IMG/VR virus record: IMGVR_UViG_3300036781_000809
Coordinates: 1-36,805 of that record
From: a virus
DNA: 36,805 bases
Strand: one strand, 5' to 3'
Below are positions 1 through 36,805 of this stretch, one piece after another. The translations under genes were made by a program, and so were the position numbers. Every line of letters begins with the position of its first letter. The first letter of the stretch is position 1. The notes below the pieces were generated by a model. That model had not been told where the DNA came from and made no database searches. It saw nothing but the letters and a program-made list of their open reading frames with translations.

Positions 1-407
1 ACGTTGGCGGCCTTCTTTACCAGGTCGCGCTGGTCGTAGCGAGCCGTCGTCGACGCGCCATTGGCGGCCCGCACCGTGACACCGGCGGCGCCCACGGCAG
101 TCACGACGCCCGTGCCGGCCTGCGAGTAGTGGACGACGGTGCCGATCGGAAACGCCACGTCCGCATCGGCTGGGATGGTCAGCGTGATCGCGGCGGCGTT
201 ATTGCACACCACATCAGCGCCGGCATCGGCACGGACGAGCGTGTAGGCGGTACCCAACTGGCTGTTGATGCCGAGGGGAGCCCCAACGAGGTCGCCGACG
301 ACACCGGCCACGCTCTGGCCTGCCTGGGTGAACTCAATCAGCTCACTTCCGTCGAGCGGAGCGGCGGGATGGGCAGTGCGAAGGTCGCTGAGTTTCTGAT
401 TGCTCAT
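1..407 (-). CDS. Phage tail/virion structural protein, N-terminal part (runs off the window)
   Basis: The ATG at 407 overlaps the stop of the upstream tail-tip gene in an ATGA junction, so the two are probably translationally coupled. The frame stays open for 135 codons to the window edge, so only the N-terminus is seen. It begins MSNQKLSDL and continues with a stretch (about residues 40-120) rich in Ala, Gly, Val and Thr with alternating beta-type pattern, as in phage fibre or receptor-binding proteins that follow the tail tip gene. Its place as the next gene after the tip protein supports a tail fibre or other distal tail role, but no catalytic or named domain is visible. This is placement-based inference; it could also be a short virion protein. 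Confidence 0.7.
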   Translation of the reverse strand, partial: MSNQKLSDLRTAHPAAPLDGSELIEFTQAGQSVAGVVGDLVGAPLGINSQLGTAYTLVRADAGADVVCNNAAAITLTIPADADVAFPIGTVVHYSQAGTGVVTAVGAAGVTVRAANGASTTARYDQRDLVKKAAN

Positions 408-3073
408 GGGCTTTCCAGGGCACGGGCATCGCCCGATTCGGTGATGCGGATATCCCCGCCCTCGGTGATACGGAGGGCGGAAGGGCTGACGGTGTAGGCG
501 AACACGGCGGCCAGGGCCTGCCAGCTCTCGATGCCGTCGCGCACGGCGCTGACGGCAACCGCCGCGGTGCCGTCGCCAGGGAAGGTGTAGGGTGCGGCGC
601 TCGTCCCGGCGACACCGGCCTCGGTGGCCACCAGGGCGCCGGGAGGCTGGTAGTAGCGGACGGTATACGTCGTGCCGGCTTCCGGCCCCACGTCGGCAGC
701 CGTCGTGTCGATCAGCTGATCGGCCTGCAGGATGCGATCGCGGTGCGACCACGTCGTTGTCAGCTCGCCCACCAGGCTGGCCGGATACGCCAGGCCATTG
801 ATCTGCAGGCGACCCGGCGCATAAGGCCGATACGCACGGTCAGCCATAACGACATCCAACTCAGGCGCGTCATCGAGCGCGAGGGTGCCCGTGCGTGTAC
901 GCGTCAGCAGCTTCGCGCGGACGGCATCGCCGCCAACGTAGGCGCGCGAGTCGGTACCGCCCCACTCGCCCGCGAAGAAGACGCGGGAGCCCGCCGCATG
1001 CGGTCGCGGCGTCGTGTCGGCGCAGCCCCTTCCGAGCGTCAGCGTGTTCGCCCCGACGTCGATCGCGTCGACGCGGACGATCTCGTCATCCCACTGTGCC
1101 CACGATCCCAGCGCCACCCTGTCGAGGTCGACGCCGGCGCTGATGGCGAAGGCTTCGTCCAACGGGCCAGCCAAGGGGACGACTTCCGCCGTAGGACACC
1201 AGTCCGCGATGTCGGAGGTCACGTAGTCTTCGCCGCCGGCAGCGCTCGCGATCAAGTAATTCGGCCCGTTAGGGGCACGGCCGGCGATGGTCAGCAGGTA
1301 CCCAGCGTCCGGCGTGACTGCCGCCAGCTCGGCGTCAGAAAGGCTGGCCACCAGCTCCACATACGGCGCCTCGATGGCGAGCTGCAAAGGCGAAGGCAGT
1401 GGCGTGTTGTCCGGCGGCGTCCAGGAACCCGGCTGACCGCTGATATACGTCGTATCGGGCATACCGTAGATGTTCTCGGCCAGCACCAGCTTCATCTGGC
1501 CGTCCGTCGCCGTCCCGTGCTGCACGCTGCCGACCACGACGACCATGTCGCCGATGCCCTCGCTGGGCAGCTGCACCCGCGCGTTTTGCCCGGGACGCAG
1601 GCCCCGCATTGTGGCCTTCGTTCCCAACGTAAGGCGATTGAACGGTACAGCCACTGCCTTGAGGTCACGTGCGCAGCAGCGCAACGCCAGGCTCTCGACC
1701 GGGATCTCGTGGTACTGCTTGGTGTCGGCGGGGATGACCCGGCCTGCGCTTCGCACGTTGCCCATCGCGAACATAGGCGCCGTCGTCCGGGTTTCCTTTG
1801 CCTGCGGATCGAGCCACTCCACGCTCAGGCGGTTTCCCGTCTCGGTGATGACACTGGGATCCTGCGAGAAGGTAATGACGTCGTCTTCGCCGATGATCGG
1901 CAGGCTGTCGAGGTCGTAGTCCCCACGGATCAGGTCGAGGTAATAGAGCCCATCGACCCGGCTCTGGCTCAGGCTCGCGCCGATGACGTTGCACAGACGT
2001 TGCTGGAATTGCTGGGGCGTCTCCGAATCGCTGTCGTAGTCGGTGCACAGGCCGAACTGTTCGTTCCACAGCTTGTCCGCGGTCGCGCGAAAGCTGGCGT
2101 CGTTGATGATTCCGGCCGGCTCGCCCTGCATATCGGCATGGGTGATGCTGTCGTAAATCATGTGCGCCGGGTTCATCGCGCGCAGCGTGACGATTCCTGC
2201 TGATAGGAAAGTGCCGCCGCCAGCAACCTTTTCGTCGAACGCCTTGACGCTCACCTGATACGTCCGGCCGCCTACGAAATCGAAGTAGAACGTGTTGTTC
2301 TGGTTGTTCGGTAGGTCGGCGTTCGGCTGGTTCACCGCACCGACGACCGCCCCGTCGATGAACACGACGCATCCGTTCTCGGCCTGTACGCGAAGGCGTG
2401 TGCCGGTGGCACCGCTGGGTACCGTGACGGTGCGGCGCGCCCACAAGACCGTGTGAATGGGCCAGTCGGTGTTGCCGTCGCCAGCAAGCGTTCCACCGGC
2501 GAAGGGCGCCTGGCCAGGCTGCCAGCCGCTCGCCGGCGGCACCAGGTTCGTGTTGCCCGGATCCGCTTCGTCGGCGAGCGTCTGGTATTCCCAACCCTCC
2601 GCATCGGCGGGCAACGGGGAGCCATCAGTGAGCTCGATGACGGCCTTCTCCGGATACCACACGACACCATCCTGCCAATCCGCCAGGATCCGCTCGACCT
2701 TCGCGCTGACAGCCTTCGGATTGGAGACAAAGGCGCCGAACTTCCCCCCTCGCCAGCACGTGCTCAGCTTGCCGCGCCGCGCACTCTGTCGCTCACCGAA
2801 GGTCTGCAACATGTAGTCATTCGGTACCTGAGTCGCCTCGCCGAACATGACGTCGAGGTCCCCGACGAGGCCGCCCTGGCCTGAGGTGTCTTCGCCACCC
2901 CACAGATCCGGCTTGTTGATGTGGAGCCGGCCGCTCGCAGTGAGCCGCCCTGTCCAGGCGGTCAGGCCACCCGCACGAAACTCCAGGAACGCGTCGATCG
3001 GCCCCTTGCACCAGCCGAAGAGCATGGCCCAGTTGTACCAGTAGCCGACTGTCTGTTTTTTAGCTCCGCCCAC
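404..3073 (-). CDS. Tail tip / host-specificity protein (889 aa)
   Basis: This large protein begins MGGAKKQTVGYWYNWAM and soon has CKGPIDAFLEFRAGG, the N-terminal signature seen in tail tip (gpJ-like) proteins of B3-like and many other siphophages. The body (residues about 120-800) carries repeated beta-rich blocks, including a carbohydrate-binding-like stretch around residues 195-300. The C-terminus ends with short ITEGGDIRITESGD-type repeats. It should sit at the distal end of the tail and take part in adsorption and in opening the DNA channel. It follows the tape measure and two upstream tail genes in the normal order, overlaps the preceding 74-aa gene by 14 nt and the following gene by 4 nt. 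The family is confident; receptor specificity cannot be read. Confidence 0.85.
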   Translation of the reverse strand: MGGAKKQTVGYWYNWAMLFGWCKGPIDAFLEFRAGGLTAWTGRLTASGRLHINKPDLWGGEDTSGQGGLVGDLDVMFGEATQVPNDYMLQTFGERQSARRGKLSTCWRGGKFGAFVSNPKAVSAKVERILADWQDGVVWYPEKAVIELTDGSPLPADAEGWEYQTLADEADPGNTNLVPPASGWQPGQAPFAGGTLAGDGNTDWPIHTVLWARRTVTVPSGATGTRLRVQAENGCVVFIDGAVVGAVNQPNADLPNNQNNTFYFDFVGGRTYQVSVKAFDEKVAGGGTFLSAGIVTLRAMNPAHMIYDSITHADMQGEPAGIINDASFRATADKLWNEQFGLCTDYDSDSETPQQFQQRLCNVIGASLSQSRVDGLYYLDLIRGDYDLDSLPIIGEDDVITFSQDPSVITETGNRLSVEWLDPQAKETRTTAPMFAMGNVRSAGRVIPADTKQYHEIPVESLALRCCARDLKAVAVPFNRLTLGTKATMRGLRPGQNARVQLPSEGIGDMVVVVGSVQHGTATDGQMKLVLAENIYGMPDTTYISGQPGSWTPPDNTPLPSPLQLAIEAPYVELVASLSDAELAAVTPDAGYLLTIAGRAPNGPNYLIASAAGGEDYVTSDIADWCPTAEVVPLAGPLDEAFAISAGVDLDRVALGSWAQWDDEIVRVDAIDVGANTLTLGRGCADTTPRPHAAGSRVFFAGEWGGTDSRAYVGGDAVRAKLLTRTRTGTLALDDAPELDVVMADRAYRPYAPGRLQINGLAYPASLVGELTTTWSHRDRILQADQLIDTTAADVGPEAGTTYTVRYYQPPGALVATEAGVAGTSAAPYTFPGDGTAAVAVSAVRDGIESWQALAAVFAYTVSPSALRITEGGDIRITESGDARALESP

Positions 3074-3284
3074 GCTCGGCCTCCATTTCCTTGGCGTAAC
3101 CGATCACAGCCATCGCGAACGGGTCGCCGATCGCTTCCAGCAACGATGCATCGATGCCATCGTGCCGGAACGCGTTCCAGTCGAGCTGATGACGGGCGAA
3201 CCACAGCCGGGCGCCACCGCGGCACAGGCCCGGCGTAACACTGAAGCCGCGCACGCCGGCGAGGTGTTCGAGAGTGATCTTCAT
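3060..3284 (-). CDS. Small conserved tail-region protein (74 aa)
   Basis: A 74-residue protein lies between the small tip-assembly gene and the tail tip gene, overlapping both (ATGA with the upstream stop at 3281-3284, and 14 nt with the tip gene). The segment CRGGARLWFARHQLDW followed by GIDASLLEAIGDPFAM is a recognisable pattern in small proteins found at this position in transposable and related siphophages. No catalytic motif is apparent. The tight overlaps imply co-translation with tail assembly proteins. The function is unknown; a structural or chaperone role in tip assembly is an inference from position. Confidence 0.75.
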   Translation of the reverse strand: MKITLEHLAGVRGFSVTPGLCRGGARLWFARHQLDWNAFRHDGIDASLLEAIGDPFAMAVIGYAKEMEAERGRS

Positions 3285-3496
3285 GGCTTTTTCTTGATCG
3301 GCGTTTCGCCCATTTCTTTCATTGCCAGCTGCATCGGATCATCGATCCACAGCGTTCCGTACACCCGGCGAACGCGCTTGCCATCCGTCACGTCTGGCAC
3401 CGTGCCCTTCTGCGCGCCCGGCTGCCTGGGCGCCGATGGCTGCAGCGCCACAGCGACGATGAGGGAGACGATGACGACGGCGATTAGTACCCACAT
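3281..3496 (-). CDS. Small membrane-anchored tail tip assembly protein (71 aa)
   Basis: I chose the ATG at 3496, which begins MWVLIAVVIVSLIVAVAL, a clear N-terminal hydrophobic helix. A frame-open upstream extension is Arg/Thr-rich and overlaps the BR0599 gene, so it is unlikely to be translated. After the helix comes VTDGKRVRRVYGTLWIDDP and a lysine-rich end ETPIKKKP. This resembles the small proteins with a 'G-T-x-W-I-x-x-P ... I-K-K-K' pattern that precede the tail tip gene in many siphophages. The distance to the upstream BR0599 stop is 4 nt. The role in tip assembly is inferred from pattern and position. Confidence 0.7.
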   Translation of the reverse strand: MWVLIAVVIVSLIVAVALQPSAPRQPGAQKGTVPDVTDGKRVRRVYGTLWIDDPMQLAMKEMGETPIKKKP

Positions 3497-3500
3497 ATGC

Positions 3501-4319
3501 TCATCCGATCGGGTTGCCGTCGAAGTAGTTGCGGCCCGGGATGTCGAGCTCCCCGCCGTAATTGTCCTTGTTCTCGTAGTACACGCAGTCGTCCCAGGTC
3601 TGACCACAGCCGGGGAAGGCCGTCAGGTTGAGGCCGTCTTCAAAATCGGCGCTGCCGTAGTCCACGACGATGGTGTCGCCGTTGTGACTGTCGATGCTTC
3701 GGTGATCGATGAGGCCGTCCGGCCTAACCCACTCGATATCGCCACCAGCCAGACGCCCGGAAGGCAGCGACCCGAAAGCTGCGGCCGTCAGTGTCAATCC
3801 GCCCGCCACCGTCAGAACGGCCGGCACCGCATGAGCGGCGCGATCGACGTTGCACAGGCCGAGTCCCACCGAATACAGCATCAGGTCGCAATCGCGTTGC
3901 CAGGTGCGGCCGCCGTTGCCCCGTTTCGCCGTCGTCGCCGTCGGCTCGCTGGTCAACGAGAGCGTGGTGTCGTCGAACTTCGGCTGGATGATCCTGCCGA
4001 TCCAGTCGACGAGGAAATCGTCCTCGCCGTAGTGCTGGGTCATGATCGTGATGGCGATGTTGTCCGAGGGCGGATACGGGCGCCAGTTATTCGCGACCTG
4101 CAACGTCTTCGGTAGCTTCAGCGTGATGCTGATCTTGTTCTGCTCGCCCCCGTCCTGGATGGCGGTGTGCGTGATCGGCGCCGGCGCGTAAGCGTTGCCA
4201 CCAACGAACAAGAGTCGATCGGCATCGGTATAGCGCCACGTCTTCGTCCCGCGAGTGAACGTGAACAGCTTGATCGGCTGGCCCTGATCGGCGCTGGCTT
4301 CGCGCGCTTCAGACGTCAT
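3501..4319 (-). CDS. BR0599-family phage tail protein (272 aa)
   Basis: The protein has the usual two-part layout of the phage BR0599/DUF2163 family. The N-terminal half is beta-rich, with FTFTRGTKTWRYTDADR near residue 20. The C-terminal domain carries CDLMLYSVGLGLCNVD (residues about 143-158), then GCGQTWDDCVYYENKDNYGG and IPGRNYFDG, the conserved Cys-rich end in which the last motif is typically C-x(n)-N-x-x-N-x-G-G. These proteins are distal tail components lying between the hub gene and the tip genes. It overlaps the upstream 399-aa gene by 11 nt. Family assignment is strong; biochemical role is unknown. Confidence 0.88.
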   Translation of the reverse strand: MTSEAREASADQGQPIKLFTFTRGTKTWRYTDADRLLFVGGNAYAPAPITHTAIQDGGEQNKISITLKLPKTLQVANNWRPYPPSDNIAITIMTQHYGEDDFLVDWIGRIIQPKFDDTTLSLTSEPTATTAKRGNGGRTWQRDCDLMLYSVGLGLCNVDRAAHAVPAVLTVAGGLTLTAAAFGSLPSGRLAGGDIEWVRPDGLIDHRSIDSHNGDTIVVDYGSADFEDGLNLTAFPGCGQTWDDCVYYENKDNYGGELDIPGRNYFDGNPIG

Positions 4320-5508
4320 GGCGAATACCCGCCCAGCTGGTGGTGGCGGTCGCCACGCCCTCGATGCCGGTGATGTGATCGATGGTGACGGTATCGGTGG
4401 CCTGCTCGGCGAGGGTCAGGAAGCTGATAGCGCGAACCAGGCGCCGCGGCAAGGCGACCCCGAGGGCGGTGTCCAGCGTCAGCGTCTCCGTCGCACCTGC
4501 CTCGGCGCTAGCGGTGATACGGCGATAGAGGACCGTGCCAGTTAGCAGCTCGATACGGACATCACGACGGTTGCTCTGCTGCCGTCCGAAGACGGTGTAG
4601 CCGGCCCACTCCACGTGGATGACGTTGTCAGCTGCTGAAGCGTCATTGGTCAGCAACAGGTCGGCCGCAAAGCTTGGCACCCACAGCGTGCCCATGCGAC
4701 CACGCAACCAATACACGAGGTCGCGGAAGGCGCCATGTTCGGCCAGGCCGTGGAGCTTCCAGCTGTGGCTCTGCTGACGAAACGAGCGATTCGGCAGATC
4801 CAGATAGGCGATCACACCCGTGTCGCCGTCCACCTGCTGGATGGAGCGATCGAACTTCGTGGTGGGATCCTCGGTTTCGTCATGGCGCAACTCAAGCACT
4901 GGGAACCCGCGATAGACGGCGGTCGGTGCCACGCCCGTCCAATCGCATGGCTCGTCGACCTGCATGGTTACCTGCATCGAGGTGGCGGCATCGGTCCGAT
5001 AGTTCGCGGCGATCGAGGCGGGCACGCGTGCGTTGCGCAGCGGGTACAGCCGCGAGCCGGCGCCCCACGTCCCGAGCGTCGGCGTGTTCAACGTCAGCCC
5101 GCCGTCCTCCACGGTGGCCACCGAGACGACCTCCCACTCATTGATGGCGGTCCACAACAGCGCGCTGCCGCCGACGGCAAAGTCGCGGCCCGCGGTGGCG
5201 CACTCAATCTCGTTGCTGCCCGGGGCCACGTCGCTGGCCTGGAACTGGCCGTCCGGCCAGATCGGCAGCGCCCAGACCCGTGCGCCCTGATCGAAGCGCA
5301 ACGCGTCGATGAGGCGGTGCTCTGCGTCGATCGCGAGCACCTGGAACTGGAACGATCGACGCGGGGCGAGACGCAGCTGCCGCTTCTGACGGGCGCCGTT
5401 GCGGGCGCTCATGTAATCGGTGAGCCAGGTGAGCGTCTCGCGTACGGGGTTGCTCCAATCCGGCGGGACCGTCCAGGGCACGACGTCGCCGAGTACGAAG
5501 CCGACCAT
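4309..5508 (-). CDS. Phage tail protein, distal tail / hub-like (399 aa)
   Basis: This gene starts at the ATG that overlaps the tape measure stop by one base (TGATG). The sequence contains RNGARQKRQLRLAPRRSFQF and later RLVYWLRG-like FRDLVYWLRGRMGTLWVPSF (residues about 285-305), patterns known from the large tail protein between tape measure and BR0599 genes in B3-like phages. It probably forms part of the distal tail or baseplate hub. No enzymatic motif is visible. Order tape measure, this gene, BR0599, tip is the normal morphogenetic order. The exact structural role is inferred. Confidence 0.8.
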   Translation of the reverse strand: MVGFVLGDVVPWTVPPDWSNPVRETLTWLTDYMSARNGARQKRQLRLAPRRSFQFQVLAIDAEHRLIDALRFDQGARVWALPIWPDGQFQASDVAPGSNEIECATAGRDFAVGGSALLWTAINEWEVVSVATVEDGGLTLNTPTLGTWGAGSRLYPLRNARVPASIAANYRTDAATSMQVTMQVDEPCDWTGVAPTAVYRGFPVLELRHDETEDPTTKFDRSIQQVDGDTGVIAYLDLPNRSFRQQSHSWKLHGLAEHGAFRDLVYWLRGRMGTLWVPSFAADLLLTNDASAADNVIHVEWAGYTVFGRQQSNRRDVRIELLTGTVLYRRITASAEAGATETLTLDTALGVALPRRLVRAISFLTLAEQATDTVTIDHITGIEGVATATTSWAGIRHDV

Positions 5509-8500
5509 CAGGCGCCGATCCCCGACTTCACCTGGGAGCCGTTGGCCACCACGTGGTTGACGACCAGCTGCTCGGCCGCGGGTGCGCTGAGGATCTTCTG
5601 CGCCAGGTCGTTCAGATCGAATGCGGTGAGGAACGTGAAGTTGTTGTCCACCCGGGGAGCAGAGCTGCCCTCCGTACCATCGGGCAGGCGTGCCTTAGTC
5701 GTGCCGGGGCTGGCGAGGCGGGGTGCGTCGCGCATCGGGCTGACAAGGCCACCATCGGCGTATCCGGGCATCTGCAGGGCGCCGGTGCGGATGGCGTTAC
5801 GCAGTGCGTAGAACCCGCCCGGTCCGCCAAGGGCGCCAATCTCCTGCTGATTGAGGACACCTTCGCCGGCGTGCACGATGCCGGCGGGCTGGTACTTGCC
5901 GCCCGAGCCGGTATAGCCGCCCTCTGCAAACCCTGCGCTGCTCGAGCCGGAACCGGAGCCGGATCCCGAACTACCGCCCGTGCTCCCACCGGAGAACGTC
6001 GCGCCGGCGATGATGCTGGCGATCTGCACGCCCTGGGCGATGGCGCCGGCGATGAAGCCGATGTTGTATGGGAAGCCAGTCTCGCTCGCCTTTGCCACAT
6101 TGACGCCCAGCGAGATCGCAGCCTGTGCGATCGCAAAGGCCTTGCTCAGGGCGAAAAGCGCACGGTACTGCGCGCTCTGCTCGCCATAGGCGGACTTGGC
6201 GATGCCTGCGAGATTGGCGAAACCCTCGCTCGCCGCGCCCAGGGCGAGTGCCTGCTGCGCCTGAGTGATCGCCGCCGTCTGGGTTGCATACTGCTGCGCG
6301 ATCTCGGCCTTGCGTGCCTGGTAGACCTCTTCGTTGGCCGTGTCCTGCTGGCGGAACGCCTCGTTGGCGGCGAGCTGCTGCGTGTGCCAGGTTTCGAGAT
6401 CCTGAGACGCCTTGATGTTCTTGCCCAGCTCGCCAGCGGCGCCACCCACGGCCGCATCCACGCCCTGGTATTTCGGCGCGTCCACGACGCTGTTCTGGCC
6501 CACTCGCTGCAGGGCGTCGTGGTACTGCTGGGCGTTGATCGTGCCGTTGGCCAAGAACGCGTTGAGCTGTTTAATCTGGTCCAGCGCCGTCTCGACCTTC
6601 ACCTCGGTTGGCGTGCGCAGTGACTCGCGCAGGGTCTCCCACGCCTGACGGCCCTTGTCGGCCAGCTTGTCGATCGCGGCATCGCGGATCGTCCCGGCGA
6701 GAGCTACAACAGCGTCGCGCTCGGCATTGATGGCTGTGACGTTGGCGCCCGGCGCCTTCTTCGCCTGGTCGGCCTGCGCATTCGCCTTCGTGACGGCGTC
6801 GTTGTAGCGGACCCACGCGGCGGCTGTCGGATCGAGTTCGCCCTGCATCTGCGACAAGGACTGCAGGAGGCCCTCATTTGCGGTGGCGGCCGCCTTGGCC
6901 TGGGCTTCGGCCTCGCGCTCGGCGGCGCGCTTGGCAGCCTCGCCCGATTTCGACTGCTGCAGGAGCTTGTCGGAGTAGTTGCTGACGGCCGCGCGTAGCT
7001 GCGTGCCGCGCTGGGCATTGAGCTCGTCGGCCTTCTCCGGCATCGCCTTGATCGCGGCGTCGAAGTTCTTGTTGATGTCGTCGAGCTCTTTCTTGTAGTT
7101 GTCCGCGGCGCTTGCGTATTTGTTGGTCGACGCCGCGATGCGGTCGAGGGCTGCGGTGCCTTCGGACTGAACCTGCTGGTGCTGGGCCTGTGCCTTGGCC
7201 GCATCCTCTTCCGCCGACTGCTGTTGCTTGAGCGCGGCGATCTGCTGGTCGACGCCGGCGACGTATTTGTCGCCCAGGCCGAAGCCGATCGACTGGTAGT
7301 ACCCGCGCAGGAAATAGAGGTTATCCAGCTGCTGCTGGGTGACCTGCGAGCCCAGGCTGGCGATCAGCGCGCCACCCTGCTTGATCTCTTCCCATACACC
7401 CGAAACCTCAGCCTTTAGCGACCGCCAGGCCGTCTGAATCAGACCGAGGTTCTGGACGTCGCGCACACGCCGCTCTTCGAATGCATCCGCGACCGTACGC
7501 TGCGCGAGCGCCTCGGCCTGCGTCTCCTGACCTTGGGCCTGGAGCGCCTGGATCTGCGCGTAGATGCTGGCTTCCAGGAAGTGATACTGGTCGTCGAGTG
7601 CCTTGATCGCCGTGACGGGATTCTTCGACAGGTCGACGAACTTGGCCACGGCATCGTCGATGCTCTTGCCCGTGACCTGGGAGAACGCGACGGCACCGCG
7701 CGCCGCAGTATCGAGTGCATCGCCTGTCACACGACCCGATTCCGCCAACAGGGCGACGGCTGTTGCCGAATCACCGAACGATCCTGTCGTCGCACCAATG
7801 GTCACCGCAAGCTGCGAAAGCTGCCCCCCGGTCTTCCCCGCATAGCCGCCGGTCTCGTTGAGTGCGTTGTTGAATCGCTGCTGTTCCTCGAAGCCCTCTA
7901 CCGTGCCGGCGACGAGCAGGCCGACGACGGCGACCAGCGCACCGATGCCAACGACGGTCGGGCTGATCAGGCTGGCAAATCCCTTCAGGACGCCGCCGAA
8001 GCCGCCGAAGCTGTCACGCAACTGGCCACCTTGTTGCAGTGCCACCGAGAGCACGGGCTGGCCAGTGGCCAGACCGGTGACGATGTCGGTGATCTGCATC
8101 GGCAACTGACGCATCGCTTGGCGCGTCTGTCCGGCCGTCTGTCCGAGGTTGCCGAGAGCCGCACGGCTCTGGGTAACCTGGCCCTGGAACCGAGCAAATC
8201 CTTCGTCATCCAGGAGGCCGGCTGCGCGGTATTTCTGCAGCTGTGCTTCCTGCTGGTCCAAACGCTCCAGTGCGGCGATGGTCGGGTCGATTTCACCCAA
8301 GAGCTTCGACAACTCCGCCGTTTGATCGCGGATGGCAGCGGTGGTGGCACGGCCGCTGGTGCCCAGCCCAGTGACGTGGGTGCCAAGGTTATCGACGGCG
8401 GCGCCCGTCGATCGACCGCTGGTGCCCAGACCATCGACCGCGCTGTCGAGACCATCGACGACAGCGCTGGTCGCGCGCCCGCTCTCACCCAGCCCATCCA

Positions 8501-8846
8501 CGGCCTGGTCAGCGTCCTCGATGCCTGCGCCGGCGGAGCGACCGGTCTCTCCCAAACCGTCGACGGCCTGCTCAAGGCCCTCGACGGCAGCGCCCGTCGA
8601 CCTACCCGTGTCACCGAGATCGTCCACCGCCTGGCCCAGCTCGTCGACGGCAGCACCGGTCGATCGGCCGGTCTCGCCGAGGGTGTCGACGGCCTGCTCC
8701 AGGTCATCGAGCGCGGTGCCGGTCGTTTCGGCGGTTGCGCCGATATCGGACACGGCCTGGTCGAGGGCATCGAGATCCGCCCGGGCCTTGTTCAGATCGG
8801 TCTTGATCTGAAGGGCAATGGCGACGTTGCGGTCGTTGGCTCCCAT
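5508..8846 (-). CDS. Tail tape measure protein (1112 aa)
   Basis: The ATG at 8846 (MGANDRNVAIAL) is preceded by GAAGGAAG at a normal Shine-Dalgarno distance. An in-frame start further upstream would run into the opposite-strand gene and lacks such a site. Residues 28-174 are seven 21-residue repeats. A hydrophobic segment follows at about residues 297-315 (TVVGIGALVAVVGLLVAG). Then come long Ala/Gln/Lys-rich helical stretches with many KAQAQHQQ and AEREAEAQAKAA type runs, a second hydrophobic region near residues 920-980, a Ser/Gly linker and a C-terminal FAEGGYTG ... GLVSP end. Length, helicity and position after the tail chaperones identify the tape measure protein, which sets tail length. 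Confidence 0.93.
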   Translation of the reverse strand: MGANDRNVAIALQIKTDLNKARADLDALDQAVSDIGATAETTGTALDDLEQAVDTLGETGRSTGAAVDELGQAVDDLGDTGRSTGAAVEGLEQAVDGLGETGRSAGAGIEDADQAVDGLGESGRATSAVVDGLDSAVDGLGTSGRSTGAAVDNLGTHVTGLGTSGRATTAAIRDQTAELSKLLGEIDPTIAALERLDQQEAQLQKYRAAGLLDDEGFARFQGQVTQSRAALGNLGQTAGQTRQAMRQLPMQITDIVTGLATGQPVLSVALQQGGQLRDSFGGFGGVLKGFASLISPTVVGIGALVAVVGLLVAGTVEGFEEQQRFNNALNETGGYAGKTGGQLSQLAVTIGATTGSFGDSATAVALLAESGRVTGDALDTAARGAVAFSQVTGKSIDDAVAKFVDLSKNPVTAIKALDDQYHFLEASIYAQIQALQAQGQETQAEALAQRTVADAFEERRVRDVQNLGLIQTAWRSLKAEVSGVWEEIKQGGALIASLGSQVTQQQLDNLYFLRGYYQSIGFGLGDKYVAGVDQQIAALKQQQSAEEDAAKAQAQHQQVQSEGTAALDRIAASTNKYASAADNYKKELDDINKNFDAAIKAMPEKADELNAQRGTQLRAAVSNYSDKLLQQSKSGEAAKRAAEREAEAQAKAAATANEGLLQSLSQMQGELDPTAAAWVRYNDAVTKANAQADQAKKAPGANVTAINAERDAVVALAGTIRDAAIDKLADKGRQAWETLRESLRTPTEVKVETALDQIKQLNAFLANGTINAQQYHDALQRVGQNSVVDAPKYQGVDAAVGGAAGELGKNIKASQDLETWHTQQLAANEAFRQQDTANEEVYQARKAEIAQQYATQTAAITQAQQALALGAASEGFANLAGIAKSAYGEQSAQYRALFALSKAFAIAQAAISLGVNVAKASETGFPYNIGFIAGAIAQGVQIASIIAGATFSGGSTGGSSGSGSGSGSSSAGFAEGGYTGSGGKYQPAGIVHAGEGVLNQQEIGALGGPGGFYALRNAIRTGALQMPGYADGGLVSPMRDAPRLASPGTTKARLPDGTEGSSAPRVDNNFTFLTAFDLNDLAQKILSAPAAEQLVVNHVVANGSQVKSGIGA
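8325..8765 (-). repeat. 63-bp tandem repeat coding seven 21-residue units in the tape measure protein
   Basis: Residues 28-174 of the tape measure protein are seven consecutive units of 21 residues with consensus LxQAVDxLGxxGRSTGAAV plus two variable residues. The first (with IGATAETTGTALDD) and last (with HVTGLGTSGRATTAAI) are the most diverged. At DNA level the units are 63 bp and diverged, so this is an ancient rather than a fresh duplication. The 21-residue period equals three heptads. Confidence 0.85.
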
Positions 8847-8887
8847 CGGGTTAGACTTCCTTCGCCCAACAGGAGGGGAGATTGGAC

Positions 8888-9151
8888 ATGGCACTGATCG
8901 CATGCCGCGACTGCGGCGAGAACGTATCCGACGCCGCGCCGGCGTGCCCGCACTGCGGCCGCCCGGTTGCTGCCACCGTGATCGAGCAAACGAGTAAGGA
9001 CATCAAGCAGCTGAAGATCATGGGCGCCGTGGTCTTTTTAGTGGGAGTAGTGGCGTTTGTGCTGTTGCTGGAACCCGGCCTTTACGTGATGGCCGCCGGT
9101 TTGGCCATCTATGTGCTGGCGTCGTTCCAGCGGTGGTGGCGCCACGGCTGA
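8888..9151 (+). CDS. Zinc-ribbon two-helix membrane protein, moron candidate (87 aa)
   Basis: The gene reads against the tail operon, between the tape measure start and the tail chaperones. An AGGAGG site at 8871-8876 fits the ATG at 8888; an in-frame TTG at 8882 is less well placed. Cys6, Cys9, Cys20 and Cys23 (CRDCG ... CPHCGRP) form a zinc ribbon. Residues about 44-62 and 64-82 are two membrane helices, and the end is RWWRHG. The stop codon lies inside a perfect 7-bp hairpin (9146-9164). Only a weak promoter candidate (TTGCGG, 18 nt, TTAGAC at 8827-8856) is seen. Own ribosome site, opposite strand and terminator fit a prophage-expressed moron, perhaps acting at the membrane, for example in superinfection exclusion. 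That function is inference only. Confidence 0.8.
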   Translation: MALIACRDCGENVSDAAPACPHCGRPVAATVIEQTSKDIKQLKIMGAVVFLVGVVAFVLLLEPGLYVMAAGLAIYVLASFQRWWRHG

Positions 9152-9164
9152 GACGTACTCAGCC
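9146..9164. terminator. Bidirectional hairpin between convergent genes
   Basis: GGCTGAG (9146-9152), loop ACGTA, CTCAGCC (9158-9164) is a perfect 7-bp inverted repeat. It contains the stop codons of both converging genes (TGA 9149-9151 on plus, TGA 9161-9159 on minus) and is followed on plus by CCTTTC. The T-tract is short, so efficiency is uncertain, but position and symmetry suggest a terminator for the plus-strand gene. Confidence 0.55.
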
Positions 9165-9446
9165 CTTTCGCAGATCCTTGATGAACTGACGGGTGTTCCG
9201 GTTGCCCTTGTCAGACTGCGACCCCGCCAAACCCATCATCGTGGCCTCTGTGAGGTCCGCCTGTTGGCGGGCCTCGTGGCGCTTCGCCGCGTTGTAAAGC
9301 AGTTCCAGCTGGCGGAGCGTGTAGCGATGCCCTAGCTCGTCGGCCGGTCCGTGGCCGGCGCGCGCGAGGACATCGAAGACGTCAGCCCAACGAGCTGTTC
9401 CTTGAGCTTCATCGCCTGGCCGATCCGGCTGGCGATCTGCCGAATA
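9159..9446 (-). CDS. -1 frameshift extension of the tail assembly chaperone (gpGT-like C-terminus)
   Basis: This frame lacks a credible start of its own: no ATG or well-placed GTG precedes the conserved part and its upstream extension is antisense-like. A -1 shift after codon 134 of the gene above continues as YSADRQPDRPG ... RYTLRQLELLYNAAKRHEARQ ... NTRQFIKDLRKG and stops at 9159, giving a fusion of about 229 residues. The helical, charged tail fits the T domain that recruits tail tube subunits to the chaperone-tape measure complex in the lambda G/GT model. The stop lies within the convergent hairpin at 9146-9164. Confidence 0.78.
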   Translation of the reverse strand, partial: YSADRQPDRPGDEAQGTARWADVFDVLARAGHGPADELGHRYTLRQLELLYNAAKRHEARQQADLTEATMMGLAGSQSDKGNRNTRQFIKDLRKG

Positions 9447-9847
9447 AAAAAAGGGCCGCAGACACTCCACCAGGTGAGCAGCAGCTGCGTGCCGGTGGGC
9501 TCGTCCAGCGAGTCGTACCAATCTCCGTCGGCGCCGACCGTGGCTTCGATCACGAGCTCGCGCACGAGGTCGCTATGCACTGCCAGCACGTTGATGACGT
9601 CTTCCGTGAGCGCTTCGCCGGTCACGATCTGCTGGTGAAGGTCCTGGACCAGGTACTTCGCCTTCGCGCGGACGCGCAGGCCGGCGACAAAGCTGTATTC
9701 CCGCACCGTGAGCTCGCGCCCGCCCAGGGTGAACGTCAGGTCCGGATGCAGGATCGCGGCGTCATTGGCGCCGTCGTCGGGCGGCGCCACGGCCGGTGCC
9801 GGCTTGGCCTTTTGCTTGGTGGCGGGGGGAGTGACCTTGCGTGCCAT
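9332..9847 (-). CDS. Tail assembly chaperone, short frame (171 aa)
   Basis: The ATG at 9847 gives MARKVTPPATKQKAKPAP. A Lys/Pro/Ala-rich head is followed by LTFTLGGRELTVREYSF (residues about 37-53) and a helical domain ending in TWWSVCGPFFIRQIAS. The layout, just before the tape measure gene and after the tail tube, together with a second overlapping frame entered at a slippery T7 run, marks it as the gpG-like tail assembly chaperone that coats the tape measure protein during tail building. Residues Phe133-Phe134 are coded at the slippery site. The frame goes on for another 37 codons and ends at TAG (9332). Confidence 0.85.
   Translation of the reverse strand: MARKVTPPATKQKAKPAPAVAPPDDGANDAAILHPDLTFTLGGRELTVREYSFVAGLRVRAKAKYLVQDLHQQIVTGEALTEDVINVLAVHSDLVRELVIEATVGADGDWYDSLDEPTGTQLLLTWWSVCGPFFIRQIASRIGQAMKLKEQLVGLTSSMSSRAPATDRPTS
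9446..9452 (-). promoter_or_regulatory. Programmed -1 ribosomal frameshift site (seven T)
   Basis: On the minus strand the codons GGC CCT TTT TTT ATT hold T TTT TTT, an X-XXY-YYZ heptamer placed in the correct phase for both tRNAs to re-pair after a -1 slip. The shift joins the 171-aa chaperone frame to the downstream 95-codon frame. It is the only seven-base homopolymer in the overlap of the two frames. Confidence 0.8.
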
Positions 9848-9879
9848 GATGGGTTCCTGAATCACTGGGAGATGAAGCG

Positions 9880-10197
9880 ATGGAGCAGTTTCAGTTCGGG
9901 CCAGGCGAAGAGAAACTCGCCAAGGCGTTTGAGATGCTCGTTACGCTGCAGCGCGGCCTTCTACTGGTACATGCCCGGGCGGACGTGGACACCATGCTCA
10001 TCGGCGCTTTACTGCAATCCCATCCGAACCTGACTGACGTGTTCGACGAATGGAAAGCCATGTCATCGCAGTACCTGCCCGGCACGCTGCTCGCACAAGC
10101 CAGCGGATCGGATTTCGCCGAGGCCGAGGCGGAGAAGGCGCGGCGATCGGGGTTTTGGACGGGCCTCCTGCAGCAGCTAATGCAGGACGATGGCTGA
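9880..10197 (+). CDS. Unknown acidic protein on the opposite strand, moron candidate (105 aa)
   Basis: This plus-strand gene fills the 443-bp gap between tail tube and tail chaperone, where these phages normally have little or no space. GGGAG stands about 8 nt before the ATG at 9880. The protein (MEQFQFGPGEEKLAKAFEML, then LLQSHPNLTDVFDEWKAMSS, then EAEAEKARRSGFWTGLLQQL) has balanced composition and predicted helices; the opposing frames are Arg/Ser-rich and look like shadows. I recognise no family. A 33-nt hairpin lies 31 bp downstream (10229-10261). It may be a moron carried in the tail module, with unknown activity. No convincing promoter was found in front of it. Confidence 0.6.
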   Translation: MEQFQFGPGEEKLAKAFEMLVTLQRGLLLVHARADVDTMLIGALLQSHPNLTDVFDEWKAMSSQYLPGTLLAQASGSDFAEAEAEKARRSGFWTGLLQQLMQDDG

Positions 10198-10228
10198 GGG
10201 CATCGAGCACAGCCCTTTCGCCGGCGGA

Positions 10229-10261
10229 GGCATCGAAGACTTCAGCGAAGTCCTCGATGCC
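10229..10261. terminator. Long hairpin after the opposite-strand gene and the tail tube gene
   Basis: GGCATCGA (10229-10236) and GACTTC (10238-10243) pair with GAAGTC (10247-10252) and TCGATGCC (10254-10261), around an AGC loop with one A/C mismatch: 14 base pairs in total. It lies between the stop of the plus-strand gene (10197) and the stop of the tail tube gene (10290), where a bidirectional terminator or mRNA 3' stabiliser would be expected. No T-tract follows in either direction. Confidence 0.5.
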
Positions 10262-10289
10262 CAAGACCTTGACATGAGTGCCGCCCACG

Positions 10290-11045
10290 TCAGGCTTCCG
10301 GATCGATCAACTTCAGACGCGCATAGCCGCCGTACTGGCTGTTGGCCAGGCGCACCGGATCGACACGAGCGGAGCCGTTGAGCTCCATTTCGCCGAACGT
10401 GGAATTGATCAGCGCGAGTGCCGAGGCCGGATCGAACGTGATGCGGTAGACCTCACCCATGCACAGGCCCGTGGCACCGTCGACAGTGTTCTCGCCGTCG
10501 AACAAGACGTACATGTCCGGGCTGTTGTTGCTGAAGACGGTGATCAGCGAGTGGGCGGCGTACGAGTAGGCGGCGCTGGCAGCCGTCGCCTGGGTCGTCA
10601 GTACCGTGAGGACGCCGGTGTTGGCATTGAGCGTGTAGTCGGTGTCTTCGACGAGCGTGGCGGCGCCGACCGTGATTTCGAGGTCCGAGACCTTGGCGAA
10701 ATCCAGCGCGACCATGTCGCCGATCGTCAGGATGCCAAGCGGCTCGGCCGTGGCTGACCCGGCAGCGATCTGCACCGTCGTGCCGGCGACAGCCTGCGCG
10801 GCGTTGGTGTCGTTGAGCTGGCCAAGGGTCAGCTTCACGGTCATGGACTTTTTCGTCTGCAGCACCGCGGCCAAGCCGCGGCTGCCGCTGTAGTTCTCGT
10901 TCTTCTCGTCCTTGTCGACGCTGAAACCCCACTCCAGGGTGCTCGCGTCATAGACCCACTTTGCCGGCTGGCGGGAGCCGTCCGTGTTGCGGATGCCCAG
11001 GGCAACTTTGCCCTGCATCGAAAAGTACTCGGTGTTCTTGGACAT
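10290..11045 (-). CDS. Major tail tube protein (251 aa)
   Basis: The ATG at 11045 (MSKNTEYFSMQGKVALG) follows the 64-aa gene by 4 nt; a longer open frame upstream is Pro/Arg-rich and overlaps that gene. The protein is beta-rich, with repeated Thr/Val/Ala strands (VKLTLGQLNDTNAAQAVAG, LTIGDMVALDFAKVSDLEI, DYTLNANTGVLTVLTTQ). The DYTLNANTGVLTVL type strand is frequent in tail tube proteins of siphophages of this kind. Its location before the chaperones and tape measure gene fits the tube subunit that polymerises around the tape measure. It should be the most abundant tail protein. Confidence 0.85.
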   Translation of the reverse strand: MSKNTEYFSMQGKVALGIRNTDGSRQPAKWVYDASTLEWGFSVDKDEKNENYSGSRGLAAVLQTKKSMTVKLTLGQLNDTNAAQAVAGTTVQIAAGSATAEPLGILTIGDMVALDFAKVSDLEITVGAATLVEDTDYTLNANTGVLTVLTTQATAASAAYSYAAHSLITVFSNNSPDMYVLFDGENTVDGATGLCMGEVYRITFDPASALALINSTFGEMELNGSARVDPVRLANSQYGGYARLKLIDPEA

Positions 11046-11049
11046 GGGA

Positions 11050-11244
11050 TCAGGCCTCGCCGCCGGCGGCGCCGGCCTTCGTGGGGGCAATGAGGCCCCG
11101 TTTCGGATTGGCCAGCCACTTGGCATCGGCCTCGGTCACGCTGATCGTGTCGCCCTTGGCGCACGGCTTGCCAGCGTGGGAATGGCCATCCTTCAGCAGC
11201 TTGACCTTCACTTTCTTCTCGTTCGCGTTGTCGGCGGGGTTCAT
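11050..11244 (-). CDS. DUF7210-like small phage protein (64 aa)
   Basis: Starts at the ATG at 11244 (MNPADNANEKKVKVKLL). The core KVKLLKDGHSHAGKPCAKGD followed by ISVTEADAKWLAN is a well-known short motif of small phage proteins placed among head-tail joining and tail genes. The His in SHAG and the final 'WL' are conserved positions. The function is not known. It lies between tail terminator and tail tube genes in a tight operon (16 nt and 4 nt gaps), so it is probably a virion or assembly component. Confidence 0.8.
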   Translation of the reverse strand: MNPADNANEKKVKVKLLKDGHSHAGKPCAKGDTISVTEADAKWLANPKRGLIAPTKAGAAGGEA

Positions 11245-11260
11245 GGATCGCTCCGTGGTG

Positions 11261-11722
11261 TCAGGCGGTGATGAGTTGGCGGGTACGCAGCGCCAGGCGC
11301 GCACCGTGGCAAAGGACGCCGGCGAACATCACCGCGCCGGTGTCGAGCAGCTGCAAGCCCGCGGGCTCGCCCTCGGGCGTGGCGGCCTTCAACAGGCCGC
11401 CCAGCGTGGGATCGGTTCGGAACGCGGTGCGGAGCTGCTCGATCAGGTCATCGAAGACCAGCTCGCTCCCATCCGCGTCGTTGAGCGCCATGACGCCCTG
11501 GAGGCGCCAGGTGGTCTCGACAATCCTGGCGCGGCTGTTGGCGCTGGTCTCAGAGAGGGCCAGGCGCCGGATAAACCAGCCGCGGAGGACGCCGGAGCCC
11601 GGCACGACGTATAGCGCCTTGAGCTTGTCCATCGCGGTGGCGTAACGCTCGTAGGCATGCACGACGCCCACCTCGGGCACCGAGCTGATCTTTGCGACGA
11701 TGGCATCGCGGAGGGCGCTCAT
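11261..11722 (-). CDS. Tail terminator / minor tail protein (153 aa)
   Basis: The ATG at 11722 overlaps the preceding gp10-like gene in an ATGA junction. MSALRDAIVAKISSVPEVG is followed by an alpha/beta protein with ETTWRLQGVMALNDADGSELVFDDL and ending FAGVLCHGARLALRTR. Size, the short N-terminal helix, and the place between the HK97-gp10-like protein and the tail tube correspond to the tail terminator (gpU/gp37-like) that caps the tail tube. The assignment is based mainly on order and fold-like pattern. An alternative frame over the same DNA is Arg-rich and rejected. Confidence 0.72.
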   Translation of the reverse strand: MSALRDAIVAKISSVPEVGVVHAYERYATAMDKLKALYVVPGSGVLRGWFIRRLALSETSANSRARIVETTWRLQGVMALNDADGSELVFDDLIEQLRTAFRTDPTLGGLLKAATPEGEPAGLQLLDTGAVMFAGVLCHGARLALRTRQLITA

Positions 11723-12231
11723 GCGGCACCTCCCACGAGCCGTGCCTGGATACGCGCTAGGCCCTCGTCCAGCTTCGCCTGGATCGTCGGGATAAGACGC
11801 TGATAGGTCTGCTGCCATACCGGCTGCGCGCGCGTACCGCGCTTGGCGATCGTTCGGCTGATCGCGAACGCCACACCCATCGCCTCTTCGCCACGGATGC
11901 CCAGCTTGGCCTCGACCCAATCCTTGAGGGGCTGGATCGGTGGTGCATGTGGCTTGGTGCCGACCTCGACGTATTCGGCATACGGCTGGGAGGTGGCCAC
12001 CATGCCGGTGACGCCGTCGGTGAGCAGCTGCTCCTGGTGGAATACGGCGCCAGTCAGGCCTGCGCCATGCAAGCCGCCTGCACCGCGCGGCATCACCTGC
12101 ATCAGTTCGCCCTGGATGAGCAGATCGATCTCGGTAGCCGCGCGGAACATCTCCTGACCCGCGATCTCGGGCGACTGGTTCCACAGGTCGACGAGCGCCG
12201 TCAGCTGGCTGGTATCGATGGTGATATCCAT
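11719..12231 (-). CDS. HK97 gp10-like tail completion protein (170 aa)
   Basis: The sequence shows MDITIDTSQLTALVDLW, then GELMQVMPRGAGGLHGAGLTGAV and a conserved block PYAEYVEVGTKPHAPPIQPLKDWVEAKLG, the 'Y-x-x-x-V-E-x-G-T' hallmark of the HK97 gp10/DUF family of head-tail joining or tail completion proteins. It is 170 aa, typical. It starts one base into the stop of the connector gene and ends with an ATGA overlap with the terminator gene. Confidence 0.85.
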   Translation of the reverse strand: MDITIDTSQLTALVDLWNQSPEIAGQEMFRAATEIDLLIQGELMQVMPRGAGGLHGAGLTGAVFHQEQLLTDGVTGMVATSQPYAEYVEVGTKPHAPPIQPLKDWVEAKLGIRGEEAMGVAFAISRTIAKRGTRAQPVWQQTYQRLIPTIQAKLDEGLARIQARLVGGAA

Positions 12232-12914
12232 CAGCGTGGCCAGCTGCGGGTGGGATGGAACAGGCGGTGGCCACCGAGGGCATTACGCCGTTCAAGCGCG
12301 ACCGTTGCGCTGGCGGCCTTGTTCCGATCGCTGGGCGCGTCGCCAACGACCTCGGTGAAATCGGCTTCCAGGTCCTTGGCGCGCTGCCGGAACCGCTGCG
12401 CCTTGTCCTTGTAGTTCACGGCGTCCGCCGAGATCGTGCTCTCCAGCTCGCTGGAGTAGTAGCTGGCCAGCTGCCCGCAAAGGTTGCTGGCGGCAAGGCT
12501 GGCCACGGCCTGGCGATGCGCCGGCGGAACGGTGTCGTCCGCGCCGTCGACCAGGTGCACCGCGGTATAGGTGATGCGCAGGACGTCACCCGTCAAGGTG
12601 ATCGCGGGAAGGTCAAGGAAGCGCTGCGTCGGCGCGGCGTACACGCGCACGTCGGCAAGCTCCAGCTCGACCGGGGGAATCTCGCCTACGGGAAATTCGA
12701 CGGCCGTCACGATGGACTCCATCGTGAAGCCGGCGGGTAGCTCGATGCGCTGGCCGCCGGTCGACGTGAGATCCACCACAACGTTGCGCGGCAAGACAGC
12801 CGAATACCGGGCAAACGCGGCGTCGATCGCGGCGTCGCGCTGCGCATCCGTGATCACGGCGTCGCGATCGCGAACCAGGTCAGCGACCAGCGTCTGGTAG
12901 TCGGCAAGCGTCAT
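12231..12914 (-). CDS. Head-tail connector / neck protein (227 aa)
   Basis: The likely start is the ATG at 12914 (MTLADYQTLVADLVRD); an ATG at 12941 (MAPFFRIPP...) is also possible and neither has a good Shine-Dalgarno site. The protein has an N-terminal helical part with RDAAIDAAFARYSAVLPR, a beta-rich middle, and a helical C-terminal part with SAADAVNYKDKAQRFRQRAKDL. This pattern and position just after the capsid gene fit the adaptor or connector proteins that bind the portal. The functional role is inferred from order and pattern. Confidence 0.72.
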   Translation of the reverse strand: MTLADYQTLVADLVRDRDAVITDAQRDAAIDAAFARYSAVLPRNVVVDLTSTGGQRIELPAGFTMESIVTAVEFPVGEIPPVELELADVRVYAAPTQRFLDLPAITLTGDVLRITYTAVHLVDGADDTVPPAHRQAVASLAASNLCGQLASYYSSELESTISADAVNYKDKAQRFRQRAKDLEADFTEVVGDAPSDRNKAASATVALERRNALGGHRLFHPTRSWPR

Positions 12915-12975
12915 GGGCGGGATTCGAAAGAAGGGGGCCATCCTTGGCCGGGTTGCACGCTCGGGGCGCGGCAGG

Positions 12976-15570
12976 TTAGGCGACGATCGAGCCGTCGAAG
13001 CCGCGGTAGTCGCGGACGGCACCGCTGTAGATGTGCCGAATCTTGTACTTGATCTGGTCGTTGCTGAAGAGCGAACCCTGCGTCGGCAGATCCTGGACGA
13101 AGAGCTCCGGATCCTCGTTGCCGCCGTAGAAGCCCATCTCGATCAGCGGCACCACGCTGTTGTCAGCCGCGGCATACCAGTTGTTCGCATCGGTCCAGTG
13201 ATCGACCACGTGGATGGTCGGCACGCGGCTTTGCACGAACGTCTGGTCGTTGTTGGTCCCGCGCTGGAAGAGATTGAAGGCGGTCTCTTCGAGGTCGGAC
13301 GGGATGACCAGGTGGCGCAGCGTGATGCCCAGGCGCTTGTTGCTCGACAGCTCACCCTGGCGCTTCATGCGCAAGCGAGCGGCGGCGAACGCGGTCGCGT
13401 CCAGAGCGGCGGTGCCCAGGTTGTTATGGCCGGCCACGAAGAGCGCCAGCGTGTCGTAGATCACCGCGTTCGAGTTCAGGAACTCGTAGACGAACTCGTA
13501 CAACGTGCGACCCGCCGCGGTGGCCAGGGACTTGGGCAGGCGGCGGATCAGGCCGACGTCATCGTTGGCAATCGTCTCCAGCGAGATCGTCTCGATGCCA
13601 CCGCGCTTGGTGACGGCGTAGGTCGCCTTCTCATCGCCCGGCGAGGCGAGCGCATTGTAGGCGCCGTTCTCGGCCACCCCCGGAAGGTTGCCGTAGCCGC
13701 CAAGGCGCGTGCGCTCCTGGGTACGGAAGTCGCTGACCGGCACGATGTCGCACAACCAGCGCCAGTCCTGGTAGGCCTCCAGCGCTCCGTATTCACGGAT
13801 CATCGCCCGGGTGATGGAATCGCCCAGGATGTTGCTGAAGGTCGCCGAGCTGATCGCTTCGCGATACGTATCGCCGGCGGCTTCGCGCAGGCGGGACTGG
13901 TCGACGTCGTGCCAGAGGCCCGTAACGAACTGGTCGCCGGTGATGTCCTTGTAGCACTCGCGGAACGACATCGAGCGCTTGGTCGTGTCGAAGAAATCGT
14001 CGAGCATCTTGTTGACTTTCTCGGCGCGCCCTTCGCCCATCTCGATGCTGACGCCCAGGCCACGCACCTGCGCGCCCTCGGCGAAACGGCCGAGGTAGGT
14101 CCGCTCGGCATCAACCGCGGTGCGGACGTCATCTTCCGTGAAGCTTGCGGCTTCGGCGAAGCGCGCCGTCAGGCGCTCCTGGGCGACGGTCGGCAGTCGA
14201 CTTTCGGAGATGATCACGCGCGCCGAGGCGCGGGCCTCGATCATGCGCATACGCGCTTCGAACTGGTCCTCGGTGATACCGGTACCGGAGGCATCGATCA
14301 CCGCCTCGCGGTAGGCAGTCAACACATCGTCATCGCTGGCATTGGCCAGGGCGTCAGCCCGCTTCGCATCGCGGGCACGGATCTTAGAAATCATCTGCTC
14401 GCGCAGCATGGTGTCGCTCTCCTGGTGGGCTTCGGCGAACCGAATGAATTGCCCGCCGGCGCCGGGCTCGATAATCAGATCCACGCTATCGACCTTCGTG
14501 AGGTTGATGGCTTCGCGGAACTTGCCGGTTTTCTTGCTCTTGCCGCTGGCGTCAATCGACAGGCCAAACAGATCGGTCATGTCACGTGCCACCGCCTCGC
14601 GAAGCTTGGCGGCGATGTCGCTGCTCTCCAGCACATCGAGCGTGGCCTGGATCTCGCCCACGCCTGCCTCGATGAACTTGGGATCGCTGAGCTTGCCCAC
14701 CAGCTGGCGGAAATCCTTGCCGCCACCCTTGATGTGCTCGGCGTCGCTCTTGACGAACACGCGCACGCCATCGAACAGTGGCGCGGCTTCGCGCAGCACG
14801 TCGCGCGGGTAGGTCACGTTGTTGAGTGACGTACCGGCCCGGATAACCCGGACCAGGTAACGGGTGGGTTTGTCGCCGGCGCCGGCATCGATCGCCTCGA
14901 TGAACACGTCGCCGTGCAGGGCGGTGGCCTTGTTGGTCTTGTTGCCACCGCCCGCCGCACCCACTGCCGTCGGGTTGTTAGGTGCGCCCTCACGCAGCGG
15001 CTTCGCGCTGGAGGCAGGCACATGCTGGGAGACCACTTCGTTGGGGGTGCCCACGGTGACCTGGTTGTTATCGTCGATCGTGTACGGATAGGAGTACTGG
15101 CGACCATCACCGTTGCCGACCACCACGCTGTCGGGGTAGACGGCGATGAAATCCCAGATATTCGGGTCGACCTGGCGGACCGCCGCGTACACCAGTCGGC
15201 GGCGTGCATCGGCGTCGGTGGCCGCGGCCTCGCGCACGGTCGTGTCGGTCACGGCCGTGGTGGTGATGACCACCTCAACCGCGGCACCGAGCGTGACATT
15301 GTTGGCGTCGTCGATGGCATAGGTGAACTCGTAGTTCTTGCCATCGCGTTCGACGACCACGCGATCGGGATAGATCGCCTCGACGCAGACCCAGTCGTTC
15401 TCGGACAGGCCGTAGTTCTTGCGCAGCGACGCCTGCAGGAGGTCGCGGATCTGGCCGAACTCCGTGGCTGCCGCTTCACGCAGTGCAGCTTGGCCGATGA
15501 TGCCGCGTGCCGGCACGAGGCCCGCGGCAAGCAGCGTCGCGATGCTGGTGGAAAGCCGCGAGCGCTTCAC
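12976..15570 (-). CDS. Fused prohead protease, scaffold and major capsid protein (864 aa)
   Basis: A GTG start at 15570 overlaps the previous stop (GTGA). Residues about 51-101 and 134-181 are two copies of a beta domain (IYPDRVVVE / VYPDSVVVG followed by Y-x-x-DD-x-N-x-V-x-x-G). Residues 235-375 match the HK97-type serine prohead protease: GTSLNNVTYP, VKSDAEHIKG with His279, LFGLSIDASG with Ser338, then SVDLIIEPGAGG. Residues about 380-510 are charged and helical, like a scaffold. Residues about 515-864 are the HK97-fold capsid (FTYEFVYEFL-like, FVAGHNNLG, SGAVRDYRGF). Usually protease and capsid are separate genes. The product is probably cut in the prohead to release mature capsid protein. 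The next gene starts 35-62 nt downstream. Confidence 0.88.
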   Translation of the reverse strand: MKRSRLSTSIATLLAAGLVPARGIIGQAALREAAATEFGQIRDLLQASLRKNYGLSENDWVCVEAIYPDRVVVERDGKNYEFTYAIDDANNVTLGAAVEVVITTTAVTDTTVREAAATDADARRRLVYAAVRQVDPNIWDFIAVYPDSVVVGNGDGRQYSYPYTIDDNNQVTVGTPNEVVSQHVPASSAKPLREGAPNNPTAVGAAGGGNKTNKATALHGDVFIEAIDAGAGDKPTRYLVRVIRAGTSLNNVTYPRDVLREAAPLFDGVRVFVKSDAEHIKGGGKDFRQLVGKLSDPKFIEAGVGEIQATLDVLESSDIAAKLREAVARDMTDLFGLSIDASGKSKKTGKFREAINLTKVDSVDLIIEPGAGGQFIRFAEAHQESDTMLREQMISKIRARDAKRADALANASDDDVLTAYREAVIDASGTGITEDQFEARMRMIEARASARVIISESRLPTVAQERLTARFAEAASFTEDDVRTAVDAERTYLGRFAEGAQVRGLGVSIEMGEGRAEKVNKMLDDFFDTTKRSMSFRECYKDITGDQFVTGLWHDVDQSRLREAAGDTYREAISSATFSNILGDSITRAMIREYGALEAYQDWRWLCDIVPVSDFRTQERTRLGGYGNLPGVAENGAYNALASPGDEKATYAVTKRGGIETISLETIANDDVGLIRRLPKSLATAAGRTLYEFVYEFLNSNAVIYDTLALFVAGHNNLGTAALDATAFAAARLRMKRQGELSSNKRLGITLRHLVIPSDLEETAFNLFQRGTNNDQTFVQSRVPTIHVVDHWTDANNWYAAADNSVVPLIEMGFYGGNEDPELFVQDLPTQGSLFSNDQIKYKIRHIYSGAVRDYRGFDGSIVA

Positions 15571-15890
15571 TTGGCTTCCTTCCAGACGCGGACGCCGTCA
15601 GTCAGGACGCGCACGGTCGCGCCGTCGCGCTTGGCTTCGGACAGCACCTGGATCTTCTTCGGAGAAGCCTTGTCGGCAGCAGCCTGGTCGGCAGCGGCCT
15701 GGTCAGCAGCAGCCTGGTCGGCAGCAGCCTGGTCGGCAGCGGCCTGGTCGGCGGCAGCCTGGTTGGCGGCAGCCTGGTCGGCGGCAGCCTGGTCGGCAGC
15801 GGCCTGGTCGGCAGCGGCCTGGTCAGCGGGAGCCGACTTGGTGGCAGCTTTGGGGGCGGTGGAATTCGGCTTCTTCGGCTTCGGGGGCAC
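15567..15890 (-). CDS. Alanine-rich ADQAA-repeat protein before the capsid gene (107 aa)
   Basis: A GTG start at 15890 has AGGAGAC at 6 nt. The protein starts MPPKPKKPNSTAPKAATK (basic, Pro/Lys), has eleven ADQAA pentapeptides (residues 22-76; one is ANQAA), and ends KIQVLSEAKRDGATVRVLTDGVRVWKEAK, a short beta-type domain. It overlaps the capsid fusion gene by a GTGA junction and is the first gene after the second late-promoter element. I do not recognise a family with known function. A repeat-rod linking a basic head to a small beta domain could be a head accessory or decoration protein; that is inference. Confidence 0.75.
   Translation of the reverse strand: MPPKPKKPNSTAPKAATKSAPADQAAADQAAADQAAADQAAANQAAADQAAADQAAADQAAADQAAADQAAADKASPKKIQVLSEAKRDGATVRVLTDGVRVWKEAK
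15663..15827 (-). repeat. Eleven 15-bp tandem units coding ADQAA
   Basis: On the plus strand the unit is close to GCAGCCTGGTCGGCA, repeated eleven times without spacers with a few third-base changes (gcagcg, gcggca, cagcag variants). It codes an ADQAA rod. High sequence identity between copies suggests recent slippage-type expansion. Confidence 0.9.
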
Positions 15891-15949
15891 AGTCGTCTCC
15901 TGCTCGCATTAGCGCAGCGTGGAGACAATGTCGTGGATCGGTGCGCGGC

Positions 15950-15974
15950 GGTCTTTTAGCGCGTGCTAGTAACG
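15950..15974 (-). promoter_or_regulatory. Late promoter element, copy 2 (upstream of the capsid block)
   Basis: On the minus strand the core reads CGTTACTAGCACGCGCTAA followed by AAGACC. It matches the copy at 22994-23018 in 24 of 25 positions. It contains the dyad TAGC-N4-GCTA and a TAAAAG hexamer that could serve as a -10; no good -35 is present, as is typical of activator-dependent promoters. It lies 60 nt before the GTG of the ADQAA-repeat gene and overlaps the end of the gpF-like gene. The adjoining GCTAGT ... ACTAGC (15965-15980) can also form a hairpin. Confidence 0.65.
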
Positions 15975-15975
15975 A

Positions 15976-16842
15976 CTAGCGAGGGAGGACGACCTTGCGC
16001 ACGCCCCCGTTGGGACCGATGCGGATGGTGCTTGCGCCGAAGCTGGAACCGTCGACCACCGGGATGGAGAAGCACCCGCAATTGATCGTGTTCTCGGCGC
16101 TGCCATCGGGGTCGCGGGGAAACATCAGGTTCTCACCGCCGACCACATAGGCCTCATCGTAACGCCGAATCTGGTTATGTGCATGCACGTGGGCTGCACG
16201 CGGGTGCAGCTTGCCGCTTTTCAGCCAGCGCTTGTGCACGTTCGGCACGACATGGCCGGCCTGCTGCAGTGACTCGTTCTGCGAGATCGAGTGCGCACGG
16301 CCGATCTCGGTGTAGGCGACGGTCATGGCACGTGCCCGGGGCGCGCCACCGAGGATCCGTTGCACCAGGGTGATCGTGTCCGACAGCGGCGAGCTACCGA
16401 TGATGTTCTGCACCAGGGCGCCGTTGAGCTGGTTGAGCGCGCGAAGGCTGATATCGCCGATGCGATTGGTCAGGAACCGCTGGGTGGCCATCAACGCGCC
16501 GGCGTCGATCTGCGGACCGAGGATGCTGACGCCCGCGGCGTCGAAGGGCGCCACGATCGACCGGATGCCGGCATCCCATGCTTGCTGCGCGCCGGCGGTC
16601 GTCGAGCTCGCGGCCGCCTGGCGGAAGTCCTCCAGGGCCTGCTCTACCTCGTCGCGCATCTGGCGTAGCCGAAGCTGCGCCGACACGCTCGTGCTGCTCT
16701 GCAGGGCATCGAGGATCGCGCGCTCGGCGATCTCCAGCTGCTTGACCAGCTCGGCGAGCGTGTCTTTCTGGATCCGCGGCAGCAAGGCGCTTTCGAGCTC
16801 CGCGGCCTCGGCAAAGCGTCGCGCGCTTTCCTCCGGATCCAT
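15976..16842 (-). CDS. Minor head protein, SPP1 gp7 / Mu gpF family (288 aa)
   Basis: The N-terminal two thirds is helical (EELESALLPRIQKDTLAELV-like through QRILGG). The C-terminal domain has the family signature: VAYTEIGRAHSISQNESLQQAG, then HKRWLKSGKLHPRAAHVHAHNQ and GGENLMFPRDPDGSAENTINCGC, ending with a Cys pair. This is the phage head morphogenesis domain of SPP1 gp7/Mu gpF proteins, which bind the portal and enter the prohead. It starts 3 nt after the portal stop and ends at TAG inside the late-promoter hairpin region. Confidence 0.9.
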   Translation of the reverse strand: MDPEESARRFAEAAELESALLPRIQKDTLAELVKQLEIAERAILDALQSSTSVSAQLRLRQMRDEVEQALEDFRQAAASSTTAGAQQAWDAGIRSIVAPFDAAGVSILGPQIDAGALMATQRFLTNRIGDISLRALNQLNGALVQNIIGSSPLSDTITLVQRILGGAPRARAMTVAYTEIGRAHSISQNESLQQAGHVVPNVHKRWLKSGKLHPRAAHVHAHNQIRRYDEAYVVGGENLMFPRDPDGSAENTINCGCFSIPVVDGSSFGASTIRIGPNGGVRKVVLPR

Positions 16843-16845
16843 GCG

Positions 16846-18345
16846 TCAGGCCGCCTCGTCCTTGGGCAACGGCGGCGCCGGCCGTTTGCGCAATGGGAGG
16901 CCCGACAGATCCGGACCACCGTGATCCCCGACTTCCTTCTGCGCCGCGTCCAGCTCTTTCTCCACGTCGATCTCCACGCCCAGGCGATTGGCGAGGGCTT
17001 GCACCAGGCGCAACGCTGTTTCGCGGGTAATGAGCCCTTCGTCGATCAGCGTGGCGGCCGCGGTGGCGACCTGGACGATCGCGGCGGCGTACTTGGTGAT
17101 GTCCTTGGAGGTGATCTCGGGCCACGCGGCGACCACCGAGCCCAGGGTCTTCAGCTCGGCCGGCGTGAGTTCGCGATCGAGGGCCTGCCACGAGCTGCGC
17201 ACGACGTACCGTCCGATATCGGTGAGCATGTAGCCGATCAGCCGCTGGCGCATGGCCAGGACCTTTTCGGTTGGCTCGGCCATGCTTTCACCGGTGCTGC
17301 GATTGACGTCACCACCGCCGCCGTACCAATGCTCGGGCTGCGTCGCACCGCCCAGGATGTGGTTGCGGAACAGTCGCGCGCCTTCCGCGGCATCGTTTGC
17401 CTGGAGCTCGGGCGACTCAGCCTTCCACGATTCGGATTCATTGTGCACGCGCACGCTGCCGGGCGACGGTGCGGTGATCTTCTTTGATCGCTCGATGACC
17501 TCGTCCGGCGAAGCACCGGTGAGGGTGACGTCCCACATGAAGGCGCGCAGGAACGATGCCCGATCGAGTTCGCCGAACAGGTACTGGTCGTAGGCATCCA
17601 GCCAGTCAATCTGGGCCAGAAGGTCGCTGCGGCCGCGCGTGGCGCTGCTGAGGTCGTTCACCCGGTAATAGAAGCAGTCGCCATCGGTGAAGCTCTCGCG
17701 GATCTCTTGCGTGCGCGTCGCGAAGGCCGACTCGGGCACATTGATGATGATGCGATAGCGCTTAGCCACGCCGCCCCGGCCGCGCTTGGTGACGATGCCG
17801 ATCGGCTGCTCGCGATTCTCCGGGTCGGTCACGATGGTTTCGATCAGCGCGGGGTCGAGGTAACCCAGGCGGACGAAACCGTTCACCTCGTTGCGGAAGA
17901 CGGGGTAGCACTGCTCACCGAAGAGTGCGAGCTCGCGCACCCGCTTGGGCAGCTTCATGTCCCAGGCGTTGATGCCGTCGTCCCAGTGCGCATCGAGAGC
18001 GTCCTGGGAATCAGCATCGTCCTTGATCGTCAGGCGCACGCCGCCGGAGAGCAGATAAGCGACCGGCAGCTCGATCAACCGGTTCGCCAGCAGGTTCGTC
18101 TCCCACTGGTAGTGGGCCAGGCGCTGCATGCGCTCCTGGGTGAGTGGCGAGAGATCGCGTTGGCCATTGCCGGTCAGACGCTTCCACTGGTCGTCATCCT
18201 TGTCGACGGTCGCACCGGCCGACTCGACCATGCGATCGGTTTCCGGAACCTTTTCGGGGTCCGAGGACGGATTTCCCGTCCACCACGCCCGCACACGGTC
18301 CATCAAACCCGGCTGAGAGTTTTCCTGAATTTTCGCAACGCCCAT
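16846..18345 (-). CDS. Portal protein (499 aa)
   Basis: ATG at 18345 (MGVAKIQENSQPGLMDRVRAW) has GGAG at a good distance; the longer open frame upstream overlaps the terminase end and is Pro/Arg-rich. The sequence shows the portal layout: an N-terminal helical part (WETNLLANRLIELPVAYLLSGG), a beta-rich stem and wing (FGEQCYPVFRNEVNGFVRLGYLDP), SRSDLLAQIDWLDAYDQYLF-type clip or stem region, and ending with a helical, Pro-rich tail RKRPAPPLPKDEAA. It follows large terminase and precedes the gpF-like gene, the usual order. It forms the DNA entry ring of the head. Confidence 0.9.
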   Translation of the reverse strand: MGVAKIQENSQPGLMDRVRAWWTGNPSSDPEKVPETDRMVESAGATVDKDDDQWKRLTGNGQRDLSPLTQERMQRLAHYQWETNLLANRLIELPVAYLLSGGVRLTIKDDADSQDALDAHWDDGINAWDMKLPKRVRELALFGEQCYPVFRNEVNGFVRLGYLDPALIETIVTDPENREQPIGIVTKRGRGGVAKRYRIIINVPESAFATRTQEIRESFTDGDCFYYRVNDLSSATRGRSDLLAQIDWLDAYDQYLFGELDRASFLRAFMWDVTLTGASPDEVIERSKKITAPSPGSVRVHNESESWKAESPELQANDAAEGARLFRNHILGGATQPEHWYGGGGDVNRSTGESMAEPTEKVLAMRQRLIGYMLTDIGRYVVRSSWQALDRELTPAELKTLGSVVAAWPEITSKDITKYAAAIVQVATAAATLIDEGLITRETALRLVQALANRLGVEIDVEKELDAAQKEVGDHGGPDLSGLPLRKRPAPPLPKDEAA

Positions 18346-18367
18346 CGGGGGTCTCCTTCGTAACCTT

Positions 18368-20017
18368 CTAGCGCCCAGGGGGCCCGGAGCGGCTCTGAGG
18401 GCCAACTGAGTCGGCCCGCTTTCCAAACATGGATGACACGCCACCACGGCCGAAGCCGGTGGCCCGGTACGTTCCTGCTGTCGCTGCCACCGACTCGCCG
18501 GCGGCCGGCTGCACTTCGTCGCGCGCAGCGGCCCACATGAGCACGCCGCTCACCGCGGTATCGCCGTGGCGGAAGCCACCGTCCATGCCCTTGGTGCGCG
18601 CATCGCTCATGCGCGGTGAACCCTTGACCAACACCACGCTGCGGTGATCGGCGATCCAGTCCTCGTCCCCGAAGGTTTCGATGTCGCCGTCTTCGAAGGC
18701 CTGGTGGTAACGCGGGAACCAGGTGTCGTACCAACCGCCTGTCATCTGCACGCATTCGACGCGCTGCGGACCAACCAGCTGCATGGCGGCCTCGGCGTGG
18801 CTCTGGCCATTGCCACGCGCGTCGAACTTGCCGTGGTGGAACAGCGGCAGATTGAGCAGCAGCCAGGCCACGATCAGCTTCTGGCAGTCAAACGGGATCT
18901 TGCGCAGCTCGATGCGCAGCGGTGTCCGCCAGTGCGTCGTTCCAGGAACCGGCTGACCGATCACGATGGGCGAAAGGTCACCATCGCGGGCGAAGTCCTG
19001 GCCGAGCACGGTGCGCCGGTCCTGCGGCAGCGAGTCGACTGCTGGCTTGAGCACTTCGTCGATCCAGTCCTGCGTGATGCGCAGGCGATCGGGATCGAGG
19101 ACGAACTCCGGCTTCTTCGTATACCGCAGCACGACCAGGCCATCGACACCACACTTCTCCAGGAGCATGCGGCTGAAGTACACACCGGTTCCGCGTGCGG
19201 GGATGCACTCCAGTTCCTCGTCGGCAGCCTCTACGGTGCGGTATGCCGACCGCACCTCGTCGACGAATGCGGTCTCGGCTTCGGGCGACCACACCTTCTT
19301 CGTCACCAGGGCGATGCGGCGATACAGGCCCTCTTTGACTGCCTGGCTGAAAGCGACCTCGTGGAGGGACCAGGGCAGTTTCTTCGCCTTGATATCCTTC
19401 AGCAGGTCGTTGAAGTAGTTGTCTTCGCCGTTGTGCGTGCCGCCGATCGACACACGGCCACCCCAGATCAGGTACGCCATTGCACCGTCGATGACAGGGC
19501 CAAGATGCTGGTGATGGCCCGCCTCGTCGATGCGCGCATGGCCCTGGCGACCACGCCAGTTGTACGGCATGGCTGACAGCGCCTCGATCTTGTGGCCGCT
19601 GGCCATCTGGATCTTGTACCGGACAATGTCGCGTCTCTCGTTCTCGATGACGGCCTTCTCGTAGGCGACGTCGATGGCGCTGCAGGCGGCACCGTACCAA
19701 CGGGCAAACGTCGCGCAGTCACCGATGAACTCGGCAGCCATGCCCTGGTTGTAGCCCATGTAGAACTGGTCCATACCGCCCTGGGAAAGGGCGGCTTCGA
19801 GTGCGGCCTCCGCGGCCCAGGCACCGAAGGTGAAGCCGATCCGTCGGCCCTTGCTGCAGAAGCGCACGCGCGAATCGTCCTGGTGCCAGCGGATCTGGTA
19901 CGGCAGGAGGATCTTCGGGATATCGGCGGCCGGCAGGCCCGCGAGCTGCTTGCCGGCACGCTCGGCCTGGATCTCGTCGACCAGGTTCAGTGCCTCTTCG
20001 CGTTCCTCCGGCGTCAT
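18368..20017 (-). CDS. Terminase large subunit (549 aa)
   Basis: The ATG at 20017 (MTPEEREEALNLVDEIQ) overlaps the small subunit stop in an ATGA junction. RFCSKGRRIGFT at residues 53-63 is the Walker A variant typical of Mu-type large terminases, and HARIDEAGH (residues 160-168) the Walker B. Asp341 in LGQDFARDGD begins the C-terminal RNase H-like nuclease, with a further acidic GKFDARGNG (Asp399). It powers headful packaging and cuts DNA; in transposable phages packaging starts near the phage end and runs into host DNA. Length is typical. Confidence 0.93.
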   Translation of the reverse strand: MTPEEREEALNLVDEIQAERAGKQLAGLPAADIPKILLPYQIRWHQDDSRVRFCSKGRRIGFTFGAWAAEAALEAALSQGGMDQFYMGYNQGMAAEFIGDCATFARWYGAACSAIDVAYEKAVIENERRDIVRYKIQMASGHKIEALSAMPYNWRGRQGHARIDEAGHHQHLGPVIDGAMAYLIWGGRVSIGGTHNGEDNYFNDLLKDIKAKKLPWSLHEVAFSQAVKEGLYRRIALVTKKVWSPEAETAFVDEVRSAYRTVEAADEELECIPARGTGVYFSRMLLEKCGVDGLVVLRYTKKPEFVLDPDRLRITQDWIDEVLKPAVDSLPQDRRTVLGQDFARDGDLSPIVIGQPVPGTTHWRTPLRIELRKIPFDCQKLIVAWLLLNLPLFHHGKFDARGNGQSHAEAAMQLVGPQRVECVQMTGGWYDTWFPRYHQAFEDGDIETFGDEDWIADHRSVVLVKGSPRMSDARTKGMDGGFRHGDTAVSGVLMWAAARDEVQPAAGESVAATAGTYRATGFGRGGVSSMFGKRADSVGPQSRSGPPGR

Positions 20018-20598
20018 GCGCCGGTACCGGCCGCGGCTTCGTCCGGCTTGACGCCAAGGAACTCGGCACGGATCTGCGCCCATGCTTCCGGCGACATGCC
20101 CTGTTTCGTTGCCACCTTCTCGGCTGCCTTGGCCTGGCGTTCGAGGGCCTTGCGCTCGATCTGCTCGCGGCGCTCGATGCTGGCCTTGGTCGATGCCTCC
20201 ATGTCGCGGATGGCCTTGGCCAGCAGCATGATGTCCATCGGCTTGGGGGCTTTCGGCTTCCCATCCTTCTCCAGCGGACCGTCCGCGCTGCCGATATCGG
20301 CGATGGTGCGGAAGGCGACGGTCTTGAGCATCTCGGCCAGCAACGCGCTGACGTCGCCGCCCGGGTTCTCATTGAGCTGGCTCACCCACTGGCCCGCGAC
20401 CATCTGCGCTTCGCGGTAGTGGTCCATCTGCTCACGGGCGCCCTTGACGTAGCGGCCAACGGCCGACTTGCTGACTTCGGCGTCGAGCTGGTTGAGCGCG
20501 TCAGTGATCTCGTAGATCGTGCGGCCTTCGCGAATCAGGCGATGGCACAGGTCCGCGAGTTCGCGGGGCAGCTGGTCGATGGTGGAGCGCCGGCCCAC
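20014..20598 (-). CDS. Terminase small subunit, DUF3486 / Mu gp27 family (194 aa)
   Basis: A GTG start at 20598 gives GRRSTIDQLPRELADLCHRLI, the canonical N-terminus of DUF3486 proteins. An HTH-like segment follows (YEITDALNQLDAEVSKSAVGRYV, residues about 32-54), and the rest is helical and charged, including KASIERREQIERKALERQAKAAEKVA. The family is the Mu gp27-type small terminase. The gene begins 1 nt after the stop of the preceding 98-aa gene and overlaps the large subunit. Confidence 0.9.
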   Translation of the reverse strand: MGRRSTIDQLPRELADLCHRLIREGRTIYEITDALNQLDAEVSKSAVGRYVKGAREQMDHYREAQMVAGQWVSQLNENPGGDVSALLAEMLKTVAFRTIADIGSADGPLEKDGKPKAPKPMDIMLLAKAIRDMEASTKASIERREQIERKALERQAKAAEKVATKQGMSPEAWAQIRAEFLGVKPDEAAAGTGA

Positions 20599-20599
20599 G

Positions 20600-20896
20600 T
20601 CAATCCTCCAGCAGCTTAACGCCAGGCACATCCAGGTCGCCGCTGACGATGTCGCGGCCCGCCTGCGTGATCTTGGCTATGTCGAACTCGCCCTCGCCGA
20701 TCGGTCGCACCGTGGCGAAGCCATGACGGCTGAGCCAGGCCAGGTCGATCGCCACCGTGTCCGTGTCGGCCTTGTAGCCCCAGCTGCGCACGAGGGTACG
20801 AATCATCGGCGCACCGGTGCCCTGGTTGTTGCTCTCGGCGAGGATCCGCAGGATGCGCCCGCGGCGGAAGGCCGTCTGTTCTTCGGTAAGGCCCAT
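20600..20896 (-). CDS. ArsR/winged-helix-like small phage protein, Mu gp26 position (98 aa)
   Basis: Begins at the ATG at 20896 overlapping the DUF2730 stop (ATGA). MGLTEEQTAFRRGRILRIL is followed by MIRTLVRSWGYKADTDTVAIDLAWLSRHGFATVR (recognition-helix-like region) and a short beta wing with FDIAKITQAGRDIVSG. This is a winged-helix pattern known from Mu gp26-like proteins next to the terminase genes. Its role may be regulatory or in packaging. Function not shown. Confidence 0.8.
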   Translation of the reverse strand: MGLTEEQTAFRRGRILRILAESNNQGTGAPMIRTLVRSWGYKADTDTVAIDLAWLSRHGFATVRPIGEGEFDIAKITQAGRDIVSGDLDVPGVKLLED

Positions 20897-21300
20897 CAGC
20901 GGTTTCCTCTGAGCAGGAGTTCGTGGATTACACCCAGCTGCTCTTTGAGCGCATTGGATGTGGCGGCGGTGGCAGCGACCTGATTCGACACGCCGTTGAT
21001 CTTCTCGTGGAGCGGGCCAAGGTCCTTGCCGACGAGAAAGTGTTTCTGCGATTCCTCGATTCTGGCCACACCGTCCTCCATCTCGGCGAGGCGATGGTTC
21101 GCTGAGACAAGCTGGTTTTTCACTTCGCCGATGGCGCGATCGGTGTGCTTGCGGATGACGCGATCGCCCTGGGCAATCTTGGTGCTGAGGTCGGAGGCCT
21201 GCGACTTTCGGTAAACCGTTACGGCCACGGTCGCGGCCACGATCGAGCACACCGCGGAGACCATCGCGGCGATAGGCTGCAGATCGTTCCATGCAAACAT
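20896..21300 (-). CDS. DUF2730-like membrane-anchored coiled-coil protein (134 aa)
   Basis: MFAWNDLQPIAAMVSAVCSIVAATVAVTVYRKSQA gives one N-terminal membrane helix, followed by a long coiled coil (residues about 40-130) with HRLAEMEDGVARIEESQKHF. This is the architecture of the Mu gp25/DUF2730 family found between lysis and terminase genes. The ATG at 21300 follows the o-spanin stop by one nucleotide. The function is unknown. Confidence 0.82.
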   Translation of the reverse strand: MFAWNDLQPIAAMVSAVCSIVAATVAVTVYRKSQASDLSTKIAQGDRVIRKHTDRAIGEVKNQLVSANHRLAEMEDGVARIEESQKHFLVGKDLGPLHEKINGVSNQVAATAATSNALKEQLGVIHELLLRGNR

Positions 21301-21301
21301 C

Positions 21302-21625
21302 TCAAGGTTCCCCTGGTTGCTTCGTTACCTTGGCTGCGGTGGCCCGGTCGGCATTCGCCTTGCGCAAGGCGCCGCGCCATTCTTCGATGGTCGCCAACCC
21401 GTCGAGTACGCATACGGCCGGTGCGCCTGCCAACAAGCAGTGCACGGCCGGCGGCGGTGGTTCCGGGATCAGATCGGTCAGCCGCGCATCGAGCGGCTGG
21501 TAGGCCGGTACCGGGACCTCAATGATCTGGGGCGCCTTGATCTCGTGCCGGGTTTCCCCACAGCCTGTCAGCGACGGTAGGACAAACAGGCAGGCGAGCC
21601 AGGTCAGCGCATTGCGGGTCTTCAT
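21302..21625 (-). CDS. Rz1: o-spanin, Rz1-like lipoprotein (107 aa)
   Basis: The start at 21625 lies inside the 3' part of the Rz gene in another frame, so the two overlap by 107 nt. MKTRNALTWLACLFVLPSLTGCGE holds a lipobox (L-T-G-C, Cys22) cut by signal peptidase II. A Pro-rich segment EPPPPAVH follows. The rest continues past Rz and is longer than most Rz1 proteins. It would sit in the outer membrane and join Rz to fuse the membranes at lysis. Confidence 0.82.
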   Translation of the reverse strand: MKTRNALTWLACLFVLPSLTGCGETRHEIKAPQIIEVPVPAYQPLDARLTDLIPEPPPPAVHCLLAGAPAVCVLDGLATIEEWRGALRKANADRATAAKVTKQPGEP

Positions 21626-21971
21626 GGGCGGCTTTCGTCAGTGCAGCTTTGAGCTTCTGGGTCGTTACGTCGAGGTCGTGCTGCAGGGCGTCGCGCGCAT
21701 CGAGTGCTGCGTTTGCCATGTTGCGTATTGCGTCGAGCTGGGAGCGCTGTGCCTGTAGCGATGCCTTGACCTGGTTAAGCGTGCTGTTGACCACGTCGCG
21801 CTCGTCCCGGTAGCGGTCCCTCTCTACGTGCGCATCGTCGACCTTCTTGTCGGCGTCCTTCTTCGTGGCAGAGACGCCATCGGTATAGCCGCGGTGATGG
21901 CCATGCCATTCACCAAGGCCAAAGAGGGCGGCCAATCCAAGCAGTCCGTAGGCGACGATCGCCAGCTTCAT
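21519..21971 (-). CDS. Rz: i-spanin, Rz-like (150 aa)
   Basis: The ATG at 21971 overlaps the endolysin stop (ATGA), preferred over an ATG two codons earlier. MKLAIVAYGLLGLAALFGLGEW is a membrane anchor, followed by a coiled coil (KKVDDAHVERDRYRDERDVVNSTLNQVKASLQAQR), and a C-terminal part with two Cys (ECADLARLPVCP-like: DPQCADLARLPVCPT). It is the inner-membrane spanin partner of the overlapped lipoprotein. Both belong to the lysis block. Confidence 0.85.
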   Translation of the reverse strand: MKLAIVAYGLLGLAALFGLGEWHGHHRGYTDGVSATKKDADKKVDDAHVERDRYRDERDVVNSTLNQVKASLQAQRSQLDAIRNMANAALDARDALQHDLDVTTQKLKAALTKAAHEDPQCADLARLPVCPTVADRLWGNPARDQGAPDH

Positions 21972-22660
21972 GTGCATGCCACCTTGCCGGGCCAGCCGGC
22001 CGACGCATACGCCGGTTCCAGCGTGAGCAAGATCCGGCGTACGTAGGTTCGGTTCTCGCGCCAGGCGGCGGCTCCACGCGACTGGTACCGCTCGACCTGG
22101 CCGAACCATCGAAGCGGGTCATCGCGAGCTTCATAGGCCTTGCGGCGTTCGCGGTCGCGTGCGCCTTCGCCGCCGTTGTAGGCGCTGAGCGTCATCGCCC
22201 AGCGGTCGCATTCCGTCGCGCCGGTGGCGCGTTCGTGGAGCCAATGGTCGTAGCACGCGATGGCGCGGAGCGACCACGCGGAATCCCAGGGATCGGGGTC
22301 GCCCAGGTCCGGACAGATCTCGGGAATCCACGCTGCCGTCGGTGGGGTGAATTGGGCAAGGCCCTGGGCGTAGGCGCTGCGCGCCGACGGGTTCCAACCG
22401 GACTCCTGGTGCAGCTGACCGGCCAGCCTTGCCACCGGCGCATCGATCCCGAAGCGTTCGCCGGCAGCGCGTTCCAGTTGCATCCGGTAGCGCACCGAGT
22501 CAGAAGGGATGCGCACCGATGCCGGCATATCAGCTGCAGGGCAGATGGACACGCCGAGCAGGAAAACGGACGCGCAGGCCATGAACCAGACCGCTGGCGA
22601 TCGCCGTACAGCAACCCAGCGAATGCACAGCGCCACGGCGATGAGCAGCAAGATGGTCAA
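21968..22660 (-). CDS. Endolysin, lytic transglycosylase (SLT domain) with N-terminal membrane segments (230 aa)
   Basis: A TTG at 22660 overlaps the holin stop as TTGA and is taken as start; an ATG at 22582 is an alternative. Two hydrophobic stretches (residues about 3-18 and 21-43) precede the catalytic domain. LAGQLHQESGWNPSA has the catalytic Glu86, then AQGLAQFTPPTA and LSAYNGGEG complete the SLT motif set. The membrane segments suggest a signal-anchor-type endolysin secreted by the host Sec system, with holin control of its release. The SLT fold cleaves the glycan between MurNAc and GlcNAc. Confidence 0.88.
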   Translation of the reverse strand: MTILLLIAVALCIRWVAVRRSPAVWFMACASVFLLGVSICPAADMPASVRIPSDSVRYRMQLERAAGERFGIDAPVARLAGQLHQESGWNPSARSAYAQGLAQFTPPTAAWIPEICPDLGDPDPWDSAWSLRAIACYDHWLHERATGATECDRWAMTLSAYNGGEGARDRERRKAYEARDDPLRWFGQVERYQSRGAAAWRENRTYVRRILLTLEPAYASAGWPGKVACT

Positions 22661-22962
22661 GGTAGCAGCGCTCCCGCCAGGAGAGCCGCGGCCACGATAA
22701 GTGCCCGGCGCTTCCACGCGGTGCCCTGGGCAATGCCCTGCAGCTCATGCGGTCGTGCGTACGGGAAGATGATCCGGTCGACCCAGTAGCCGAGATAGGC
22801 GTACAGGCCGATGCGCGAGGCGCCCCAGATGAGCAGGCCGACCTTCGCCGGGTTGAGCACCAGGACCACCGCAAAGGTGATCGCGCCCAGCAACAGGAGG
22901 GGCGTGGCGCGGAACAGATCGCGCACACGGGGAGAAATGCGGAAGATGCGAGGGAGGTCCAT
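22657..22962 (-). CDS. Putative holin (101 aa)
   Basis: ATG at 22962 (MDLPRIFRISPRVRDLF); a GTG at 22986 is possible but its Shine-Dalgarno is too near. Three hydrophobic segments: about residues 19-38 (TPLLLLGAITFAVVLVLN), 44-63 (VGLLIWGASRIGLYAYLGYW) and 85-101 (RRALIVAAALLAGALLP). Position just upstream of endolysin and first in the lysis block, with the 25-bp late element 32 nt before the ATG, supports a holin. No specific family motif is certain. Confidence 0.75.
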   Translation of the reverse strand: MDLPRIFRISPRVRDLFRATPLLLLGAITFAVVLVLNPAKVGLLIWGASRIGLYAYLGYWVDRIIFPYARPHELQGIAQGTAWKRRALIVAAALLAGALLP

Positions 22963-22993
22963 GTGGCACAAGGTGCCGGTGGACACCCCCTGG

Positions 22994-23018
22994 GGTCTTT
23001 TAGCGCTTGCTAGTAACG
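22994..23018 (-). promoter_or_regulatory. Late promoter element, copy 1 (upstream of the lysis/packaging block)
   Basis: Minus strand reads CGTTACTAGCAAGCGCTAA then AAGACC, 24 of 25 identical to 15950-15974. TAGC-N4-GCTA forms the dyad, TAAAAG is a possible -10. The element lies 32 nt before the holin ATG. A TATGCT further upstream (about 23040-23045) is another possible -10. An adjoining AGCGCT pair (23002-23027) also gives a hairpin. The 146 bp between 22962 and 23109 hold no other gene. Confidence 0.65.
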
Positions 23019-23108
23019 GCCAGCGCTGGACGGGGAATCAGCATAGTACCTAAAGCGCATCGCGCATGCAGGCCGATGATGGCCGCGGCATCGCAGTCCA
23101 TCTTGGAC

Positions 23109-23594
23109 TCACGACGCGTCGCGAGGACGTGTTGATTCCGCATAGGTGCCGTCGAGCTGGCCGATCTCGCGATGCAGTGATGCACCGTTCATTTCCTCGC
23201 GCACGGTGGGTGCGAGTTTCACGTCGAGCTTGTCCGCCATGCGACGCGTCGCCGCTGTCCACTCGCTCGCACCACAGGCCACGTGCTGGACGATGAGACA
23301 GACACGGCGCCGGTCGATCGGGCCTCGCCGCACGGCTTCATCAATCAGGAGGCTCTCGGCGAGCATCGCGGCGTCGATCAAGCCGCTCAGCGCGACGTTG
23401 CCCGGCACCTGGTCGAGCCAAGGCTCGGTCGCATCGATGTCGCGTGCGCAGAGGGGATGCATGGGATGGCGCCCTGGCAGTATCGAGTACCGACGAAGGC
23501 GCGCCCATAGCCGTGCTAGCGACGCTGCCGTGCGGACCATCAGCCACCGAACATCGTCGTCGATGAGGGATGGTGGGGAGTTGATCTCGTCCAT
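23109..23594 (-). CDS. Unknown protein between repressor cluster and late promoter (161 aa)
   Basis: Start at ATG 23594 (MDEINSPPSLIDDDVRWLM); the upstream open part has no convincing start. Helical, with VRWLMVRTAASLARLWARLRRY, SGLIDAAMLAESLLIDEAVRR and RRRVCLIVQHVACGASEWTAATRRMADKL, then a polar end. No family recognised. It lies downstream of the repressor and the zinc-ribbon gene on the same strand, so it may be transcribed from the repressor promoter in the lysogen. It ends about 90 bp before the late element. The Arg-rich opposite frame (23146-23604) looks like a shadow. Confidence 0.55.
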   Translation of the reverse strand: MDEINSPPSLIDDDVRWLMVRTAASLARLWARLRRYSILPGRHPMHPLCARDIDATEPWLDQVPGNVALSGLIDAAMLAESLLIDEAVRRGPIDRRRVCLIVQHVACGASEWTAATRRMADKLDVKLAPTVREEMNGASLHREIGQLDGTYAESTRPRDAS

Positions 23595-23643
23595 CGGGTC
23601 ATGATCGCCCACCGCCGTCTCACGGCCGGCGATCAGGACCGGG

Positions 23644-24075
23644 CTACCGTCGATCGCTGAGCCAGTCGCGCACCGAGGCTTCGAGCACGGGCAAGGCGAT
23701 ATATCCAAGGATGCCCGACAGTATCCAGAGGGCGATCAGGTATATGCCGACCAGGTCGTAATGGAACAAACCCACGAGTAGGCCGCCCGTGCCCGAGAAG
23801 ACCCCATAGGCCTGCCGTTTGGCTTGCTCATGGTTGATCCGCAGCAGGGAGCGCCGGTGTTCCTCCTGCATGACCTCGCGTTGGGGATAGCCACAGCGGG
23901 TGCAGGCAATGGCGTTGCGCGCGATGTGCCGCCGCTTGCAGCCCGGGCAGAGGATCAAGCCGGAGTTGTACGGCGGCGGCTTCCACTCCGGTTCGTCTTC
24001 GCGAATCTCGGGCCTGTGCTCATGGTAGTCACGACCAGCGAAGCGGTTGTTGTCGCCATTGCTGTGGATGTTCAT
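23644..24075 (-). CDS. Zinc-ribbon membrane protein next to the repressor (143 aa)
   Basis: ATG at 24075 with AAGGGA about 6 nt upstream. The protein starts MNIHSNGDNNRFAGRDYHE: residues 7-19 share a motif with the end of the repressor. Cys43, Cys46, Cys58 and Cys61 form a zinc ribbon, followed by a charged helix (residues 66-90) and two membrane helices (about 92-108 and 109-131). It starts 28 nt after the repressor stop, so it is probably cotranscribed with it in the lysogen. Such a place is often held by immunity or superinfection-exclusion genes, but no named family is recognised; function is inference only. Confidence 0.8.
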   Translation of the reverse strand: MNIHSNGDNNRFAGRDYHEHRPEIREDEPEWKPPPYNSGLILCPGCKRRHIARNAIACTRCGYPQREVMQEEHRRSLLRINHEQAKRQAYGVFSGTGGLLVGLFHYDLVGIYLIALWILSGILGYIALPVLEASVRDWLSDRR

Positions 24076-24102
24076 GCAGTCCCTTTCTGCGTCCGATGCC
24101 CG

Positions 24103-24690
24103 TTACTTCTTCTTGTCGCCGCTCCCTTCATGAAAGTCACGGCCTGCCACACGGTTCCCGTCTCCAACCAAAGAGATATCGGCAGCTTCTTGCGAAACTG
24201 AAGGTGCTGTCAGGTCCGATTCGCCACGGCGAACCGCTTGCAACAGCTGCAGCGCGCGCTCCCTCTGGAGGCGACTAAGGTCCCGAAAAGCCTCGATTAA
24301 GTCGGCTTCCTCGTCGGTGAGCACCTTCTTTCGCCGATCGGACTGCATGCGGGACCACTCACGGGCCTCCCTGCGAACAAGCTCGAGATAGCGCGCAGCC
24401 TCAATGGAATCGATGTCTAGCAGCTGTCGATCCTCCTGGTTTCTGACGCTGCCCATTTGAGGGTTTGAGCCTCTCAGCACGTACTCAATGTTTCCGGTGA
24501 GGTTCAAGAGCGCGGCCAGCAACTCGCCGCCTGGCATCCGTTCGCCCTTCTCAACCTTCCTGATTTGCTCGGAGCTATACCCGGCCGCAAAGGCGAGCTC
24601 CGCCCGCGACAGGTTCAGGCGTTCCCGCTCTTGCTCGAACCGTGCCCCGACTTCCAGGGCCGATGAAATCGGCACTTGACGTGCACCCAT
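24103..24690 (-). CDS. Phage repressor, HTH XRE-type (195 aa)
   Basis: ATG at 24690 (MGARQVPISSALEVG) with GGAAAGG about 10 nt before; an ATG at 24699 has the site too close. HTH at about residues 15-60 (FEQERERLNLSRAELAFAAGYSSEQIRKVEKGERMP), a typical XRE/CI-type domain. The middle is helical (LRREAREW ... DEEADLIEAFRDLSRLQRERALQLL). The end carries VGDGNRVAGRDFHEG (residues 175-189). It is divergent from ner with operator-like repeats between them. It is the probable keeper of lysogeny. No peptidase domain is seen, unlike LexA-type repressors. Confidence 0.85.
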   Translation of the reverse strand: MGARQVPISSALEVGARFEQERERLNLSRAELAFAAGYSSEQIRKVEKGERMPGGELLAALLNLTGNIEYVLRGSNPQMGSVRNQEDRQLLDIDSIEAARYLELVRREAREWSRMQSDRRKKVLTDEEADLIEAFRDLSRLQRERALQLLQAVRRGESDLTAPSVSQEAADISLVGDGNRVAGRDFHEGSGDKKK

Positions 24691-24704
24691 AGTTGCCATA
24701 CCTT
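24676..24704 (+). promoter_or_regulatory. Candidate early promoter (rightward)
   Basis: TTGACG at 24676-24681, a 17-nt spacer and TACCTT at 24699-24704. The -35 is strong and the -10 is moderate. It would start transcription near 24711 and run into ner and the transposition genes. The AGTTG half-site at 24691-24695 lies in the spacer and the palindrome at 24707-24718 lies at the start point, so repressor or Ner binding could block it. It overlaps the repressor start, as is usual in such switches. Confidence 0.4.
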
Positions 24705-24731
24705 TCCAACTAAAGTTGTGTTCGTAAGTTG
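24691..24731. promoter_or_regulatory. Operator region with AGTTG/CAACT half-sites
   Basis: CAACT-AA-AGTTG (24707-24718) is an inverted repeat with a 2-bp centre. Further AGTTG half-sites are at 24691-24695 and 24727-24731. Together they lie in the leader of the repressor and the early promoter region, typical for repressor and Ner binding. The binding protein is inferred. Confidence 0.5.
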
Positions 24732-24778
24732 ATTTTCGATGCGCAGACATTGCGCTTTAGCCAAGGAACCTAAGCTCG

Positions 24779-25051
24779 ATGCACCCCGCGCTGATTAACG
24801 CAGCTCTGAAAATGCAGGGCCTTACGCACCGGGACGTGGCGGCGCAATGCGGTCATGTGACTGCGACGGCTGTTTACCAGGTCATACACGGTCGCAGTCG
24901 AAGCCGACGGATCGAACTGCGAATCGCCTCGATAACGAAGCTGCCGTTGGCGGACCTCTGGCCACAGTGGCATGGAGCGGACGTGGCGCGTCCGAAACAC
25001 AACCGCGCCGCAACTGCTGCGGCAATTCGCGCTATAGCCGGCGCCGCCTGA
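24779..25051 (+). CDS. ner: Ner-like transcription regulator (90 aa)
   Basis: ATG at 24779 with AAGGA about 11 nt before. MHPALINAALKMQGLTHRDVAAQCG and IASITKLPLADLWPQW match the Ner/Nlp (SfsB) family: an HTH of about 70 residues with a conserved 'L-x-x-x-W-P' end. In Mu, Ner turns down early transcription and repressor transcription. The gene is the first of the rightward transcript and faces the repressor gene. The last 25 residues are Ala/Arg-rich tail. Confidence 0.88.
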   Translation: MHPALINAALKMQGLTHRDVAAQCGHVTATAVYQVIHGRSRSRRIELRIASITKLPLADLWPQWHGADVARPKHNRAATAAAIRAIAGAA

Positions 25052-25060
25052 GGAATTTAA

Positions 25061-25735
25061 ATGGAACCCGACCTGACCCTCTTTCTGATTGGTGCAGCAC
25101 GTCTCGGTCCGCAGGAGTTGCGCGACATAGGTGTCCGACTTCGCCAGCAGCGTGAGCTGCTTGGTTTCACTCTTTCTGATGTCGCGCTCGGTTGCCAACG
25201 TTTCGACACAATCCTGCTCGCGAACGAGCAGGGCGAAAAGCGTCCGAGTCTCAACTTGCTGTATTGGCTCGCAAAAGCCGGCGCTGACGTCAATTTCATC
25301 CTCATAGGCGCTCCGGCGCCCAGCAATCCTGCATATAGCCAGCCTCACGGCGAAACGTTCGTCGACACCAGCGTCCGCGAACCACAGGGGAACGCCATGT
25401 CTGCACGCGAATCGTTCGGATACGCCCATGCGCTTCAGCTGGGCAATGTGTTGGTTACCCGCATGAGCGGCGAGTCCATCGACGCCTATGTCGCTCGCCG
25501 CGATGAGGCGGCCTGCAAGCTGGTGGCATCGGCCGCTGAGCGTGGCACGCCGCTCAACACCTTCCTGACCAAGGGATTCCTTGGCGTGCCGGAGGAGCTG
25601 CACGCCAAGACCTTGCGCTCGCTCGCCGCCGAGATCCTCAGCGGGGGACGCCCGCAGACCGATTCGAGCCTCTCCCTGGTGCCGCTGGCCAGCGGCCCGG
25701 TACTCGATGAACGGCCCGTCTTGCACCTGGCGTGA
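25061..25735 (+). CDS. XRE-like helix-turn-helix protein with extra C-terminal region (224 aa)
   Basis: ATG at 25061 with GAGGAA 7 nt before. Residues about 18-80 (LRDIGVRLRQQRELLGFTLSDVALGC ... LNLLYWLAKAGADVNFILIG) look like an XRE-type HTH domain. After a linker, residues about 115-200 form a helical region with SFGYAHALQLGNVLVTRM and LTKGFLGVPEELHAKTLRSLAAEIL. It follows ner by 9 nt in the early operon. It is perhaps a second regulator. Specific function unknown. Confidence 0.75.
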   Translation: MEPDLTLFLIGAARLGPQELRDIGVRLRQQRELLGFTLSDVALGCQRFDTILLANEQGEKRPSLNLLYWLAKAGADVNFILIGAPAPSNPAYSQPHGETFVDTSVREPQGNAMSARESFGYAHALQLGNVLVTRMSGESIDAYVARRDEAACKLVASAAERGTPLNTFLTKGFLGVPEELHAKTLRSLAAEILSGGRPQTDSSLSLVPLASGPVLDERPVLHLA

Positions 25736-25745
25736 GGGGTACGTC

Positions 25746-25940
25746 ATGTCTCTCTCCGCTAGCAAATCGCTTCTCACGGTTCCGGATGCCTTTCAGCTGG
25801 CTCGCGAGCATTCGCCGCGCCGTCCGGGCGAGCGCGCTGAGGCCTATCTACAGCGTCTGAGCGTATGTGTTGAGTCGCTGCTGAAAGCTGCGCAACGACA
25901 CGTGCCATCGTCACCCGCGGCTCCAGGAAGCCGACCGTGA
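25746..25940 (+). CDS. Small early protein (64 aa)
   Basis: ATG at 25746 with GAGGGG at about 9 nt. MSLSASKSLLTVPDAFQLAREH is followed by a helix with AEAYLQRLSVCVESLLKAAQRH and a Pro/Ser end. No known family. It follows the XRE-like gene by 10 nt and is in the early operon. It overlaps the opposite-strand 129-aa gene for 167 nt, so the two transcripts would be antisense to each other there. Confidence 0.6.
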   Translation: MSLSASKSLLTVPDAFQLAREHSPRRPGERAEAYLQRLSVCVESLLKAAQRHVPSSPAAPGSRP

Positions 25941-26163
25941 CGCCGGGCGCCATCGTCTCCCCGTCGCGTCCGCGGCTGTACTCATCGTCAAGCGCAGCCC
26001 ACTTGTGTAGGAGTGCTTCGGCAGATGCCGGATCTCGTTCGCGGAGCACCAGCACAACATCCAACAGGGCACGCCAAAGGCCACCATCCCAGTCGTTCAG
26101 GGCGTTCACCTGCGCCTGCAGGGTCTCGATTCGACTAGTCAACTCGGCGATCTGGGATTCCAT
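25774..26163 (-). CDS. Opposite-strand coiled-coil protein in the early region (129 aa)
   Basis: The leftward frame starts at ATG 26163 with GAGAG about 9 nt before and a promoter candidate at 26191-26219. MESQIAELTSRIETLQAQVNALNDW is a short coiled coil, then LWRALLDVVLVLRERDPASAEALLHKWAALDDEY. The last 40 residues are Arg/Ala/Pro-rich and lie opposite the 64-aa gene. The natural composition of the first 90 residues supports a real gene; the opposite frames there are Ser/Arg-rich. Function unknown. It could be a moron or antisense modulator of early transcription. Confidence 0.55.
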   Translation of the reverse strand: MESQIAELTSRIETLQAQVNALNDWDGGLWRALLDVVLVLRERDPASAEALLHKWAALDDEYSRGRDGETMAPGVTVGFLEPRVTMARVVAQLSAATQHIRSDAVDRPQRARPDGAANAREPAERHPEP

Positions 26164-26190
26164 CGTGGGGTGCTCTCGGGGTCTTTCGAC

Positions 26191-26219
26191 ATTTCACCCT
26201 CTGAAAGCCGCTTTCGCAA
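26191..26219 (-). promoter_or_regulatory. Candidate promoter for the opposite-strand coiled-coil gene
   Basis: On the minus strand TTGCGA (26219-26214), a 17-nt spacer and TGAAAT (26196-26191) give 4/6 matches in both boxes. The predicted start is near 26184, about 20 nt before the ATG. An inverted repeat GAAAG-CCG-CTTTC (26203-26215) overlaps the spacer and may be an operator. Confidence 0.4.
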
Positions 26220-26277
26220 GGGCAAAGATCGGTCGCGTTTGGAATAGCACCCGCGCGGCGCCGTTGCGGGGTGGCCA

Positions 26278-26745
26278 ATGAGCCGCCGCCATTGGAAGAC
26301 CTGGGCGCCCACGAGCCTGCAGGAAGCGGTAGAGGGCTGCGTGCTATTTGCCCAGGAGAAGCATCGCCTGTCCGTCGAGCGCATCGCCGATCTGGTCGGC
26401 GAGAACAAGTGGACGGTCTACAAGTGGATGCAGGGTGGTTCGGTGCCGGGCAAGAAGATCGCGGGCTTCGAGCATGCCTGCGGCCGCGCGTTCATCACCC
26501 AATACCTCGCGACCAGCGCGCGAAAGCTGCTGATCGATATCCCCACCGGCCGCATGCCGGGTGACAGCGACATCCACGCGCTGCAGGAAGCCTGCACTGC
26601 CGCGATCGGGGCACTCCTGGCGTTTTCCCAGGGCAAGGCAGATGCCGCCGACACCACCGACCACCTCACCGCCGCGATGACGCTGCTCGCCCACGAGCGC
26701 GCCCAGGTGCAGCGCCACGTTCAACCGGAGCTCGATCTGTCATGA
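26278..26745 (+). CDS. HTH-containing phage regulatory protein (155 aa)
   Basis: ATG at 26278 with GGGGTGG before it. Residues about 15-70 (LQEAVEGCVLFAQEKHRLSVERIADLVGENKWTVYKWMQGG) hold a helix-turn-helix with a tryptophan-rich recognition area, followed by KIAGFEHACGRAFITQYLATSARKLLIDIPTGR, a conserved block of a family found in the early region of B3-like transposable phages. The C-terminus is helical. It likely binds DNA or regulates replication-transposition. The 114 bp before it hold the leftward promoter. Confidence 0.75.
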   Translation: MSRRHWKTWAPTSLQEAVEGCVLFAQEKHRLSVERIADLVGENKWTVYKWMQGGSVPGKKIAGFEHACGRAFITQYLATSARKLLIDIPTGRMPGDSDIHALQEACTAAIGALLAFSQGKADAADTTDHLTAAMTLLAHERAQVQRHVQPELDLS

Positions 26746-26942
26746 CCCCCGAAGCAATCATCAAGGCTTACCGCGTACCTGGCGGTGCGATCGTCCGCGT
26801 AATGCGTAATGGACGCACACGCCGCTATCGAATCGGCCCTCATCGATTCAAGGCGCTGAGCCGGACGATCAACCTGAGCAAACAGAGGTGGTCGGGCTTT
26901 TTCGGTCGGTCCACGCTGGATGCGACGCGGTGGTCGGCATGA
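26742..26942 (+). CDS. Small basic protein (66 aa)
   Basis: ATGA overlap with the upstream gene at 26742-26745. MTPEAIIKAYRVPGGAIVRVMRNGRTRRYRIGPHRF is rich in Arg; no family recognised. The basic character suggests nucleic acid binding. It overlaps the next start (26939) by ATGA. Both junctions support real translation. Confidence 0.6.
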   Translation: MTPEAIIKAYRVPGGAIVRVMRNGRTRRYRIGPHRFKALSRTINLSKQRWSGFFGRSTLDATRWSA

Positions 26943-27253
26943 GCACCAGCAATTACATCAATGCCGCCCAGCAGCGCGTGCTCAACACGCTGTTGCTGCT
27001 CTGCGGGCACGAGATCATGGGCCTGGCGCCCGGCGAGATCTCCAAGGCGCTGCGCACCAGCGCGAGCAACGTTACGCGGGACCTGGCCAACCTGCGTGAG
27101 GCCGGCCTGGCGGAGCCACTGGAAAGTGGCAAGTGGCGCGTCACGCCACGCCTCGGCCAGCAGGCCATCAAGATCCTAAACGCCCTGAACGACGCGACCT
27201 CGCGTGTGGACGAAGTCCGCCGTCGCTTCGGCATGGGCGAAGCCCACCGTTAA
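26939..27253 (+). CDS. Winged-helix (IclR/MarR-like) regulator (104 aa)
   Basis: ATGA overlap with the 66-aa gene. AAQQRVLNTLLLLCGHEIMGLAPGEISKALRTSASNVTRDLANLREAGLAEPLESGKWRVT (residues about 8-68) is a typical winged-helix domain with helix-turn-helix and beta wing. The end is helical. Such proteins recur in the early region of transposable phages, probably as transcription regulators. Target unknown. Confidence 0.78.
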   Translation: MSTSNYINAAQQRVLNTLLLLCGHEIMGLAPGEISKALRTSASNVTRDLANLREAGLAEPLESGKWRVTPRLGQQAIKILNALNDATSRVDEVRRRFGMGEAHR

Positions 27254-27270
27254 CCCTGGAGAAGCACCAC

Positions 27271-28116
27271 ATGGCACGTCCCCCCAAAGCACGGACGCCC
27301 GAGGTCATCACGGCACCGGACAACAGCGTCAACCACGACGCGCTGGTTGAGGCAGGCAAAGCCCTTGCCGCGGACGCCTCGCGGCTGACCGCGATCGACC
27401 AGCAGTTCAGCCTTCCCATTCGCTACAACCTCGATGCCTACATCGACCGCATCAAGCAGAACGCGGCCGAGAGCGCCCAGCGCCTGATCGAGATCGGTCT
27501 GATGCTGATCCAGATCCGCGAACGCGAAGCGCCGGGTACTTGGCTGAAGGCGTTGGACCAGATTGGCATGGGTGCACGCTTCGCTCAGCGCGCGATGCAG
27601 ACAGCGGCGAAGCTGCACGACCTGCCGCGCCTTCAGAATCTCGGCATCTCCAAGGCGCTGGAGCTGCTCTCCGAAGACGACGACACACTCGTCGAGCTGG
27701 AGAGCGGTGGCACGCTCGCCGGCTACACCGTCGACGAACTCGACCAGATGACGGTGCGTGAACTGAAAGCGGCCTTGCGCGCGGAGCGCCAGGAGCGCGA
27801 GGACGAGAAGGCCACGGACGAAGAGATCATCCGCGCCAAGGACGAGCGAATCAACAAGCTCACCCGCGATCGCCGCAAGAACGACAGTGAGCAGCAGCTG
27901 CGCCGCCAGGCGGAGGACCTGCTGCGCGACGCCGACGAGGCCGTGGTCGAAGCGACCTCGCAGCTTGCCCGCCTGCGCAAGATTGCTGACGACGTCAATC
28001 AGCTGTACGCCGACGCCGGCCTGCAGGTCGACGCCGACGTTGCCGAGCGCCTCGAATCGAACGGGCACTGGGCCTCCACCCAGCTGAGCGAGCTCGCCGA
28101 ATTGGCGGGCGAATAA
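27271..28116 (+). CDS. DUF3102-family phage protein (281 aa)
   Basis: ATG at 27271 with GGAGA 11 nt before; an in-frame extension to 27133 overlaps the previous gene and is rejected. IDRIKQNAAESAQRLIEIGLMLIQIREREAPGTWLKALDQIGMGARFAQRAMQTAAKLHD (residues about 55-115) is the DUF3102 pattern (Q-x-R-E-x-x-x-x-W ... F-x-x-x-x-A). The second half is a long coiled coil (residues about 155-260, RAERQEREDEKATDEEI). The family is found just upstream of transposase genes in these phages. Function not known; possible role in transposition or host takeover. Confidence 0.82.
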   Translation: MARPPKARTPEVITAPDNSVNHDALVEAGKALAADASRLTAIDQQFSLPIRYNLDAYIDRIKQNAAESAQRLIEIGLMLIQIREREAPGTWLKALDQIGMGARFAQRAMQTAAKLHDLPRLQNLGISKALELLSEDDDTLVELESGGTLAGYTVDELDQMTVRELKAALRAERQEREDEKATDEEIIRAKDERINKLTRDRRKNDSEQQLRRQAEDLLRDADEAVVEATSQLARLRKIADDVNQLYADAGLQVDADVAERLESNGHWASTQLSELAELAGE

Positions 28117-28119
28117 TCC

Positions 28120-29883
28120 ATGCAGCCGGGAGAACTCGCCGAGATCGACTACGTCCGCGCCCTGGCCGCGCGGCTCGACCGCGCGCGCCGGGGTGAAGCG
28201 GGCGAGCTGGTCACCCAGGCAATGCACTGGCTTGGCGGTGTCTCCCGCCCGACGGTGTATGCCCGGCTGCGCGAACTCGCCGGCTGGACTAGCGGCCGGA
28301 AGGTGCGCACCGACAAGGGTGACAGCCGCGTCGGTGAGCCCGAGATCAAGGCGGTCGCCGGTATTCTCCGGGCAGCGCAACGCCAGAACGGCAAGGAACT
28401 GCTCTCGGTCACCGACGCGATCGATATGGCGCTGGCCAACGGCATGCTCAATGAGCGCGTGTCGTCCGAGACCATGCTGCGCCTCATGCGTCAGCACGAC
28501 TGCCACCCGCGTCAGCTGGCCCGTCCCGACCCACACGTGGATATGCGCAGCCTGCATCCGAACCACGTGTGGCAGCTCGACGCCTCGGTGTGCGTTCTGT
28601 ACTACCTGCGCAATGGCCGCATGGGTGTGATGGACGAGCGCAAGTTCAACGTGCGCAAACCCCGCGACCTGGCGAAGGTCAGCAACCAGCGCCTGCTGCG
28701 CTACGCGATCACCGACCACTACACGGGCGACGTGCTGTGCCGCTACTACAACGTCAGCGGCGAAGACCAGCGGACGCTTTTCGAGTTCCTGATGTGGGCC
28801 ATGCAGGGCAGCGAGGCCCACGTCATGCGCGGTGTGCCCTGGATGCTCGTGTGGGATGCCGGCAGCGCTAACCAAAGCCACGCCATCGGTGCGTTGCTCA
28901 CGGCTCTCATGATCCGCCACTGGGCGCACAAGCCAGGCAACCCGCGCGCCAAGGGTCAGGTCGAGGGCGTGCACAACGTCATCGAGCGCAAGTTCGAAGG
29001 TCGGCTCACCTTCACGCGCATCGACAGCGTCGAGCAGTTGAACGGTGAAATGGACATCTGGCTGCGCGCCTTCAACGGCACGGCCATCCACAGCCGGCAC
29101 AAGCACACGCGTGACGGGATGTGGCAGACGATCCGCCAGGAGCAGCTTCGCCTGTGCCCAGCAGAGGATCTGTGCCGCACGCTGTTGCACAGCCGACCAG
29201 AAGCCCGCCGCGTCAAAGGCAACCTCACCGTCCAGTTCGCGGCGAAGGGGTACGAGCCGGCCGTTTACTCGGTGGAGCATGTGCCTAACCTGCGTGTGGG
29301 CGACAGCGTCATGGTCGCGGTCAATCCGTACCGCGCACCATGCATCTTCGTCCTGGGCGAGAACGAGGACGGTTCCACCCGGTACGTCGAGTGCGAACCC
29401 ATCGCCCGTGACCAGGCGGGGTTCTTCGTGACCGCTCCGACGTTTGGCGAAAGCTATGCGGCGAAGCCCGATACACCCGTGGACACCGCGCGCAAGGATC
29501 TCAACGAACTGGTCTACGGCGAGCGCGAGACGCTCGATGCAGCTGCCGCACGCACGAAGGGCCGCATTGCCTTCAATGGCGCCCTTGACCCGTTCAAGGA
29601 TATCCGTGAGGCAGCGAAGAACGCGCCTAGCCACATCCAGCGTCGCGGCACCGACCTCGATGTGCCCAATCCCGTGCACGTGGAGCTCAAGCCGCTCAGC
29701 CACGTCGACGCGCTCTATGCGCTGAAGGCGCGTCTGGATCGCGTCATTACCAAGGATGAAGCCGTCGCCGTCAGGGAGTGGTACCCGGACGGCGTCCCCG
29801 AAATCGAGCTGGATGCCCTGGTGCAGCGCATCGCCGCATCTGTGCTTCCGCTTCCGCGTCCGCGCCTGTCCGTCGTGGGCTGA
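28120..29883 (+). CDS. DDE transposase A, Mu-type transposable phage (587 aa)
   Basis: N-terminal DNA-binding part (residues about 1-140) with HTH-like VSRPTVYARLRELAGW. The rve-like catalytic core has WQLDASV (Asp154), LVWDAGSANQ (Asp246) and GQVEGVHNVIERKF (Glu282 likely the third), spacing 92 and 36, fitting DDE. The Mu-type beta barrel with YVEC-type strand follows (about residues 370-470), then a C-terminal helical part for B interaction. It cuts the phage ends and joins them to target DNA, for both integration and replicative transposition. Start is 3 nt after the DUF3102 stop. B3-like length (587), shorter than MuA. Confidence 0.95.
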   Translation: MQPGELAEIDYVRALAARLDRARRGEAGELVTQAMHWLGGVSRPTVYARLRELAGWTSGRKVRTDKGDSRVGEPEIKAVAGILRAAQRQNGKELLSVTDAIDMALANGMLNERVSSETMLRLMRQHDCHPRQLARPDPHVDMRSLHPNHVWQLDASVCVLYYLRNGRMGVMDERKFNVRKPRDLAKVSNQRLLRYAITDHYTGDVLCRYYNVSGEDQRTLFEFLMWAMQGSEAHVMRGVPWMLVWDAGSANQSHAIGALLTALMIRHWAHKPGNPRAKGQVEGVHNVIERKFEGRLTFTRIDSVEQLNGEMDIWLRAFNGTAIHSRHKHTRDGMWQTIRQEQLRLCPAEDLCRTLLHSRPEARRVKGNLTVQFAAKGYEPAVYSVEHVPNLRVGDSVMVAVNPYRAPCIFVLGENEDGSTRYVECEPIARDQAGFFVTAPTFGESYAAKPDTPVDTARKDLNELVYGERETLDAAAARTKGRIAFNGALDPFKDIREAAKNAPSHIQRRGTDLDVPNPVHVELKPLSHVDALYALKARLDRVITKDEAVAVREWYPDGVPEIELDALVQRIAASVLPLPRPRLSVVG

Positions 29884-29908
29884 TGCCCTCACCAACGAGA
29901 GACCCGCC

Positions 29909-30361
29909 ATGAAAGCCACCTTCCGCGTTGTCGATCACCCGCTCCTGCTCGAAGCAACACCGGGCTCGCTGTTCACGCCGGTCGGTCCCGACCTGGTCGA
30001 ATGCGTTTGCGCCGTGCGCAGCTGTGACAACGGCATGGGCATCGAGCATGCACGCTCGAACCGCCAGCTGCTCAACGCCAGCGGCACCATCGAGGTGGTG
30101 GTGATCGCCTGCCGTGTCAGCCCGGGCGAGCCCGAGTTCTTTCCGGCCGGTTTCACGATGGAGTTGCCGAGCGTGGCGCCCATCCATTTCCTCACGCAGA
30201 CGGCCCCCGCGCAGTTCGCTGCGACGCCGTCGAACAGCGCCATGTCCGCGGTTCGCGTGATGCCCATCCATACGGACCCGTGGGCACCCGATGAGGTGCT
30301 CCGCAGTGCCGGGGCGGGTAGCGCAAACCTCACCCGCGCCGAACTCGCCTCGCGCCTCTAA
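29909..30361 (+). CDS. Unknown early protein between A and B (150 aa)
   Basis: ATG at 29909 (MKATFRVVDHPLLLEATPGS) with CGAGAGAC before it; the longer open frame overlaps the transposase end and is rejected. The protein is mixed alpha/beta with CVCAVRSCDNGMG and GFTMELPSVAPIHFLTQTAP. No known family. It lies between the transposase and B genes, a position that is variable in this group. Expressed with the early operon. Confidence 0.7.
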   Translation: MKATFRVVDHPLLLEATPGSLFTPVGPDLVECVCAVRSCDNGMGIEHARSNRQLLNASGTIEVVVIACRVSPGEPEFFPAGFTMELPSVAPIHFLTQTAPAQFAATPSNSAMSAVRVMPIHTDPWAPDEVLRSAGAGSANLTRAELASRL

Positions 30362-30379
30362 CCCTTCGTCCCATCCCAC

Positions 30380-30395
30380 CTGATCTGGAGATCAG
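30380..30395 (+). promoter_or_regulatory. Hairpin covering the ribosome site of the 96-aa gene
   Basis: CTGATC (30380-30385), loop TGGA, GATCAG (30390-30395) is a perfect 6-bp stem ending 2 nt before the ATG at 30398. The GGAG ribosome site (30387-30390) is mostly in the loop and partly in the stem. This may control translation or be a protein-binding dyad. Folding energy was not computed. Confidence 0.4.
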
Positions 30396-30397
30396 TC

Positions 30398-30688
30398 ATG
30401 CACGCAACCGCTACCGCATCCCGCACCATCAATCCGGCATTCATCGCCGCTTCGAACGTTCGCCCTGGTCAGCACTTCGTCCAGCAGGTGTCGCCCAGCG
30501 AAGTCCTCGTGCCGCTCAGCTATGCCGGCGCGCCGACGTCCGGCGATGAGTACACCTGGGCGGTGGTCGTCGCGGTCAACCCCGAGTCCCAGGGCTACAT
30601 CCCTGGCCAGCTCGTCAAGCTGAAGCGCAGCGCGCTGGTCCGCCCGGTGCGCGAAGCCCGCGGCCCGGTCTTCGCCCTGGAGCAGTGA
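30398..30688 (+). CDS. Unknown early protein (96 aa)
   Basis: ATG at 30398, preceded by the hairpin with GGAG. MHATATASRTINPAFIAASNVRPGQHFVQQVSPSEVLVPLSY is followed by YTWAVVVAVNPESQGYIPGQLVKLKRSALVRPV, an SH3-like or small beta-barrel pattern. No family named. It precedes the B gene and overlaps its possible GTG start at 30685 (GTGA). Confidence 0.68.
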   Translation: MHATATASRTINPAFIAASNVRPGQHFVQQVSPSEVLVPLSYAGAPTSGDEYTWAVVVAVNPESQGYIPGQLVKLKRSALVRPVREARGPVFALEQ

Positions 30689-30690
30689 CG

Positions 30691-31953
30691 ATGACCCGCA
30701 CTGGTCGCCCCGTTGAGAACAAGTGCGCGCCGCTGGAATTGCGCAACATCCTGCTGAAGCACGACATCCGTCAAAGCGAGCTTTGCCGTGCGCTCACCTA
30801 CGAGGGCGGTCGTCGCAAGGGCCGCTCGCTCGCCAACAGCACGGTGTCCTCGCTGTTGCTCTACCAGCGTTGGCCCAATTCCGTGCTACCCGAAACGCTG
30901 CGCGAGCAGACGGCCACCTTCCTGCGGTCGCATGGCGTCTCCGAGGCCGATATCGCCACGGCCTGGAACTTCGAAGGTTCCAATGACGCGCCGGTACCGC
31001 CGCCGCGGCATATCCCTGCAGATCCCGCACCAAAGCGCATCCGCGCGCCGGCCGTGAAGGCCGAAGTCATCGACCCCATTGAACTACCGGAGGCAGAAAT
31101 GCTGAGCCAGACTGCACGCGACCACTTCAAGCTCCCGCGTCATCCCTTCCAGGATGACGTGAAGGGCCCGCAGGACGTCTACCTGAGTGCGGGCCAGCGC
31201 TACGTGCGCGAAAGCATGTTCTACGCCGCGAAACACGGGGGCTTCGTTGCTGTCGTCGGAGAGAGCGGCAGCGGCAAGTCCACGCTCCGTCGTGACCTGA
31301 TCGATCGCATCCGTCGCGACAACGACTCGATCATCGTCATCCAGCCGCAGACCATCGATAAGCGCGAGCTGACGGCAGTGCATATCTGCGACGCGATCAT
31401 TGCCGACCTGAGCACCGAGCAAGCCAAGCAGTCGCTCGAAGCGAAGGCCCGCCAGATCCAGCGCATCCTCACCGCGAGTGCGCGCAACGGGATGTCGCAC
31501 TTGCTCATGATCGAAGAGGCCCACGATCTCAACATCCGCACCCTGAAATACCTCAAGCGCTTCTGGGAAATGGAGGATGGCTACAAGCGCCTGCTGTCGA
31601 TCGTCCTGGTGGGGCAGCCCGAGCTCGGCGAGCGTCTCGATGAGCGCCGCAACCCGGATGCCCGCGAGGTGATCCGTCGGTGCGAGGTGGCGATCCTGAA
31701 GCCGCTCAACGGCAACCTGGAGGAATATCTCACGCTGAAGTTCAACCGGCTCGACGTGAAGCTTGAGGACGTGTTCGAGAAGGACGCCTATGACGCGATC
31801 CGCGCCCGGTTGACCCGTCGCCGCCCCGGCACGAGCGACACCGAATCCCAGCTTTACCCGCTGGTGGTCCACAACCTGATCATCAAGTGCATGAACCAGG
31901 CAGTCGAGCTGGGCCTGGACAAGATCAGCGGCGAGCTCGTCGGGAGGGTGTGA
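30691..31953 (+). CDS. Transposition protein B, AAA+ ATPase (420 aa)
   Basis: ATG at 30691 has GGAG about 9 nt before; a GTG at 30685 is also in frame. The N-terminal part (about residues 15-95) has an HTH-like region RQSELCRALTY. Walker A is VVGESGSGKST (residues 188-198), Walker B HLLMIEEAH, sensor LVGQPELGE, consistent with MuB/ExeA-type AAA+ proteins. It binds target DNA and activates the A transposase, and gives target immunity. The end is helical. Length is typical for B3-type B proteins (longer than MuB). Confidence 0.92.
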   Translation: MTRTGRPVENKCAPLELRNILLKHDIRQSELCRALTYEGGRRKGRSLANSTVSSLLLYQRWPNSVLPETLREQTATFLRSHGVSEADIATAWNFEGSNDAPVPPPRHIPADPAPKRIRAPAVKAEVIDPIELPEAEMLSQTARDHFKLPRHPFQDDVKGPQDVYLSAGQRYVRESMFYAAKHGGFVAVVGESGSGKSTLRRDLIDRIRRDNDSIIVIQPQTIDKRELTAVHICDAIIADLSTEQAKQSLEAKARQIQRILTASARNGMSHLLMIEEAHDLNIRTLKYLKRFWEMEDGYKRLLSIVLVGQPELGERLDERRNPDAREVIRRCEVAILKPLNGNLEEYLTLKFNRLDVKLEDVFEKDAYDAIRARLTRRRPGTSDTESQLYPLVVHNLIIKCMNQAVELGLDKISGELVGRV

Positions 31954-32420
31954 TGAGCACCTATACGGAACGCGTTCGCCAGCTGCTCCGTACCACGGGC
32001 GGTATGACGCTGGATCAGCTTATCGAGGCTCTGCCCGACGACGCGGACAGGAACAACGTCAACACCATGTGCCACCAGCGCTGCCGCGCTGGTGAGTTCA
32101 TGCGTTCTGTCGAGGATAGCCAGACGGTGTTCAGTCTCCGGCAGGGCGGCGGCGACGGCTTGGATCTCGCCGCCTCGCCCGAGGCCACTGATGCCGCTCG
32201 GGCTATGCCAACGAAGCCCCGCGCACGCCGCACCACGGCGGCGGCAACGCCCGACGACAACGTACGCGCGTCGCTTGTGGTCAGCCACATGGCCGCCAGC
32301 GATGCAATCGAAGCCTACGTCACGTCGGTGGGAGGCGATCTCGCGATCTATCGCTCGCTGGTCGACGCACGGGACAACACGCGAAATGTCCTCGCGAACT
32401 ACATCACGAGGGATGCGTAA
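31953..32420 (+). CDS. Small early protein with winged-helix-like head (155 aa)
   Basis: Start ATG 31953 overlaps the B stop by one base (TGATG), with GGGAGG just before. MSTYTERVRQLLRTTGGMTLDQLIEALPDDADRNNVNTMCHQRCRAGEFMRS is an HTH or winged-helix-like domain of about 55 residues. A basic linker (residues about 85-100) precedes a helical C-terminal part. Function unknown; DNA binding is possible. Confidence 0.7.
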   Translation: MSTYTERVRQLLRTTGGMTLDQLIEALPDDADRNNVNTMCHQRCRAGEFMRSVEDSQTVFSLRQGGGDGLDLAASPEATDAARAMPTKPRARRTTAAATPDDNVRASLVVSHMAASDAIEAYVTSVGGDLAIYRSLVDARDNTRNVLANYITRDA

Positions 32421-32647
32421 TGGCCGGCTCAACACCCCACCAGCGCTTGCACATCCGGTGCCTGTTGGCCGAGCTGGAGATTGCTTCCCTGTTCGTGACC
32501 GAAAAGCTGCTGGCGTACAGCAATAGCGCCGGCATCACGAACTGGAGCGTCGGCCAGCGCGTCGATGACCTCTTGCGCAACCTCGACGGTGACAAAGCGC
32601 GGGGCCTGGCCAAGGCACTTATCGGGCCCGAGCAGGTGCCGGCATGA
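32420..32647 (+). CDS. Small helical early protein (75 aa)
   Basis: Start ATG 32420 overlaps the upstream TAA by one base. MAGSTPHQRLHIRCLLAELEIASLFVTEKLLAYSNSAG is helical, the rest VGQRVDDLLRNLDGDKARGLAKALI is charged. No family recognised. Ends with an ATGA overlap. It is part of an unbroken chain of overlapping early genes (31953-33152). Confidence 0.65.
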   Translation: MAGSTPHQRLHIRCLLAELEIASLFVTEKLLAYSNSAGITNWSVGQRVDDLLRNLDGDKARGLAKALIGPEQVPA

Positions 32648-32862
32648 GGGCGCCGCCGCTTCGCGGCCGCGGCGAGTTGGCCACCGGTATGGAGGCGGCC
32701 ATCCGCTTCATCGACTGGGCACGCTCGCATCCCACCGAGATCACGGCGCAGGCGATCCAGGCGCGGTTCGGCGTCAGCATCGCAACCGGCTACCGCTGGC
32801 GACACGCCTGGTACGCATCGCAAGGCAAATACCCACCCACGAAGAAGGGATCGTCACGATGA
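32644..32862 (+). CDS. Small HTH protein (72 aa)
   Basis: ATGA overlap at 32644. MEAAIRFIDWARSHPTEITAQAIQARFGVSIATGYRWRHAWYA (residues 16-58) contains a helix-turn-helix with VSIATGYRWR recognition helix. Basic tail. It may be a regulator or replication accessory. Overlaps the next gene by ATGA at 32859. Confidence 0.7.
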   Translation: MRAPPLRGRGELATGMEAAIRFIDWARSHPTEITAQAIQARFGVSIATGYRWRHAWYASQGKYPPTKKGSSR

Positions 32863-33152
32863 ATCGCTATCCGGATGCGTACCTGGATCATTGGAGCGAC
32901 ATCTATGTCGCGCGGCAGATCCGTAGCCACGGCATCACCCTGGATCAATTCCTGGTGCATCCCGAGCAGATCCTCGCGCGTGTCGACCGCACCCAGGTGT
33001 CACACAGCCGGGATAGCGAGCCAGTCCAGCATCGGTGCGATCGCCGTGCGATCGCCGCCCTCTACATGCGCGGCGAAATCCTGATCCAGAAGTTCTGGCG
33101 TGGTCGTCGTCACGGCCGGCGCCATGACGTCCCGAAGTCGGCCCGTAAGTGA
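32859..33152 (+). CDS. Unknown early protein (97 aa)
   Basis: ATGA overlap with the HTH gene. MNRYPDAYLDHWSDIYVARQIRSHGITLDQFLVHPEQIL is followed by a His/Arg-rich tail with FWRGRRHGRRHDVPKSARK. The basic C-terminus suggests nucleic-acid binding. No family. It closes the overlap chain, with 25 nt to the next start. Confidence 0.62.
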   Translation: MNRYPDAYLDHWSDIYVARQIRSHGITLDQFLVHPEQILARVDRTQVSHSRDSEPVQHRCDRRAIAALYMRGEILIQKFWRGRRHGRRHDVPKSARK

Positions 33153-33177
33153 AGCAACCCTAACCAGGAGGCGTGTC

Positions 33178-33525
33178 ATGCCGAACGAAGAACTGACCCG
33201 CGACACCTTGCTTGCCGCGCTTCGGCGCCATATCGGCCGCCGGCATGGCATCACCGCCACGGCGCTCTGTCGCGAGGTGCTCGGTGGCCAGCCGAACGGT
33301 GGTGCCGAGCGCCACTTGCGCGAGCTGGTCGTGGAGCTGCGAAAAGCCGGGCATCACGTGTGCGCCCACCCGCGCGACGGCTACTTCCTTGCAGACAGCG
33401 CTGAGGAACTGGAAGAGACCTGCGCCTTCCTGCGCTCGCGCTCGATGTCCGGCCTGGAACAGATCGCCGCCATGAAGCGGGTGTCCATCCCCGACCTGAT
33501 GGGCCAGCTGAGGATGCCGTCATGA
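33178..33525 (+). CDS. Winged-helix-like conserved phage protein (115 aa)
   Basis: ATG at 33178 with AGGAGG about 8 nt before. DTLLAALRRHIGRRHGITATALCREVLGG followed by RHLRELVVELRKAGHHVCAHPRDGYFLADSAEELEETCAFLRSRSMSGL is a winged-helix type pattern known in the early region of B3-like transposable phages (E-L-x-x-x-G-H ... G-Y-F-x-A). Regulatory role inferred. Confidence 0.75.
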   Translation: MPNEELTRDTLLAALRRHIGRRHGITATALCREVLGGQPNGGAERHLRELVVELRKAGHHVCAHPRDGYFLADSAEELEETCAFLRSRSMSGLEQIAAMKRVSIPDLMGQLRMPS

Positions 33526-33824
33526 AGGGCCTGCGCTTCAGCATCGGCGATATCGCCGTGTTCGCGGTCGCGCGTTGCTCCGACAGCAATCGCTTCATCG
33601 ACCGGGAATGCATCGTCCGCATGATCGGGCCGTACGCCAGGGGACAGATCCTGCCGCACCCGGTGAAGGGGAACCCATGCTTCGTCGATGCCGACGGTGA
33701 TTACGTCGTGGTGTTCGCCAATGGCCTAGCGGCGTGCCCGCTGGATTGGCAGCTGAGGAAGCTCGATCCGCCGGCAGAGCCCGAATCGATCACCCGCCGG
33801 GAAGACGCGGAGTGCCCGGCATGA
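33522..33824 (+). CDS. Unknown early protein (100 aa)
   Basis: ATGA overlap with the previous gene. MKGLRFSIGDIAVFAVARCSDSNRFIDRECIVRMIGPYARGQ is beta-rich; then DGDYVVVFANGLAACPLDWQLRKLDPPAEP, like a small SH3-like or KOW-type barrel. No family. Overlaps the next start by ATGA (33821). Confidence 0.68.
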   Translation: MKGLRFSIGDIAVFAVARCSDSNRFIDRECIVRMIGPYARGQILPHPVKGNPCFVDADGDYVVVFANGLAACPLDWQLRKLDPPAEPESITRREDAECPA

Positions 33825-34030
33825 GCTGCACGTGCATTCGGAACGTCAACCGCCAGCTGCGCGTCAGCGGGGCGAGGCTCATGACCCTCACGCCGCGTCG
33901 CGGCGATCACCAGGCAGCCGGTGCCTCGCGTGTCCTGGTGCGCACCACGTACATCGATCCTACGAATCGGCTGCAGCCAGTCGCAGTCGCCACTCATTGC
34001 CCATTCTGCGGCCTGAGATACGAGGACTGA
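33821..34030 (+). CDS. Small zinc-binding-like protein (69 aa)
   Basis: ATGA overlap at 33821. MSCTCIRNVNRQLR and ATHCPFCGLRYED give a CxC ... CxxC arrangement that could bind zinc. No named family. Ends 3 nt before the next ATG. Confidence 0.65.
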   Translation: MSCTCIRNVNRQLRVSGARLMTLTPRRGDHQAAGASRVLVRTTYIDPTNRLQPVAVATHCPFCGLRYED

Positions 34031-34033
34031 CCC

Positions 34034-34330
34034 ATGCCAAAGGCAGCTAAGCAAGCAATACCCTCGGAAGGCGATCAGAAATCGCTTTCTGCCCGCCAGC
34101 AGGCAGCGGTCGATGCGCTCACGAGCGCTTTCCTGACCGTCAAGGAAGTCGCCGACCCGGCACCGCCGGCGACTCCTGGGGAAGCGTTCTTCGGGCCCGA
34201 CTTCGGCTTTGTCGAAGGGCAGCTCAATACGTTCCTATGGACCGCACACGATGCCCTAAAGCAAGCCATCGAGTGCTTCGCAGACTCTGCCGAAGACGGC
34301 GTTGAGGTGCCCGATGTCACCCCGCATTGA
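34034..34330 (+). CDS. Unknown early protein (98 aa)
   Basis: ATG at 34034 (MPKAAKQAIPSEGDQKSLSAR). Helical, with VDALTSAFLTVKEVADPAP and VEGQLNTFLWTAHDALKQAIECFADSAEDG. No family recognised. It overlaps the following 43-aa gene by 17 nt. Confidence 0.62.
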   Translation: MPKAAKQAIPSEGDQKSLSARQQAAVDALTSAFLTVKEVADPAPPATPGEAFFGPDFGFVEGQLNTFLWTAHDALKQAIECFADSAEDGVEVPDVTPH

Positions 34331-34445
34331 GGATGACGACGGACTTCCCCCATGCGTGGGCGAAAGCTTCCGCCAAACCACCTATGACATTCACCGCTCC
34401 GCCTTTGAGGCAGAGCTCGACGACCAGGAAACCGACCATGAATGA
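34314..34445 (+). CDS. Very small acidic early protein (43 aa)
   Basis: A 43-codon frame, ATG at 34314 with GAGGTG 7 nt before, codes MSPRIEDDDGLPPCVGESF and a helical AFEAELDDQETDHE end. It fills the 107-bp gap between the previous gene and the DUF3164 gene and overlaps both (17 and 8 nt). The good ribosome site and the gap-filling place support translation. Function unknown. Confidence 0.55.
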   Translation: MSPRIEDDDGLPPCVGESFRQTTYDIHRSAFEAELDDQETDHE

Positions 34446-35052
34446 CGACACCATCCCTGCTGGCCACCGTCGCGACGGCCAAGGCCGCCTCGTCCCGGAG
34501 GCAAACATCAAGCCGATCGATCGACTGCGCGACGAGCTCGTGCGCGAGCTGTACGCCAAAGCGGAGAAGCTCCACGACGCGATCGCCGCCTTCAAGCTGG
34601 AAGCGTTCAGCGCGATCGACACGTTCGCCCAGATGAGTGCCGAGGAATACCAGGTCAGCCTGGGCGGCAAGAAGGGCAACATCACCTTGTTGAGCTTCGA
34701 CGGCGAGATCCGCGTGCAGCGCGCCGTGGCTGAATACATCCAGTTCGACGAGCGCCTGCAGGCGGCGAAGGAACTGATCGACGAATGCCTCCATGAGTGG
34801 ACGATCGGTGCCCGCCCGGAGGTCTCCACGCTCGTGCAGGATGCGTTCCGCGTCGACGCCGCTGGTAAGTTGCGGACCGGCTCGATCCTTGCGCTGCGTC
34901 GCCTGGACATTACCGACGAGCGCTGGCTGCGTGCCATGAAAGCGATCGCCGACGCGGTCCAGGTCGTCGGCAGCAGGAGCTACGTCCGTTTCCACCGTCG
35001 TGATGCCAGCGGCGAGTATCAGGCGCTCAGCCTCGACATCGCGGGGGTGTGA
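34438..35052 (+). CDS. DUF3164-family phage protein (204 aa)
   Basis: ATG at 34438 (MNDDTIPAGHRRDGQGRLVPE); a longer open frame overlaps the small gene and is rejected. GRLVPEANIKPIDRLRDELVREL, SLGGKKGNITLLSFDGEIRVQRA, RLQAAKELIDECLHEWT and QVVGSRSYVRFHRR are DUF3164 hallmarks. The family is common in the early region of Mu-like phages. Function not known. Start overlaps the 43-aa gene stop by 8 nt. Confidence 0.92.
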   Translation: MNDDTIPAGHRRDGQGRLVPEANIKPIDRLRDELVRELYAKAEKLHDAIAAFKLEAFSAIDTFAQMSAEEYQVSLGGKKGNITLLSFDGEIRVQRAVAEYIQFDERLQAAKELIDECLHEWTIGARPEVSTLVQDAFRVDAAGKLRTGSILALRRLDITDERWLRAMKAIADAVQVVGSRSYVRFHRRDASGEYQALSLDIAGV

Positions 35053-35054
35053 CC

Positions 35055-35330
35055 ATGTATGCCTTTTGCTACGCGTCTGGCGAAATTAAGTTCGGTCGCT
35101 CCGTTCCCAAGGGAGCGATCGAGATCGCACATGGACCGGCGATGTCGCTCAAGAAGTACATCGCCGCTTCCGCCCGGTTGGGCTATGACAACGAAACCCT
35201 CCTGGTTCCCGGTGTGCCCGAAGCGCCTGACCAGCAGCTGGCCGGCGATGCACTCGCTCGCTATATGGCATGGCTCGGTCAGCGTTCAGTCGCGGGCGTT
35301 GTGGTCAACAGCATGAGGGCTACGGCATGA
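35055..35330 (+). CDS. Unknown early protein (91 aa)
   Basis: ATG at 35055 (MYAFCYASGEIKFGRSVPKGAIEIA); an in-frame GTG two codons upstream overlaps the previous gene. Residues 1-40 are beta-rich with YASGEIKFGRSVP; the second half is helical with DQQLAGDALARYMAWL. The pattern is known from host-nuclease-inhibitor-adjacent small proteins in Mu-like phages, but no function is certain. ATGA overlap with the next gene. Confidence 0.7.
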   Translation: MYAFCYASGEIKFGRSVPKGAIEIAHGPAMSLKKYIAASARLGYDNETLLVPGVPEAPDQQLAGDALARYMAWLGQRSVAGVVVNSMRATA

Positions 35331-35542
35331 GCGAGGTCACCCTCCAGATCAACGTCTCGGGCTCGTGGAAGAACCTGATCACCTTCGACGCATCGCGTGC
35401 GCCCGAAGTTCGCAAGGCCGTTTCTGGCCTTTCTGCTGCGCTCGGTGCCAGCGCTAAGTGGTGTTTCGTTCATGACGGCGGCCGCCGCGAATGGCTCCAG
35501 AACTCGCTGGTCGAAGCTTTTTCAAAGGAGCGGACGCCATGA
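35327..35542 (+). CDS. Unknown early protein (71 aa)
   Basis: ATGA overlap at 35327. MSEVTLQINVSGSWKNLITFDASRAPEVRKAVSGLSAAL is a small alpha/beta pattern followed by KWCFVHDGGRREWL. No family recognised. ATGA overlap with the next gene at 35539. Confidence 0.7.
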   Translation: MSEVTLQINVSGSWKNLITFDASRAPEVRKAVSGLSAALGASAKWCFVHDGGRREWLQNSLVEAFSKERTP

Positions 35543-35889
35543 TCGGTGAAGTGCGTACATGCCGTAAATGCGGTTGCACGGAGACCTCGGCCTGCGAGGG
35601 CGGCTGCTGGTGGGTTGCGGACGACCTTTGCAGTGCGTGTTACCCGTCGGAGCAACAGCACTCAACGGGAGGTCGACTGATGCGGCAGATCCTTCGGCAC
35701 GTCGTGCTGCCAATAGTCCTCAATGTCGCCTACCTGGTCCTTTGTTTCCAGCTGACCGGGGCGTTCGGGTTCGCGATGGCCTTGTGCTGGTCGATCTATT
35801 TCGGGCTCCCGTTCGGCAAGGGCCCATCGGTCGGCAAGTGGATGCGCGAACGTTCGCGCATCGCCCAGTTCAAGGAGTCCAGCCGATGA
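35539..35889 (+). CDS. Zinc-finger plus membrane-helix protein (116 aa)
   Basis: ATGA overlap at 35539. Cys8, 11, 13, 19, 23, 31 and 34 (CRKCGCTETSACEGGC ... LCSAC) form a Cys-rich finger of a type common in transposable phages. From residue 48 comes a membrane part (about residues 51-71 and 74-92). A strong GGGAGG site at 35667-35672 stands 7 nt before an internal ATG at 35680 (Met48), so the membrane part may also be made alone. It ends ATGA into the DUF2786 gene. Confidence 0.75.
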   Translation: MIGEVRTCRKCGCTETSACEGGCWWVADDLCSACYPSEQQHSTGGRLMRQILRHVVLPIVLNVAYLVLCFQLTGAFGFAMALCWSIYFGLPFGKGPSVGKWMRERSRIAQFKESSR

Positions 35890-36569
35890 GCCGCGACAAC
35901 ATTCTCCGGAAGATCAAGGCCTGCCTGCGTCTGGCGGCCTCGTCGAACCCGAACGAAGCCGCCGCCGCGCTGCGCCAAGCGCAGGCCATGATGCGCGCGC
36001 ACGGCGTCACGCACGCCGAGGCAATGGACGTCGACGACGCCGCGGTCGGCACACGCTGTCGCGGCACCACGCCACCGAACTCGTTATGCCAGCTGGCGTA
36101 CCTGGCTGCCCGAGGCTTCGGGTGCCGGATGATCATCGACTTCGAGCGGGCTGGCCGATCGCTTCGAACGATCTTTCGGTTCTACGGCACCGATGGGGCG
36201 TCTGAGATCTCGGCATTCGCCTATACGGTGCTCCGCCGCCAGCTCGACGCCGATCGCACGAAGCACACGGCCCGCGTCCGGAAGCGCGGCAACCGCGAAG
36301 CCCGTGGCGAACAGTTTGCGCTCGCCTGGGTCGCCGCGGTCGAGCGCCTCTTCCCCGAGGCCCAGGTGCCTGAACCCAAGCGCCTCGCCATCGACGATAT
36401 GTTCAAACAGCGTCACCCGAACACATCGGTGGGCCCTGGCCGTGACCTGTCCATGAAGGGCAAGGCCGGAGACAGAGACCGTGAGGCCGGGTTCATCGCC
36501 GGCACCAAGGCCAAGCTGCACCGGGGTGTCAAGGGCGCTTCGACGCTCGGCCTGGAGCAGCTCCCGTGA
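35886..36569 (+). CDS. DUF2786-family protein (227 aa)
   Basis: ATGA overlap at 35886. NILRKIKACLRLAASSNPNEAAAALRQAQAMMRAHG (residues about 5-40) is the DUF2786 signature. The second part (RFYGTDGASEISAFAYTVLRRQLDADR; FALAWVAAVERLFP) belongs to the longer phage form. Widespread in Mu-like phages and prophages; function not known. ATGA-type closeness to the next gene. Confidence 0.9.
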   Translation: MSRDNILRKIKACLRLAASSNPNEAAAALRQAQAMMRAHGVTHAEAMDVDDAAVGTRCRGTTPPNSLCQLAYLAARGFGCRMIIDFERAGRSLRTIFRFYGTDGASEISAFAYTVLRRQLDADRTKHTARVRKRGNREARGEQFALAWVAAVERLFPEAQVPEPKRLAIDDMFKQRHPNTSVGPGRDLSMKGKAGDRDREAGFIAGTKAKLHRGVKGASTLGLEQLP

Positions 36570-36571
36570 CG

Positions 36572-36805
36572 ATGGCGCCCGACAGCAAGGCTTCGCGGGT
36601 GCTGCGGGTGCTCGCTGAAGGCCCGGCCACGACGGGCGAGGTGGCGGCAGAACTGGGCTGGAACGTCCATCTGACATGCGCCCACCTGAAAAACCTGCAT
36701 CTGGCCGGCAAGGTGAGCCGGAAACGGTTCCCGGCTCCCGGCCGATTGGTGCGGTTTCTTTGGTCGATCGTGGATGAAGGGATGCGTAATGACGCCAGCC
36801 ATTAA
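36572..36805 (+). CDS. Winged-helix small protein (77 aa)
   Basis: ATG at 36572 after the DUF2786 stop (an in-frame GTG at 36566 is possible). SKASRVLRVLAEGPATTGEVAAELGWNVHLTCAHLKNLHLAGKVSRKRF is a clear winged-helix domain. TAA ends exactly at the window end (36803-36805), so the protein is complete. Probably a regulator in the distal early operon; the gemA/mor-type genes expected next lie beyond the window. Confidence 0.72.
   Translation: MAPDSKASRVLRVLAEGPATTGEVAAELGWNVHLTCAHLKNLHLAGKVSRKRFPAPGRLVRFLWSIVDEGMRNDASH

Follow-up and report, generated by a model that had tools for sequence, protein, structure and literature searches.

Results

Genes and the repeated element

The window analyzed here, the whole of a 36,805-base virus record, is the DNA of a Mu-like transposable phage that encodes transposase A and B, a Mu F-like head protein, portal, terminase, a capsid/protease fusion, endolysin, spanin and holin. 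The leftward late genes begin at the holin and early genes run rightward; the genes upstream of the holin, among them an HTH repressor gene, are oriented toward it. By capsid comparison the isolated phage nearest to the window is Microcystis phage Mae-JY22 (44%); all remaining relatives are prophages or uncultivated contigs, with Lysobacterales and Rudaea providing the nearest. The genes referred to below are:

22657..22962, minus strand: holin gene (PF13272, phrog_1528), heading the lysis/packaging block, with no Shine-Dalgarno sequence
15567..15890, minus strand: ADQAA-repeat gene, GTG start at 15890, first gene after the putative capsid promoter, with a Shine-Dalgarno sequence
12976..15570, minus strand: capsid/protease fusion gene (phrog_29592, phrog_133)
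24103-24750: HTH_3 repressor gene
26278-26745: gene for a CII-like protein
26888-27253: gene for an ArsR-like protein

The ADQAA units are encoded by a 15-bp tandem repeat (15621-15875), and the protein is possibly scaffold-like.

The sequence GGTCTTTTAGCGC[G/T]TGCTAGTAACG is found at 15950-15974 and again at 22994-23018, the two copies being identical at 24 of 25 positions, in the same orientation and 7,044 bp apart; the match extends beyond the 25 bp to 32 of 37 positions. The chance expectation for such direct pairs, given the length and composition of the window, is 3.5e-4. The sequence of the element, written along the minus (late) strand, is CGTTAC-TAGC-NNNN-GCTA-AAAG-ACC, and its copies stand ahead of two start codons, ATG of the holin (22962) and GTG of the ADQAA-repeat gene (15890). 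The initial annotation had described the repeat, its spacing of about 7 kb, its placement before these two genes and a TAGC-N4-GCTA dyad within it, and all were confirmed for both copies. When the window was scanned on both strands with a matrix built from relatives (the window being left out of training), the two sites scored 39.0 and 36.6 bits and the next best score was -2.8, with no third copy of the element detected. The sites within the repeats are:

22997..23012, minus strand: predicted Mor-type activator site of the lysis promoter, TAGCAAGCGCTAAAAG, with the TAGC-N4-GCTA dyad centered at about -43.5
15953..15968, minus strand: predicted Mor-type activator site of the capsid promoter, TAGCACGCGCTAAAAG

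Conservation among relatives

A search of viral contigs with the exact 25-mer gave no match, and since the motif is degenerate the relatives were found by protein instead, with portal- and capsid-based searches gathering more than 250 related loci. The core TARC-N4-GYTA-AAAG was present before the same two blocks, holin and capsid, in 24 related transposable phages besides the window. The initial annotation had proposed a search for the motif before these genes in relatives, its absence from close relatives to count against the reading, and the reading passed this check. Both copies were present in 14 of the 24 genomes, one lying 4-7 kb before the portal gene (ahead of holin) and the other 2-5 kb after it (ahead of the capsid block). 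The remaining element-bearing genomes are mostly fragments covering one of the two places; a second copy was not recognized in L012, L108 and L187. Among the 40 copies, position 3 of the left arm is split evenly between A (20) and G (20) and, a few asymmetric copies excepted, the arms change together from TAGC..GCTA to TAAC..GTTA (A with T, G with C).

Other relatives have unrelated dyads at the same two places, for example TGACGCGCGTCA, GGCCGACATNTGTCGGCC, GGGGTGAACWGTTCACCCC and CCGGAAGCGCTTCCGG, which were located by a matched-palindrome search. This search for symmetric dyads gave 28 candidate pairs, 9 of which were dropped because a -10 was missing in one or both copies. A de novo search for 24-mer repeats that made no use of symmetry was also tried and set aside, as it returned mostly coding matches. 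The dyad copies match inside one genome and differ between clades, and this is what one activator co-evolving with its two sites would be expected to produce. In Comamonadaceae-type prophages (L136, L139, L140, L143, L144, L151, L155 and L179) a long palindrome, GGCCGACATNTGTCGGCCTTA, with variants, lies before both blocks and is often trailed by a T-rich stretch ahead of the -10.

Geometry of the predicted promoters and the holin start

A hexamer of the form xANNNT occurs at an offset of 36 or 37 from the dyad start in 39 of 40 copies, compared with a mean of 2.3 and a maximum of 8 for other sliding windows. The independent set of genomes with unrelated matched dyads gave a sharp xANNNT peak 32.5 bp from the dyad center (28 of 48), and in several genomes the hexamer is a near-consensus -10 (TAAACT, TAATCT, TAAATT, TAGATT). 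The corresponding features of the window are:

22975-22970, minus strand: CACCTT, predicted -10 of the lysis promoter, spanning the loop of the hairpin described below; spacing kept in 39 of 40 homologous promoters
15932-15927, minus strand: GACATT, predicted -10 of the capsid promoter, from the xANNNT spacing
22962..22963, minus strand: predicted transcription start of the lysis promoter, from the spacing to the -10; at the holin ATG or one base before it

The -10 sequences of the window match TATAAT poorly, which counts against the promoter model, and a scan for a sigma-70 consensus promoter found none (no -35 box). From the xANNNT offset of 36 or 37 the dyad center falls at -42.5 or -43.5, so that a dyad-symmetric, presumptive activator site near -43.5 takes the place of the -35 box, with a predicted sigma-70 -10 at a fixed distance. 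Mor of Mu binds a 16-bp dyad centered at -43.5, replacing the -35 (PMC4390567, PMC4287176).

The hexamer TAAAAG, to which the initial annotation had drawn attention, is present, but its reading as the core hexamer did not stand. Because of the geometry of the downstream xANNNT it would not be the -10 but the edge of the activator site, part of the block at the -35 position, with the -10 lying 20-21 nt downstream. Were TAAAAG itself the -10, transcription would start upstream of the hairpin described below, and the hairpin would serve inside the late mRNA as a translational control. TAAAAG is highly conserved and matches TATAAT at 4 of 6 positions; however, its crucial sixth base is not T, the spacing of the downstream xANNNT is fixed across genomes and across unrelated dyads, and the holin ATG is locked 7-8 nt past the downstream hexamer with no Shine-Dalgarno sequence. 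We consider a start of this kind very improbable.

Within the window's clade, all 13 genomes have the ATG of the holin 49-50 nt from the dyad start and 7-8 nt past the -10, and lack a Shine-Dalgarno sequence there; in other clades the start codon lies 6-8 nt beyond the -10 in 12 of 19 genomes. Because the AUG follows the -10 by only 7-8 nt, the holin mRNA should be leaderless, beginning at its AUG or one base before.

Predicted hairpins that pair with the translation start

When the promoters were aligned, a feature came to light which, like the leaderless holin, is not in the initial annotation: the stretch running from the -10 as far as about +1 has its complement in the Shine-Dalgarno sequence or the start codon of the next gene. 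The complementary arms differ by phage: GTCTCC..GGAGAC in the window, TTCGCTCCTG..CAGGAGCGAA in L036, TGCAACT..AGTTGCA in L039, and CACTCCATC..GATGGAGTG in L136. Two hairpins are predicted in the window:

22957..22984, minus strand: predicted holin hairpin GUCCA-GGCAC-cuu-GUGCC-UGGAC, from folding and covariation; expected to hide the holin start in read-through RNA only
15888..15935, minus strand: predicted capsid-leader hairpin, GUCUCC of the -10/start region pairing with the Shine-Dalgarno sequence GGAGAC, from folding and the own-arm test

The second, outer stem at 22957-22984 (GUCCA with UGGAC) takes in the second codon of the holin gene.

The capsid leader of the window, folded as read-through RNA, gave -21.6 kcal/mol (z -3.8) with GGAGAC paired; in the fold of RNA begun at the predicted +1 (15920) GGAGAC was open. 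The holin start fell within a hairpin when read-through RNA was folded, and in no hairpin when the RNA began at the promoter; both the -10, placed in the loop, and the entire 5' arm precede this start. The 5' arm of the predicted helix that would hide the ribosome binding site (RBS) is thus situated inside the promoter region and upstream of the predicted start, the arrangement of T4 gene e. Predicted openness of the RBS was 0.23/0.11/0.17 in read-through RNA and 0.44/0.40/0.73 in RNA from its own start, and we infer that translation is blocked in the read-through RNA.

Arms were swapped between genomes, a comparison in which neither base composition nor conservation of the Shine-Dalgarno sequence can account for a difference. 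The own arm paired better than swapped arms at the capsid leader (-13.1 versus -8.9 kcal/mol, n=20) and at the leaderless holin (-15.2 versus -10.2 kcal/mol, n=13), with 0 of 20,000 permutations reaching the observed value in either case, and the independent set gave 0 of 20,000 for capsid (n=19) and 10 of 20,000 for holin (n=12). The 123 other gene starts within the same loci showed no such complementarity (mean z -0.01, versus -2.2 at the promoters). Covariation in the holin stem was 0.297 as opposed to 0.101 for shuffled alignments (0 of 500), with 15 two-sided changes against 6.1 when shuffled, and slid versions of the stem were far lower.

These results bear on whether the elements are ordinary Mor/C-type late promoters and nothing more, the RBS complementarity being without function. 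The geometry is indeed the strongest signal, and the hairpin is missing from some copies, no lock being seen for the capsid of L003 and L016 or the holin of L009 and L036. A purely promoter role is nonetheless unlikely given that own arms exceed swapped arms in two independent sets, that the control genes show nothing, and that the holin stem covaries. Hairpins with covarying arms at block boundaries might also be intrinsic terminators or processing sites between the blocks, which we regard as highly improbable, the 3' arm being the RBS itself. Intrinsic terminators were rejected: no T run follows the hairpins, and a terminator scan of the late strand was negative at both boundaries. As the HTH repressor gene and its neighbors point at the holin, across a boundary without a terminator-like site, a lock on translation of read-through RNA has a plausible rationale.

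A predicted Mor-family activator

A search of the window with PF08765 (Mor) found no match, and among the first 25 relatives searched 17 had a match above the family cut-off. The Mor gene of relatives is mostly the last in the early operon, after a GemA-like gene, and most genomes of other clades have a Mor-family gene as well. Homologues of the last two genes of the window are followed in relatives by GemA and then Mor, and from this synteny a mor gene is predicted just beyond the right end of the window. The record stops at 36566-36805, just before the GemA-Mor pair of relatives, leaving its early operon incomplete. An alignment of the relatives' Mor proteins matched the Mu Mor/C structures PDB 1rr7, 9l0y, 9l0x and 9vw8 with E values of 6e-20 to 8e-18. 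In L016 (about 4600-4980) and in L157, L159 and L119 (all three about 5200-5600, the match in L119 being weak) the Mor-family gene lies directly before the lysis promoter, a position shared with Mu C, unlike that at the end of the early operon elsewhere.

Divergence of Mor was not significantly correlated with divergence of the dyads (Mantel 0.16, p about 0.07), and for that reason the assignment to Mor draws upon position, geometry and co-occurrence. No simple code linking the recognition helix to the G/A arm base was seen in 29 aligned Mor proteins, and L132 has a dyad pair and no Mor match. The dyad could be bound by some other phage regulator, such as the CII-like, ArsR-like or HTH_3 repressor proteins encoded in the window, and the weak Mor-dyad correlation would be compatible with this. 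We think it quite unlikely, because a dyad at -43 that replaces the -35 is the Mor/C arrangement, and because a Mor-family gene is present in nearly all genomes with paired dyads, even where it adjoins the lysis promoter. The proposal of the initial annotation that the copies mark late promoters of a Mor/C-type activator is supported by conservation, by the -10 spacing, by the symmetry and center of the dyad and by the Mor-family gene of relatives, and we infer from these sequence features that Mor binds the two sites.

Discussion

In Mu, Plys precedes lys, and PI precedes the I/T head genes, consistent with the Mu annotation. The two predicted promoters of the window serve the same two gene blocks, and resemble Pm (activated by Mor) and Plys and PI (activated by C) in having a dyad at about -43 in place of the -35, a sigma-70 -10 and an activator of the Mor/C family. 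They differ in that phages of the window's clade were generally found to have a single Mor-family gene, whereas Mu employs a Mor-then-C cascade, and in dyad sequence, the DNA sites in the Mu Mor/C structures being those of Mu. The RBS-complementary arms at both promoters and the leaderless holin start also set the window apart from Mu. The start of Mu I has an RBS-complementary arm (z -2.9, p 0.008, for one of eight starts tested) and Mu lys has none (z -0.4). In the Mu PI leader (L332, 8980-9057) CTGCTCA..TGAGCAG is found beside the Shine-Dalgarno sequence and may be a lock of the same kind.

The RBS of T4 gene e is masked in long early transcripts by a helix, the 5' strand of which comes from the late-promoter DNA; this strand is missing from late transcripts (PMC3014915). 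The locks of T4 gene e (lysozyme), soc, 49 and I-TevI share the logic proposed here, a promoter-encoded 5' strand that hides the RBS in longer transcripts. The phage in the window would use sigma-70 and a Mor-type activator in the role of the T4 late system and, unlike T4, would have the lock at the capsid block as well as at lysis, and also in a leaderless form that places the -10 within the loop of the hairpin. The open-licence literature searched held no report of RBS locks or leaderless holins in Mu-like phages.

We consider it likely that both elements are Mor-activated late promoters of a Mu-like phage, each carrying an RNA lock on its first gene. The last part of the early operon would supply a Mor-family activator, which would bind the dyad at about -43, replacing the -35 box, and once bound would recruit host sigma-70 polymerase to a weak -10 located 20-21 bp past AAAG, one promoter leading into lysis/packaging and the other into the capsid block, at the places of Mu Plys and PI. 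The -10/start region would supply the 5' arm, and the Shine-Dalgarno sequence or start codon of the first gene the 3' arm, such that RNA entering from upstream would fold and its first gene would not be translated; RNA started at the promoter would be without the 5' arm and would be translated, the holin from a leaderless AUG. It also seems probable, with somewhat less assurance, that such locks form a family among Mor-regulated transposable phages of alpha-, beta- and gammaproteobacteria, where RNA started at the promoter would alone be translatable, many of them with a leaderless holin; the T4 locks would be independent, and Mu PI may share the device.

The dozens of matched activator-site pairs obtained from genomes, differing by clade, offer a data set for DNA recognition by Mor/C proteins. 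If the proposal is true, one short DNA element couples transcription and translation, and stray transcription of the prophage, for example from the repressor operon that points at the holin, would make no lysis or capsid proteins; a trick known from T4 would then have arisen in an unrelated phage group and been extended beyond lysis genes.
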